Shown one piece after another: positions 1-64,000 of a stretch of DNA of 64,000 nt. A program made the position numbers and the translations under genes. A model generated the notes under the pieces. That model did not search any database. It had not been told where the DNA came from and saw only the letters and a list, made by a program, of their open reading frames with translations. The first letter of the stretch is position 1. Every line of letters begins with the position of its first letter. Origin of the DNA: Pyropia yezoensis (lineage: Eukaryota > Rhodophyta > Bangiophyceae > Bangiales > Bangiaceae); the NCBI GenBank assembly GCA_009829735.1, contig CM020618.1:34138894-34202893 (forward strand), read 5' to 3'.

Positions 1-816
1 GGCCGGGGGGGAACACCCCGGCCACGAGCGGTCTTCATCCAGGTATGCACGCCATCAGGCAGGGAGGGGTTTGCCGCGGGCACGGCGCGTGCCCTGCCTG
101 GTCAGAAGCCGCGGCGCGCTGCGACAGCAGCTGCGGAGAAGAAGTACGGGCAGGTGGTCGCGAAAAACAGGGGAAAGATCCAGGAATGAAATGTTTGGGT
201 CTTACGTGAATGACAATTCAATGACGAATGAAAAGAGACGGTGACCAACGTTCCAAACTGTGTGCCCATTTGTGCGGCTTGGCGTTGCAGCCGGGGGCGT
301 CGACGACCACCCCCCGCCAGACGAGGCTGAGCCCAGTGCGCGCGTAGCGACGAACGGCCCCGTTGCGGTGAGCGGGACAGGGTGGGTCATCTCGCCGAGC
401 CACTACCCTCGCGAGCGGGACAGCACAATGGTGTCCAAGCCCAGCCGGGGGTACTGTGTGGCCACGCCAGGCCCTGTCCACGTATCTGCTGCAGCGGGCG
501 TGGCCCCCCGCCCCGATTGGACACGGAGGGGGTGACTCCCCTCTGGAGGGAAGGCCTTCCCTTGGGGGTGACTCCCCTCTGGAGGGAAGGCACACACCCG
601 GTCCAGCAGCGGGCGTCAGCCACAGGGGTTTGGTCAAAAGCGCAAACACCGTCACGGGTAACTGCTGCCCGGGCGGCGCGCACCGCTCCGTGCTCTCTCG
701 TCCCGGCACCGTGTCCCGTCCCTCCCTGGCCCCCGCGTCTGGCGGACCGCGACGCAAAGACCGCATCGTTGCCGCTTCTTTGTTGTACGAATTGTTGGTA
801 AGTAGTCACGGCCACC
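1..816. other. Left-edge region without a convincing gene
   Basis: Open frames here are short, overlap on both strands and show no recognisable motif. The only clear structure is a 28-bp direct repeat (listed separately). The last bases form a strong Kozak context (GCCACCATGG) for the GTPase gene that follows. A splice-donor-like GTAAGT lies at 798-803 in its presumed 5' UTR, with no evidence that it is used. Confidence 0.6.
528..591. repeat. 28-bp direct repeat, two copies with 8-bp spacer
   Basis: Bases 528-555 recur identically at 564-591, separated by CTTCCCTT. Each unit contains the near-palindrome GACTCCCCTCTGGAGGGA. It lies in non-coding DNA about 230 bp upstream of the GTPase start. 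Confidence 0.9.
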
Positions 817-1797
817 ATGGAGCCCATGGAGCACATTATCGTCGTCGGGGATCCCGGTGCAGGCAAGAGCACCATCCTCAACGGGCTCTGTGGCGCCGCC
901 CCGGGCACGCCCATGCCTTTCCGCTCTGGTCTGTCGGTTGCCTCGGGCATGACGACCGCCCTCCAGACGGAGGTTGTTAACGGGGTGCGCTACTCCGACA
1001 CGCCCGGCCTGGACGATGTGGAGCTCAAGGAGCGGGCGGCGGCGGCCATTGCCGACGCCATCCGCCTCGGCGGCGCCGTGCGCCTGCTATTCGTCCTCAC
1101 CATGGAGGCCGGCCGCATCCGAGGGTCCAACCTAGCAACCATCCGCATCGTCTTGGACGCCCTCACCGCCGCGGACGTGGACATTGACCACCGCTTCTCC
1201 GTTGTCGTGAACAAGATGACGTCAGGCGAGATGGCCGCGTGGGGGGACCCCCGCATGGAAGGCGCGGCGGTGCTGCGGTCGCAACTCGGCTGCGCCGCCG
1301 CGGTCGATCAGCTGGTGTACCTGCCGCGCGTCAACGGGCTGGTGGACTCGGCGGACGCCCAGTTCCCAGGCGCAACGCGCGAGTGTCTGGTGTCGGCCGT
1401 CAAGGCGATGGCGCCCATGGCCGTCGTGGCAGGCACCGACATTGTCGTCCAAGTCAACGAGGTCGACCGCCTCACCTCCTTCTACGAGTCCGAGCTGGCC
1501 AAGCAGGTACGCGAGCGTGAGGAGGAGCGGAAGGATTGGGCGGCGCAACACCAAGCGGCGCTGCAAGAAGCGCAGCGTCGAGCCGACCGTGAAGAGCAAC
1601 GGACGGCGCGCCGTGAGGCGGCGCTGCAAGAAGCGGAGCGTCGCGCCGAACGCGACCAAGCCACCCTTCAGGACGTGCTCCGAGTGCAGCAGGCGCACGC
1701 GGCGGAGCTTGAGGGCGCGCGCAAGTGGAACATGGTGGCCGGCGTCGTTGCGGCAGTGGCCGGGATGGTTGTGTTCAAGGTCCCGATGTGGCCGTGA
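817..1797 (+). CDS. AIG1/GIMAP-like GTPase with coiled coil and C-terminal membrane anchor
   Basis: The protein has 326 residues and a single exon. A P-loop GDPGAGKST is at residues 11-19, a G3 motif DTPG at 61-64 and a G4-like NKMT at 132-135 after a hydrophobic strand. This spacing fits the AIG1/GIMAP (Toc34-like) GTPase family, where NKxD is often degenerate. From about residue 213 the chain is charged and heptad-like (many E/R/A/Q), so a coiled coil is likely. A near-duplicated stretch (AALQEAQRRADRE and AALQEAERRAERD) comes from a 60-bp direct DNA repeat. Residues 305-321 are hydrophobic and followed by only five residues, suggesting a tail anchor with the GTPase in the cytosol. The start has a strong Kozak context. 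The anchored design recalls GIMAPs of endomembranes or Toc34; the target membrane is unknown. No neighbour suggests a pathway. Confidence 0.85.
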   Translation: MEPMEHIIVVGDPGAGKSTILNGLCGAAPGTPMPFRSGLSVASGMTTALQTEVVNGVRYSDTPGLDDVELKERAAAAIADAIRLGGAVRLLFVLTMEAGRIRGSNLATIRIVLDALTAADVDIDHRFSVVVNKMTSGEMAAWGDPRMEGAAVLRSQLGCAAAVDQLVYLPRVNGLVDSADAQFPGATRECLVSAVKAMAPMAVVAGTDIVVQVNEVDRLTSFYESELAKQVREREEERKDWAAQHQAALQEAQRRADREEQRTARREAALQEAERRAERDQATLQDVLRVQQAHAAELEGARKWNMVAGVVAAVAGMVVFKVPMWP

Positions 1798-4140
1798 CTC
1801 CGATCGTTTGATGAGGTTAGTGGCTGCTGAGGGCGCCCTGCCTCGGGGCGACCTACGCGCGGCACAGGGGGCCACACCAAAATAGTCGTCTGATGCGCTT
1901 GACTCCGTTGTGATGCACGGGACGGAGGTCTGTGAACCCGTGCTTGTTTCGTTCGCCCCGTTAGCATGCCACTGAGGTCCTGCCCTACAGCCGTTTGAAT
2001 CTAAATTTAGTACAGTCATTCCCCGATGATGTCCCACCCCTATGGCAAGCATTACAGCTGCCGGCACCGTGACGCCAGGTGCGTGCTCGCCAATCAATCG
2101 CTCCAGAAAAGCCGCCCGCGCCTCTCTCGCTGCTCTGAATGACTGCGCAGCACTGCTTATCCCCTGTCAAGATACAAGCCCGATTTTGGCCAGATCTCTT
2201 GCTTCGTTGTGCAAATTCTTGCCCTGCTCGAGCACGAAAATGATCAGCTCGAGAACGATTTTGCTTTTCTGATCGAGGGGCTGGGCTGAGGCCAAAGAAT
2301 CTCCCCCAGGATGACCGACACGACGGCCGCTGTCGGTGTTCTGTCAACCAATGACAACAGCGGTGGCGCTGCTGTTTGCTGGATAGAGCGTTCCATTGGT
2401 CAGAATTGACGCCGTAGATGTCGAGCAAGGTGGAGAGATTTTTCCAAGCAGACCCTTGAAAGCTGTCGTCGCGCAAGTTTTTGCTTAACCAGTGCGAGAG
2501 ATTGCGCGGTTTTTAAACGCGATTGTATAAACATTGCACCCAGGTGCAGCGATGGTCGGTCGCTTCTTTGCGCTTCACGAGAGTGCTCTCCTGCCCCGTG
2601 CGCTTCCGGTCATACCAAGGGAGGTGGTGACCACCAATCGCCCGAGCTGTTATAGGCAGAAAGCAAGAAGAGGGGGGAAAAGCGGTGTCTATGATGCCTT
2701 CAGGGGGGGTCAATGCAGGTTTTATGCAGGTTTTTGCTCGAGAATTTCCCAAAAAAGCAAGAAAAGTTTGACAGGCGATAAGCTGTGCTGCGCTGTGGAA
2801 GACTGTCGGCCTCTTCGTTATAGGCCCACCTGGGCTTATACGGGGGTGGTACAAGGTCGGGGATTGACTGTACTGCAGTAGGGACACTCCCCCCGGGAGG
2901 TGGCCGCAACGACGGCGGCTGTGGCGCCGTTGACGACCGCAGCCTCGGCGCCTTCAAAAGGAGCTGCCGTCACCGCCGCTGCCGTCGCCACAGGAGGGGG
3001 GGGGGCAGCGCATTCCTGTCGAAAGGACAGGTCCACCAGACGCGGAAGCGCGGCGGGCCCCCGCCACGCGGTATCGACCGCGGGAGAGGTAGGTGCAGAG
3101 ACGGCAACGGCGCCGTCCAACCCCACGGATGACGACCGCGCATGTGGCCACCACCGACCGAGCGGCGGCCGCGGCCAGTGGCGCGACCACCTCTTGAGGT
3201 GGAGCCCTGGCAGGAGTCTTGGGCCGTCAGCGCAGGCAGCACACCCGCGGCGTTGTAGTGACACGAGCGTGCGTGTACCGTACTAAACTGTACAAACAGT
3301 ACAGTACACTCCGTGCCCAAAATTCGGGCACCTGGTGATAGGCCCACTGTGCTGGGGTTGCTGGAGCTCGTGGTCGTCCTGAGAACGTCTGCTGCCTCTC
3401 TGCACCCCCCCCCCCGTCCCCTTCCCCTTCCCGTCCCCTTCCCCCCCCTGTCCCCTTCCCCCCCCCGCCCCCTCGCCTGCAATGGTTTGGTCGGCTCCGC
3501 GGCGCCCCCCTTTGCCCTCCCCACTCCATGTCGGCTCGTCGCCGCGGGTCGGCCGCCTGGGCGGCCGACGTGGAGTGGGTGTTCGGCCGACGACGGGCAG
3601 CTGCCCCCCGACGCGGGCGGCGGCCCCGCCAGCGTGCGGCGGTGGCCTTGACGCTGGCGTGCAACGTGGCGGGGTGGCGGTCGTCTAGTGGCGTCGTTTG
3701 GGACGCACACGCCCTGCCAACGACGGCGACGTCCATCACGGCAGCAGCAGCAACGACGCTGCGGGGGCGTGTGGCGCGGTCGTCCCCGTCCCCGCCACCG
3801 CCGGGACCCTCACGCCCACCCCCCCCACCCGTACCGCTGGTGGGGCTGTCTGCCCGAGAGACCGCCGCCCGCGGCGGTGGCGCCGTACGTGGCGGCGGCG
3901 GCGGCGGTGGTGCGGCGGCCGGCGCCCGCCCCTGGCTGGGGGGGCACCCCCGCCGGCGGCGGCGCTCGCCGCGGCGGCGGCCGCCCACGCGGCGGCGCCG
4001 TGGGGGTGGTGGTGGCCCGCCGGCCCACCGGCCCGCCCGCCAGCCGAGGGGGTGGCCGGCGCGGCAGCGGCGTGGGTGGCGACGGCCTTGTCATTGGCGG
4101 GGGGGGGGACGGCAACGTGCCTTGGGAGCCTCCCGCCGTC
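1798..4140. other. Intergenic region, GC rising rightward, no supported gene
   Basis: From 1798 to about 2900 the DNA is of ordinary composition and holds a diverged inverted repeat (listed separately). From about 3380 it becomes extremely C/G-rich, with runs of C at 3408-3475 and long frames on both strands made of Ala, Gly, Pro and Arg. I see no conserved motif before the lipase-like block at 4141. Some of this may be a low-complexity N-terminal part of that gene. Confidence 0.5.
2141..2797. repeat. Diverged 30-bp inverted repeat (2141-2170 and 2768-2797)
   Basis: The reverse complement of 2141-2170 and the sequence 2768-2797 match at about 27 of 30 positions (shared core TTGACAGG.GATAAGC). 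Read outward, both arms would encode LTGDK-x-CCAV, so they look like two inverted copies of one sequence. No TSD or gene lies between, so the 657-bp span may be a decayed foldback element or two fragments of a larger repeat. Confidence 0.55.
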
Positions 4141-5850
4141 CCGCGCTGGGCGCTTGACGAGGCGCGGCGGTTGGCGCCCTATGCGGCCGCCGCGTACGCG
4201 TCCGACGCGAGCGGGGCAACGGCCGCGGTGGGGGGGGGGGGGGGGCCAGCTGGGTGCCCGCTGCTCCGCGGCGGCGGGGGTGCCCGCCTTTTTCGTTGGC
4301 CGACGTGGGGGGGGACGGGGGGGGGGGATGCGCCGCCGCCTCCCCCGCCAGAGCCGGCGGTGGCGGGTGGCGACGGCGACGGCGTCGGCGACGGCGGCGA
4401 CGGCGTCGGCGGCGACGACGACGACGGCGGCGGCGGCAGCGACGCGCCTGCCGTGGCGGCCGACGCGGCCGCCGCACTTGAGGTGGTGCTGGCCGTCCGC
4501 GGCACCGCCGCGTGGTCGGACATTTTCATCTCGGCCACCCTGTGGTGTCGACAACCTGCCGTCGGCGGCCTCTGGCGTGGGGGGGAGTGGGAGGGGTGGC
4601 TGCCCATGCGGGCCTTCTCCGCGCTGCGTCGCGGCTGGTGGATGCGGTGGAGGGGCTGCTGGTAGGCGCCCTCAACGATGCGGGGGTGGTTGGGGACGAG
4701 CAGCTGCCGTCAGCAGGCGTAGCCACCGTGCGTTCCCCGTCCGCGTCTGTCGACACGGGAGGGAGTGGTGGCCGCGCCGGCGGCTGCGGGTGTGGCCCCC
4801 GCCGCCACCCCCGCCTCGGCCGGCAGCACGCCGCGGCCGGCGCGGCGGGTACGCGCCGCCCACTCCCTCGGCGGCGCCGTTGCGACGCTGGCAGGCCTGC
4901 TGCTGCGGAAGCGGGAGGCGGCGGCCGCCCGGGGGTACATCCGCCGCGGCCGCCGCCGCGGCCATCGACGTGGTGGCTTTGCAACCCGACGCCGTGCGTT
5001 GGGACGCTGGGGGGCAGCTGCCGGGGGGGGACGGGGGGAGGCGGCGACGCCGGCGGCGGCCTGACCCTCACCGCCGTTGTCGTTGGTCGCGAACGTAGGG
5101 CCCCGCCTGTGGCTGGCCTCCCTCACCGCTCTAGCCCGGCGGCTGGCCATCACCGTCCGCCTGCTGTCCCTACTATCGACGGTGGCGGTGGGGGGCGGCG
5201 GGGGCAGTGCGCCTCGGGGGTGGGTGGGGGGGTGGGTGGGGGGGGGGAGGTTGGCCGCGCCTTACCCCGCTGGCCGTGGCGTGCCGCGTCGCAGCCGCAG
5301 CGGGCGCCGGCTCGACCGCCAGCCGGGGGGCGGCCGCGGCACCGAGGGGGCACTCTCGGGGGGCTTCCGCAGCCACCGTCGCCGCCGCTGTCAGCCACTG
5401 CCGCTGCCGGGGCGCCCCCTGACGGCGTCCCGCCGTCGCTGTACGGCGTGCCACTGCCACCACCCTCCGCCCGTACCGTCGCTCGCTTCGGCGACATGGG
5501 CGGCGACGGCAGGGGTGGCGGCAGAGGCGGCGGCGGCGGCGGCGGTGCCGCCGCCGCCGCCGCCGGGGACAGCTGTCTCGGCCGCGGCTGCGGCGGGCGG
5601 TGCCCACCCCCGACCGCCCCCCCCCCCGAACGCCCCCTGGCGACCTCACCCTCCACGGCACGGTGTTGCACGTGGTTGCGGCGGGGGAGACCCCTCTCGC
5701 CCCGGTGCCCTGCTGGGTCATCGGGTACGGCTGGCGGCAGCGGTCGAGTTTTGGGCGTCTTGACCTCGGGGGGGGCGGTGTGAAGCACCACTCCATGGCG
5801 GTCGTCACGGGGCCGCCCTGGATGCTCTGGAGGTGCGGCGGCGAGCGGCT
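4141..5850 (+). pseudogene. Class-3 lipase (DAG-lipase-like), motifs scattered over three frames
   Basis: Signature blocks of the alpha/beta-hydrolase class-3 lipase family occur in the right order but not in one frame. Frame 1 has ALDEARRLAPYAAAAYA (from about 4147) and VVLAVRGTAAWSDIFI (to 4530), the family's RGT strand. Frame 3 has AHAGLLRAASRLVDAVEGLL (about 4602-4661), resembling the H-x-G-F lid helix. Frame 1 then has AHSLGGAVATLAGLLL, the nucleophile elbow with Ser codon 4864-4866 (the usual G of GHSLGG is A), followed by SLVANVGPRLWLASL (from 5077). Frame 2 has DLTLHGTVLHVV (about 5640) and VKHHSMAVVTG, probably the catalytic-His segment (5780-5812). Frame changes fall in G/C-rich, low-complexity DNA, so introns, homopolymer sequencing errors and real decay are all possible. 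The usual reaction is hydrolysis of acylglycerols, especially diacylglycerol. Confidence 0.55.
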
Positions 5851-6328
5851 ACGGCCGTCGGTTTGGAGGGGAGGGGGGAGCGGCTCCCACGATCCCCGTC
5901 GAAGAGGGGTTGCAGGGGGAGGGGATGACATTGCAACCCCCCCGGCCCCCCCACCACAGCCGCTGCCACCGCCACCGCCGGGCATTCCGTCCGACACAGT
6001 AGGCGTGTTGTCGGGTCGCGGGCGCCGCGGCTGCACCACGCCAGTGCATGGACATGCGCCCTGATCGCGATTGGTGACGACGCGGCGGCGCGTCCGCACT
6101 GAGTGCGCGGACATCGTTGCGGCTGAGAGGCGAGGGAGGTGTGGGGCTCGTCCTCCTGCCGAGGGGCGTGCCCCCTTATCCGCTGCGCGGCCTGTTGCTG
6201 AGGCTCCCAGCCCCCCCCCCCCCTTCATCTGCCCCGCGCCGGCCATTGCGCTCGACGTGGATGTAAAGGACCAGCAACCATGCCGCTTGGCCGCCTTCTT
6301 GTCCCGCGATGCCGTGGGGAGCGTCGGC

Positions 6329-6799
6329 ATGGCCTCGGTGTCGGGGGGGCCCATCGTGTCGGCAGCAGCGTGTCGGCAGCGTCGGGTGCAAAGGGCGAGT
6401 CCTGTTGGTAGCTCCCCCCCTCCCAGGGCGAGTACGAGGGTGGTGTTCCCGTCCGCGACCAGGCACCGGGGTTCTTGGTTTCTCCCCGCCTATTTAGTCG
6501 GAAGCGCACTGCTATGCGTCGCCCAGTTGGCCGGCGCCCCGACGCTGGCGTTTGCTTCCAAGGCCATGGGCTTAAACGAGCTCACGGGCGGAGCGCGCAG
6601 ACCTAACGGTGGTGAGGGCTGCGCCGCGCGGCCCAGCCCTCATCCCCCCCGCCCGCGTGGCTGCACAGCCCCCTGGGCGCCCTTCTGCCGTTACGCACCG
6701 CAGGCTCTCCGCGGCTCGCAGCGGTCGATAGCCCTCTCCGGGGTGCCCGTCCTTGCCGAGCCACACCCACCCACTCATACCGCCGGCGGCTGCCGCTGA
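6329..6799 (+). CDS. Hypothetical small protein with targeting-like N-terminus
   Basis: The frame is open from 6071. The ATG at 6329 gives 156 residues starting with an Arg/Ser/Ala-rich, acid-poor stretch like an organelle transit peptide. A hydrophobic segment (LVGSALLCVAQLAGAPTLAFA) ending in an A-x-A-like site follows, so a bipartite plastid-lumen leader is conceivable. The rest (about 70 residues) is Arg/Pro-rich and unrecognised. GC bias alone could keep this frame open, so the call is weak. Confidence 0.2.
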   Translation: MASVSGGPIVSAAACRQRRVQRASPVGSSPPPRASTRVVFPSATRHRGSWFLPAYLVGSALLCVAQLAGAPTLAFASKAMGLNELTGGARRPNGGEGCAARPSPHPPRPRGCTAPWAPFCRYAPQALRGSQRSIALSGVPVLAEPHPPTHTAGGCR

Positions 6800-8723
6800 G
6801 CTACGCGCAGGCCTCTCCCCCCCCCCCCCCCAATGCTGCCGTGGCGGCCGTCATCGACGCCGCTCTCATGGCGCATCCTGGAGCGCGTCTATCACCCCGT
6901 CCGCGTCTTCCCGGCCGGCAGCCACCACCACCGCCGCCTGACCGGCCTTGGCTGGCATGGCGAATGAGGGTGCGCGCCGCGGCCAGCGCCGCCACCCCGA
7001 CCGTGTGGCCGCCTGACGCGACGGCTTTTGAGGGCGATTCAAACGAGGTGGGCTGTGGACGGCAGCCCCTCCCCACCTCTCCGTCTGCCACCAGTTGTTC
7101 ACAACTCGCATATGAGAGAAGGCTGCCATGCTGCTCTCTTCTCGAAAAAAATATGAGCAGACTGAGGAGCTCCTCAGGAGTTCAGCCGTCTTGTCCGATT
7201 CTCCAGGCGATGGCTGGTTCTTTAGAAAAAAAGGTACCCTCCTTTGGGGGGGGGCACCAGTTGTTCACCACTCGCTTTTCATATGCGCACGGCATCCAGG
7301 AGGCCCCCTTACAGCCACGCCCGGAAAAACTTGGGGCCCTTCGCATCCCGTGTCACCGTCTCGTTGGGCAGCCGGGCGCACCCTCCCCTCCTCTGGCACT
7401 GTTGCGCGTCCCTCCGCGCCACCCCCCACCTTCGACAGCGCTCGCTGGGAGGACTGGCCTCACATGGAGCTTCATGCCTGCTCCACTGGCAGTGCCTTTT
7501 CTTTTCTCGCACTTGAGGCCCTGGAGGAGGTGCTTTTCTCCTCAATCAACGGGCATGAGGAGCATCTCCCTCGGCCCACACTGACGCAAATAATCCCGTC
7601 TGGAGAGGGCTATCCGCGCTTGGGAGGATAAGAAAACAAGCCCCTGTACAGCAGGAGGGGGGCTGCCCATTAGGCGCCCCAGCAACCTCCTTGAGGAGAG
7701 GTTCGAGGGCGGTGGCGGGGGGGGGGGGAGAGTCGGGAAGGCAAGGGGAAGAAGATTCTGGAGCCGTGCCAGCCTGCGCAAGCACCTCGATGGTTCATCA
7801 ACTGCCAGCACCAGCTTGCAGGCGCGATGGGCTTCTTGCTCGGTTCTTTTCAATGTGCTATAGCGCATCGAAGCCGAGTACGGGGGGGGTGAGGGGATGG
7901 GAGGCGAGTTGAGGCGAGCGAGACGCATGGATGCCCCGGCGATGCGGGGAGAACCTGGCAAACTATCAGCCAGATGAACGATACAGGGCTGTAACTAGAA
8001 CCGAATTGACCTCTGGGAGCTCGAGCTGATTTTTCGCAAACGGCTACAACTCGGTCATCAGTGCCCCCCTCTTTTTGTTCTTCACACCGTTGAGGAGCCT
8101 CTGAGCTGGTGCTTCCAGCCATGTGGCTCATGGGCAGGTGCTCGGACGGGGTCATTTTTATATTTTAGTCGCTTTGCGGCTGGAGCCGGTTTCTCCGCCC
8201 CTCAAAAACGGCATTTCATATGTAAACACTGTGGAAATTCCACAACAGCAATGTGTGAACAACTGGTGCCACTTATGAACAACTGGTGTCAGACGGACAC
8301 ACGCACTGCGTGTGCGTCACACAGCGCCTCGCCAGGTGGGCACGACAGCGTTTGGCCCAGTCGCAGCGGCGGCGGGGGGGGGGTGTGACGGGGCGGTGAT
8401 CGGTGTCGGCGGGGCGGCAGCGACGACGGCGTGTCGGCGGCAACGACGCGGTGACTGGGACGCTGGGCTGTGGGGGTCGGGTGCGCTGGACGACGCACCG
8501 CCCCCCGACAGGACAGACGGCCTCAGAGGTGGTGAGCGTGACGTGTTGGCAAGCGGGAGGGGGTGGGCAGGATTCTTTAGGGACAGGGCCCAGCGCTTGC
8601 AACTCCATCGCCTCCGCCCCCGCAGCAACATGGCTGCCCGCCTCACGCCACACCAACGCACTCGGCCAGTACTCCTTCCCGCACCCCGGCCACCTATCCC
8701 CTTCTGTACATGCCGGCGACGCG
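6800..8723. other. Gene-free region holding a candidate non-autonomous element (about 7088-8290)
   Basis: CACCAGTTGTTCACA at about 7089-7103 reappears as its exact reverse complement at 8254-8268. Each end carries a second copy of the CACCAGTTGTTCA core (near 7257 as a direct copy, near 8275-8288 as an inverted copy), and CATATG lies near both ends. Sub-terminal repetition of this kind is typical of DNA-transposon termini. No transposase frame lies inside and I could not fix a target-site duplication. Frames between 7128 and 7630 show no known motif. Confidence 0.4.
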
Positions 8724-9740
8724 CTACACGGGCGAGCCCCACACCACGCTGCTGTGCACAAATACGGTATCGTCCGCGTCTATATGCTCATCGTCATTCC
8801 CCCGCAGGTCCAGGATGCGGAAGCCCTGGTTTGCCAGCAGCTCCTTGATCGGTTCCCCCAACGCCTGGGACAACTCCACCGTAATGACGTTGATCTGGGT
8901 GACGTTCCAGTCAATGCCTTGCAGAACGGGGAGCTCGTGGCCTTCCACGTCCAGACTGAGGTAGTCGATGTGCGTCAGCGCCGACCGTGCGAGCGCCTTG
9001 GCCGCCGTCGTGCAGCGGAGGGTGATTTCGGGCTTGCCTCCGACGGGGTTCTTGTTGGTGGCGGTAATGCCGCCAATCCCTTCCGCGAGCGTAAAGTTGA
9101 CCACCTCCCCGTCGGTGGCGCTCACGCACGTCGGCACCAGATCACAAGAGCGCATCCGCCAGAGCTCCTCGTGGTAGGACGGGTTTGCCTCCACACATAC
9201 CCCCCGCCAGTTGAGGCACCGGTCGTAAAAGGCCGTGTTGCTGATCCGCACCGCCTCGTTGGCCGCGATATCCGCGTACGTGCCGCGGCGGCCGGTGAGG
9301 TGCGCAAAGTGGTTTTTGTAGAGGACGTAGTCTTGACGAAACTGGGAAAACGCGCGGGGCACTCCGTCGGCGCAGCCGACAAAGTCAGCGTCCTGGACGC
9401 AGTAGCGCAGGCCGGGACGGAGGTTGCCGAGGAGCCGGGCGCAGTAGCCACCGTCAAAGTCTACGCCCCGCCAGTCGGGGCGGACAGATGCCGTCGCCGA
9501 CGTGTCGTCGCCGAGGCATCGGTCGGCGAGAGGAAAGGACGACGCGGTGGGCGACCGCAGGCGCGCGGAGCCCGCCTCAGTCGTGCTCGGAAAGACGAGG
9601 CTCCGCGGCAGGGCGGTGCCGAGGAGGAAGGAAAAGACACACGCTAGGGCCACCGAGGCGCTCGTCAGCACCCCCGTCGCGGACCGGGCGATGCTGCTTC
9701 TGCTGCGGCTCTCGGACGGCAGCACAGCCGTGATTCCCAT
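8724..9740 (-). CDS. FkbM-family methyltransferase with N-terminal membrane anchor
   Basis: From the chosen ATG at 9738-9740 the protein has 338 residues. The frame stays open to 9881, adding 47 low-complexity residues, but the internal Met immediately precedes the membrane segment (about residues 22-44), so I prefer it. The catalytic part has the FkbM/Methyltransf_21 pattern: SQFRQDYVLYKNHF, then GTYADIAANEAVRISNT (SAM-binding motif I, here DIAANE instead of the usual DxGAN), then GVCVEANPSYHEEL (motif II). IDYLSLDVEGHELPVLQG, the family hallmark, follows. A short stem followed by the domain suggests a type II Golgi/ER protein acting in the lumen, with O-methylation of a glycan or lipid as the likely chemistry; the substrate is unknown. 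It is intact and intronless. Confidence 0.88.
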   Translation of the reverse strand: MGITAVLPSESRSRSSIARSATGVLTSASVALACVFSFLLGTALPRSLVFPSTTEAGSARLRSPTASSFPLADRCLGDDTSATASVRPDWRGVDFDGGYCARLLGNLRPGLRYCVQDADFVGCADGVPRAFSQFRQDYVLYKNHFAHLTGRRGTYADIAANEAVRISNTAFYDRCLNWRGVCVEANPSYHEELWRMRSCDLVPTCVSATDGEVVNFTLAEGIGGITATNKNPVGGKPEITLRCTTAAKALARSALTHIDYLSLDVEGHELPVLQGIDWNVTQINVITVELSQALGEPIKELLANQGFRILDLRGNDDEHIDADDTVFVHSSVVWGSPV

Positions 9741-9934
9741 GAGGGAGTTAGGGGCGGGGAGGGCCCGTCCTCGTCCCAGCGTCAAGGCGCAGGCCTGCGA
9801 GTTGGTGACGGGGGGGCACGGTCCGTCACGGGCCCTGGCCTCGACGGATACCTGGCCAGGATGCAGCTCGTCCCGTTGCACCCCTGGGAGTCGTCACGCA
9901 CACCCGCCACCTTGTTGATGAGCCCGCGTCTGCA

Positions 9935-9983
9935 TGCACGCGGGGGTACGCTGATGCACGCGGGGGTACGCTGATGCACGCTG
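9935..9983. repeat. 20-bp tandem repeat, about 2.5 copies
   Basis: The unit TGCACGCGGGGGTACGCTGA occurs at 9935-9954 and 9955-9974, with a partial third copy starting at 9975. It sits just upstream of the FkbM-family gene, where it could lie in the promoter or 5' UTR. Confidence 0.85.
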
Positions 9984-11356
9984 GCCATCCTCTCGTCGGC
10001 CGGTGGCCACCTACCGTCCTCGATAGGAGACGGCACCACGATCGCCATGCCCCAGCACGATCGCCGTGGTCGTGTCGGTCATCGATGATCCGCGCCGCCG
10101 CGTGATCCATTGCGTGCCGCCAACGGATTGTGCCGGATTCTACCCGTAGGCCACCCTGAACAGTGTCGCGAGTCTCCATGCATGGCATAGGCACCATGGT
10201 GCTTTGCGGAAAGAAGATCATCCATGCATTCCTTTCCTCGTGTAGTATCTCGTGAGAAGGGGCCCCACATGTCGTCTGTAAATTCGGGGTTCTTAATATC
10301 GCATGTGTGGGGTCCCCAGCACAGGGTTGCTTCATTACACCCGAATCACTCCACCTTTCGGCGAATATAGTGTAATTCGGGTTTCCGAATCCGAACGCGG
10401 TTCGGATAGACTTCCAAACAAATTAATACGTGCGCAAGAACTTTACGGACAATAACACACCGAGAGCCTGGAGATGGCTCGTCGATGGCTCTGTACTGTA
10501 CAACCCTTGCTCGGAAGATCCACAGAGACAGGCAGAGCTGTCGTCTAATGCAGTTAGCGAGTATCATGGGATATGTACATATGCGGAGGGAGCTCAGTCG
10601 TTGCCGCCACGCGTGGCGTGGCGCCGCCCTACAATGACTGACCCGTGTCAACTTAAAAAGACGTGTCCCACGCTCGCTGATCTGGCAGCTTTGACGGGTC
10701 CTCAAAACGGTCAGGCAGTGCATCGGGTGCTCTCACCGTGCTGCTGGTGCATGAGCTCCCCGCACACCGCAGCCTCGCACCGTCCAAGAGCGCGCTTCCC
10801 CGCACGGGGCCTTATGATTGTCTGCGGCTGTGTGCGTGGACACCTCACCACCAATTGCAAGACCACGTCAAGTGACCATGCCAGTTCTGTCAAGTACGCA
10901 CACACGTGGTCAATTGGTTGCCACGTGACCTCAATGCATGTGTCGTTCGGGTGGAACGCTTCCAGAGCTCGGGCGAGTCCACCGTATTCGCGAACCCAAA
11001 TGCGAATCCGAATCGACCCCCCACCAACCCTGCCCCAGCACATGGATGGAAAAAATGATACATTTTTTACGCTGCCTTTAATGAATTAACAGATTAATTC
11101 ATTGCATTTTTATTTTATAATCCTTTATGCTTTTTATTGCATTTTTTTTTATTGTGATGGACTAATCAAGGACACGTGCTCCGCGCTGACCACGCACGAC
11201 GGCGACGCTCTCGGCATACAGAGGACAATCGAGCGGCTTCCCACGCTCACTCACGCACGGCACCCCGTGCAACGCGCACGTCACCCACCCCCTCTCCTCC
11301 CGCCTCCACCCCCCCCTCCTCTTTCATAGGACCCGTTTCCGTCGCGGTTGCGCACC
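9984..11356. other. Gene-free stretch with AT-rich patch upstream of the hAT gene
   Basis: No frame has recognisable domains. A stem (GGGGCCCCACATG with CATGTGTGGGGTCCCC, about 10259-10318) and repeated TTCGGATTCG-type words (10376-10410 and 10985-11015) are visible. A sharply AT-rich patch lies at 11085-11165. The region precedes the hAT transposase start and probably contains the left end of that transposon, but I could not identify a terminal inverted repeat. Confidence 0.4.
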
Positions 11357-12897
11357 ATGCCCCCCCAAAACACACCTGAGCGTCCCAGTGCGACGGGATG
11401 TGTCGGTGATCAGGCTCAACCACCCCCTTTAACGCGTACCGGAAGCCAGGCTGGCACCTTCGCCCTTGCGGATGTTGGAACGACGGGTGGTGCCGCGGCA
11501 CCTGCTGCTCGCTGTCGCTAGGCTACCGCTCCTGTGCCGGCGGTCCCTCATCTTTTGGCTGCTGAACCTCATAGGGCTGGTAATGCTCCTGGCCGCAAGC
11601 TGAGTGACGTCAAGGCAGAGTTCGATGCGGTGCTGGGCGAGGGTGCTAAGTGCAAGCACTGCGGAAAGTGTGGCAAAAACCACTCGCACACGCGACACCG
11701 AAGTTGGGGCGGTGTACAAGGGCTGCCTCCCGTGTCGGGGGAACCGGAAGAAGTGCAAGTCGCACACACTCTGTCCCTGTTGTGGGGCAATCCCGCCACT
11801 AACAAACAAGAAGATGGTGTGTGGGCCAACAGTTTCTTGGTCGGGACGGGGACGCAGGGCCAAGCCCCGCTGTCCCTCCCCTTATCCCCCCCAGGGTCCA
11901 CTCAGAATCTCGCCACTCAGAATCTCCCACCCCAGCACCTGCCCACCGGGCCACACGAAAATTCAAGACGATAAATGCAGAAAACCCTCAAATCCAAGTT
12001 GGATTTACTACTAAGCTAACTATCCCAGACTTAGGGAATATGGACCCGAATGCAGGGGGAGGAACGGGTCAGGCTAGTGGCCTGCCGCCCCTTGCATGGC
12101 ACTTGTTGCCCCCCCTACCTGGGGGTCAATACGGCCACAGAAAGCTCGTCAAGAACAAGCAGCAAAGCGGTACACTATCGGCTGTGCACCCATACAACTG
12201 TAGGTCTGCCCCTTAGCTGGTCAAGTTACTGGTGTGGAGCGTGTGCTCGACGTTGCAGCGGACTAAGCAAGGCCCGTTTGACCCCCACGCGACCGTTCTT
12301 TCACGGTGGGCGGATGCGCCAAGCCGGATTGGGCAGGCTGCGGCGGGGACGCCGTCTGGTCCCGCTCCCACGCCGAATGTCGCTCCAAGTGTGCTGAGCT
12401 ACATGGACCTTGTGAGCCCTGAGCAGGTCGAGGCCATTGCGTTCGCTGTTTTAAATTTCTTTGTCGCCTGTCGCGTTCCGTTTGCTCTGGATGAGCACCC
12501 TGCCTTCATCGACGTGCTCAAGGCACTGCGACAAGCATATGTGTTGAGGAAGCACCCACCCACACGCAAGCAGCTCGCGGGCCCTCTCCTGGACCGACTG
12601 TACGAGCAAATTAGAGCCTGTGTCTTGCCGTTCCTGTCCCAGTGGTGCACGCGGCGCAAGGCGGTGCTCATCCTGGACGCCTGGGAGAACGTCAATGTGA
12701 GGAACCACTCACACTTGGGAAGCCCTCAACGCACTCTTGATGGTGTCAGCGACCCGTGCCAGCCAATAGGGCGACAGGGTGCGAGGAAGAGGATGGGGGT
12801 GGTGACGATGATGAGTCTGGGGAAGAGGACGGCGCGACGTCGGTGGCGATCTTGGGTGGTTCAACGGGTTAAGGTCATCTTTGGTCTATGTCTGTGA
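11357..12897 (+). pseudogene. hAT-family transposase (BED finger + DUF659-like region), interrupted
   Basis: An ATG in Kozak context (CACCATG, 11357) opens a frame with an in-frame TAG at 11519. The frame then enters a BED-type zinc finger (KLSDVKAEFDAVL...AKCKHCGK) up to 11668, where a solo LTR (11669-12139) and its 5-bp target duplication interrupt it. From 12145 it resumes and supplies the remaining zinc ligands (L-x2-H-x4-C). After an in-frame TAG at 12214 it continues into a DUF659/hAT-like block: FFVACRVPFALDEHPAF, QLAGPLLDRLYEQIRA and VLILDAWENVNVRNH (12448-12712). Beyond 12716 the frame is lost. An acidic run (EEEDGGGDDDESGEED) in another frame to about 12870 may be a remnant of the later protein. 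The RNase-H C-terminus and hATC dimerisation domain are absent, so the copy is dead. Confidence 0.75.
11669..12139 (-). repeat. Solo LTR of the outer-chromovirus family inside the hAT gene
   Basis: This 471-bp block is the reverse complement of the LTRs at 13061-13530 and 32788-33256, with TGTGGCA/TGCCACA-type ends. It is flanked by the perfect 5-bp duplication GAAAG (11664-11668 and 12140-12144). There is no internal retroelement sequence, so it is a solo LTR left by LTR-LTR recombination. It splits the BED finger between its two Cys ligands and its His/Cys ligands. Confidence 0.95.
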
Positions 12898-13060
12898 TTG
12901 CCCGTCCGGTCTCCCCCGGTGGCGCCGACACCCACGCGCTATGTACTCACGTCGAGGCACCCGAGGTGCCCCAAAGCATGCGCTTCCCCGTTGCGTCGCC
13001 CGTAGGCACAAAACGGCCCAAAAACAAAGCATGGCTCTCAAAACAAAGCATGGTCGGGCG

Positions 13061-13530
13061 TGTGGCAGTATTGACCCCCAGGTACGGGGGCAACATGTGC
13101 CATGCAAGGGGCGGCAGGCCACTAGCCTGACCCGTTCCTCCCCCTGCATTTGGGTCCGTATTCCCTAAGTTTGGGATAGTTAGCTTAGTAGTAAATCCAA
13201 CTTGGATTTGAGGGTTTTCTGCATTTATCGTCTTGAATTTTCGTGTGGCCCGGTGGGCTGGTGCTGGGGTGGGAGATTCTGAGTGGCGAGATTCTGAGTG
13301 GACCCTGGGGGGGATAAGGGGAGGGACAGCGGGGCTTGGCCCTGCGTCCCCGTCCCGACCAAGAAACTGTTGGACCACACACCATCCTCTTGTTTGTCAG
13401 TGGGGGGTTTGCCCCACAACAGGGACAGAGTGTGTGCGACTTTCACTTCTTCCGGTTCCCCCGACACGGGAGGCAGCCCTTGTACACCGCCCCAACTTGG
13501 GTGCCGTGTGCGTAAGTGGTTTTTGCCACA
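13061..13530 (+). repeat. 5' LTR of the outer chromovirus
   Basis: This 470-bp repeat matches 32788-33256 with about ten differences and the solo LTR at 11669-12139 in reverse. Terminal 7-mers TGTGGCA/TGCCACA are inverted. It should hold promoter and polyadenylation signals. ORFs inside it recur in all three copies only because the LTR repeats. Confidence 0.96.
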
Positions 13531-13532
13531 TT

Positions 13533-13547
13533 TGGTGGAGCAGCAGG
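13533..13547 (+). promoter_or_regulatory. Primer-binding site, outer element
   Basis: TGGTGGAGCAGCAGG begins two bases after the 5' LTR. It would pair with a tRNA 3' end reading ...CTGCTCCACCA. The inner element has the same 15 bases. It is not the initiator-Met type (TGGTATCAGAGC) common in plant elements. Confidence 0.75.
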
Positions 13548-13649
13548 GGACAGAGGTAAACTTTACCTCCGGGTGCACCTGGGTGTAGGGGGCCCTCTGT
13601 CTCAGAGGAACGGTGGACTTGGACCGTGTCATACGGATCGTCAGCCAAC

Positions 13650-13902
13650 ATGGCTAGTTCGGACCCCCCGTCGTCCGGGGAGTACACGGGTGACGCACGT
13701 ACTTCAGTGCCTTTGAATACTGGTGAGACACAGGTGGGTTTACCTGGGGTCGCAGAGGGACTAGAGGTCCCACAAGCCAGCAGGACTGGAAGTGCGGGCG
13801 GGCAACAGGCCACCCCGACTCAGTCGGGAGTTCGCTCGGGTGACACTTCTGATGTGGGTGGGCCGAAGTCTGGCCACCGTGTGGTACACTCAACGGGAAC
13901 GT
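13650..13902 (+). pseudogene. gag: gag of the outer chromovirus, 5' part
   Basis: ATG at 13650 (MASSDPPSSGEYTG...) opens the Ser/Gly/Thr-rich N-terminus of Gag. It is cut at 13902 by the inner element. The codon phase at 13902 matches the phase at 24726, so this is the first 253 nt of the gag that continues at 24726-26419. Together they make 1947 nt, an exact multiple of three. Confidence 0.88.
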
Positions 13903-14264
13903 TGTAGCAATATGGTTGTCCGTATTGTGACCCTAATATCAGGGGGGCTACTTCTAATCCTTAACTTTCAATTTGAGAGTCCGAGCTGGTCACGGTATCT
14001 ATAAGTTACGTATGACCAGAGGGACTTGCATCTTGGGGTGGAGGGTAGTTCGTAGTGTCTCCGAGGGTTTATAACGAGGGGGCCGGTGGCGATTCCACCG
14101 CCGGCCAAGGAGAACAACAAACCCCTCCCATTTGGGCTCCCATCTTGGTCCCGTGGCTTGCGCTCCAAGGACAGCAACCTTGGCCTCCCGGTGACGTTGG
14201 TGCCGATCCCCCTTGGTGAGTGTTCCCTGAGAGTGGACGCGCGACGGATTCCTATTGTGCTACA
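13903..14264 (+). repeat. 5' LTR of the inner chromovirus
   Basis: 362 bp, differing from 24359-24720 by about two substitutions (one near 14052, one near 14093). Ends are the inverted 7-mers TGTAGCA/TGCTACA. It abuts AACGT on the left and the primer-binding site on the right. Confidence 0.97.
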
Positions 14265-14265
14265 T

Positions 14266-14280
14266 TGGTGGAGCAGCAGG
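14266..14280 (+). promoter_or_regulatory. Primer-binding site, inner element
   Basis: TGGTGGAGCAGCAGG lies one base after the LTR and equals the outer element's site, so both elements appear to use the same tRNA primer although their LTRs differ. Confidence 0.75.
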
Positions 14281-14489
14281 TGACGGGTTTCCGTCACCCT
14301 TGTGGTGACGCCGTCTTCGGCCCTGGCACACGGATAGGGATCCGGTCCTTTTCTTGTACTCGTGGTGTTGCGACCTGATCGATTGTGTTGAGCTTTTACC
14401 TGTGACTGTGACCTACTGTTACTCTCCCCAATCTACCCCCTCGCTCTCTTATTCGTGGTGATCGTTGCGTCGGTTGACTGATTGTGACT

Positions 14490-16673
14490 ATGTCTACCCA
14501 AGAGACGGGGAACGTTCAAGATGACGGATCGGCGTCGACGCCGACTCCGGAGGTGACTACGGGAACCGGGATCGGGAACCCGATCGATAACATTGAGACG
14601 CCAATGCTTTCCGGTGCCGGATCGACGTTTGGCACGGCTCGGACGGCAGGAGGCGGGGGCCCGCCTCAACTGTCGTCGACCGACCTCACTCCGCCGCCTC
14701 CTTCACCAGGGGATTCCCTGATGGCATCATTGGCCCGCATCGAGGCCCGGTTTTCCGGGCTCGACGCCCGTCAAGATCGGACGGAGGACGCAATGGCAGT
14801 GTTGATGTCAACACGGCACACGACGGGACCCCGTCGTGTTCCTCCTACACCGGTACGGTTCGAACCGGCCGGACTACTTTCGGAGTCCACCAGGGTCAAT
14901 CCCGGGGTTGCTACTCCGGGACAACCCCCGGACACAATGGGATATGGGTCCGACTCGTCGGCAGAGTTGGAACGGAGTCACACGGAGCGATACGCTCGGA
15001 GCACCCGAAGCGGACTCCGCGGACACGACCCGGCGGATACTTACGCCGGGGGAGAGTCGATTATTGGGGGAGGGGGTACCCTCTCGCAGTACCCCCACGA
15101 CGAAGGAGGCCAGGCAACTCGGGCTCCCGAGGTGCCGACGCCTGAAGTACCATCTTCAGTGATGGAAGCTATGACCGCGCAGGTAACTGCGAGCCTACTG
15201 AAGCGGATGGAGTCCGATGAGTTCGCTCATCAACTGGCTAAGCGACTGGATATCCAGGACGCTGACACGGAGATCGTCAACGAGGTCTTCCGGTCGGTTC
15301 TTACTCCGGAACGTTATCGTTTGGAGGACCGCTTTACCACCGTATCGGAATCGATGCGTAATACGTCGCATCGGGCGATCCGCTCTATGCAGACCCTTAT
15401 GAAGGGAGTCCCTATGTTCGGGGGGCCGAACGGACGCCCGTTGGCAGTCATCGGCTTCTTGACTAGCTTCAAGGCAGCCGCGGACAAGGCGCTCGTTAAC
15501 GAGGGGCTGGCCCTGGAGATCCTCCCGTTCTTTGTTGATGAACGGGTGCGAGGCATTCTTCGCCAGGCATCCCCGAAGCCGGGAATGAGGGTCGCGGCCA
15601 CCCCCATGGATTACCGTGGGATATTGAAGGAGCTGCTAAGCAGCTACCTCAGTGAGGACAAGTGCGAGGACCACTATCGGGCCCTTCGCACTGCCACCGC
15701 CCAGTCCTGGGAGGATGAGGAGATGTTTGGACGCCGGATCCAAGAGCTCGACTACGAGCTGGGGAAGCTCCTCGGAGAAGGGGAGCTACGGGCCATCCTG
15801 TTCGCAGGAGTACCCAACTACGTGCGGATATCCGCACGGGGCGCCAACACGGCACGGACGAACTTCAGTCGACTGATGCATATGTGCAAGTCCCTAGGGG
15901 ACGCCTACCGGGTTCTACACCCGGAGTGTGCCTTGGCCCCGAAGCCCAAGGGTGAGGGAGGCAAGCCCAGTCTTACCCCGGTACCGGGGCAAGAGAAGGT
16001 GGAACGTAAGGCCGCACCAGTACTGGTGGCGACCGAACATACCCCTATTGGTGAGGATGACCCTCTAGTCGACCAACAGGGCCACCTGTTGCTACCGGCG
16101 ACGCCGGTGATTGATGAACATGGTACGGTAGCGTACATCGCCCCGGCTGGAACCCAGTTCCAGGTCAACGAAGGAACGGGACGGCGCGTCCCGTATGTGC
16201 GGACTACGGGGTACTCCCCGGTGACGGGTAACCCTCACCAACCCTTGCCAACATGGGCGGTGCGCACGGAGGCACCTCCGCAGATTGCGGGCCGACCCAA
16301 CCGGTTGGGGGAATCCATGTTCCGGTTGACCCAAGGACCCAAGGCCTACCAGGGAGCAGGCACTCGGGCGCCCGAGGGAGGCAACCGTAGCTACGGGGCT
16401 ACCCCGATGCGAACTCAAGGGGGGACCGGCACGTCCGGGTGTATGTTGTGTGGGGATCCCCAGCACTGGGTGTCTTCCTGCCCACTCATCCCCGAGGAGT
16501 CTCGGCGGGCAGCGGCGCAACGCAAGGCATCCACCGGGGGGTATCCCGCCCGAGCACCCGGACCCGCACCGGGTAGGCAGCCAGCTCCAGGTGGAGTACT
16601 GGCCGTCGAGGGGGCACCTCCTCAGCCGGATGTCCCGGCGGACAGCACCCTACCAAGGGCGGGAAACGAGTAA
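14490..16673 (+). CDS. gag: Gag polyprotein of the inner chromovirus
   Basis: The ATG at 14490 gives 727 residues; an upstream GTG at 14484 is not needed. The first 200 residues are Thr/Gly/Pro/Ser-rich. The middle (about 230-480) is the capsid-like helical part, including the region around LPFFVDERVRGIL and YVRISARGANTARTNF. Near the C-terminus CMLCGDPQHWVSSC is a perfect CX2CX4HX4C nucleic-acid-binding knuckle. The protein ends AGNE, as does the outer element's Gag. The TAA (16671-16673) is followed by GAGGAAGG and the pol ATG eight nucleotides later, in another frame, so pol is probably made by stop-restart translation. It packages the element RNA in cytoplasmic particles. Confidence 0.93.
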   Translation: MSTQETGNVQDDGSASTPTPEVTTGTGIGNPIDNIETPMLSGAGSTFGTARTAGGGGPPQLSSTDLTPPPPSPGDSLMASLARIEARFSGLDARQDRTEDAMAVLMSTRHTTGPRRVPPTPVRFEPAGLLSESTRVNPGVATPGQPPDTMGYGSDSSAELERSHTERYARSTRSGLRGHDPADTYAGGESIIGGGGTLSQYPHDEGGQATRAPEVPTPEVPSSVMEAMTAQVTASLLKRMESDEFAHQLAKRLDIQDADTEIVNEVFRSVLTPERYRLEDRFTTVSESMRNTSHRAIRSMQTLMKGVPMFGGPNGRPLAVIGFLTSFKAAADKALVNEGLALEILPFFVDERVRGILRQASPKPGMRVAATPMDYRGILKELLSSYLSEDKCEDHYRALRTATAQSWEDEEMFGRRIQELDYELGKLLGEGELRAILFAGVPNYVRISARGANTARTNFSRLMHMCKSLGDAYRVLHPECALAPKPKGEGGKPSLTPVPGQEKVERKAAPVLVATEHTPIGEDDPLVDQQGHLLLPATPVIDEHGTVAYIAPAGTQFQVNEGTGRRVPYVRTTGYSPVTGNPHQPLPTWAVRTEAPPQIAGRPNRLGESMFRLTQGPKAYQGAGTRAPEGGNRSYGATPMRTQGGTGTSGCMLCGDPQHWVSSCPLIPEESRRAAAQRKASTGGYPARAPGPAPGRQPAPGGVLAVEGAPPQPDVPADSTLPRAGNE

Positions 16674-16681
16674 GAGGAAGG

Positions 16682-19336
16682 ATGACCGGGGGGCGCTGGG
16701 GTTACCCAAGCAAGCCACCCCGGAGTACCGCGGGGAAAGCCCCACGGAGAGCGCGGTTGAGCCGACGCCGCATCAACCCCCGGGTACACCTTCCGGCCCC
16801 GACGACACGGCGTCAGGGGATTGATGACCAACCTCCAAGGTTGGGAGGAGAGGACGGGAAGCCCCGTCACGTTGAACCAGACAAGGGCCCTGTTCAGGAT
16901 GCCCGAGCTACACCGGATATCGGTGTAGGACATGTGTTGTTTACCTTGGAGAACTTCAAGGTATCAGCCACACTGGGGGTTGACCCCCAGTCGACACGAT
17001 CGTACTACCCTGTACTGGATACAGGGGCTGGACCCAACCTTATCCGGAAGGATACCCTCCCGGACAAGTGGCTTCCACGAGTCAGAGTGACTCGGGGACC
17101 CACCATCAAGGACGCGAATGGTCGACCCATTCGTACGACCGCAGCGATGTCGCTGCAGGTTACCATCGGGGATCTCACCACGGAAGTTGACTTCCTGGTA
17201 TGTGAAACGCTATCGGTGCCCTGCATACTGGGGTGCACCTTCATCAACGTTCACGTTGATGCAATCCGGCCAGGCCGGAGGACCGTCGAGCTTCAAGAAG
17301 CCGACGGGACGAAGCGAGGACACACGGCTATCGTCAGGGATCTGACGCTACAAGGAAGCCACGTTAACGTGGCTGAGGTGTACGCAAGCGTCGAGCCGAA
17401 GACACTTCGATTGGCCAAGCGAACTCGCTTTGAGCCGTTGTCAGAGACAGTCCTCCCGGTTAACTGCGACCTCGCAGGCATCTGCAGAGTCCAGTCCAAC
17501 CTACGGACGTACAAGCGCCATGGGTTGACCATGGCCAACGGTCTCATAGACCTCCCAGCAGGAGGGTCGTCCCTCCTAGTGATGGCGAACTATCGCCGTA
17601 AGGCAGTCACCCTCCCGAAGGGAACTATCCTCGGGATTGCCGAACTCTACGAAGGAGATATCCTTACCCCTGATAAGGAAGGTCAAGTGGAACCACTTGA
17701 AGTACTGGCGGTCGCCGAGACCACCGAGCGACAGCAACCCGATGACGGGAAGCCTAACCCATCGGCGGCTCCGGTGGACCTGCCGCCAAAGGACCAAGAG
17801 GCCTTGAAGGCACTGGCCGAGGCTGACCTCGACCACCTTCCCCCTTCGGTAGCCGAAGGGGTACGACGGATGCTAAGAAAGCATGACGTTATGTGGACAG
17901 GCGGGGCGTTGGGGACCATTGGGGCAACCCAACATCGTATAGACCTGGTACCAGGCGCACGACCCGCCCGCTCACAACCGCACCGAGCGGGACCTATGCA
18001 ACGAGAGATCGTTGATGGAGAAGTGAAGATGATGAGGGAAGCTAAGGTGATCCGACCTTCGATGTCGGAATGGGGTGCCCCAGTCGTTATTGTGCCGAAG
18101 AAGGATCAAACCCCTCGGTTCTGCATCGATTATCGACGCCTCAACTTGGTTACCAAGAAGGACTCATACCCTTTACCAAGGATGGATGAATGCATCGACT
18201 CCCTGGGGGAGGCTACGGTGTTTACCACCATCGACTGCAATGCCGGATACTGGCAGATCCCGGTGGCGGACGAGGATATCCCCAAGACGGCATTCGTCTG
18301 TCACAGTGGAGTGTACGAGTTCCTAAGGATGCCCTTCGGATTGTCCAACGCCACCGCTACATTCCAGCGGGCTATCGACATCATACTGTCGGGGGTGAAG
18401 TGGCGTAACTGCCTAGTGTACCTCGATGACGTCATCGTCTTCTCGCGTAACATGGATGACCATGTACAACATGTTGACGAGGTACTCACCCTCTTGAGGA
18501 ACGCCGGGGTAACCCTGCGTCTGAAGAAGTACGCCTTCTTCCAACAGACGGTCGAGTATCTGGGCCACCAGATAACCCCTGGTAAACTAGGGGTACTCGA
18601 AGCCAATACCCGGGCACTCCGGGATGCCCGGTTCCCTAACACCCAGACGCAGCTCAAGAGCTTCCTGGGAATGTGCAATGTATACCGACGGTTCGTCAAG
18701 GACTTCGCTCGGATAGCTAAACCGTTAACGGTTCTTACGAGCAGTACCTTACCCAAGGTACTCCAACCCCCTTCGCCTAGCGAAGAGGAGGCATTCGAGT
18801 CGCTGAAGCGAGCCCTACTAGCCCCACCCGTCCTTGCGTTACCGCATAGACGGGGTACCTTCGTCATCGATGTCGATGCGTGTGATACACAAGTGGGATG
18901 CACCCTGTTACAGGGAGAGACGTTGATAGGTACCGACAACGTTATCCCGGACCTACGTCCGGTAGGGTACTTCAGCCGGACACTCAACCCGGCTGAGCGG
19001 AACTATAGTGCCACCGAGCGTGAATGCCTCGGAGTTATATGGGCAGTGCAACTGCTCCGTCCATACCTGGAGGGCTCCAGGTTCATCGTGAGGTCCGACC
19101 ACGAACCCCTACGATGGCTCCTCAACCTTGGTGACAAAGATTCCGATAGCCATGGGAGGCTAGCCCGATGGAGGCTGAAGATGGCCGAGCACGACTACCG
19201 CACGGTGTATAAGGCTGGGTCAACCCACCACCTCGGAGACGGGTTGTCTCGACTCGACACCCCGAGCGGGGATACCCGCCCGGTGGACGAGGACATCCCG
19301 GTAGTACCGGTGTGCATGGTGGGTAATGCTACCTAG
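16682..19336 (+). CDS. pol: Pol of the inner chromovirus: protease, reverse transcriptase, RNase H
   Basis: 884 codons. The aspartic protease motif VLDTGAGPNLIRK lies at about residues 116-128. RT follows, with VVIVPKKDQTPRFCIDYRRLN, MPFGLSNATATFQRA and the catalytic YLDDVIVFSR, then the thumb and connection (RSFLGMCNVYRRF-like). RNase H has FVIDVDACDTQVGCTLLQ, a central ATERECLGVIWAV and SDHEPLRWLL. The frame ends in TAG (19334-19336, context ACC TAG GGT), and integrase continues in the same frame. TAG is either a recent lesion or a read-through signal. The start lies 8 nt after the gag stop. The enzyme copies element RNA into cDNA. Confidence 0.94.
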   Translation: MTGGRWGYPSKPPRSTAGKAPRRARLSRRRINPRVHLPAPTTRRQGIDDQPPRLGGEDGKPRHVEPDKGPVQDARATPDIGVGHVLFTLENFKVSATLGVDPQSTRSYYPVLDTGAGPNLIRKDTLPDKWLPRVRVTRGPTIKDANGRPIRTTAAMSLQVTIGDLTTEVDFLVCETLSVPCILGCTFINVHVDAIRPGRRTVELQEADGTKRGHTAIVRDLTLQGSHVNVAEVYASVEPKTLRLAKRTRFEPLSETVLPVNCDLAGICRVQSNLRTYKRHGLTMANGLIDLPAGGSSLLVMANYRRKAVTLPKGTILGIAELYEGDILTPDKEGQVEPLEVLAVAETTERQQPDDGKPNPSAAPVDLPPKDQEALKALAEADLDHLPPSVAEGVRRMLRKHDVMWTGGALGTIGATQHRIDLVPGARPARSQPHRAGPMQREIVDGEVKMMREAKVIRPSMSEWGAPVVIVPKKDQTPRFCIDYRRLNLVTKKDSYPLPRMDECIDSLGEATVFTTIDCNAGYWQIPVADEDIPKTAFVCHSGVYEFLRMPFGLSNATATFQRAIDIILSGVKWRNCLVYLDDVIVFSRNMDDHVQHVDEVLTLLRNAGVTLRLKKYAFFQQTVEYLGHQITPGKLGVLEANTRALRDARFPNTQTQLKSFLGMCNVYRRFVKDFARIAKPLTVLTSSTLPKVLQPPSPSEEEAFESLKRALLAPPVLALPHRRGTFVIDVDACDTQVGCTLLQGETLIGTDNVIPDLRPVGYFSRTLNPAERNYSATERECLGVIWAVQLLRPYLEGSRFIVRSDHEPLRWLLNLGDKDSDSHGRLARWRLKMAEHDYRTVYKAGSTHHLGDGLSRLDTPSGDTRPVDEDIPVVPVCMVGNAT

Positions 19337-19339
19337 GGT

Positions 19340-20848
19340 ATGGCTGACCATACCATGGCACACCTTGCGTGCCCATTGACCCTCGCGGACTTCCGCGAGG
19401 CACAGGCCAACGACGATGACTGTAGACGTCATCGTGCTAACCTCCTGGCTGGTACGGCCGGCATCTTCTCCGAGAACGAAGACGGACTCATATACCGGCG
19501 GGCACCCGCCGATGGACGACATCAAGTCGTGGTTCCCGTGTCCTTACGGCAAGCCGTCATGAAACGAGAACATGAGAACCCTACAGCCGGACACCCGGGG
19601 GGTTCACGTATGTTCGCAGCAATGCGAAGGTTCTTCTACTGGCCAGCAATGGCCGTCGACGTGGTCGACCACGTAAGGGGATGCCACCCCTGTGCACGTA
19701 ACCGCACGAGTCTACATAGGCAGGCGTCTGCCATGAAGCTATTCCCACCCGATGGGCCCAACGAGCAAGTCGCTATCGACATACTCGGGCCACTTCCGGT
19801 AACGGAAGAAGGGAACAGGTACATCCTGGTCATGTCTGACCGCTTCACTAAGCTGTCACGAGCGGCAGCCATCCCGAATGATACGGCATACACCATCATG
19901 AACGCAGTGGTTGACCACTGGATCAGTGCATACGGAGTCATGAAGCAACTCCTCTCCGATAACGGAGCAAACCTTACGTCGGCATTCTGCACTAAGGTCC
20001 TGGGCATGTTCGGTATCGAACCACGTCGGGCATCCGACTACCACCCGCAGTCCAACGGGCAGGTGGAGCGGTTCAACCGCACCATCGTAAAGATGCTACA
20101 GTGCTACGTGGCCGAGCACACGAACACTTGGGACAGGCTTCTGTCCGTACTCACCCTGGCATACAATGCCAGGCCACATCGGAGCACAAACATTGCTCCG
20201 CTGGAGTGGGTCATGCCACTAGGCGTCGGTAACATGACGCTGCCACCCGGCAGGTGCACTCGGTATGATACACCGAAGGGCCGACCCGCCGAACGCATCC
20301 ACCTAGCTTGGTTGGCCAAGCTATCGTGGATGATTCCTAAGCTCAAGGGTGCCCTTGACAGAACACAACTTCGATATAAGAAGAACTTCGACGCCCGACT
20401 ACGGGTGCGCAACGCAACCCTGGTAACAGGTGACTGGGTCTATATCAGACACCAGAAGTTCCGCGGGAACAAGCTCATGCAACCGGTCAAGGGACCGTAC
20501 CAGATCCTCCACAGAGATGACCACTCTGTTATCTTACACTCCGATACGGAGATTCAACGCATCAGCATGAATGATGTCACACCTGCTCCGGTGCCGGAAC
20601 AGCCTCAGCCGGTACCGGCTGGGTTGCTACATGAAGCTCTTACAACCCACCGGTCAGATGACCCGGTGGGACCGGATGGGATTCCATACCAAGTAGAGAG
20701 CGTAGTCGGACACACCGACCCGGACCTACCAGGACCCTGGTACGTCAAGGTTATGTGGGTCGGATACGACTCACCCACCTGGGAACAGGCGGCAAATATA
20801 CCCCGCCAACTCCTCATGCCGTACATGAGGCGACGACGCCTACTGTAA
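19340..20848 (+). CDS. pol: Integrase with C-terminal chromodomain, inner chromovirus
   Basis: 502 codons in the same frame as the upstream pol after one TAG. The N-terminal HHCC zinc finger is H-x6-H (HENPTAGH) and CHPC. The DDE core shows VAIDILGPLPV, LLSDNGANLTS and YHPQSNGQVERFNR. After the GPF/Y-like segment (VKGPYQIL), a chromodomain-like end (PWYVKVMWVGYDSPTWEQA) marks it as a chromovirus. Such domains usually steer insertion to marked chromatin. The ATG at 19340 follows the TAG by one codon, so re-initiation is also possible. Confidence 0.93.
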   Translation: MADHTMAHLACPLTLADFREAQANDDDCRRHRANLLAGTAGIFSENEDGLIYRRAPADGRHQVVVPVSLRQAVMKREHENPTAGHPGGSRMFAAMRRFFYWPAMAVDVVDHVRGCHPCARNRTSLHRQASAMKLFPPDGPNEQVAIDILGPLPVTEEGNRYILVMSDRFTKLSRAAAIPNDTAYTIMNAVVDHWISAYGVMKQLLSDNGANLTSAFCTKVLGMFGIEPRRASDYHPQSNGQVERFNRTIVKMLQCYVAEHTNTWDRLLSVLTLAYNARPHRSTNIAPLEWVMPLGVGNMTLPPGRCTRYDTPKGRPAERIHLAWLAKLSWMIPKLKGALDRTQLRYKKNFDARLRVRNATLVTGDWVYIRHQKFRGNKLMQPVKGPYQILHRDDHSVILHSDTEIQRISMNDVTPAPVPEQPQPVPAGLLHEALTTHRSDDPVGPDGIPYQVESVVGHTDPDLPGPWYVKVMWVGYDSPTWEQAANIPRQLLMPYMRRRRLL

Positions 20849-20925
20849 CAACCCAACCGACACCGACTTCGGCTGTTGGGGGGTGAGGCTTATACCTACT
20901 AAGTAGGGTGTGACATGGTTACGGC

Positions 20926-21021
20926 AGACTTAGGTTTCTAAGTCAAATCAGACTTAGGTTTCTAAGTCGAACCAAGCTTAGGTAACTAAGTAGAGCTAAG
21001 CTTAGGTAACTAAGTAAAACC
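20926..21021. repeat. Four 24-bp tandem palindromic units in the inner element
   Basis: Units at 20926, 20950, 20974 and 20998 are exactly 24 bp apart. Units 1-2 contain ACTTAGGTTTCTAAGT and units 3-4 contain CTTAGGTAACTAAG, each a small palindrome. They lie between the end of integrase and the end of the antisense ORF, which converge on this spot. A role in termination, 3' processing or protein binding is plausible. Confidence 0.9.
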
Positions 21022-21092
21022 TGAACCTTAATAAGTTAACTTAAAGGTAAAGGCTAACTCCGATAATATCGAAGTAACTAGGGAGCTTACAC

Positions 21093-21149
21093 GGGAGGAT
21101 GACCTCCCCAAGCCAAGACACCAAGTGAGGGAGGATGACCTCCCCAAGC
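21093..21149. repeat. Pair of identical hairpins between integrase and antisense ORF
   Basis: A 21-bp word with the stem GGGAGG-ATGA-CCTCCC occurs at 21093-21113 and again at 21129-21149. With the 24-bp palindromes just upstream it makes this convergent intergenic gap unusually structured. Confidence 0.85.
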
Positions 21150-21326
21150 ATGAACCTACCGGAAGAAGTTGGACGGGAGGCTAGGCACCACTGAGCCAGA
21201 AGGGGTACTCCCCAGGGCAGCAAACAGAGGCAAGCAATGCCCCCAAAGGGGATGAGTTTATACTCACTACTACCCGGCTACCAAAAGGGTTGCCGGGGCC
21301 CTCTCCCGCACAAACAATAGCACTCC

Positions 21327-24056
21327 TCAGTGGGTAGACCCACTGCCCGAGGGAGGCCACTCACGCGTAAGCGCGTAGACCTCCGTGCTCCACCGGTCGG
21401 CAACGTCACTACGGTCGACCACCCGAGTTACCTCGGTGCATAGCTGGACGAGGGTGCTGCGGCCAGCCTCCACGTCCTCCAGAGCTTTCTGGAGGCGGTC
21501 CAGCACGCCACCGAAGCAACGCGCTGACCCAACCAGCGCAGCACCTGGGGGGATATCCCCCCAGCTAACAGAGAGACCCCCACGCATTGCGCGGGTAACA
21601 AGGGCGTCAACGCCCTCATCCCAGAGACGGGGACCCCTGTCATGTAGGACAGGGGCGGGAGGTGACACTGGCGCAGCCAGAGGAGCCACAGGAGCCGACA
21701 CGGCTACCACCGGAGCCGGTGGCACTTGATACGAGGCCCGGTAGGACCCTACCGAAGGGGCTCCACCGTAACCACGGCGGTACTCCGCCCGACGACGGGA
21801 CACCTCACGCTCCCCACCCACAGAGCCCCACTCTCGGGGACGACGGCCAACCGCCGCCGGCATCGGGTTACCGAACCACGGAGCAAGGACCTGAAGAGGG
21901 TCATGGATAACCATGGGAATACCCAGGTCAGGAACGGCCTCGGTGGACGCCCACCCATGGCAATTGGGCTCACCCGGCTGAGTACGCCGGATACGCAACG
22001 AGTGACGTGGCAAGGGGGTAGCCCCAGCCTGCGGGTCCCGGTACGGGGGAAGGGCCAACACCCCAGCCCAGTTCACGGCATCGTGAACAGCCAGCAGGGC
22101 TTCGAACTCCCGGGCCAACCCGGTCTTGGCGGCTATCAGATCCACTCCCAACTGCGCGATGTGCCGACGGACACCCGTCGGGAGATGAAACAGACGACCC
22201 TGCCGGCGGACGGACAGCAAGAAGGATGAAGCCTGCCCGAGGGAAACCTCAAGGGTGAAGGTACCCTGCAACGGGTGGACCGGTCGCGAGGCCAACACAC
22301 TCCCGAAGTAGCGAAGGCAGGAGCCGGTGTCAAACCGGAAAGCAGGGGCGGGTTCCCACCCCTCCTGCCATAGCGGCGGGCGCACGGGAGTGTATACCGG
22401 AGCACGACCGTTGCCGGTCTGCAACGCACACGTTATATCCGTGCGGAACGCATCCGCCATGACACCATGGTTACGTCGCCAACTCGACGCCGACTTCAAC
22501 CCCGCCATGGGCGGGTAGGGAGCCGTCAACGACAGATACGGGGGTACCCCCGGGTAGTAGTCGAAGTCGGGATACCGACCGGTACGGCTCACCGTCTCCC
22601 CAAACGCAACCGGCTCCGCCGCCGCCGCAATCCCCCGAGCACTAGCCGGGTAGTCAATCTCCCGCGGCAACGCGGGGGCAATCAAGTCGCAGACCCCGAA
22701 GTTGGGGTCGAGGTAGACCTCACCCCGTCCCACCCGGGTGCGCCAAAGCTGCGCATGCCGGTCGTCCGGCTGACTCAGGATCCAATGATGTTCCACCCGG
22801 ACCGCGTTCGGCTGGTTGACCAGCCGCACCAACTCCCGCTCCCAGCTCGGGTCCACCTTAACGCGGCGGGAGGACTCTCCACGGGGATGCACCAGGTGGA
22901 AGTCCACCCGCATACGCCCATCGGACTCCATCGACTCTTGCACCGTGAGGCCTCGAACCCGAGCCACCAAGTCGGACACCGACATGGCGGGTTGACCCGC
23001 CGCCACGGCGACGCCGCCACCCAACGGGGCAACCCGGGCAGGACCAGGAAGAATCGGGGGCGCCGGGGGACGCACCACCGGCAGAGGGGCCGACGTCGGA
23101 GATGGACGAGGCCGAGGAGGAAGAAGAAGGGCGGGCGCCCGCCCGGAGTAACTCCCGGTGTCAACCGCCATGGGAGAAGGAGCGTCTTGACCGCTCGACG
23201 CCCGCGGCACCGCAGGTACGGTACCGGCGCCGGCACCACCCGTCGGCGTAGCCCCCGCCTCGGAAGGGGAAGGCACTTGGACAGCCTCCGGAGCCGGAGC
23301 CCCGGCCGTGCGGACACCCGCACCGTCTTGACCCGCCGCACCGGGTGTCGCACCGCCACCACCACCCGCGTCAACGTCGGGACCGCCTCGAGGAGTCACC
23401 GCCCGGACACCCGGACCACCTTGACCAGCCGGAGTCGGCTGCGGGTCGCCACCTCCGCCGCAGGGCGGACCATCTTGAGGTAGCTGCGGTGAGCCGGCAC
23501 CGGCACCAGGCTCCATCCGGGCAGCCGGCAGAGAGGGGGTAGAAGCCGCCACGCGCGGTTGACCGCCGGGTTGACCTCCGGCCGACGGCACCGTCGTGCC
23601 GCTGCACACGGACGACAGTCCTCCGGCCGACAGACGGACGGACACCGCAGGCCCGTCGTCGTCAGACGAGCTCACCCCGTAACGCGCGGCGTCGGGACCG
23701 ACAGGCGCGTCGTCCTCCATCTCCTCCCCGATCAGGAGGTCTTCCTCCTCTCCAAGCACCTGGGGATAGGACATGATAACGGGTGCAGAGTCCCCCGCGA
23801 CCACAAGCCGTCGACGGCTACGACCCGGTACGGTGGGATAACCGGGACGAGCCAGGGAAGCACGGGCACCCGCGCTTATGACCACAAACGGCCACGAGAA
23901 GCGCCGCAGGCGCGCGGGTCGACCCGCGCTCCACGAGGCTACGAACGGGCTCCACCCAGGCACCTGGGCGGGCCGGGGCCACACCCCCGTACGGGGCAAC
24001 CAAGAGGGGTTCACCCCGAAACCGCCCCCGCGAAAAGCGGGAGCGGCCGCCCCCAT
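21327..24056 (-). CDS. Antisense ORF of the inner chromovirus, unknown accessory protein
   Basis: An uninterrupted 909-codon frame runs opposite to gag-pol between integrase and the 3' LTR. An internal ATG at 23774 (MSYPQVLGEEEDLL) is an alternative start giving 815 residues. The N-terminal half is acidic, then Gly/Pro/Ala-rich. From about residue 358 the composition becomes protein-like: MSVSDLVARVRGLTVQ, WERELVRLVNQPNAVRVEHH, PPYLSL (505), LRYFGSVLASRPVHPL (581) and LLSVRRQGRLFHLP (613). No known domain is recognised. The core of residues 505-665 aligns with residues 217-375 of the outer element's antisense ORF in the same order and spacing. A promoter could lie in the 3' LTR read backwards. 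Conservation between two diverged elements argues for a real protein, with role unknown. Confidence 0.7.
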   Translation of the reverse strand: MGAAAPAFRGGGFGVNPSWLPRTGVWPRPAQVPGWSPFVASWSAGRPARLRRFSWPFVVISAGARASLARPGYPTVPGRSRRRLVVAGDSAPVIMSYPQVLGEEEDLLIGEEMEDDAPVGPDAARYGVSSSDDDGPAVSVRLSAGGLSSVCSGTTVPSAGGQPGGQPRVAASTPSLPAARMEPGAGAGSPQLPQDGPPCGGGGDPQPTPAGQGGPGVRAVTPRGGPDVDAGGGGGATPGAAGQDGAGVRTAGAPAPEAVQVPSPSEAGATPTGGAGAGTVPAVPRASSGQDAPSPMAVDTGSYSGRAPALLLPPRPRPSPTSAPLPVVRPPAPPILPGPARVAPLGGGVAVAAGQPAMSVSDLVARVRGLTVQESMESDGRMRVDFHLVHPRGESSRRVKVDPSWERELVRLVNQPNAVRVEHHWILSQPDDRHAQLWRTRVGRGEVYLDPNFGVCDLIAPALPREIDYPASARGIAAAAEPVAFGETVSRTGRYPDFDYYPGVPPYLSLTAPYPPMAGLKSASSWRRNHGVMADAFRTDITCALQTGNGRAPVYTPVRPPLWQEGWEPAPAFRFDTGSCLRYFGSVLASRPVHPLQGTFTLEVSLGQASSFLLSVRRQGRLFHLPTGVRRHIAQLGVDLIAAKTGLAREFEALLAVHDAVNWAGVLALPPYRDPQAGATPLPRHSLRIRRTQPGEPNCHGWASTEAVPDLGIPMVIHDPLQVLAPWFGNPMPAAVGRRPREWGSVGGEREVSRRRAEYRRGYGGAPSVGSYRASYQVPPAPVVAVSAPVAPLAAPVSPPAPVLHDRGPRLWDEGVDALVTRAMRGGLSVSWGDIPPGAALVGSARCFGGVLDRLQKALEDVEAGRSTLVQLCTEVTRVVDRSDVADRWSTEVYALTREWPPSGSGSTH

Positions 24057-24346
24057 TCACTCGGTAACACGAGAGGGGCTCCCCTACCACCAGGCACCTG
24101 GTGGCGGATCCGCTTGCACCACCCCTCGGAAAGAGGGGTCGTGAACAGAACCCGCATCGGGAATTTAACGGTCCGGAAAACGGATCGTGTGTGTACCACA
24201 CAAAGGGGGGCACCCCCCTCGGACAACCTCGAAAAGGGGTGTCTGTCGCGACGGGGCGCAAAGCCCCACCCGACGGGTAAACAGTCACGCGACCCACTTA
24301 CATTCGGTAACCCGAATGCAACTCGACCCGAGGACGGGCCGAATCT

Positions 24347-24358
24347 AAGGGGGGGATA
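24347..24358 (+). promoter_or_regulatory. Polypurine tract, inner element
   Basis: AAGGGGGGGATA ends directly at the TG of the 3' LTR, the normal position for plus-strand cDNA priming. Confidence 0.8.
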
Positions 24359-24720
24359 TGTAGCAATATGGTTGTCCGTATTGTGACCCTAATATCAGGG
24401 GGGCTACTTCTAATCCTTAACTTTCAATTTGAGAGTCCGAGCTGGTCACGGTATCTATAAGTTACGTATGACCAGAGGGACTTGCATCTTGGGGTGGAGG
24501 GTAGTTAGTAGTGTCTCCGAGGGTTTATAACGAGGGGGCCGGTGGCGAATCCACCGCCGGCCAAGGAGAACAACAAACCCCTCCCATTTGGGCTCCCATC
24601 TTGGTCCCGTGGCTTGCGCTCCAAGGACAGCAACCTTGGCCTCCCGGTGACGTTGGTGCCGATCCCCCTTGGTGAGTGTTCCCTGAGAGTGGACGCGCGA
24701 CGGATTCCTATTGTGCTACA
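24359..24720 (+). repeat. 3' LTR of the inner chromovirus
   Basis: 362 bp, near-identical to 13903-14264, followed by the AACGT target duplication. The open frame that runs from this LTR into the outer gag is an accident of the insertion; the Gag start is at 13650. Confidence 0.97.
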
Positions 24721-24725
24721 AACGT

Positions 24726-26419
24726 CCCAAGGGGTGAGGACTGTCCCCGCGGGTTCCACTCGGGTTGGAGCCAACTTTGGCTTGGAGCCGTCGCCAACTA
24801 GGCTTTCGGGGGACGGCGGACCTCCGTTGGTCGGCGATGGGCTCGCGCCCATGCCCCCGGTTGAGACCCCTGAGGAACGTGGTTACCCCTCAGGTGGTCT
24901 CCCGGAGGCGGACCGAGACTCAACTGGAGTCGTCAATCCACTCCTCGCGGAAACTGTCCGTCGGGAGGCGACCAATGTGTTGCGGCAGACTTTGCCGGAC
25001 CTGGTGGTCACGATGACGAAGACTATTCTGAATCAGATTGTGGCGAGTTTGCCAGATGGCCTTAATGTCCAGACCGGATCGGGGCTTTCGAGCCCGCAGG
25101 CGCAGGGGGAATCCCTCCTCACGCCTATCTCGGGTCGCCCCGAACAGGGGGCGACACCTGTGACTCCCAACGAGGGAGCCACACCATACTCGTTGGGGCG
25201 TACGCCCTTCATGGGGGAGTTCCCCCCGGAAACGCCGGCGGCTACACCAAGCGCGCCGCGCCAGACTATGGGCACTGAGGGTGAACTTGCCCCAGTGCCA
25301 CAGCGGCTGTTCCCTCAACATGAGGTGCCGCCCAAGATCCAGGTAGCCAACCCGGTCTACCAGAGGATCTTTCATTGTGAGACCTACGCCCTCCACAATA
25401 GGTCGGTGGCGGATGGTCCTGACCAGGCCCAAGCCATGGGCCGTGCCAAGAAGAATGCACTTCACTCTTTTGGGCACAAAGCGGAGTGGGATAGAACTCC
25501 CCCCCTCCGTGTCTTGGAGTTTCTGCGTCGTTTCACAAAAGCCTGTGACGACAATTCCATAAGTGAAGGCATGGCTGTCTATATGATACAGGAGTTTACG
25601 AAGGGCGACCTCCGGACAGAACTTATGTCCGTCATGCCCAGTTCCTCAAGTGGAGGCGCTGGTGAGGTGACGTCCTCTTTGGAGCTCGTCAACTGGTTGT
25701 TGAGAGCCATGGTTGATGAAGCGGCGTTGGCTTCTCAAGTCGAGGAGTTTACGCAAGCCCATCAGGAAGAGGCGGAGGACGAGTTGTCCTTTGCGGAGCG
25801 AGTCCGTAAGCTCAACAATCTTTGTGGGTTTCTTCATCCACAAGCTGTGGTGAAGAGTCGGTTTGTGGAGGGACTCCATTGGTCAGTCCGGATGGAGACC
25901 CGGGAGCAGAACACTGCCCGGGCGACCCTGGCCGAGTTGCCTAGGTTCGCCTACCGCAGAGGCGAGGCCTACCGCAAGTTGCAGGAGGAACAAAGCCAGG
26001 AGCGTCAAGCTGAGTTGGCCAAGGCACGGGAGGAGGCGCGCCAGGCCAGAGAGTTGAGAGAGGCACGCCGAATCCGCAAGGAGAGGGTGGTAGCTGCCGT
26101 GGGAACTTCCCAGGGTATCTCTTCGTCTTCCCCAGTTGAGAAGACCCCTCCGGGAACTGACAATCGGTGTTGGAACTGCAACTCCGATGGACACTGGGCA
26201 TATGATTGCCCCAAGTTGAGTAAACGCATCCAACAACTTGTTAGGAATGCGAGTAAGAAGACGGCTACGAACGAAGTACGTTCACACCGCGAGGGTGGGT
26301 CTCGACCGGTGGTGGCGGTCGCCACACCCTCGGCGGAGGGGGCGGACACGTCGTCCTCGGACTCGTCGTCTTCCCCTTCGTCCTCAGATTCGGACGCCAA
26401 GTCGGCGGGAAACGAATGA
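24726..26419 (+). pseudogene. gag: gag of the outer chromovirus, 3' part
   Basis: The continuation of the gag cut at 13902, in the matching phase. It carries the capsid-like region (ETYALHNRSVADGPDQAQAM, LRVLEFLRRFTKAC, about 25380-25550), a charged helical stretch (QEEQSQERQAELAKAREEAR) and the knuckle CWNCNSDGHWAYDC (CX2CX4HX4C). It ends in a Ser/acid-rich tail closing with AGNE. Its TGA (26417-26419) overlaps the pol ATG (26416-26418) as ATGA. Apart from the inner insertion no break is visible. Confidence 0.9.
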
Positions 26420-28302
26420 CCGTTGGAGCTGGTCGTCCGAAGCTCACAACGGCAGCCTCGGCCAAGTGGGTCAAGAGGACGAACCAACCGTGCCGGATAC
26501 TGCGGCGACCTAAGGGAGTCCGCCAACCTCGGGTAGGACTCCCCAAGAACGTAAACCCACGTCGGGTCATCGCGGTGCTGACGGGTGAGAACTTCCAGGT
26601 GGCTGGACGGGTGCAACTTGCCCCCGGCCGCGCCTGTTGTTCCCGTATCGTACTTGATACCGGGTCAGGAGCCTCCTTGATACGCAAGTCGCTATTACCA
26701 AAGGAGATGAAGCTCCAACGCTGGAAGTCTAAAGCTGACCATCTGATCGATATCAATGGTGAGGTACTTCCCATCGTTGGTGCCGTGACCCTACCAACTA
26801 GGTTGGGGACCCATGAGGTCGACGTGACCTATGGAGTAGTTGAGAATATATCGGTACCCCTGCTTCTGGGTACCCCTTATGTTGTTACACAAGTGCCTTT
26901 GATTTGTGGCCCTGAGTATTGGGTCAGGTTGATGAATCGGGAAACCATCCCCATCCTTGGTAAGGGAAAGTCTGTGGCTCCTGTGACAGTCTCACAGTCG
27001 AAGCCTGTTTGTTCTGTGACGGAAGGGTTTACTGCTACCCTGCGTTTAGCCCGTAAAGTCACGTTGCCCCCCAACTCGGTGGCGCACGTTGACGTTGTAA
27101 CTGATTATACGGGGAACGGGTTGGTGCACCCTTACCCCCGTCTTGCTCGCAAGCACCAAGTGCATGTTGCCCTTGGCACGACGGACTCCAAAGCCGGAGT
27201 CCCGTGGAGGATCCAGGTGATGAACCTGAGCTCGTCACCCAAGTACTTCAAGTCGGGAGCCAAGTTCGGCTATATCGACCAACACGAGGGACCGGTAGTA
27301 GCGGTCACCCTCAACGCGGGCGCAAGTAGTGACCTGAAGTCCGGAAAGGAGAAGCATCAAGCCAAGTCGGCCGCCTCTCCTCGGCCCCATGTGAACATGG
27401 AGGGTGTCCCACCCAGGTTGAGGGTTCAAGTTGAACGCCTCCTGGACCAATATCACAAGTTGTGGGATGGTCAATTGGGACTCATGAGAGCCACCCAACA
27501 CCGGATCGAGTTGAAGCCCGGTGCACCCCCTATACGCCAACAACCGTATAGGGGAGGACCCCGTTCAAGGGCCCTCGTTAAGGACCAATTTGCTCGCATG
27601 GAGGCCCTCGATGTGATCGAGGCCAGTAACGCCGAGCGGGCGAGTCCGGTGGTTATCGTCCCCAAAGTTGATGGGACCCCCCGGTTCTGTATCGACTACC
27701 GTAAGCTCAACGAGAGCACGGTGAAGGACTGTTATCCCCTACCTAAAATGGACGACTGTCTGGACTCTCTGGGGGAGGCAAACGTGTTCTCTACCCTGGA
27801 CTGTAACGCGGGGTACTGGCAAATTCCCATTGCCCCGGAGGACAGGCATAAAAATACCTTTACCTGTCACTGTGGTACCTACCAGTGCAAGCGTCTACCG
27901 TGTGGCCTGTGTAACGTGCCGGCAACTTTCCAGCGCGCTATGGACATGATTCTGGCCGGAGCACGGTGGCAGATCTGTCTCGTGTACCTAGACGATATCA
28001 TTGTGTTCTCCCGAAGTCCGGAGGAACACATTGGCCATCTTGGCCAGGTGTTCAAGCTACTTGCTGACGCCGGTGTGTCACTGAAGGCGAGTAAGTGCCA
28101 CCTCTTCACTCAAGAGGTGGAATACTTGGGACATGTTGTCCATCCGGGGTGTCTCAGTGTCAACGAGAAAAACTTGAGGGCCATCCATGAGGCTCAGTAC
28201 CCTCGGACACAGACCCAGATGAGGAGCTTCCTCGGCATGTGTAACGTGTACCGACGTTTCACCAAGGGCTTCGCCAAGGTGGCGAAACCGTTGAATGAGT
28301 GA
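26416..28302 (+). pseudogene. pol: Pol of the outer chromovirus: protease and reverse transcriptase
   Basis: 628 codons starting on the ATGA overlap with gag. The protease motif is VLDTGSGASLIRKSLLP. RT has VVIVPKVDGTPRFCIDYRKL, LPCGLCNVPATFQRA and YLDDIIVFSRS. The frame stops at TGA 28300-28302, just after RSFLGMCNVYRRFTKGFAKV, while RNase H continues in the same frame. The local sequence GAGTGAGTGAG suggests slippage or point mutation. This stop is at a different place from the inner element's TAG, so it looks like a lesion, not a shared signal. Confidence 0.92.
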
Positions 28303-30394
28303 GTGAGCTCAACGCCACCGAAGAACCTGCCTCCCCCAAGTCGGGTGGAGCAGGAATCCTTTGAGAATCTTCGGGACCTTCTGCTGAAGCCCCCCATCTT
28401 GGCTATTCCCAGGTTGGGAGGCCGCTACATCCTGGATGTGGACGCTAGCTACGACGAACTTGGTTGTGTGTTGCTTCAGCAGCAGCCGGACAAGGAGTAC
28501 TTGCCGGTGGGATACTTCAGCAAGGGGCTGAACTCGGCCGAGAAGAACTACGGAGTCACCGAGTTGGAAGGACTCGCAGTGGTGTGGGCGGTGACGTCAC
28601 TTCGTCACTACCTAGAGGGTGAGAAGTTCCTCATCCGCTGTGACCACCGCGCGTTGCAGTTCATCTTCAAGACGGATTGTACGAGCACTCGTCTCAACCG
28701 GTGGAGGGTGCGACTGGCACCCTTCAACTTGGATATTGAGTACCGACCTGGCAGGCAACATGCCCTTGCCGACGGCCTCTCTCGGGTACCTACCGAGGGG
28801 CTGGACACTAACCCAGTCGATGAGGACATCCCCATCGTAGGGGTAGTCACGCGCTCGGGTCAGGCGTTGAACCCCGAGGCGCCAGGGAACAAGAAGTACT
28901 TGCCCCTGTCCCTGGACGAGGTGGTGAAGGCCCAGGCCAAGGATCCCTTCTGCAAGTCGCAGAGGGATACACTGGATACAGTGGCGGAGACGCGGTTCTT
29001 CCTGGGAGACGATGGCCTCCTCATGAGGAGGGGGGTATTCCAGGGGACCGAACAACTTGTCGTCCCCGCATCCCTCAAGGACAGTATCCTTGAGAGGGAG
29101 CATAACGCTCCCACAGGTGGACACCTGGGGTCTAGTAAACTGTACCTGACCCTGAGGACCAGGTACGACTGGCCGTCCATGGTGGTGGACATCTACAGTT
29201 GGGTGGCTGCCTGCACAAGTTGTGCACAGAACCGTCTGATGGAACGGCGGCCTACTACGGCTATGCTATTGTTCCCGGCCAAGGAGCCCTTTGCCGCGTT
29301 GGCGATGGACATCCTTGGGCCACTGCCAGTGACCGAGGAGGGCAACCAGTACCTCCTGGTCATCTGTGACCGCTTCACGAAACTTACGCGAGCGATCCCA
29401 CTGGCAGAGATCACGGCCATGTCGGTGGTGTCAGCCTTCCTAGATCACTGGGTTGCCGCGTATGGCATTCCGGATAGTACACTATCGGGCACCGCAATTT
29501 GCGTCTGTACTGTTTCAGGGAGTGCTGGATATGTTGGGGGATAAGGCAAACTATGCCACCCCCTACCACCCACAAACTAATGGGCAGGTGGAGCGCTTCA
29601 ATAAAACTATTGTTCGGCAGCTGCGCCACTACGTGAGTGAGCACGTGAAAACGTGGGACCAATACATTTCTATTCTGACCACTGCCTACGATTCGCAGGT
29701 TCACTCATCTACCGGGGAAGTACCCCTCGCTTTTGTGACCCCCCGTCGCGTGCGGTCTATTGCCGTACGGCGGCCGCCCCCAACTAGGGAGGATGGTGGC
29801 AGGATGCCTACTCCTACTGAGAGGGAGGCGGAGTTCGCTGCTAGGCTTGAAAACCTCATCCCTAAAGTCAGGGCTGAGATGGACAAAGCACAAAAGCGCT
29901 ACAAGCGCACCTTTGACAAAAAGGTGCGCAACGCCAAGCATGTCCCCAAGCAGGGTGACTGGGTATTGGTCCACTCACACACCCCAACTGGGGGTAAGTT
30001 GGTATTCCAGACGAAGGGGCCGTACCAGGTCCTTCGTACTGATGGGCGGCGCTTCACCATCGAAAGTGACGATGGGGTCCGCACAGTGAACGGACAGGAC
30101 GTGGTCAAAGTTGCACCACCGCCTGCAGGCGACCCAGCTAGGGCGCGTGCGTTGGAAGCCTGGCGCCTCCCCTCACTGCCTGCGGCCAAACAGGGCCCGC
30201 AGGAGTACGTGTTCGATAAGTTCATCGACCACGGCTGGGATGAGGACACTGACCGCCTCATGTTGAGGGTGCGTTGGTTCAGCTACAAAGCCAAGGATGA
30301 TACGTGGGAATATGTGGAGGACCTTCCCGCTGAGAAGGTCCGGGCATACTGTGCCCGGAATGAGATAGACCCTAACAGCCCCCCCTCAATGTGA
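28303..30394 (+). pseudogene. pol: RNase H, integrase and chromodomain of the outer chromovirus, frameshifted
   Basis: RNase H (ILDVDASYDELGCVLLQ, VTELEGLAVVWAV, CDHRALQFIF) and the integrase zinc finger (H-x6-H, CTSC) plus first Asp (LAMDILGPLPV) are in one frame to about 29485. The frame then shifts: after YGIPDSTLSG the homologous continuation APQFASVLFQ...YHPQTNGQVERFNKT is in the next frame, to 30394. The C-terminus has VFDKFIDHGWDEDT...LRVRWFSYKAKDDTWEYVEDL, a chromodomain. The usual D of the second catalytic motif falls at the frameshift. Not functional as it stands. Confidence 0.9.
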
Positions 30395-30505
30395 GGGAAG
30401 GCTGAGTAACATTGCCAAGAGAGTGCTTCAAGTCGAAGTGGTACGCAGAGTGGCTTTCAACTAAAGCCCTTACCCTCACACTCTCACAACAAAGGCAGCT
30501 GCCAA

Positions 30506-32620
30506 CTAGGCATGCATGCTAGACTCTCCAACCCCACGGCCCTCGCCCTCACGTGGAGGCGAGCGGCGAGACCCCCGGCGATAACGCTCCCCACCAGTCG
30601 GAGGGACCGGTGGCTCCAAGTCGGACCCGTCGCGCCCCTCACGGTCGCGCAAGTGGCGACGACCGCGGCTGCACTTCTGCTTAGTCTTGCGCGCAAGTTG
30701 GCGACGCAGATGCCGGACCGACTCCGACTCTGACGGAGTCGAGGACTCCGAGACGGAGTAAGACAACTCGTCCTCGGACACGGAGGGAGAGCGCCGCGAG
30801 CGTCGGCGACGACGGCGGGGAGGCGAGTATGCCCGGCTCGCACGACGTTTGCCACGCCCAAGTGGGGCTGGCTGGGGCATAATAGCCCCAATGCGAGCCA
30901 ACTCGGCCTTCATAAACTCCGCCACCGACTCGCAACTCGCGGTCGCCACTGCAGTACGAACGCGCTCCTCAAGTTGAGGAGTCTCGGAAGTTTGAAGGGT
31001 TGCGGTCGACGCGGCCAACCAGGAAATGGTGCGCACCAACGTGGTGATCATCATCTCTGAGGTTAGAGGCGTGGGTGGTAACACCAACTTGGGGTATACC
31101 GTCAGGAGGGTGGCCCCCAAGTTCGGGGACACCGGAGTGGACGACTCAACGGCCACGCTAATCGGGATGTTCCCGTGCGGCTGGTAGGGGACAGGAGGAA
31201 GCGGAGAGGCACGCCGAGGTGGCGGGACCCGGGTGTAACTGCGACCCCAACTTGGGGCCCCCGCAGTGGGTTGAGTCATATGGTCATCATGTGAGGGCAC
31301 GGCCATAACTATGGCCTTGTCCGGGGGTGGCGCAGTGTGGCGATCCACCCCCGGGGCATACGGGTAGTCCCCGATGCCCAACCCCTCTCGTAGGACCACA
31401 CGGCCGTCGTGAAGTTCACGAGCGACCCATACGAACTGGCGAAGTGCGCCATCGTCCTTGGGCCCACGAGTGGGGCGGCGCAACTTGTGCTCGATGCTCT
31501 CCCACTCGATAAACTTGTGGAGGCGGAGCATCTCCTCAAGTAGAGTGAGTTGTCCTGATGAGCACCCCTCAGCAACTAGCTGAGGGGTGAGCTGTTCCAA
31601 ACCTTGGATAAGCCGGAGGGGGAGATGCCAGAGCATCCCCCGCCGCTGAACACAAGACACCCAGGTCGACATGACCTCGAGGAGCCACTGGGTGGCCAAC
31701 ATGGCCCACACCAGGTGATCAGGGCCAGCCGTCAACATGACGGAGCCGAAGTGGTCAAGCAACCGTGGCAGCAATGCCGGGAACTCGTAGGGGACCTCAA
31801 CTTGAGGCCACCACTCGGGCTTCTTCGGATAGGACTGCTCCTTACTGGCAGCAGACTGCTGAGGAAACTCAAGTTGAGCCGAGGTCACCAAGTAGGGACC
31901 TCGCCGGAAGTCGTTCTCCATCCGCACATCAAAGTGATGAGTGTGCGGATCGGCCTCGTGAAGGTACGGGGGGCGAGCTGCCACCGCGTCCCAAGTAAAG
32001 GTCGGCAAGTCGCCGGGACCCGGGATAGTTCCCCCGCGGTCCACCATGGCCTTGGCCCGCTGTACGTCTTCGACCTCCTCGTCGTCCAGGAAGGCAAACT
32101 GGTCCGTCCTGAAGCCGGCAGGGAACCCGACCCTATGGGGATACTTCTCCCGTAGGCGGTCCCATACCCGACCCATCGCTGCGCCAAGTCGGCCACAGCG
32201 AAGAACAGTCAACCCCTCCTCATATAGAAGCCAAGCGGGGTAAAACCACCGCCCCAAGGCCTCACGCGGGACCACTTGTCCCGCCTCCGGGGGAGATCCC
32301 GCCGTCAACCCAAAGCCGGGTGACTCGGGAGTCCCATCCCCCGGAGCGATCGCAGAGTCCCCGCCGGAAGTCCCGGCGGGCGCTGCACCGCAGGAGGTGT
32401 TCTCCATGCGTTCGTCGAGAGAGTCCGTCTCCACCCCCGGGGTCGCCATGGCTCTCCCCAAGGTGGGGAGAGACGCCCTGGCTACAGCGCCACGAGACCC
32501 GCCTCGAGTTGAGGGGGACTCGGATCGTGGGTAGACGGGTGGCCTCCCCAGCGTGGGGCGGCCCAGTGGAAGGTGAAGGGGCGGTGGTGGTGATGGTGAA
32601 GTGCGAACCGGGGAGAGCAA
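30506..32620 (-). CDS. Antisense ORF of the outer chromovirus, unknown accessory protein
   Basis: A 704-codon frame antisense to pol. The likely start is the ATG at 32446 (MATPGVETDSL), giving 646 residues. The core has PPYL (217), EVPYEFPALLPRLL (275), DHFGSV (289), SCVQRRGMLWHLPLRLI (322) and LLEEMLRLHKFIEW (360). This matches the inner element's antisense protein in order and spacing (PPYL, YFGSV, SVRRQGRLFHLP, FEALLAVHDAVNW). The C-terminus is basic and Ser/Arg-rich (PRRRRRRSRRS, SVSESSTPSESES), like an RNA- or DNA-binding or nuclear-localised tail. It is intact although the host element's pol is broken. No known family is recognised. Confidence 0.7.
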   Translation of the reverse strand: MLSPVRTSPSPPPPLHLPLGRPTLGRPPVYPRSESPSTRGGSRGAVARASLPTLGRAMATPGVETDSLDERMENTSCGAAPAGTSGGDSAIAPGDGTPESPGFGLTAGSPPEAGQVVPREALGRWFYPAWLLYEEGLTVLRCGRLGAAMGRVWDRLREKYPHRVGFPAGFRTDQFAFLDDEEVEDVQRAKAMVDRGGTIPGPGDLPTFTWDAVAARPPYLHEADPHTHHFDVRMENDFRRGPYLVTSAQLEFPQQSAASKEQSYPKKPEWWPQVEVPYEFPALLPRLLDHFGSVMLTAGPDHLVWAMLATQWLLEVMSTWVSCVQRRGMLWHLPLRLIQGLEQLTPQLVAEGCSSGQLTLLEEMLRLHKFIEWESIEHKLRRPTRGPKDDGALRQFVWVARELHDGRVVLREGLGIGDYPYAPGVDRHTAPPPDKAIVMAVPSHDDHMTQPTAGAPSWGRSYTRVPPPRRASPLPPVPYQPHGNIPISVAVESSTPVSPNLGATLLTVYPKLVLPPTPLTSEMMITTLVRTISWLAASTATLQTSETPQLEERVRTAVATASCESVAEFMKAELARIGAIMPQPAPLGRGKRRASRAYSPPRRRRRRSRRSPSVSEDELSYSVSESSTPSESESVRHLRRQLARKTKQKCSRGRRHLRDREGRDGSDLEPPVPPTGGERYRRGSRRSPPREGEGRGVGESSMHA

Positions 32621-32774
32621 GCTGCCGACTGGGCAAGCTTGAGGAGAGGGGCGGTCAACGTGACCGCCTCCACATCCACGTTACGTACTCAAGGGGGGAC
32701 AGCAGGTCGCGCCCCCAACGCCGAGACGTGCGTTTACGCACCCCCTCACAGGGCCGACCGGGTCAGTCGGAACT

Positions 32775-32787
32775 GAGGAGAGGGGAG
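32775..32787 (+). promoter_or_regulatory. Polypurine tract, outer element
   Basis: GAGGAGAGGGGAG directly precedes the 3' LTR start TGTGG. Confidence 0.8.
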
Positions 32788-33256
32788 TGTGGCAGTATTG
32801 ACCCCCAGGTACGGGGGCGACACGTGCCATGCAAGGGGCGGCAGGCCACTAGCCTGATCCGTTCCTCCCCCTGCATTTGGGTCCGTATTCCCTAAGTTTG
32901 GGATAGTTAGCTTAGTAGTAAATCCAACTTGGATTTGAGGGTTTTCTGCATTTATCGTCTTGAATTTTCGTGTGGCCCGGTGGGCAGGTGCTGGGGTGGG
33001 AGATTCTGAGTGGCGAGATTCTGAGGGGACCCTGGGGGGATAAGGGGAGGGACAGCGGGGCTTGGCCCTGCGTCCCCGTCCCGACCAAGAAACTGTTGGA
33101 CCACACACCATCCTCTTGTTTGTCAGTGGGGGGTTTGCCCCACAACAGGGACAGAGTGTGTGCGACTTTCACTTCTTCCGGTTCCCCCGACACCGGAGGC
33201 AGCCCTCGAACACCGCCCCAACTTGGGTGCCGTGTGTGTAAGTGGTTTTTGCCACA
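32788..33256 (+). repeat. 3' LTR of the outer chromovirus
   Basis: 469 bp, matching 13061-13530 with about ten differences including one G-run length change. GGGCG, the second copy of the target duplication, follows it. Confidence 0.96.
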
Positions 33257-33830
33257 GGGCGTGCGCACGAAAGGAGTGCAGCCCAAGTTTGTCCCAAACG
33301 AAGGTGTCCGGCGTGCGGCGCCTAGTGCGCTGCCTCAGCCGGCCCCAGACACCAGTCGGTCCGCAGGTCCGCGAGGCCTGTAGGCACGGATCGATCGAGT
33401 CGACCAAATTGGCCAGCCGGCTAGCCAGTCACATCGCTGCAATGCTGCAGCGAGGACGCTCTAACGGACTTGCGAGCTGTGGCAGATGTGGCTCGTCATG
33501 GGTGCTGACGGTGGCGCCTTTCGACAGGCCATGATAGGCTGTCGATGGCTGCTGTCGTGCGGCCGGCAGACACCGAGAGACAGCGGCTGACTCATCTTGA
33601 GCCTGGAAGGTACACCGCGTCATGCCCCACAATACAAGGAATTGATCAATGTTGCCAGGAGTTGGTTCGGCAGGATCTGTAGGGAGAGGTCTTAGTAGTT
33701 TTCCCTTAGATACCGTGTAATTATCCCTTAGATACCGCCAAGTGTTTGAAGCGCTTTTGGCATCGCCAGGTAGCACCTCCAAGGCAGGCGCGGCGGACGG
33801 TGGCTCAAAGGCGGGTTTTGCAATGGAGGA

Positions 33831-36800
33831 ATGACTCATCGACTTTCCTCCGTACGCAGACGCCGCAGGGGCCGGCCGCCCCGAGGTCAGGTCAACGTCA
33901 GCATATCCGAGTGCCTCGTCGCCGCCGCTGCGGATGCCAGTGTGTTTCATGGCGCGTGCCTGGACACAGGCACGGAGCGGACTGTGATTGGATGCCAGCA
34001 GGCAGCTGCCTACGCGCGCTTTACTGGCAGCGAGCTGCACATGGCGGAGCCACAGAAGGCCGCCTTTCGCTTCAGTGGATTGGACTACCCCAGCCTGGGT
34101 TTGTTGTGCATCCATCTGCCGTTAGGTGACGACCTCTTCCTACCCATGGATGTGGACGTGGTCGACGTTAACGTACCTTTCTTGTATGGCCTCGACGCTT
34201 TGGACGCGAACAAGATGCACGTCAACAAAAATTCCATTGAGCTGGTATGCGTCGCCTTCAAGGTATCAGTCCCCGTCATGCGCAAGTAAGGGCACGTCTT
34301 CCTGAAGTGGAGCCGAGACACTCTATTCACCATGGTGGAGGTGGAGCGTCTGCATCGTCAATTTTGTCACCTATCACCTGAGCGTTTGTTTGCCTTGCTG
34401 CGTCAGGCACATGACCCGCAAGCCAACAAGGAGACCCTTGAACGTCTGGAGGAAGTGACCGCGTCGTGTGACACGTGTCAACTACTCGCTAAGGAGCCGA
34501 CTCGGTTCCGCGTGTCGCTGCCTTCGGAGGACATTGTGTTCACTAGGACGGTGATGTTCGACCTTATGTGGCTGGAAAGTGAGCCTATTCTGCATGTGGT
34601 GGACAAGGATACGGGCTTCAACGCGGCGGCATTTACGCGCGACGGTAAAACAGCCGACTCTGCATGGAACGTGTACCCCCGCATCTGGGTCTGCCCCAAT
34701 CCTGGGCGCTCGGACGCGATGAACACGGACCAGGGGCCACAGCTGACGTCAGCAAAGTGACGGGCGCTGCTGCAAGCCGTGGGAAAGAAGCACATTGAGT
34801 CGGGCATTGAGTCCCACAACGCTCTGGGATCTGGTGAACGCTTCGATTCATATCCTAGGCAGATCTACCGCCGCGTGCGGGCCGACCATCCAACGCTGCC
34901 GGCGGAGCACGCGCTCTCCCTCGCCGTCTCCGCAATGAACAACACCGTTGGACCAGCTCGGCTTGTGCCGACTCTGCTTGTGCTCGGTGTTGTCCCACGC
35001 ATTTCGATTTGCCATGTTGACCTGCCGGCACCAAAAGTGCGACTCGAGGCGATGAGGACGGCACGGGACGAGATGCTGCGAACCGTTGCAAGAGCCCGAT
35101 TGCGAAAAGCCCTCCGCACGCGTGTGCCGCGAGCCACCGACGCGGACGTTTCTGCCGGCATGGCGGTGCTGGTGTTTCGTGAGAAACCGGTCAACTGCTG
35201 GGTGGGGCCATACACGATCATTATGGCGGAAGTCAAGCACGTCTGGCTTGACGTGGACGGCAACCTCCAGCTGTTTTCAATCGATAAGGTGAAGTGGTAT
35301 CACCACAGCTCTGTTCCTGGTGCTGATGGGGATGGAAGCGACCCAACGCCTCCAGGCGGACCTGACATCTCAGCGCCACCCCTACAACATGAAGGGGAAC
35401 TGTCTGTGCGCGAGGTGGGCGATGAGGAGCTGGACCAGCTGATGTATGCCAGACATACTGGAGAGCAGCTGCTGTCCGATATCAGCGCTGGACTTCACAC
35501 CTTCTCACACACCGAACCGCCCCCTTAGAACATTTCGAGCGTCAGCTCAACGGGAAGTGGACGGCCTGCTGGCCCACGGCGCAATGAGAGTCGTCAAGAA
35601 GCGATCCTTGCCCAAGGATGCAATCATTGTCGGAGGTCGTTTCGTCACTTAAGCACGTCGGATCCCCTAAAGAGCAACCAAAGTCACGCTACGTTGCGCA
35701 AGAAAACGAGGATCGAGATAAGATATTTGTGGTGCACAACCTTTCGACGTTGCGACAGCGCTCAACGACGATCGTGGTGTCCACCAGTGCGGTGCGCGGA
35801 CTGCGGCTTCTTGCGCATGACGTGAACGAGTCATACCTCCAAAGCATGGAGAAGATGACCCGTGACGTCTACTTGCAGCCAAGAGCGGATGACCGCGAGT
35901 ACTTTGCGGTCAGCGAGGACGAGGTGCTACACCTGGTACGACCTCTTTACGGGACTCGCGACGCTGGGGATTACTGGGCCGTGACGTTCATTGCCCATGT
36001 GGAGGGTGATCTGGGAATGGCGCCTACAACAGGAGATCCTGCGCTGTTCATACTGAACGGAGCAGACTACCTGGACGGTCTGCTGGGCGCATATGTCGAC
36101 AACAGCATACTTGGCGGCAACGAGACCTTCCAGAAGCTGACCAGACAGCACTAGATCAGTTCGATGCCAAGCCCCGGCAGTGGGACAACTTTGAGTTCCT
36201 CGGCGTCACAATCACTTCCATCCGAGGCCTTCATTAGTGCATCAAGCTGAACCAGGTGGACTACATCGAAGCCCTGAGCTTTCTGGGTCTGTCAGCGACG
36301 TGCGACAAGTTTGCGTCCGTGCGCGCCTCTGTCGCTTTGCTCTTGCACACCCGACCGTACTTGTGTTGCGCGATCAACCACGCGGCCCAAGCCATTCCCC
36401 AGTCGTACTGCAAGCGGCATGTACTGGAGCTCAATGGCTCAAGCCACTCCCAAGTCGTACTGCAAGCGGCGTCTACTGCAGCTCAATGGCTATCAAGCGC
36501 GCTCAGAACACAAGCGATTGGACAATGCTGTACCGTCCTCTCCGACGTGGGTCGCTACGGCTGAAGGTGTAAGCAGATGCCTCGTTTGCGTCTAACGATG
36601 ACGGGTCGTCCCAGCTGGGCTACTTGATTTGGCTGTGCGACGATCGCAGCGCCTGTCATGTGCTGGCTTACTCGAGATAAAAGTCACGCCGAGTGGTGCG
36701 TTCTATTATAGCGGGCGAGGTGTGCGCATTTGCCAACGCATTGGACGACGCTTTTGTTACCAAGCATGACTGGAAGCGTATCTTCCACCACCACATCCCG

Positions 36801-37106
36801 CTGATCATGCTGACGGACTCCAGGCAGCTGTTCGAAGTCATCACGCGCGCCTCGCATTCGACTGAGCAGCCACTTATGATAGGCGTGGCGGCTGCTCGAG
36901 AGGCGTACAACAACCAGAATACATCCAACGTCGGCCTGCTCAAGTCCGAGCACAACGCCGCTGACGGGCTGACAAAAGCACATCACTGCGCTGCATTCGA
37001 GCGCATCTTGACTACCGGGGAGAGCGACAACCCCGTGCAGCAGTGGATCATCCGTGCAGCCGTCGTCCCCAAGCCCACTGAGGAGGAACGGGGGGAGTGT
37101 GGCTAA
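33831..37106 (+). pseudogene. pol: Decayed Ty1/copia retrotransposon pol
   Basis: Domains are in copia order (protease, integrase, RT, RNase H). Protease: ACLDTGTERTVIG (about 33957). After an in-frame TAA (34287) comes GHVFLKW, then the integrase zinc finger (LHRQFCHLSPERL...CDTCQ, from about 34350) and VMFDLMWL. An in-frame TGA lies at 34758, and the integrase C-part runs to 35528. RT is split over two frames: FRASAQREVDGLL (about 35537), then KSRYVAQ, DVNESYLQS, RPLYGTRDAGDYW and GAYVDNSILGG, where the usual YVDD is YVDN. RNase H is broken but ends with LTDSRQLFEV and SEHNAADGLTK (36810-36990). A purine tract and TGTGGC at 37096 probably mark the 3' LTR start. I could not find a matching 5' LTR. 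The 33262-33830 stretch may be gag debris. Confidence 0.85.
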
Positions 37107-40100
37107 TTCAACCGTGGCTGCAGTGCATTTGCGGCTGCGGCAATGGACTGTTGGATGCTGACCAATAGTTGCGCCGGATTGGACGACGTCGATAGTTGCG
37201 TATCACACGGGTGGCTGATGGGCGCGTTCAGCGCGAGAGTTTTTGCATCGACGGCGTGCTGGCCGTGCCCTGCCTGCCTGTCGGCGACCACGTGGAGAGT
37301 GCTGCTCGTGCGTATCTCTGGCTCGTTGCGTGCGCGCACCTGCGTTTTTGTGCGTTCGCGAGGGGGGGGGGCTTGGCCTGAGCCTGTGTGGGTGCGCCCG
37401 CATGACTGAGGGTGCCATGCGTGCACGGGTGCCCCTGTCAGCGTGCGTGCGTGCGCGTGGAATGTGGGGTTGTGCCGGCTCGTACATGAGGGTGGGCACA
37501 GGGCGCTGAAGGGACGATTGCGTGAGAGAGACATAGCATCAGCGAAGAAGACAAACCCTTCGGATTTGTTGTGTCAGGGGCGTGCTCGGACGTCGGCCAC
37601 CTCCATCGCACGGCTCCACGGTCGTACACAGGCCGGGGGTCTCTTGCCCATATTGCCAATACTTCCACAGACTCGCCTGAGCTGGAGAAAGAGGATCGGG
37701 TGCCATGCACTTACGAGATTTGTGTTTTGATTTGGGACGCTTTTGAATTTTGATTAGAGTATCCAGTGACATCTAAGAAGTTTAAACATTTGAATATTTC
37801 CTGCTTGGCATGTATCTATCTGGCATGCGGTGCAGAGAGCGGCGTGTAGGACTGACGTTTTTGGACCTCCAGGAGGAACACTTCAGCGGACACATGCAAT
37901 GATGGAGAGAGAGCGCACAGGGGGTGAGGAGGGGGCATGATTTTTTTAACGGTGTGTGATGGCGGCGTCGGCGTGCGGCTTCCTCGGGCAGCTCTCGCAG
38001 ATGACTCAAGGAAAACGACGCGAGAAAAGTGAGAGCGAAGTGAGGGGTTGGGAGTGCTTTTCAATGTAGAAATAGGTGAGGCTTTGTGGGGAGCGGGGGC
38101 GTGGGGTGTGCTTGCGTGGGATGCGGCCGTCCCGCCGCCTGTCGCACGCTGACGACGCCGTCGTGCTCCGAGGGCATCACCTGGGTTATCCGGGGAAGGT
38201 CATCACGGCGAGCCAGACACGGCTGGCTCGCCTCGGACACGCGCTCCTCGAATCGGGGGTGGTGGTGCTGACAGAGCGGCCTACGTAGCCGCTCAACGGC
38301 AGAAAGATGCTGGCCTACGGCGCGTAGGGCGAACAGGAATGCCTCTGGGGAACAGCCTGGAGGAGGGGGGAAGGGGGATGAGAGGGGACGAAGGTGGGGT
38401 GGCTGTCCGAACTCGTACGAACACATACCTGCGGACGTGTCAACGCCTCTCGGTGGGTTGGCGGGAGAACGGGGGCCTCCCCGCATGCGTGATGCGTGGG
38501 GGCGACTGGGGTGCCGTGGATGAAGAGCATGAGAATGAACAAAATGGACAGTGAGAGAGGGGGCGGGTGCGGGGGCGGACCGTCGGGCGTAGCCCAGGTG
38601 GCTAGATGGTGACGGGAGGTGACTATCCGAAACCTAGCCGAGGCCAACATGTGCTCCCAAAGTCGATAATATATTCATGCTTCATGCCTTTATTTTACGG
38701 TGGTCGCGTTCATGAGGTGAAAGTGTTATCCCAAGGATTTTATCGTCTGATGACCGACGACGTTGGTATGCTGCGGGCCATCCGTTAGCAGGTTTGGCCA
38801 GGATAGGTCGAGAGCTCGGCACCAGGTCCCCACTTTAACAGAGAGGTCACATTCTATTGGCCGGCTGAATTGGGAATCACCTATGTGCATCGTCGCAAAA
38901 ACGTACTACCCATACTGGCGCTTCTTCCTGTACAGAGCCGTACTGTGAGGCCGACCAGTAGGCACCCAGCACGACCTCAGATGAGTCCGAAGGCTGCTCT
39001 GTGCTGCGTGGCGACGCCGAGGGCTTTAAGTCTCATGAAACCCCGGACCCTCCGTTCCAGCCCGCGGGCAGGTCGAGCGGGTGGTTCGACCGCCTCTCAG
39101 AGACTTCAACGCAGGCTACAAGTGAAAAGTTGCAGGTTACAAGTGCACTGTCGGACGAGAGCTTGGCCCTTCAAGTCTTTACGATTTCAAGACGGGCCAC
39201 CCCCACCTGTCATACTTCCAGATACAGGAAGTCGCCGCGGGTTGCGGGAAGGATCCCTCCATGAGCGCTGGCCCCTCCCGCCCTCGCCAGGGCCCTGGCA
39301 CGAGACGGCACAGGAAAGGGCCTTCTACGTGTCACGAATACAAATTGAGCCGTCAGCGCTCCGCGCGGCAGCCAGGCTCCGATGAGGTCTCCAGGCATCC
39401 GCGGATGGGACCAATCACTGGCGTGAATTTGAACTTTCGCATCGGCAGCGCAGCGCGCAGCCAATATGTGCTCTTTTCCTGTGCTCGCTTCCCGCGCTCT
39501 CGACCCGCCGACGCGGCCCAAAGAATGCATCAGGGGGTGTGGCGCGGTCTCCAGCGGGTGGCTGTCGGACGTCTATCCGACCATGCGCGTCCCGCACGGG
39601 GCACGCGTTGGCGCTGCTGGTCAACCCTCTCGCCTCCCTTCCCGACACCCCAGAGGCCCGACCACGCCCCTCCCCCCCCCGCCCCCAGACTGGGGCGCGC
39701 GCGTACGGCTGGCCACTCAGCGCTCCCCCCCCCCCCCGCCCCCTGGGTGGGTGAGCGGGGTAAGGTGTGGGCGGGGGTCGCATCGGGGTGGGGGAAGAGG
39801 GACAAGAGAATGCCCGCGGGCAGCGTACCGCGGCCGCCGTGACGGGGGGGGGGTGGGGTGGGTTGAAGGCCACGAGTTGGGTTGGGTGCGGCGGGGCGGT
39901 GGGCGGGGGCGAATCGGACAGACTTAAACAGGCCACACCCGTAAGCCCACCGCCACCACCCGCGCTACCCGCCCCGTCGTCGCCGACCACATCTCTTCGA
40001 CTCCTTCCTCCTCTGCTGCGGCGGTGGTCGCTCCCTCGCCCCTTCCAGATTCACCCTACCCCGCCTCCTTTTTATCAGCCGCCGCCTCTTCCCTCTTCAC

Positions 40101-40199
40101 TCCCCCACGGCGCCTTTTTTCCGCGTCTCGGCCGTGGCCGTCACCGCGCTTGCGCTGCGCCTTTCGTTTTTTTTTTCCGTGCAGAGCGTCTCCGCTGTC
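37107..40199. other. Gene-free region right of the copia remnant
   Basis: Probably starts with copia LTR sequence (from 37096), whose end I could not place. A block at 38809-38890 recurs inverted at 61982-62063 (listed there). Frames such as 38076-38288 and 39261-39842 have no recognisable domain. From about 39640 the DNA is C/G-homopolymer-rich and then turns pyrimidine-rich (40085 onward). Confidence 0.45.
38809..38890 (+). repeat. 82-bp dispersed repeat, copy 1
   Basis: Matches the reverse complement of 61982-62063 with roughly six to eight differences over 82 bp. The shared core includes CGAGAGCTCGGCACCAGGTC and CACATTCTATTGGCCGGCTG. Neither copy is in a gene. Confidence 0.85.
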
Positions 40200-40565
40200 T
40201 CCTAGTAGTTTGTACTTTGATTTCTGTTTGTCTTCTTGGCGCGCATGTCCTGTGCTGTGCGCTGTTTCTGCATGCGTTATGTTTCTCTTGTCTGTCGCGA
40301 TTGCTTCTTTGTCTGCATGTCCTGTGCTGTGCGCCATTTCTGCACGTGTTTTGCATCTGTCTTCTGTTGCTATTGCTTCTGTGTGTCTTGTGCTTGTCTT
40401 GTGCTGCTTGTCTTCTGTTATTCGTAGTAGTGCCGGCTTTCTTTTCCTGTATCTCTTGTTGCTTCACGATCTCCGAGAGCGGTGTAGGCTGGTGGAGGTG
40501 ACGGGGCGGGGTGATGAGGGTGAGTGGGCGTGACCATTGTGGGCGTCGAGTAGAGGTTGAACAGG
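40200..40565 (+). repeat. Dispersed repeat block, copy 1 (related to 53120-53226 and 55768-55880)
   Basis: The first part (to about 40434) is a TG/CT-rich block with two imperfect tandem copies of about 80 bp (ATGTCCTGTGCTGTGCGC in each). It ends TTATTCGTAGTA, as does 53120-53226. The second part (40463-40565) starts CACGATCTCCGAGAGCG and matches 55768-55880 in order and strand. The two parts are about 30 bp apart here but 2.5 kb apart at the other locus, where a pogo-like transposon lies between them. Confidence 0.65.
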
Positions 40566-40635
40566 GGGGGGGACAAAAGTATAGATCCGCCTGGGCTACT
40601 TTATTGCAAGATCGGTTCCGGATCGTTTCCCCGAG

Positions 40636-41688
40636 TCAGAGAAAGGTGGCCCTCAGACGCCTCAGGGGCCGATTGCCTTCAGTATTTCGTGGCATCCCCG
40701 CGAGCCTGCACCACCGCACCGACCCGACGAGGCATCGACTCCCACAAGGAACGGAAAAAACTGTCCGACAGACCATCCCACTCAGCACACAACGCCGTGA
40801 AAGGCCGTCCAAAGATGTAGGCATACGCTCGCGCGCCCGAAGACGAGTTTCCAGGACGCTCCAGGCGTTCTCAATCGGGTTCATGTCGGGCGACAGCGCC
40901 GGCCAGTCAAGGCGCCGCAGGCTATGCAGCGCCATGTACTTGCCGATATTGGTGGCCCGATGCGGCCCACAGTTGTCCTCCATAAGAATAAAGTTGGATG
41001 TCCCGCCGTGCCGCTGCTCAACGAAGAGCAACAGATACTCGTGGATGATGCCCATGTACTTCTGTTGGTTGAGGCGCCCTTCAATGCGCAACAGCGGGGT
41101 CCCGCCCTTAGAGGAGAAGGCAGCCCGTACAAAGAGTGTTGTCCACCCAGACTTGTACGACGGGCGCAGACAAGCAGGCAGGTAGCGCTCGTGAGACCGC
41201 CGCCAGACCCGAGCCTCCCCCCTGGCAGGGCGGACGGTGAATGAGCTCTCGTCCGAAAAAGCGACGTTACCCCAGTCCGACAGAGATCACGGAGAGTGCG
41301 TCCGACCCCATGCCAGGCGGCGCGACACATGCAGCCGCGTGAGAAATGGCTTTGTCACCGCAGCATAGTTAAGAATCGCCATGCGGTGCAGGAAGCGCCT
41401 GATGGTGCGCTGGCTGACCTGCCGAGGCATCCCGGCGTTGTATTCTTCCGTCAGCTGCTCCAGGGTGACGTGCCGACTGCGGAACACCACCAACTGGAGG
41501 TGCCGCACGCCTCTGGCGTCCAGGAGACGGGGCCGCCCCTGCCTGCGGCGGGAGGAGGCGGACTCTCCGTGGCGCATGCGCGCAGCAATCGTGGTGACGG
41601 TGCCAATGTACAACTCCATTTCAACATGCTTCGACGTGTTCCACACGTCATGTACAGTCAGATACAGAACTTTGTACCAGTCGACCAT
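40636..41688 (-). pseudogene. Tc1-like (DD34E) transposase with one in-frame stop
   Basis: The frame is continuous from 41688 to 40636 except for TGA at 41287-41289. The N-terminal part is helix-turn-helix (GRPRLLDARGVRHLQ, VSQRTIRRFLHRM). After the stop come FSDESSFTV (first Asp), LMEDNCGPHR (second Asp) and SPDMNPIENAW (Glu). Thirty-four residues separate the second Asp and the Glu, the Tc1 signature. The C-terminus is a normal length. The protein would cut and paste the element at TA sites; this copy needs one reverted codon to be open. Left-end sequence near 40565 (GGACAAAAGTATAG) is a candidate TIR but I could not pair it securely. Confidence 0.88.
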
Positions 41689-41861
41689 GACCGAATATTT
41701 TGCACATACAATACACTACCAACAGATGCCACTTGCAACCCTGAGTGCGGTCCTTGGGGTGCGCGGGGAGCGGTGGCATAGACGGCTGCCCCAGGTGAAA
41801 GGCCGCAGACAGAGCCGACACAGAGACAGACAGGCATGGACCTAACACACACGATTATCTA

Positions 41862-42374
41862 TCAATCCTCCTCTTCTCCAGCTACAGCAATATCCACCGT
41901 CTCATCGACTGCCTCTACGTCACTCTCGGCCGCCAGCCAGTGATCGGCTGCCTCGGCACGGCCGGCAGCGTCCACTCCCGCAAACCTGGTCGCCAATGAT
42001 GCATTGGCCATCAGCGCGACGACGTCAGACAGGTCTGTGTGCTCATTCGAAGAAGCCGGCACAACACAAGGACCTGGCGGCGCACCTTGGCCGCCATCTC
42101 CGAAGGCAGCACATCCGTGGCCAGCCAGCAGTTGCCAGGCGACAGTGATCTGTGCGACGGCGACAGCGATGCCGGTGCCCAGCTGGTACTGTATGGCCGC
42201 CGACCTGTGTGCCATTTGCCACAGATTTCATCAAGTCTGCATTGCGTACCAACAATTCTATGAACTCCCGTTTGATGTTCTGGCGGAACATTGCAAAGGA
42301 GCCCTCGTGCGGGGATGTTCGGCTCGATTATGTCTAAGTCTGATATAATCGAGCCGGACATAACCGAATAACTG
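41862..42374 (-). mobile_element. Internally deleted pogo-like element with a C-terminal transposase remnant
   Basis: On the minus strand, NCWLATDVLPSEMAAKVRRQV and DLSDVVALMANASLATRF...DVEAVDETVD match the C-terminus of the pogo-like transposase at 53563-54851 (NCWLKADVLPTEAAAEVRRQV, DVVALLANASLEEEF). The two pieces here are in different frames. The rest of the transposase is missing. The right end has an 11-bp stem (GGCTCGATTAT, 42321-42331 with 42345-42355) and CGGACATAACCGAATAACTG followed by TA (42375-42376). Reversed, that end resembles the left end of the 53-kb element (CAGTGCATACGCGGTTATGT). The left end was not found. Confidence 0.65.
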
Positions 42375-42376
42375 TA

Positions 42377-43013
42377 GGTACACGTCCGAGAAGGAGGGAC
42401 ACGTGCACGCTCTGGTTGGTGGATGTCATAATCTACCCCAAAAGCACGGCACTGTCGTGCTCGCACATCGGGTCTCGTGTACACTTGTGGCGGACGACGA
42501 TAGAAACCTCATTCTATATGGCTTTTAACTTTTTGAGTTAGACACACCGCTGAGTCCGCCATGACGAGAGGAAGCCGTTGCTGTTGTTTTTTTTCTAAGT
42601 GCGTTAAATCCGACGCATAATCTCCAGTGTAAGCATAATTTGACACTTTTGCTTACTTTAGGATCGGCCCAGAAATGTGCGTTTACTTTAGGATCGGTAC
42701 GGGGGTAATTAGTACTTATAACAAACTTCCTGGGTCACGGGAGGTCATTTTAGACGCTCTTGGCGCGCGCGGCAACCCGTCCGAGGTCGTGTCGCGCGGT
42801 TGCAGCGTCGTTGGCGCCTCTGCCGCCGTTTGTTTCCTCGTGGCGTCCCGTTGGTCTCCTCGCCGGCCTGACGGGGGTCCTCGGTGCGGACAGACACGGA
42901 CCACCGGTAACGCAAGTGTGGGTCCAGCCGATGCGGTCCCCGTCGGGCCCCTGGGTGCCCACTGAGGTGCCACAGTCGCCGCTGCCGCTCCAGTTGGCCA
43001 CCTGTGGGCGGAA
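42377..43013. other. Gene-free spacer with a 15-bp direct repeat
   Basis: TTACTTTAGGATCGG occurs at 42653-42667 and 42683-42697, exactly 30 bp apart. It may mark one end of the SAM-domain transposon to the right, but I see no matching inverted copy beyond 47048. Confidence 0.4.
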
Positions 43014-44615
43014 ATGACTGCTGCTCTCGTTGGCAGCGGCCGTACGGCCGGTACTACGGCTGCCGGTGGTGTCGCCGGTGGTCGAGTGGGCGGCATCGAC
43101 GCTGACGGTGCGCAGCCCGTAGCAAACGGCGTGTCTGGTGGTGACCGGCGCGAGAACGTCGGCGTCGCGGAGGAGCCGGCTGTTGTCGACCTTCCGGGTG
43201 TCTGTGGTGTCGCCGGTGGTCAAGTGGGCGGCGTTGACGTTGAAGGTGGGCAACCTGTGGTTGGGCTGGGTGGTACAGGTCCTCGTGGCGCGCGTTTGGA
43301 CGGCGCCCCAGACGCCGGCGGACCGGCCGTGGGGAGGACGTCCTTTGGCGGTCGGGGAGGACCTGATGAGGCTGCTCTGGCTCAGGTGCGCCGGTCGGTG
43401 CCGCTCCCATTTGTGCGCAAGCTGCGAATGCACATGGATTCCTGCCCGAGCACAAACAAGTCCCAGTTCTTTTACGGCGGCATCGGCCTAATGCTCGCGT
43501 CCGGGCTTCTCGACTGCGCAATGGTCGTGTACATGGTCGTGGGACACACAAAGTTCGGGCCAGACCTCGTTGCGCGGCAGATTGCTGGGCGCTACAACGT
43601 TGAGGACGCATTCAACCACAGGCAGCTGGTCAACCTCATCAGGCCATATGCCACGGCCGGTGCCTACGACGACACCCTGCTGCAGACGTGGAAGCGGGGC
43701 ACACAAGCGCTCTTCATGCCTATTGTCCACATCATGTCCTACAGATGCTTTTTACTACTGGCTGACGATGGGGACGTCTGCTTAGGGGATCCAGTTGTCT
43801 GCCCAGATGACTTCGAGCCGTACGCTGACAGCGAAGGGCTCTTCCTGGATGCAGATCTCATGCGCGAGTGCAACCGAGCGACAGAGCGTCAACTATGTAC
43901 CGTCGTCTTCCCAGACCTCCGCCGTAAGCGCTATCGCGGCGTTGGGGAGCGGGCGGTCTCGGGGCTCTCTGAAGCTCCATCTGATGCCAGGCTGTTGCCT
44001 GCGTCGGTGTCAACCTGCCGCAAAGTGCGTCTGTTTACGAGACGTTGCGTGGAAGACAAGTATTGGCGTGAGCAGTCTGGATGGATGCGGGACGACTCGC
44101 TGGCGGGGGTAAACGCTGCACTAGCCGCCGTGCGGCCGTACCCTTCCTATAAGGATCTGTGCAAGGACGCCTATGGCGCCAAGGCAAAGGACATAGCGGA
44201 CCAGTACGCCAAGTACGTCCCACCCGAGTTTGTGCCTGACCGCTTCGAACTTCCTACGCGTGGCTGCACCGGTACCTCAAACGTGTGGAAGCAAACGACC
44301 CTGTCCTCTCGCGCATCTACTGAGGCCACGGCGCGGTCGACGCAGGCTGTCCACGCCCGGGAAGGTCAGCCGGCCGATGCCAGTGCCGGTCAAGCACTGA
44401 AGAAGGTGCGATGGTCATCTGCGGTCCACACGAAGCCTTTGGCGCAGGCCCTGATGGCGCGACCATTTAACAAGACGCTGCCCAAGAATTTGAGCGAGTG
44501 GGTCGCGTTGGCTGGGAAAATGCCAGCGCCGGGAGAGGGGGAGCAGTGGGACGTGATGACCTTGAAGAGGCACGCTAAGGCGACGCTCAAGTCCAGCTCT
44601 GGCGTGACGCATTGA
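43014..44615 (+). pseudogene. C-terminal half of a large DDE-type transposase, on the opposite strand to its N-half
   Basis: 533 codons. The first 125 residues are Gly/Val repeats (GGRVGGIDADGAQPV and GGQVGGVDVEGGQPV, a 141-bp-spaced DNA repeat) and not transposase-like. From residue 126 the protein has FVRKLRMHMDSCPSTNKSQF (D142), then MVVYMVVGHTKFGPDLVARQIAGRY (H178, D184) and a long helical tail. The pattern D-x-C...N-K followed by GHTK-x-x-PD is that of the second half of a broad group of eukaryotic DDE transposases described mostly as hypothetical proteins in cnidarians and protists. The missing first half lies convergently at 44734-46329 on the minus strand. I take this as one gene whose 3' part was inverted. 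Confidence 0.6.
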
Positions 44616-44733
44616 GAATTTTTTGAGAGGCTTTTTGTTGTTGAGACGGTGTGCATGCTCGTCCACGGCATCACCTCACCACCTTCTCCCCCACGCGCAA
44701 CAATCGGACCATCGCTCAAGTGCATGGAACAAT

Positions 44734-46329
44734 CTAGCCAGTGCCGCTGGCCACCTCACCATTGGGTCCAAAGCCAGTCCTATACATGGGAGGATCACTG
44801 CATGCAATGCGGACGCCTCCAAGCAACATGTCACAGAGCGTGGAAAGAGTGTCGTCCGATGACTTCGACCCACCAATGCGCTCGCTGCGCGTATACACCA
44901 GGTTGCGCGAGAATCTGGAGGGCCCAGCCGCCTCGCCGCAGCTTTCTGCACAAAAAATATGGACGTAATGCGTCTCGCCAGACATGAAGTAGGTGGGGCC
45001 AGGTTGAGGCGACTTGTTCCACGAGGGAACCGACTTGTCTTGCTGGTAATCCGAAGACGTCTCGAACCACTCCTCAGAGGCATGCCGGATGAGATCTTCC
45101 TCTGCAGAACGGTCCATGTCCGACGGCTGCTCGTCCACAGGCACCGAGCGCATCACCGTGGCGAACCGCTTGGCCAGGTCATCGTAGCGCTGCTCGGCGC
45201 CCGTCACGGCGTCCTTGTGGTAAGTGATGGCACAGCTAGCCTCACTCTTGAGCCTCCTAAGGGCGTCCTCAAGATGGGATATGGTCAACCTCACTTGGGA
45301 CATAACCTCCTGGCGCTGCAAAGAACCCTGGTCGTCCTGCTGCTTGTGCCGCTTGAGAGTCTGGTTGGCAGTGCGTAGGTCCGAGCGGAAGAGCTCGCAG
45401 GTGGAGCACGCATCAGTCTTGTGGGGGTACAAGGTTGTGTGCTGGTCCGAGGGCACGTAGCACCCATCGACACGCTTCGTAGACCCGAGCAGTGCTCGCA
45501 ACCAGCGCAGGGGTACGTCACAGTGCACCTTCTGCATGCCAGCTGCCACCAGAGCCGCGTGAAAGTCTGCAGAGAAGCAGGGCCTGGTGTCACTGACGCT
45601 GCTTCTGGCGGCACGCAGCACCACCCATTTGGAGTCCAAGTAAAATGCAGCACCGTGGTAGCGCCCGTGCTTGTCGGGTGTGCGGCCTGTTGGTGAGCGA
45701 TGGGCCTCAACGAAGGCCACAAGAAGCCTCTGCTCAGCTGCCTTGGTGCGGTTGGACGACGAGCCGGTCAGACCATGGTCGACGGAACTCGTCACGTGAA
45801 AGACCTTGTTGAGTGCACACGACTTGTAGTACTGCACGGCAGACATGAGGCAGTCGTCGGGACGGCGGATACGGCTGATGAGGGAGTCGGGGTTTGACGA
45901 ACTCGCGATGGCACTCTTCGTCATACACACGGTAGGGGTCTGCGCAGCTTCAATGGACCGGCTGTGACATCGGGCTAGCCACCAGTTTGACACTTTCAGG
46001 TACTGGCGTGCACACGCCTCGTGCACCACCCAGTTGCCACGGCAGTCAAAAAGCAGGTCGATCACGACAACTCCCAGCCTTGCGTAGTTGTACACCGACT
46101 GGACGTCCTTACTACGGCCGGCAGCAGCCGCGTCCGCTGTCTTCACCTCTCGGGCCGTGCGCTTGGCTACATCAAAATTGTGGCGCAAGAGACTTGAGAA
46201 GTGGCATGCAGCCACACCCATCCTTCTCGCCCCTAGGGGCGTGCGCCGTGCCCCGCCGCGAGGCGACCTCGCCGGCCGACCTTGCGATGCCGTTCGAGTA
46301 TGTCTCCGGCGCGCGCAATCTGCCGTCAC
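44734..46329 (-). pseudogene. N-terminal half of the same transposase (first catalytic Asp)
   Basis: 531 codons; the homologous part begins about residue 36 (RMGVAACHFSSLLRHNFDVA). Visible features are GRTPDKHGRYHGAAFYLDSK, a CX2C zinc-knuckle-like TDACSTCELFRSD, a coiled-coil-like stretch (LKRHKQQDDQGSLQRQEVM) and SSDYQQDKSVPSWN (D427, near 45050). PQPGPTYFMS, SCGEAAGPSRFSRN and SKSSDDTLSTLCDMLLG follow. In related proteins the second Asp block would come next; here the frame ends at 44734 and that block is found inverted on the plus strand. The N-terminal neighbour with a SAM domain (46172-46840) overlaps in another frame and is probably its true start. Confidence 0.6.
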
Positions 46330-46840
46330 CTCGAATGGTAGACATTGATAAGCGGGCGCGCTGTGGAGAAGAGAGCCGGTTCAGCTTGCGCCGCTTAGGG
46401 GGGAGTGAAGGGGCGGCTTCGCTATCCCCGTCCTCACACAGAGCATCTGCGTCTCCACAATCTCCATGGTCGGTCTCATTGCCGCCCTCATCCTCCAGCT
46501 CGTCAGCAGCGTCAGCGAGAGGAACCGTAGCAGGGACGCTACCCACGGATCCAAGTCCTTCTTGCTGGGTCGGATGTGGGCTAGTTGGGGCAGGCGCCAA
46601 GGGTACAGGCGAGGTAGCGTGAGGGATGGACGGTGATGGCAACTGCCGCGGAGGCCAGCCCGGCGCGGAGGACAATCGCACAAACCTGCGAACTTGAATA
46701 GGCTTCATCCCCAACAGCGGGAGGTCGGCCTCCGTCACGAGCTCCAGGTCATCCACGCACTCAACGCCGAGCTTCTCAACGAACGCGTCATGGTAGTCCA
46801 GGAAGCGGTGCAGCCCCATCCACTCCTTGAGCGCGTCCAT
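46172..46840 (-). pseudogene. SAM-domain N-terminus of the large transposase, frameshifted from the rest
   Basis: From the ATG at 46840 comes MDALKEWMGLHRFLDYHDAF, then VDDLELVTEADLPLLGMKPI and QVRRFVR (about 46840-46676). This is a sterile-alpha-motif-like five-helix pattern with the typical D-L-L...L-G...R-R-x-F spacing. A Pro-rich linker, an acidic stretch (DELEDEGGNETDHGD) and a basic nuclear-signal-like KRRKL follow. The frame overlaps the transposase N-half by 158 bp in a different phase. A single shift near 46200-46300 would join them. The frame is open upstream to 47047 with no motif. A SAM domain suggests oligomerisation or recruitment of the transposase. Confidence 0.6.
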
Positions 46841-47047
46841 GGCAGCGTGCTGCGCCGACGCAGGAGTGGCCGGTCTGGGTGCACGGTGACTGAATGACAC
46901 GCAGCAGAACGCGCTGAGGCATGAACGCGGTGACGAATGGACAGTGAATGAGCGAGGTCCACTCGGCGCGGCAGCAGCAGTCGCCGTGCGCCCCTCCCTT
47001 TGCGCGCCCAGGGCTGCCATTGGGCACCAGTGGCCCATGGTTGGCAC

Positions 47048-47802
47048 CAGGGCTGAACGCAGCCGCCCTGGTGGCCCACCCCTTCGAAGGAGTGCCTGCC
47101 CCGTCCGAGGCGGCTAACAGGGTCCTCAAGGCACCCACTGCAACGCAGAGCGACCGGGCCGCGCATGCCACCCTGATGGCAACACGGCGTAGCGGCGTGC
47201 CGAGGAAGGTACAACGTCAAGGCAGCGGAAGATGGACACGTACAAAAAGCAGGTGCGGAGCAAACAAGAGAGCCACTCGGCCATAAGAATGGAAGCTCAC
47301 CCGTCACGTGCCAGTGAGAAAAGGCTCGCAGTGGCGTCGGCATGCGAGGGAGGTAACGCCGGGTAAACGCTTGGCGGTGTTGCCGCTATGGCACGAGGGA
47401 AAGCGGGCACACACCTGCGCTCCCTGTCCCGCCGCGGCGCAGCTGCGTTGTCTGTGGTGTGGACGCTTGTCCAACGCGCGGCAGTCGTGGTCGATGGGCG
47501 AGACGCTCGCGCGCTGCTGGGGTCAATTCCGAGTCAATCTCGGTAAAGTGCTGACAAGCGCGATCGGCGGGTCCGGATCGCTGGCCCCGGCGACTTTAGA
47601 CTGCACATTCTTTGATGCAGGCTATCTCGGCTCGGGAGGGCTCAAAAGTAATGAGGGTTCTATCGTCGTCCGCCACACTTACAAAAGATACCTTTCCAGG
47701 CATTATCGATTACTTCAATTGGGAGGAGAGCTTGAATAGACTTACAAATCTTGTCGCGTAAGTTCTTTGTAAGCGCTCGCCGGGGATGTGCGCGCGGCTA
47801 GC
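47048..47802. other. Gene-free stretch
   Basis: An open frame at 47308-47739 (+, 143 codons) contains an isolated CLWCGR but no recognisable fold. No terminal repeat for the neighbouring transposase was seen. Confidence 0.4.
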
Positions 47803-48235
47803 CGCTAGTGTCTAGTCTACCGACCGGCTCATTTGAGCCGATTCGGCTCATTTGAGCCACTTTTTCGGGTCCTTTTTTTTCGTACTTCCCGTGGTCTCGT
47901 GCTCATTTTGACCACAGAAACGGACTCAGCGCAGGCTGTTTACTCTTGGGACATCTTGGAAGCATCCCAGCTAGGGGAAGTGCTCGTATGGAACGGGAGA
48001 CGTGCAGTATGGGGTGGGGTGGGGTGGGCAGGTTCCGAGGGGGACAAGGATGTGCGACAACGGATGAAGGTGACAGGCGGCTCACCGGCGCAGCTGAAGT
48101 GTGCCGGCGGCGACGCCAAGGCATGGGGTCGAACAGTGTGCCTCCAGGGGTCAGAATCGACGATTTTCGTGAGGCTCATTTGAGCCTCAGGACCGGCTCA
48201 TTTGAGCCTTTTTTCCGGTAGACTAGACACTAGCG
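47803..48235. mobile_element. 433-bp MITE with 20-bp TIRs and four identical palindromes
   Basis: CGCTAGTGTCTAGTCTACCG at 47803-47822 is repeated exactly, inverted, at 48216-48235. Just inside each end lie two copies of the 14-bp perfect palindrome GGCTCATTTGAGCC (47826-47839, 47845-47858; 48172-48185, 48195-48208). There is no transposase inside. I could not find a certain target duplication. It is a non-autonomous element of unassigned family. Confidence 0.85.
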
Positions 48236-48441
48236 ACGGCTGCGGTGACGGTGGCGGCGGTGGCGGTGGCGGCGGTGGCGGTGGTTGCTAGGGCGGGCGG
48301 CCGCCGCGACCGTCGCGGCGCAAGGGCGGCCGGCCCGGCCACTTTGCGGCCGCCCATTGGCGGGCCTGCGTATCGCCAGCGATGGCGGCCCTGCCTCCGC
48401 GGCTTCGCGGCGGCGGCGACGGCAGAATCGGTGGCGGTGGC

Positions 48442-48473
<32 letters not shown>

Positions 48474-49532
48474 GAGCGTTGGCGGCGGGCTTGGCACATC
48501 GACGGCCTGGCCGCGACACTATGCGGGGACGGGGGCAACCGCCACGGCTGCTGCCGCTGCCGCCGCCGCCGCTCCCGCCGCCGCGTCGTCCGCGCCTGGT
48601 GCTGCCGCGGCCGCTGCCGCCGACGGCGTTGCCGATGCGCCTGGCTTCGCCGTCCTTGCGGACGAGCGGCGGGTGCAGGCGGTGCGGCCTAACCCTGGCC
48701 GATGGCGCCTCCCAGGGCGCGGATTATCGCGCCACGGACGCAGTCAGCGGTGGGGGAGGGGGTGGAGAGTGGGGTGGCGCCGGTCGTGACGGCGGCAGTG
48801 GTGCCCCGACCGCGTGGGGTGGGGGCGGACCTGGCTGGGCTGCTGGCCCTGGCGAACCTGGCGCGGGACAGGCGGCGGAGGGAGCGGTTTGGGGCAGAGC
48901 CACCGCCGGCGGTGGAGATCGTGGTGTTGGTGGTGGTGGCGGTGGCGTTTGGGGCGGGGGGGGCGTTGGGGGAGGAGACGACAAAAAGCACATCCAGCGC
49001 TGCTGCCGCAGCCGCCAGACGCCGCGCTGACGCGTAGGGGGAGGCGGGGGGCACCACCGCTGGCATGTCGGCGTCTAGCGTTCCGGCGCCGGCAGCCGCT
49101 GTAGCATTGACCCTCGTCCGCGGCCTCGACAAGGGGGCGGCGACAGGGCGCTACCACGGCGCGGCGGCGGCGGTGAAGCCGCCCGGCCACGGTGGGTTGG
49201 GGCTGACGGCCGGCGGCTGGCCAACAGCGGCGGCGTCTTGCGCGGCGGCGGGTGCTGGCGGCTGCAGCGACGGTAGTGGCGGAGGGGGGCGGGGGGGGCG
49301 AACCTCCACTGACTCTCCCGTCTCATGCCAGGGCGACGGCCGCGGCTCCACCCTGCGCCGCGGCGACCCTGGATGTGAATAATCAAGCGATGGGTCACCG
49401 ACGACCCCTCCACGCGATTGCGTGGGCAAGCACGGCGGCCACGCAATCAAGGCCCGACGTCCCACGTGCACCAATGCAAGGTAACACGGACGAAGGGGTG
49501 CGACCACGTGGGGGGGGCAGGACCAGGCAGAG

Positions 49533-49622
49533 GCGAGACGAGAGGGCGCGGGCGAGCACAGCCCGTGGACACAAGGGGCGAGACGAGAGGGCGCGGGCGA
49601 ACACGGCCCGTGGACACGCCGG
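49533..49622. repeat. 45-bp tandem repeat, two copies
   Basis: The unit starting GCGAGACGAGAGGGCGCGGG recurs at 49533 and 49578 with few differences; a partial third unit follows. Confidence 0.8.
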
Positions 49623-50295
49623 GCAGAGACGAGTGCCTGCCCGGCAGCAAGGTCCCAAGGGGGACGAGGGACGGGCAGAGGACCGGGAGAGAACAGGTAC
49701 AAGAACGACAGAGGGGAAGGCCTGGTGGTCGGAGGACGCTAGGAAACAAGTGAACGTCCGTTTTCCCTCACTGGAGGGTGGCGCGGCGGCGGGCGGGGAC
49801 GGAGTGACGGCGGCAGCCACGCTCGGACATGTCGAGGCCGCGCCCGCGGCGACGGCTGGCCGCGGTGTGGCGGTCGCTGCGGCCCGCGCCACACCGGCCG
49901 CGCATGACGACGCGGCAGCCTCGGAGCGTGGCGGGGAGAGCGTCAGCGGCGGTCGCGTCACGGGCCTGGGGGGCGGCGGGGGGCGATACCCCTCCCAAGC
50001 AGCACACCGGCCAACACTCACGCTGCGGCCGGCCACCGGCCGGCGGTGCGCGCGGGCCGGTTGGTGAGCGGTGGCGCGGGGGTGGGCGACGACCGGCTGG
50101 CAGTCGCGACAGCAGGGAATGGGGCGACAAGACCCGCCGCCACCCAGGCCCCCACCGACGCCCGCGCGTGGTCGGCGGTAGGCGACGAGGTGGGCGCCCA
50201 TGCAGTATGGCGGGGGAAGGGCGAGCTGACGGGGGGGGCCTGACCTCCTACCTCCCCCCCCGCCGAGGGGGGAGGCGGCGGGGAAGGATTGGCGG

Positions 50296-50296
<1 letters not shown>

Positions 50297-50330
<34 letters not shown>
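50297..50330. repeat. Homopolymer of 34 G
   Basis: An uninterrupted G run by count from the given sequence. Its true length is uncertain in any sequencing technology; it would form a G-quadruplex-type block. Confidence 0.85.
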
Positions 50331-50331
<1 letters not shown>

Positions 50332-50650
50332 ACCACCGCCGCCGCTGCCGGTCCGGCCGCCGCCGCCGACGCGGCCGCTGCGGCCGCTGCTGCGGCGGCC
50401 GCTGCGGCCACTGCGGCCGCCACGCCGGGGGCCACTGGCGGCGGCGGCGGGGGCGGTGGCGGCGGGGGCTGCGGAGGTGGCGGCGGGGCTGTCGGCGGGG
50501 GCTTTGGGGACAAGCGGCGACGCAAGCCGCGGCTACAACCGAACCTCACTCTGCCCTCGACCGGGGGAGCTCCCTCGCGGTCACTCGGTGCCCTCCGCGT
50601 TGTTATCCACCGCTGGCTCCCGCCGGCCGCGGCGACAATGGGGACGGCGG

Positions 50651-50684
<34 letters not shown>

Positions 50685-52134
50685 GGCGGCGGGCGCGGGG
50701 GAGGACCCCGCCGGGCGAGGGACGGGGGGAGCGGGGCCCACCAGCGCCGTCGAAGTGGTCCTCTTTCCGCCTCCACCACTGGCGGACCGGCCGTTGGCGG
50801 GCGGCGCAGCGTCGTTGGGCGTGCCGCCGCTGCCGCCCGCCGCCATCCCAACCGTGCGGCTGGCGGCGGTTGTCGACGGCGTCCCCGCCGTCGACAGCGT
50901 CGGAACGGTCGGCGGCCGCCGCCGCCACCGCGGCAGTGGCCGGCGGCAGCGCGATTACTCGGCGTGAGGAGAGCGCCGCGGGGCGGCAGGGGGGTGCCGC
51001 TGTCGCACCGTGGGCAGACGGCGCCGGCTGGGGGGGGGGCGCCGCTGGTTGGGGGGCGTGTCCTCACCGCCTTGCAGTTGCCGCCGCCGGCCCATGCCGC
51101 GCGCGCGTCGGCTGGCAGTGCGCGCGCGTAGGCTGGCAGTGCGCGCGCGTCAGCTGGCAGTGCGGCGGCCCCGGCGCCACGCCGCCCCCCCCCTCCCTCC
51201 CCACCCCCCCGCGTCGTGACGGCGTGGCCACCACCGCCGGGCGCTCGGATGCCGCGGCCGCCGCCGCCGCCCCCCCGCAGTACCTGCTCCCGTGGCTGTC
51301 CACACCCGCCGCCGCCCCCACCGCGGGTCCGCGCTGAAACGCCGCCACAGTCGCAACGTACACGAACTTCGTGACCGCCCGGGGGGCGTACGCGGACGCC
51401 GTGGTCCACCGGGGGCTCGCCGCCCTGCGCGTTCCCGTCACGCCGTCGCCGCCCTCGCGGTGGCCGCGGCCGTCGGGGGGGGTGCCCCCGCACGCGGCGG
51501 CCGCGTCAGCGGCGACGGCGGCGGCGACGGCAGCGGCGGCGGCCGCCGACGCCCCGGCCGCGCGCGGCTGGCAGCCACTCACGCCTGGGGGCATCCTCGG
51601 CGGGTGGCCCGCGAGCAGCAGCAGCGGCGGTGAGCCCACCGTCACCGCCGTCACCGCCGCCACGGCCGCCACCGCCGCCGCCGCCGCCGCCGCGCAGCGC
51701 CGTAGGCACGCACAGGAGAGGGGCGCCCCCGTCTTGCTGGCGTGGGCCCAAACGCCCCAGCTGCCACCGTCGCCCGTGGTCACCTTGTCCGCCAGCGCGA
51801 CGCCCTTCCACGCGTCCCCGACAGGGGCAGCGCCGTGGGCGTCGGCAGGCGGCGGCGGCGCGTCGCCCCTGGCGGGCGGCGTGTCGCCCGAGGCTGCCGC
51901 CGCCTCGGCCGGCGGGCCCGCCCGCAGGGGCGACGGCGGCCGCCATCAGCAGGGCAACCCACTTCCGCCCGCGGGCGGTGGTGGCCCTCATCGTCGGCAC
52001 CCCCGTCCCTGCCATTGCCGTCGGCGGCGGGGCACCCGCTGCCGCTCCCGCTGCCGCCACCACCGCGGCCGTTGCCGTCGCGGCCGCGCACCGCCTTTTA
52101 CGGTGTCCATGACGGCCACGGCGGCCGGCGGACA

Positions 52135-52545
52135 TTACGGTGGCGGAGGCGGTCGCGGCCACCGTGGGGGAGGCGGTGGCAGTGGCGGCCACGGTGGCGG
52201 AGGCGGCGGCGGCCACTGTGGCGGATTTGGTGGCGGCACGGTGGGCGAGGCGGTGGCGGTCGCGGCTGCGGTGTGCGAGGCGGTGGCGGCCACGGTGGCG
52301 GACGCGGCGTCAGCCACAGTGGAGGAGGCGGTGGCGGTGCGGCCACGGTGGGCGAGGCTGTGGCGGTCGCGGCTGCGATGCGCGAGGCGGCGGCGGCCAC
52401 GGTGGCGGATGCGGCGGCGGCCACGGTGGTGGAAGCGGTGGCGGCCGCGGTGGGGGAGGCGGTGGCCGAGTCTGTGACGGTGACGGTGGTGGAGGTGGTG
52501 GGCAGCGGGGGCCTTGGAGGCGGTGGGCAGCGGCGGCCGTAGCCG
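52135..52545 (+). repeat. GC-rich minisatellite with Val/Ala/Glu-coding periodicity
   Basis: About 400 bp of imperfect units around GGCGGCCACGGTGGCGGA. One plus-strand frame at a time reads ATV(A/G)EAVA-type repeats (such as TVAEAVAATVGEAVAVAATV), but the frame changes several times, so it is treated as satellite DNA. Confidence 0.75.
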
Positions 52546-53119
52546 TGGCGACCACGGTGGAGGAGGCGGCGGGCAGCGGCGACAACGGGTGAGGGCGTGC
52601 GCGGGGGCCGGGGGCTACCGTGGTCGCGGTATTCTGGCGCTCACCAGGCACAGACACAGCGTCTGGGCCCTCCGTCATGCGCACGACAGACACCGACACT
52701 GTGCCCTGACACGGACACCGCATGTGGCCGTGTCGGTGTCGGTGTCTGTGCCCAGGATCTCGGTGATCGCCCGCCGCGGTCCACTTTTCTCACTCACCGG
52801 CGTGCGACGTGCTGCCGACTACCACTTCAACAAAAATAAAAAGTACAAGAATTCGAACGACAACTCCACATGGACCGGAAGAGAGCGGGCCGTCTTCCGG
52901 TTGCTGCCGGATACTCATTGCGATGCCTATTCAACTCACTGTATATTTTGTTTGCAGTTCGCACTGAAACGCGTTGTATGCGCGGCTGCACAGTACGTGT
53001 GCCGCGTGACTTGGACGGCTCTTTGGTGCAGCTGAAATGCAGACATTGCCCTGCATTTGTTGCATTTCAAAAGGGGTTGAAGTGCGTGAAAAACATGCAG
53101 CGAATTGCAGTGGTTCCGG

Positions 53120-53226
53120 TCGCCGACAATGTCCTGTGCTGCGTGTTGTATTTCTCTCGCCTGGTGCTAATGCTTCCGTGTGTCCTGTGCTTGTCTTGCG
53201 CTGTTTTTCTTTTGTTATTCGTAGTA
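53120..53226 (+). repeat. Dispersed repeat block, copy 2 (left part)
   Basis: Similar to 40324-40434, ending in GTTATTCGTAGTA. The next base (53227) begins CAGTGCATACGCGGTTATGT, the probable left end of a pogo-like transposon inserted at TA (53225-53226). Confidence 0.6.
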
Positions 53227-53562
53227 CAGTGCATACGCGGTTATGTGCGGGTGTCATCCGAGAAAGTAGCCTACCCTTGTTCCATGACGCATGTACCGCG
53301 TACCGTTGTGTTCCGATAGGCGGTACACGGAAGTACAGTAGTTATTACTTCAATTCAATGACTTCGCCAAAGCGCTGGTGTGTGGTCTGCCCAGCTCCGA
53401 GCCTTCCGAAGTGAAAGCCTGGGAGCTGGGGCGGGGTAGGCGGACCAGAGACGCTCGGACGAAGTGGTCCCCCCGACGAGAAAAACAAACAAGGCGGTCC
53501 GCCTGGCCAGGAGTACGCAAACAAATGCAGGGCTCACTCGCCGTCATCCTCCCCACTCAGAA

Positions 53563-54851
53563 CTAGTCCACTGTCTCATCAATGGCCCCCACATCATCCT
53601 CCGCGGTCAGCCACCGACGGACCGCCTGTGCACGGTCCTCATCCCCCAAGCCCACAAACTCCTCCTCGAGTGAGGCGTTTGCCAGCAAAGCCACCACATC
53701 TCACACGTCTGTGTGAGCGTTGTCAAATGCGGGGACGACCCCATGAACCTGGCGACGGACCTCCGCCGCCGCCTCAGTCGGGAGTACGTCAGCCTTCAGC
53801 CAGCAGTTGGCCAGATGCTCCGCAGGGACGGCGCGCCACTCCTCCTCAATAATGATGGCCGCGTCACGCAAATGGGCGTGCCCCCCGACGTCCAGCCCCC
53901 CACCACGGGGCACCCGCGGTTGCGGACGACTCAAGTCCAACAACTGGTCCAGGTTCCCCACCACCCGCTGCAACAAGCGGAACTTGTACCGCCGCTTCAA
54001 GCCTGCAATGACGCCCGCGTCCAGCGGTTGGTAGACTGCGGTAGTATTCGGAGGCAGCTCAATAATGGTGACCTGCTCGTCCGATAAATCCGAGTGGCAC
54101 CCCAGGTTGTCGAGTATCAGTACAACTTGGTTGCCCGTCCGCTGCCGCACAGCCGGAAGAAACACCTCGTCAAACCACCTCTTGAAAATGCTGGTGTCTG
54201 TCCAGGCCGACTTTTGCGAAAAGTACGGCACAGGACACCGGTTGGCCGGCCCCATGAAGCACATGGGCTGTGCGGCCTTCCCAATCATCGTTACAGGTAG
54301 CTTGTGGGAGCCCGTGGCGTTACAGCACAGGGTCAAGGTGACGTGGTCCTTGCTCCGCATCACGTTTGAGCCACGGGCATGACGCCGGTCATCGCCTGGA
54401 ACATAGGAACGGGACGGCAAACACCGGTACAAGAGACCCGTCAGAGACCCGTCTCATCGACGTTATATATGAGATCGGGGTCTACGCCCTCCAGCTGTCG
54501 GCGAATTTCGTCCATCCGCGCCGCGGCTTCCTCAACGTTGGCCGATGCCCCGCATCCATGCAGGGCCACGCTGCCCCACCCGAAGCGCCGAGCCCACTTT
54601 TGGATGTAGCCGTTGGATGCCCGAAAGTTGACGACACCGAGGGATGCGGCAATCTGTAACGCTTTCCAGCGCAGAATCGACAGCGACAGGGGTGCCCGCT
54701 TGCGGCCACGGGCACGCACGGCGAGGCACCAGGCGTGCAGTCGCGCGTCCACCTCCGGGAGAGCGCCCGTCTTAGATGACATGGACTCGTCCGACGCCCC
54801 GGCCGCCGATCTCGCGAGCAGCTGCGCCCGGTATTTCCACGCCCTCGTCAT
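53563..54851 (-). pseudogene. Pogo/Tigger-like transposase (CENP-B HTH + DDE_1), broken
   Basis: The N-part (54441-54851) has a CENP-B-type HTH (DARLHAWCLAVRARGRKRAP, GYIQKWARRFGW) and IYNVDETGL, the first catalytic Asp. A tandem 11-bp duplication (54432-54442 and 54443-54453) then shifts the frame. Without it the frame joins YRCLPSRSYV. The C-part has LCCNATGSHKLPVTMIGKA, VVLILDNLGCHSD (second Asp) and LPPNTTAVYQPLDAGVIAGL (third Asp). An in-frame TGA at 53701 truncates the tail, which then continues DVVALLANASLEEEF...IDETVD to a TAG at 53563. The intact relative at 41862 has Ser where this TGA stands. Upstream of 54851 the frame is still protein-like (TWDYISEQLNGAYS) to about 54918, so the true start may be further right. 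Confidence 0.88.
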
Positions 54852-55767
54852 CGCGCTGCAGGAGTAAGCGCCGTTGAGTTGCTCTGAGATGTAGTCCCAC
54901 GTCTTTCCAGCGGTCCTCTAGCGAACTACTTGTAGTTTAGTGCCGAGACACATCGGGGTTCTCGAACGACGCTGCTCCCCAACTACACGTGCCGGCGCCC
55001 TAGCGGAGGATGGGGATTACAGAACAGCGTGCGCTGTAACGGCCGCCGCGCGCGAAGCGCCGCGTATGGCAGTCGACGATTCCGATGGCACGCTCGGGTG
55101 GGCCAGAGCGATGGCTGCCTCGGCGGCGGCAGTGGCCGCGTCAAAGGCACTCGAGATTACAACGGCACGTCGGGGGATGTCGGTACTGCGGGGTGGCGTA
55201 CTGGTACCAGCGGCGCAGCGGCCAGGCACCTCTCCCGCCGGCGAATGGGCGGCAGCAGCAGAAGCACCCTCAGCAGGCCTTGCTGCCGGCCCAGTCACTG
55301 GCCGGGCTGGAACCAGGGAAGCGCCGGCATCGGGCCCCGCTGCCGTGCCCCCACCGCCGACCGGGGCCATCTCACCAGACGCGTTGCCGCCCGGCCCAAT
55401 CCGCAGCGTGCCGGTCTTGAGCTAAAATCAGTTGGCAGAGAGTGTATCCAGTGCGGCGTGCAATCAGGTGCAGGTTGGGGAGTGCCGCTTCACCGGGCTT
55501 GGATACGATGGGGGGCGGGGGGGCGGGGGGGGGGGGGAAGCGCAATGGTCTGGCAGCGAGAAATCGGCGTGGATCGACGGGATTGACGCCGTGATGATGG
55601 GACGGCGACGCGGCGGGGCGGTACTGTATACCCCTCGTGGGATCATTGTCGAGTACTTCAACATCCACGATTGCATTTCTATGACAATTTATGCCATGAA
55701 CTTCTGTGCGGAACATTCGCAGCCCGAGTCCCGCGCGAATGTTCGGCTCGGTTATAGGCGGTGCGGT
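54852..55767. other. 5' side of the pogo-like element
   Basis: No further coding motif beyond the short N-terminal extension to about 54918. Near 55690-55755 the sequence resembles 42250-42335 at the deleted pogo copy (GCGGAACATT...AATGTTCGGCTCG then TTAT), so this is element DNA close to its right end. The palindrome-like GCGGAACATTCGC / GCGAATGTTC is within it. Confidence 0.5.
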
Positions 55768-55880
55768 CTTCATGATCTCCGAGAGCGTTGTAGGCGGGTG
55801 GGGGTGACGGGGCGGAGTGACGGGAATGGTTGGGTGTGACCCATGTCAACGTCTAGTAGCGGTTGTATTATCGGGTAGGG
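55768..55880 (+). repeat. Dispersed repeat block, copy 2 (right part)
   Basis: Matches 40463-40565 in the same orientation (ATGATCTCCGAGAGCG, GGGTGACGGGGCGG). It lies directly right of the pogo-like element end. Confidence 0.7.
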
Positions 55881-57163
55881 GAGAGGGGGGGGGGCTGGAC
55901 GTGAGGCGCGGGGGGATGAGCTCGAGGGTATCGGGGGGGAGCTGGGGGACGGCACATTAGTAATGCCGCACGGGGGGCCCGGTAGCATTAAATGAAGCGC
56001 TGTTTGTTTGCCACGCTATCTCTATGGGGAGCGTGCCCAGCCCTCATGGTCGGATGGTACGTCAGGAGGGCGCATCCTAGCGCACTGCGTATCAGAACGC
56101 ACGCGGTCAACGTATCGACAAGCTAGCAGGACACGCATCGACCGTAAGTAGCTCCACACAACTCCTTCTGGACTGAATTCCGGTCGCCCGTCAGGTTTAC
56201 GTGCCTGCGCAGTGCGCGCCAAGTGCGCGCATCCCCCCCAGAGCCGTCGTGGGGCCAGTGAATGCGTATACTGGCTAAAATGGTGTGCGCGGCGCGAATA
56301 TGGGCTCTCTGCTGACTTGGAACACACTGTTAAAAACGCGGTGTAAGGGGTATGCTACGACCCCGTCGCAACCCGCAAACTCTGTACTGTGAGGGATTGA
56401 GTCTGAAATAAAATGAATCGGGTGCGCTGGTACGGACCGGTTTCCAGCACAGGCGAAGTAGAGTGGTACGTTTTCGAAACAATGGCACCTGAACTGAGGA
56501 AAAAGGGGTGGGATCGTGAGAAAGAACAACAGTGTTCTGACCAATGAGCTCTCTGATGGATAAGCCCCAGGACCTGCGGCCAATTTCGTACTTCTGGGAT
56601 CCAAGAGCCTCGCCATTACTACGCGGTTCTCATGCCCTTCTCGAACGTCATTGGCTGAAATGCTGACAGCCACCTGTTGTTGTGCAGTTGGACAGATGCG
56701 CAACCGCCAAAATTGGGACTACTGCAAATGCTTTTTTTTTTTTTACGTGAGAAGAACGACCATAGCGTGCTCGTCGTCATGGTAGATAAAAAACGACGAA
56801 CGACAATCTCCCCAGCTCGTAGGCACACCTGAGCACATTCTCTGTGCGAAATCGGCCTTCACGGGCCTCAATGAAGTCTTCATCGGTCGCGCAACATCGA
56901 TTCGCATCCATTTGCGCCAAGATAATGGAAGTGTTTGACCCTCTGCGCTGTGCGGCGACACAACGAGTCGCGAGACAAAAAACAACTAATGCCTGCACTT
57001 TTAGTACTGTTGGTAAAGATGGATCTAAAATTGCTTTGACCAGCAAGAAAAATTCAATCTCCTCTATGATCTGCTGGCTGTGCTGTCACGGGGCACGAGG
57101 GAGGAGGTGCCACACACAGACGAAGTGCTCGCAGCATGTATGTATGTACACCCAGTAGCTAAT
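55881..57163 (-). other. Unassigned region with short protein-like minus-strand frames
   Basis: Minus-strand frames 56777-57046 (LPTVLKVQALVVFCLATRCV, ENVLRCAYELGRLSFVVFYL), 56619-56828 and 56275-56703 look less biased than their surroundings and may be pieces of one decayed gene. I recognise no family. A T run lies at 56732-56742. Confidence 0.25.
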
Positions 57164-58616
57164 ATCGTTTGTCCACTTCACAGCTGAAAATCCAAGAATT
57201 AATTTGTCACGAGCTACACCCTGCCCAGGCGCGCTGGGTTTGCAGCCAGCGGCTGCGACTTGGTAGAATCCGATGGCGCCCCTCTCCCCCGCCCCCCCCC
57301 CATCATCAACACCACCAACCAAACCATTAATGAGACAATCACCCTCGCACGCACTAGCCAACAAGACCTCGAGGCCTACCCCATCTCAATATTTGATCCC
57401 GTTGCCCTTGGAGGCGATGACGGCCGCTACTCGACGGGGCATGGATTCAATGCAAGTCTCGAAGAACGCGTCCGGTATGGACGTCCACTCCTCACAAAAC
57501 GCCAGAAAGAGGTCGTCCTTGTTCTTGGGGGCGGTCTCGCGCGCGTGCAGACGGCGGTCCAGCTCGTTCGAGGGGTTCTCAATGGGGTTGAGGTCGGGGC
57601 TTTGCCCTACCCAAGGAAGCACCTTGAACACCAGCGCGGCCTTGGCCGCCTTACTGCGCTTGGACGCATGGCAAGGCGCCAAATCCTCTTGCAGCCAGGC
57701 GCCGTCAGGGGACCCAAAGTCGGCCATCAGGTGGTGGTAGACCTCCTGCTCCAGCACGCGCTCATACTGCGCGGACTCCATGGAACCATGAAACCGATAA
57801 TGCGGGGTTCGCCCGCGCGACGAGAAGCCGGCCCACACCATGACCGACTGCTTCCCGCTCTTGAACGACGACCGCGAGCAGCCGGGAAGGGAGCGCTCCC
57901 CCGGCTTGCGCCACACCCGGGCGCGCGACGGCCGTCGCACCTCGAACGATTTCTCGTCCGTGAACAGCACAAAATTCCACCCCAGGTCCCAAGAGCGCCG
58001 CTCCGTCGCCCACTTCACCCGCTTGGCCTTGTTGGCTTCGGAGACCCGTGGCTTGACGGCCTGCGGCGTGGAGCTAAACCCCTGCGCCTGCATGGCGCGG
58101 CGCACCGTGCGGGGGCTGACGGGCTTGGTCCGCCCCACGTTGACGAGCTCGGTGATGGTGGAGAGGGAGCTAGAGCGGTTGGCCTTCATCAGCCGAGAGA
58201 GGGCGCGCAGGTCTCGCTCGCTCAGAGCGCGGGGGCGGCCACGGTTCTCACGTGCCGGAGCACCAGCGCCGCTGCGCACCTTCTTGGCCACATGGGCAAA
58301 GGTGCTCTTCTTAACGTCGAGCGCGGCCGCAATGGCCCCGTTGCTGTTGCCCTTGGACGCCGTCTCCTTGATGGCAGCGGTCTGCTGGCTCGTCAGGGAC
58401 ACCCGGTTGTGACCTGCCAAGGTTGCGATTTTTTTTTTTTTTTTTTCTCAGCCGTGATGCATGTGCAGGACGTTTTTATACCGGTTGGCAGTCGCCTTGT
58501 GTGGCGGCGCATCCCCGGAAAAATGTGGTCCTGAGTGCGCCTGGAGCGAGATATACCACGAGATTGCAGCAAACTCCAGGCATGGGACCCAGGATTCTCG
58601 ACGGTGGACAAACGAT
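57164..58616 (-). mobile_element. Tc1/mariner element around the intact transposase
   Basis: ATCGTTTGTCCAC at 57164-57176 is matched by its exact reverse complement at 58604-58616, flanking the gene. The outer few bases differ between ends (57153-57163, 58617-58631), so exact termini are uncertain. The same TTTGTCCAC motif occurs in the TIRs of the deleted relative at 58634. Confidence 0.65.
57386..58420 (-). CDS. Tc1-like (DD34E) transposase, intact
   Basis: 344 residues, the usual full length, with no stop or shift. The N-terminal part is a paired HTH (LTSQQTAAIKETASKGNSNG, VSPRTVRRAM) with an AT-hook-like GRPRALS between. The catalytic triad is D155 (LFTDEKSF), D246 (LQEDLAPCH, where DN is more usual) and E281 (SPDLNPIEN), with 34 residues between the last two. 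MVWAGFSSRGR is the family's central strand. A nuclear protein that would excise and insert the element at TA. It is the best candidate for a currently active DNA transposase in the window, although the D-L variation at the second Asp should be noted. Confidence 0.93.
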   Translation of the reverse strand: MAGHNRVSLTSQQTAAIKETASKGNSNGAIAAALDVKKSTFAHVAKKVRSGAGAPARENRGRPRALSERDLRALSRLMKANRSSSLSTITELVNVGRTKPVSPRTVRRAMQAQGFSSTPQAVKPRVSEANKAKRVKWATERRSWDLGWNFVLFTDEKSFEVRRPSRARVWRKPGERSLPGCSRSSFKSGKQSVMVWAGFSSRGRTPHYRFHGSMESAQYERVLEQEVYHHLMADFGSPDGAWLQEDLAPCHASKRSKAAKAALVFKVLPWVGQSPDLNPIENPSNELDRRLHARETAPKNKDDLFLAFCEEWTSIPDAFFETCIESMPRRVAAVIASKGNGIKY

Positions 58617-58633
58617 TTTGGCCGGCGATTATA

Positions 58634-59366
58634 CAGTACCTACCCAATATTACTTGTCCACTTTGACACGCCCGGTTCGACGTGTGACCAAATCGGAAAA
58701 ACGATCTCTGCGGTGCCGATTTGTGGCCATCTGTCGACTTCGTCGCTGAGCGGCTGTGTGGCGCGCTACAGAAAAATGCTCACAGCTTTGCCGTTGGGGC
58801 GAGTAGTGTCTCACAGGCGCCATGGGGAGAAAGCTCAGAACCTCTCTGAGCCCCCAGCAGGTGAGAGCCGAGCACACGATGGTCGCAACCGGAAAGTTCT
58901 ATGGCGCCATCGCCTCCTTTTTGACCCTAAAGCAGAGAACGGTTGCCTACGTGACGGTACGGGCCGGGCGCCCCAATACTGGGCCTCACAAGGAGACCAG
59001 AGGCCTTCCGAAGGCTATGAGCCCTCAAGAGCTCCAAGGCCTCAACGGATGGAAAACGACAACCCTTTCGCGGCAATGACCGAAACAGCGGAAAAGCTCA
59101 ATAGGGAGCGAACCAAGCCTCTGGCGGGGTCCTCCCTCCCTCCAATGCCCCTCTACACCGTACGAAGGACCGTGAAGGCGTTGGCGTTGTCGTCCTATAC
59201 CCCCGCCAGAACATGGCTCGCGGCGTGCGCGCGGTGGTGGCGGCCAGAGGGGCATGCACGAAGTCTTTCTGGGTTTACTGCACCGTGAAGGACGGTTCCA
59301 AGCAGGATCAAACAGATTCTCAGGATTGGCCGTCTTGGGTGGACAAATAACATTGGGTAGGTACTG
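58634..59366. mobile_element. 733-bp internally deleted Tc1-like element
   Basis: Starts CAGTACCTACCCAATATTAC TTGTCCAC and ends in the inverted GTGGACAAATAACATTGGGT AGGTACTG. TA flanks both ends (58632-58633, 59367-59368). It contains only N-terminal transposase sequence, so it is a non-autonomous derivative lying only 17 bp from the intact element's inner repeat. Confidence 0.88.
58822..59079 (+). pseudogene. N-terminal remnant of a Tc1-like transposase
   Basis: MGRKLRTSLSPQQVRAEHTM and GAIASFLTLKQRTVAYV resemble the HTH start of the 57386-58420 transposase (LTSQQTAAIKETA, GAIAAALDVKKSTFAHV). A further piece, TKPLAGSSLPPMPLYTVRR, follows in another frame (about 59109). The catalytic domain is missing. 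Confidence 0.75.
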
Positions 59367-59813
59367 TACATACCCGGCGACCTCCCGGCGCCCCAACCGC
59401 AGCCGGTGCGTGGCAGGCACGTGCCGGCCACGAGCGGTAGACGCGGGCTACGAGCTGTAGACCTGGGCCGCTTGCGGGGCGCCCACCGGAACGCTGCCGT
59501 CCAGCCTGTACTAGCGATGGCGGCAGCGGCCGCGGCCGCGGCGGCGGCGTCCGCGCCGGCAGCGTCCGCGGCGGCGGCGGCCGCGGCGGTTGTGCGGCCC
59601 GCCTTCGCCCTCGGAAGCCCTCCTTTCTCCTCTGAGTAGCTGCGGCAAACGCGCGTGGCGAATACAGCGAGCCGCCGGCGGCATATCCAACAGAAGCGCC
59701 CGCGACGGGAGAGGGATGGGGGGGCAGGCAGGCGACCCCTACCCCGTCCGCTACCGTCGCGCCGTGCCGTGTGCCCCGCCGACCCAGTGCGGCGCTGCAC
59801 CACGGACGGCGCG
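59367..59813. other. Short spacer with an Ala-coding GCG/GCC tract
   Basis: 59515-59600 is a GCGGCG-type low-complexity tract. No gene is supported. It separates the Tc1 relatives from the phosphatase gene. Confidence 0.6.
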
Positions 59814-61541
59814 TCAAAACGAGGTGGTCGGCGCGGCCTCACCCCCCCGCGAGTCGCTACCACCCGCTGCCCCCTCCACCGGCACCACCCGGCACGCCGC
59901 ATCGGCGGCGTGCGGGCGGAGAACAAGCCCCCCCCACACGTCCTGGAGGACCCGCATGGACGTGACGGGCGCGCCCCCCGAGCCCGGCACGGCGACCGGC
60001 CGCCCATTGTACAGCAGCCGCACCGGGCGGTCGGCAACGTCCCCCCCCGCGGGGGCCTCGTACACCTCCAGCACTACCGCCGACGCGTAGGGCACCCACC
60101 CGTCAGGCGCCACGCCCGACGCCATCAGCAGCGGCAGCAGCGTCGTGTCGTGCGCAGAGTAGACGTTGAGTCGGCGGGCCGCATCGGGCGGGCCTGCCGC
60201 GGTCGCCACGTCCAGCACCTCCCCGAGGAGAGAGCCAACCGCCAGGCGGAGCGTTTCGGAGCTGCCACCGACGCGAGTGTCACCACCGCCGCCACCGCCG
60301 TCGGACATCAGGTTGTGGATGGCGTCGGTGGCAGCCGCCGCGACACCCGCTGACAGCGCGGGGGTCATCCCCGGGGGGGCTGGCGCGCCGTGCTCGGCCA
60401 GCGCGACGAGTGCGTCGCGCATGCCAATCGGGTCGGTCACAAGCAGAGCGGCGGGTCCTGCCGCCGGCGACGGCGGCGGCGCGTCGTACGTCTGGGCCGT
60501 CTCCCCCGACGCGGGGGGGGGGCGCGGCACAGCGATGGTCACCGCCGCCGGTGACGACGCAGACGCCTCGGCAGCAGCCCCCCGGATGGCATCCGCGGCG
60601 GCGGTCACCTTGGCGACCGTATCCTTGTGGGCAAACGCGCGCTTCTTGGCCGCAGAAAACAGTTGCCGCAGCCGCCCGCACGCGGCAGAGTTGGGGAAAA
60701 GGGTCTCCTCGAGGAAGGGCGCCACACGGACGACCACGCCCCCCGGCGGGGCAGGGGCGTCGCCGGCGACACCACCACCGCCGCCGCCGCTGCCGGCGCC
60801 ACCGACAGCGGCCGCCGCGTCAAGCGCGGCGGTGACCGCGTCGGCGGGTCCACCGTGCTCCTCCTCCACCCCCGCCACCCGCGGGAGGTCTGGGAAGAGC
60901 CCGCCGAGAAGGCAGACCGCGCTCTCCACCGTTCGCTCCATAAAAGTGGACCGCACCCACACGCCCGCCGCCGCCACCTCACCGCCGCCACTGCCGCTAC
61001 GACCGGCATCAGACATCTCGTCCCCCGCGGGCAGCAGCTTGGACGGCCCAACGTACGCGGCGCGCAGTGCGGCGCCGACGCCGACCATCTGCGCGGCGCC
61101 CGCGGCGGAGAGCTGCCCGGGGAAACATCCCCCCGGAGGCCCTCCCCCACGGCGGCTGGCCAGCGGCGGCGGCGGCGACACGCCGTCGAGGGCAGTCAGG
61201 CGGATGGCGACGCCGCGGGGGTACGCGGCCGGGTCACAGAACGGCCACCGCTCGGCGGGGGTGAGGGGCGCCAGCGGCGACCGCGCGCCGTGGCGGGTGA
61301 AGACGTGGACCTGCCGGAGGGTAAGTCCGGGAGGGATACCCGGGAGCACGTACGGGGGGGACGTACGTGAGGCGGCGGTGGTCGTGGTGGGCGCAGGCGG
61401 CGGGGGAGAAGACGACACAGAGGCGTCCGCCGCGTGGCGGGGGAGGGGGACGGCAGTCTTGACGGCCGCTGCACCCACCACCACACCAGTGACGAGGACG
61501 GGCAAGGTTCGCGCCCACGGCCAGACAGTGGCGGTGGCCAT
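59814..61541 (-). CDS. Histidine acid phosphatase (ACP6/phytase-like branch)
   Basis: 575 residues, single exon. The catalytic RHGARSP is at residues 83-89 and the proton-donor motif SAHDTTLL has H464-D465. These are the two hallmarks of the histidine acid phosphatase family. FPGQLSAAGAAQMVGVGAAL and VRSTFMERTVESAVCLLGGL carry the conserved post-RHG helices and the substrate-pocket Arg, resembling lysophosphatidic-acid phosphatase type 6 more than fungal phytases. Residues 12-27 are hydrophobic, a signal peptide or anchor, so the enzyme is probably secretory. Gly/Ala/Pro-rich insertions (about 240-260, 335-360) lengthen it beyond the typical 400-450. Predicted reaction: hydrolysis of phosphomonoesters through a phosphohistidine; the exact substrate is uncertain. 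No break is visible. The start codon ATG at 61539-61541 is followed by an Ala/Thr-rich leader. Confidence 0.92.
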   Translation of the reverse strand: MATATVWPWARTLPVLVTGVVVGAAAVKTAVPLPRHAADASVSSSPPPPAPTTTTAASRTSPPYVLPGIPPGLTLRQVHVFTRHGARSPLAPLTPAERWPFCDPAAYPRGVAIRLTALDGVSPPPPLASRRGGGPPGGCFPGQLSAAGAAQMVGVGAALRAAYVGPSKLLPAGDEMSDAGRSGSGGGEVAAAGVWVRSTFMERTVESAVCLLGGLFPDLPRVAGVEEEHGGPADAVTAALDAAAAVGGAGSGGGGGGVAGDAPAPPGGVVVRVAPFLEETLFPNSAACGRLRQLFSAAKKRAFAHKDTVAKVTAAADAIRGAAAEASASSPAAVTIAVPRPPPASGETAQTYDAPPPSPAAGPAALLVTDPIGMRDALVALAEHGAPAPPGMTPALSAGVAAAATDAIHNLMSDGGGGGGDTRVGGSSETLRLAVGSLLGEVLDVATAAGPPDAARRLNVYSAHDTTLLPLLMASGVAPDGWVPYASAVVLEVYEAPAGGDVADRPVRLLYNGRPVAVPGSGGAPVTSMRVLQDVWGGLVLRPHAADAACRVVPVEGAAGGSDSRGGEAAPTTSF

Positions 61542-61981
61542 GGCGGGCAGGAAAGCAGGGTCGATCAGCGGCGGTGCGCGGGTGCGACAGGAGCGGGTGC
61601 GAAGGGCGCCGTCTGGACGAGTGCGGATGGGGCAGTGGGTAGAAGGATAGAGGCAGAGGAGGGCATTGGAGGGAAAGAAGGGGGGGGCGGAAGGGTGAAG
61701 AGGGAGCGTGGAAGCGCCGCGGCGGGCGGGGACGACGACGGTGGTGTGGATTGAAGCGCAGAAGGCGACAGGGCTGCGAGGCGATCCGCTGAGGCCTCCA
61801 CTGTGTCTGATTCATTTCACACATGCGTGACGAAGATTGGGTCGTCTGACCGCATTTTTCTATAGCTAGCGTTGTCAAAATATCATCGCCCAAGTCGTTG
61901 TCACGACAACGATGGAGTTCCGTCGCGATGAAAAAAAAAGTTTCACAAAGCTAACTATGCATTACTCAAGGCTCAGGTGCC
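61542..61981. other. Upstream region of the phosphatase gene
   Basis: Presumed promoter and 5' UTR. A G-rich strand at 61660-61760 gives way to ordinary, AT-richer DNA after 61790. I see no TATA box or other defined site. Confidence 0.5.
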
Positions 61982-62063
61982 ATGCACATACGAGACTCCG
62001 AATTCAGCCGGCCAATAGAATGTGACCTCTCTGATAAAGTGGGGACCTGGTGCCGAGCTCTCG
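61982..62063 (-). repeat. 82-bp dispersed repeat, copy 2
   Basis: Inverted relative to 38809-38890, with roughly six to eight differences. It ends 33 bp before the perfect palindrome at 62097. Confidence 0.85.
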
Positions 62064-62096
62064 GTGAGGTGGAAACCACCAACCAGGGAAACCACA

Positions 62097-62149
62097 GCCT
62101 TCGTTCTTTGGCGGCCAAAGAACGAAGGCAGGTGCCAAAGAACGAAGGC
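62097..62149. repeat. Perfect 33-bp palindrome plus third half-site
   Basis: GCCTTCGTTCTTTGGC (62097-62112), one central G, then its exact reverse complement (62114-62129). The half-site GCCAAAGAACGAAGGC occurs again at 62134-62149. It could extrude as a cruciform or bind a dimeric protein. Confidence 0.9.
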
Positions 62150-62349
62150 AAATGAGCCAATCAGATTGAAGGAATGCGGCATCGACCGTGCCAGGTGTCC
62201 CCCCGCCACCACCCCGCTCCCCTCCCGCCACCGCGCCCCCCCCCCCCCCGCGGCAGGGCGTGGCTGCGCCCCCCCCCCCGCCACGCTGCGCCGCCGTCCC
62301 CCCGGCCGCGTCGTCCCCCCCCCCGGCCGCGCCCACCGCCGCCGTCCCC

Positions 62350-62502
62350 GCGCAGTGGGTCTAAAACCGAGTACCTACATTTCCGTGCAAGACGGCCCTC
62401 AGGGGGTCGTGAGGGCCTGCTTACAGAAGCCGACCCTCCCACAGAGGCCGTAAAGGCCATCTTGCACGGAAATGTAGGTACTCGGTCTTAGACCCACTGC
62501 GC
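62350..62502. mobile_element. 153-bp foldback/MITE-like element
   Basis: Arms of 48 bp (62350-62397 and 62455-62502) are inverted repeats with two mismatches, around a 57-bp loop. Each arm includes GAGTACCTACATTTCCGTGC. A very GC-rich stretch lies on both sides. A TSD was not found. Confidence 0.85.
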
Positions 62503-63170
62503 CGGCCGCGCCGCCCGCCCCACCGCCCCCCCCCCCCCCCCGACTGCGCCGCCCGCCACCGCGGGCTTCCCCGGCCACCCTCGCCTCCGCCCCTGCCCCC
62601 GCCGCCGTCGGCAACCCTGCCATCGCTGCCGCCACCGCCGCCGTCCCCGTCCGGCCTCCGCTGCTGCCGCCGGTCACTGGCCGCCGCCACCGCCGCCCCC
62701 ACCCCCGCCGCCGCCGGCCGCCGCTACCGCCGGCCGCCGCTGCTGCTGGCTGCTGGTCGCCGCCGCCGCCCGCCACCCCCCTCCGTGGCCGCCGCCCGCT
62801 GGCCGCCGCCCGCCGCCCGCCGCTCGCCGCCCGCCGCCCGCTGGCCGCCGCCCGCCGCCCGCCGCTCGCCGCCCGCCGCTCGCCGCCGCCGGCCGCCGCC
62901 GCTGCCGTCCGCCGGCCGCTGTCGCGGGCGGCCGTCGCCGGCCGCCGCCGCTGCTGGCTGGTGGCCGCCGCCGCCCCCCGCCGCTCCCCCCGCGGCCGCC
63001 GGCCGGCCGCCGCCGCCGCAGGCGGCCGCCGCCGCCGCAGGCGGCCGCCGCTGGCCGCGGGCGGCCGCCACCGCTGCCGCCGCCCGTGGACCGCCGCCAC
63101 TGCCGGCTGCCGGCCGCCGCCGCTGCTGGCTGCCGGCCGCCGCCCTTACAGCCCTTCTCTGTATGAGACT
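62503..63170. repeat. GCC-rich low-complexity tract
   Basis: Almost pure G/C with many CCGCCGCCCGC units, including repeated GCCGCCCGCTGGCCGCCGCC at about 62790-62880. Long frames on both strands are compositional. No gene is supported. Confidence 0.8.
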
Positions 63171-63752
63171 CCGTAGGTATCCCACCCACCCAGATGTGCT
63201 ATCTACGTGCTTGCGATGTCGCATTGATGCTTTACCGGCACGGTATCCAGACCAGTGTCTGCCGACGGATCGACGAGCTTCTCGCTGGCACTTTAGACGA
63301 GCTAGCGGAGCAGTAGCACCGTTTTGGCCATGGAGGGCGCGGGGAAAGAGGGGGTGGAAGGGGTAGAGGGCAAGCGATCTCTCTGAGAGCCCTCCCCCCG
63401 CCCTAGCGGGTGCCGATTCAGGTGTTGAGGGCCTCCGTCCCAAGGTGCCACGCGACCGCAGCAGACTTCGATGCACGGTGCGCTCCTCCGCATTCCTTGG
63501 CCCTGAAACATGCGTCTGGCGTTGACTGGGCTACTCATGCGGGTGGACACCTCTGAACAATATCGAAAAACATACGAGCCACGACCCCGCAGCGCTTGCA
63601 CCGGCGCGTCTCAAAAGAGCGCTCCGCACGCTAGCAGCGACCCCAGTGGACATGACATACAAAAGCGGCAAGGTGGCGAGGGCGATCGCTCAGGAAGCAG
63701 AAGCGACGAAGTATACAGGGGCACCTGCGGGAGAAGGGAGCCGCGGATCACA
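63171..63752. other. Spacer between the GC tract and the kinase-like gene
   Basis: Ordinary composition; no convincing frame. It should contain the 3' UTR of the minus-strand kinase-like gene. Confidence 0.5.
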
Positions 63753-64000
63753 CTAATCTACTTTTGCAAACGCCTCGCGCATGAACTTCTCTGTATTCTG
63801 CAGTCCATACCAGTCGTTATCCTTGCAGCTCGTCGTTAATTCCTCCCCCTTGTACCCGGCCAGTGGCCACTTGCCAAGGGGCAGCCCCTCGGTTAGGCAC
63901 GCGTCAAAATCGATCAGCACAGCCCGGTCATCTTCAGAGACCACGATATTCTGCGGGTTGACGTCGTTATGGCAGTACCCGAGCCCGTGCAAGTGCTTCA
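63753..64000 (-). CDS. Protein-kinase-like protein, C-terminal part (runs off the window)
   Basis: The minus-strand frame enters from the right edge and ends at TAG 63753-63755. It shows LGYCHNDVNPQNIVV, the catalytic loop (HRD replaced by H-N-D, with the following N conserved), then VLIDFDACL, where DFG is DFD. A short C-lobe follows (PLGKWPLAGYKGEELT, DNDWYGLQNTEKFMREAF). HNDxNPxNI with DFD is typical of small atypical kinases found in fungi, oomycetes and algae. The listed Met at 63992 is internal; the N-lobe lies outside the window. Confidence 0.75.
   Translation of the reverse strand, partial: KHLHGLGYCHNDVNPQNIVVSEDDRAVLIDFDACLTEGLPLGKWPLAGYKGEELTTSCKDNDWYGLQNTEKFMREAFAKVD

Follow-up and report, generated by a model that had tools for sequence, protein, structure and literature searches.

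The window, a stretch of 64,000 nucleotides from Pyropia yezoensis contig CM020618.1, contains two Ty3-type LTR retrotransposons, one enclosing the other. The genome searched comprises 107.5 Mb in 11 contigs, of which three measure 29-44 Mb. The features of the two elements are as follows.

13061..33256, outer element, enclosing the inner element; flanks GGGCG (5-bp target duplication)
13061..13530, plus strand, outer 5' LTR; GGGCG at 13056-13060, read from the flanks
13903..24720, inner element with plus-strand gag/pol; AACGT target duplication (5 bp) at both ends
13903..14264, plus strand, inner 5' LTR (TG...CA), 99.4% identical to 24359-24720
14484..16673, plus strand, inner gag-like ORF; CCHC zinc knuckle weak (E 0.07)
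16682..19336, plus strand, inner protease-RT-RNase H ORF; RVT_1 E 1e-33
19340..20848, plus strand, inner integrase ORF; end 478 bp from the antisense stop
21327..24056, minus strand, inner antisense ORF between integrase and 3' LTR; 909 codons
22059..22694, minus strand, inner conserved core, residues 455-666
24359..24720, plus strand, inner 3' LTR; purine tract immediately 5' of the LTR
24542..26419, plus strand, outer gag ORF; zf-CCHC E 1e-5; open frame starts within the inner LTR
26416..28302, plus strand, outer protease-RT ORF; RVT_1 E 2e-33
28303..30394, plus strand, outer RNase H-integrase-chromodomain region; Chromo E 8e-4, below cut-off
30506..32620, minus strand, outer antisense ORF; 704 codons from TTG, open frame 724 codons
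31493..32167, minus strand, outer conserved core, residues 152-376
32788..33256, plus strand, outer 3' LTR; purine tract before, GGGCG (33257-33261) after

The inner LTRs differ at 2 of 362 positions, and the outer LTRs are ~98% identical to each other. Directly inside the 5' LTR both elements carry the identical sequence TGGTGGAGCAGCAGG, presumably the primer-binding site. Paired LTRs, a 5-bp target duplication, a purine tract, the order RT-RNase H-integrase and an integrase of the H2C2 type mark both as Ty3/gypsy elements. The outer RNase H-integrase region is split in the window copy (ORFs 28303-29544 and 29453-30394). The label 'chromovirus' rests on chromodomain matches at the integrase C-terminus, which exceed the Pfam cut-off solely in the L051 family described below (E 8e-9); matches in the outer element (E 8e-4) and in L039, L043, L047 and L049 (E 4e-4 to 8e-4) lie below it, and a Pfam scan of the inner integrase returned no chromodomain.

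Elsewhere in the window, an inverted copy of the outer LTR (11666-12113, 96% complementary) lies 972 nt from the outer 5' LTR arm and is either a lone LTR or a piece of another copy. About 1.5 kb past the outer element, a plus-strand ORF of 249 aa (34779-35528) has no Pfam match and looks, by eye, like an integrase C-terminal remnant. A tandem duplication of 72 bp (40232-40375, 78% alike) sits in a 244-aa ORF rich in leucine and cysteine.

The first-pass annotation had drawn attention to a long minus-strand ORF in each element, and we found both where it had placed them, encoding 909 and 704 aa. The likely starts are in-frame ATGs at 23774 (inner, giving 815 aa) and 32449 (outer, giving 647 aa); a database relative, P0001, starts at the latter. 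The antisense stop lies 111 bp from that of integrase in the outer element and 478 bp in the inner, and the remaining five frames over each antisense ORF contain 8-28 stops apiece. In Markov-1 simulations of the pol-to-LTR interval (1000 trials per element), the longest antisense frame was 415 codons (inner) and 430 codons (outer) versus the observed 909 and 724; frames of such length are unlikely by chance. TATA-like motifs were uninformative, with one on each strand of the inner interval and none found in the outer.

A homologous antisense gene across element lineages

Compared as a single pair by BLASTP, the inner and outer cores are 24% identical over 230 aa (E 4e-10), and their score stands at z = 18 relative to 2000 shuffles. 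When all 36 frame pairs of the two 3' regions were compared, the antisense/antisense pair alone matched at E<=0.01 (E 7e-9 with composition correction, 2e-8 with low-complexity masking), and profile-profile alignment with hhalign gave 81.5% (E 1e-5). These pairwise and profile alignments are significant and bear out the earlier claim that the cores align; the accompanying claim that the C-termini are unrelated also held, as no similarity was detected between them (z -1.0). Coding on the sense strand was considered and rejected: a sense/sense frame pair had an uncorrected score of 185, higher than the 151 of the antisense pair, which traced to low-complexity proline/arginine similarity and was gone after composition correction.

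From 150 PF00665 (integrase) hits we drew 11 integrase-anchored 5-kb stretches, hand-picked over ORF-length and score classes and mainly with long ORFs; a twelfth, of 294 bases, was unused. At eight of the 11 (L039, L040, L043, L045, L046, L047, L048 and L049), an antisense ORF downstream of integrase matches one from a different lineage. Of these, L046 and L048 are copies of the outer family, and L045 has a split frame. Two of the 11, L041 and L044, retain only an end-piece beside the integrase ORF (the first 156 aa and the C-terminal 113 aa of the antisense protein, respectively); both are copies of clade A, the lineage of L039, L043 and L040, and are possible deletion derivatives. At L042, an inner-family element starts shortly past the integrase, and an antisense match was not found.

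With the L047 protein as query we reached another lineage, L051, at mostly 25-31% identity. All five loci taken from this lineage have an antisense ORF matching that of L047 (split in L053), and four of the five carry integrase-bearing ORFs upstream of it; at L052 this place is taken by an oppositely oriented outer-family element. BLASTP connected the L051 lineage to L047 (E 2e-19), clade A (1e-7) and the outer family (2e-6), with E-values computed against a small custom sequence set. Profile-profile links join inner to clade A (90%), outer to clade A (92.7%) and clade A to L049 (97.8%). By hhalign L047 has no link to other lineages, and its membership depends on a match to L046 (3e-5) and on the bridge through L051. 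The homologous antisense gene is present in at least six integrase lineages (inner, outer, clade A, L049, L047 and L051), whose integrases are 36-53% identical over long alignments. The first-pass annotation, which had described the gene in two elements, was right about a homologous pair and too narrow about its distribution.

The integrase ORF of L047 (L047:1-1788) contains, in addition to its weak chromodomain, a match above cut-off to PF05869, a Dam-type adenine methyltransferase (residues 447-516, E 2.7e-7). The L051-family ORF aligns across this stretch but has no Dam match at E<=0.1, and our literature search found no report, by title, of PF05869 in such integrase ORFs.

The antisense protein is ~580-1000 aa long and encoded in a single uninterrupted frame, with a low-complexity N-terminus, a single conserved core of ~200 aa and a lineage-specific tail that is arginine-rich in some lineages. 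Among 12 cross-lineage pairs of the C-terminal domain, L040-L049 alone beat all 500 shuffles (z 5.3), while inner-L040 (z 2.7) was equalled by 12 of 500. Protein searches returned relatives of the inner type (P0002-P0014) and one of the outer type (P0001); three Pyropia vietnamensis proteins are 61-64% identical across the inner core region. The C-terminal part is likewise conserved in some P. vietnamensis relatives, and is shared, by eye, by P0012. Searching with a seven-row alignment recovered inner-type relatives only, and the viral contigs searched held no relative. Within P. yezoensis, the clade-A relatives form a graded family of 45-100% identity (main pieces).

Pfam scans of the antisense proteins gave nothing above cut-off, TRP28 (PF04195) included, and no bZIP at E<=1; a search of the genome itself for PF04195 was empty, but its control was equally silent. 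We rejected DUF6214, which appeared below cut-off and outside the core in two of eight members (E 0.01-0.1), and UHRF1, the sole PDB hint (E 0.48), as noise, leaving no PDB match. An RS domain was likewise rejected, RS/SR dipeptides showing no clear excess over shuffled sequences (8 versus a mean of 10; 29 versus 23).

Selection, position and inheritance

The antisense frame is under purifying selection for protein. In seven pairs its dN/dS was 0.25, 0.28, 0.39, 0.19, 0.51, 0.17 and 0.19, the pairs being non-independent and dS in the clade-A pairs (0.9-2.2) close to saturation. Integrase gave 0.08-0.10 in three clade-A pairs, a constraint about three times stronger than that on the antisense protein. 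The other frames of the seven pairs had dN/dS of 0.81-5.8, barring one sense frame (0.22-0.68, with 9-33 stops) whose values fall below 1 because it has its third-position register in common with the antisense frame; across the compared stretches, sense frames contain 2-33 stops. In the outer/L046 pair the antisense value of 0.51 is slightly under those of the sense frames (0.68-0.89).

Comparison among copies gave a similar picture. In 30 outer copies, substitutions found in at least two copies comprise 121 synonymous, 46 nonsynonymous and 1 stop, whereas singletons comprise 122, 178 and 5, against a neutral expectation of 26-34% synonymous. Inherited changes have therefore been filtered and single-copy changes far less, as expected of a gene that works in live elements and decays once inserted. 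The inner family (8 copies; shared 14:12:0 and singletons 37:31:1, synonymous:nonsynonymous:stop) has a synonymous excess, yet an equal synonymous share in both classes. Shared substitutions per site at codon positions 1/2/3 of the outer antisense ORF were 0.037/0.025/0.174 (30 copies), similar to 0.049/0.037/0.177 at the integrase end of outer copies. The outer LTR (0.055) and the ATG-to-LTR stretch (0.063) change at about one third of the third-position rate; these low rates fit a regulatory region of the antisense gene, but LTR function could by itself account for them.

No frame-shifting indels were found among the 29 outer and 7 inner best-scoring copies compared. Internal stops are absent from 37 of 50 inner, 49 of 63 outer and 45 of 59 L049-family best-scoring copies (131 of 172 pooled), lists drawn from the upper end of many candidates and biased to intact copies. 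Among L047-type matches, many of them short, 46 of 62 are stop-free. For clade A, whose list extends to old copies, the count is only 30 of 68 (6 short secondary pieces excluded), a result that left our assessment unchanged because decay is expected in old copies. Whether the frame is broken in most other copies, which the first-pass annotation had named as counting against it, has a mixed answer: it is open in most best-scoring copies of the inner, outer and L049 families but in less than half of the clade-A matches. The earlier view that selection, not GC bias, maintains the frame agrees with the excess of synonymous over nonsynonymous change both between families and among copies. We accord virtually no weight to the reading that the antisense ORFs merely follow from a GC-rich composition or from a coding frame on the sense strand: their GC content is 64-68% and the sense pair scored higher before correction, but composition correction removes that score and leaves one matching frame pair in 36, the open frames extend well beyond those of 1000 simulations, the sense frames of the seven pairs are interrupted by stops, and the codon-position pattern refutes it.

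The gene also has a fixed position and orientation. By coordinates, a clade-A match lies 1.2-1.8 kb downstream of 40 of the 150 integrases, antisense in 40 of 40, with none upstream (68 of 74 matches used, 6 short secondary pieces omitted). The 62 L047-type matches add six integrases, again all antisense (6/6), so that 46 of 150 have a match <=6 kb downstream, antisense in 46 of 46. Two L047-type matches precede integrases, by 4.0 and 5.9 kb, and probably come from neighbouring copies of the same family. The other 104 integrases have no match among the best candidates of the clade-A and L047 searches, the two match lists that this test covered; with the two sampled loci that keep only an end-piece, they indicate that some of the elements are without the antisense gene.

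One tree of the core and one of integrase, with eight rows apiece (the outer integrase row filled in just 38% of columns), both recover the pair (L047,L051), clade A as a group, and L049 grouped with clade A. Gene and integrase have all forks with support in both trees in common, and neither tree resolves the placement of inner and outer. The median end branch is about twice as long in the core (1.07 versus 0.53), with long branches for inner and L049. The antisense gene is inherited together with pol. LTR elements are known to capture genes, according to the sections consulted of PMC11963269, and independent capture of a host gene by two or more elements is nevertheless very improbable here, given that at least six lineages have the gene at an identical place and in the same orientation, a gene tree consistent with that of integrase and the graded series of clade-A relatives.

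Possible functions and known antisense genes

A place between pol and the 3' LTR matches that of env-like genes, and a structural role for the product, as an envelope-like or particle protein, was considered. We regard it as quite unlikely: 46 of 46 positioned matches are antisense, and none of the sampled homologous antisense ORFs matched either of the window gags by BLASTP at E 0.05. No 19-aa window in seven proteins exceeds a hydropathy of 1.6, hence there is no obvious membrane anchor, and without a hydrophobic segment envelope identity was rejected.

The antisense transcript could instead act as RNA, in dsRNA/siRNA control of copy number, with the protein incidental. Such a role has been suggested for plant antisense ORFs (PMC7264820, in part), and the sections consulted of PMC10186651 describe retroviral antisense RNAs that also function as RNA. 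As the main role this appears unlikely, as selection acts on amino acids while third positions are freer, although both roles could coexist.

The reading we favor, and consider likely overall, is that of an old antisense accessory gene of Ty3 elements, encoding a probable nuclear regulator of element expression. Homology, fixed position and orientation, agreement of the trees and protein-level selection are observed; that the protein is a nuclear regulator of its element is probable by analogy. Chromodomain-type Ty3 elements of this red alga would carry a fourth gene, antisense, in the pol-to-3' LTR interval and tail-to-tail with integrase. Its mRNA would begin in or slightly inside the 3' LTR and terminate close to the integrase stop, and the product would be soluble and probably nuclear, acting on the transcription or RNA handling of its own element or relieving it from silencing, a function we liken to that of retroviral HBZ or Grande GENE23.

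Alternatively, the protein may be an anti-silencing factor, acting against host methylation or small-RNA defence instead of regulating transcription or the export of RNA. VANC is a known anti-silencing protein. The red-algal protein evolves faster than integrase, as expected where protein and host are in conflict, and has no known domain; we treat this reading as a possible, clearly less favored alternative to the regulator.

The regulator reading draws on known antisense genes. According to the portions consulted of PMC7264820, Retand, Grande and RIRE2 of flowering plants carry antisense ORFs, that of Retand with TRP28 (Transposase_28, PF04195). The Retand-type gene lies antisense between pol and the 3' LTR, as in both window elements; beyond the window, the 46 of 46 antisense matches downstream of integrase share this position by integrase coordinates rather than by LTRs. 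Retand, Grande and RIRE2 differ in belonging to a non-chromovirus lineage of flowering plants only, and Pfam scans found no PF04195 in the red-algal proteins. Boty, from the fungus Botrytis cinerea, is a Ty3-type element. It carries an additional antisense gene, brtn, and its likeness to the red-algal gene is by description only, as an extra antisense gene in a retrotransposon (PMC7264820, in part). Retroviral antisense genes, HBZ of HTLV-1 among them, are under 3' LTR control and have a regulatory role (PMC10186651, in part). The likeness is again antisense coding; protein and host differ, and Pfam scans found no bZIP, the domain of HBZ, in the red-algal proteins at E<=1. A Steamer-like LTR element of Mytilus has an antisense message, but its ORF is just 67 aa, unlike the long red-algal ORFs (PMC10974842, in part).

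Antisense ORFs at this place are thus an established feature of plant elements, with a fungal case also reported, and the sections consulted give the function of known LTR-element antisense genes as unknown (PMC7264820, PMC11963269). The same passages support the first-pass statement that antisense ORFs are known from some plant gypsy elements. The terms 'chromovirus' and 'algae' are absent from PMC7264820, and the titles and abstract openings of the open-licence literature searched name no red-algal antisense gene of LTR elements. It is a long shot that fungal brtn and plant TRP28 are sequence-eroded relatives of the red-algal gene, which would make the antisense gene ancestral in chromodomain Ty3 elements.

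The red-algal protein is a new family of a kind already known from Grande/Retand and Boty, and adds red algae to the groups in which the phenomenon occurs. One genome offers several diverged lineages together with intact copies, in which the gene is inherited alongside pol and kept as protein. The resulting multi-lineage alignment can be used to find essential residues, to predict the fold and to design tests. The gene also bears on annotation: the P. vietnamensis relatives are currently entered as hypothetical proteins.
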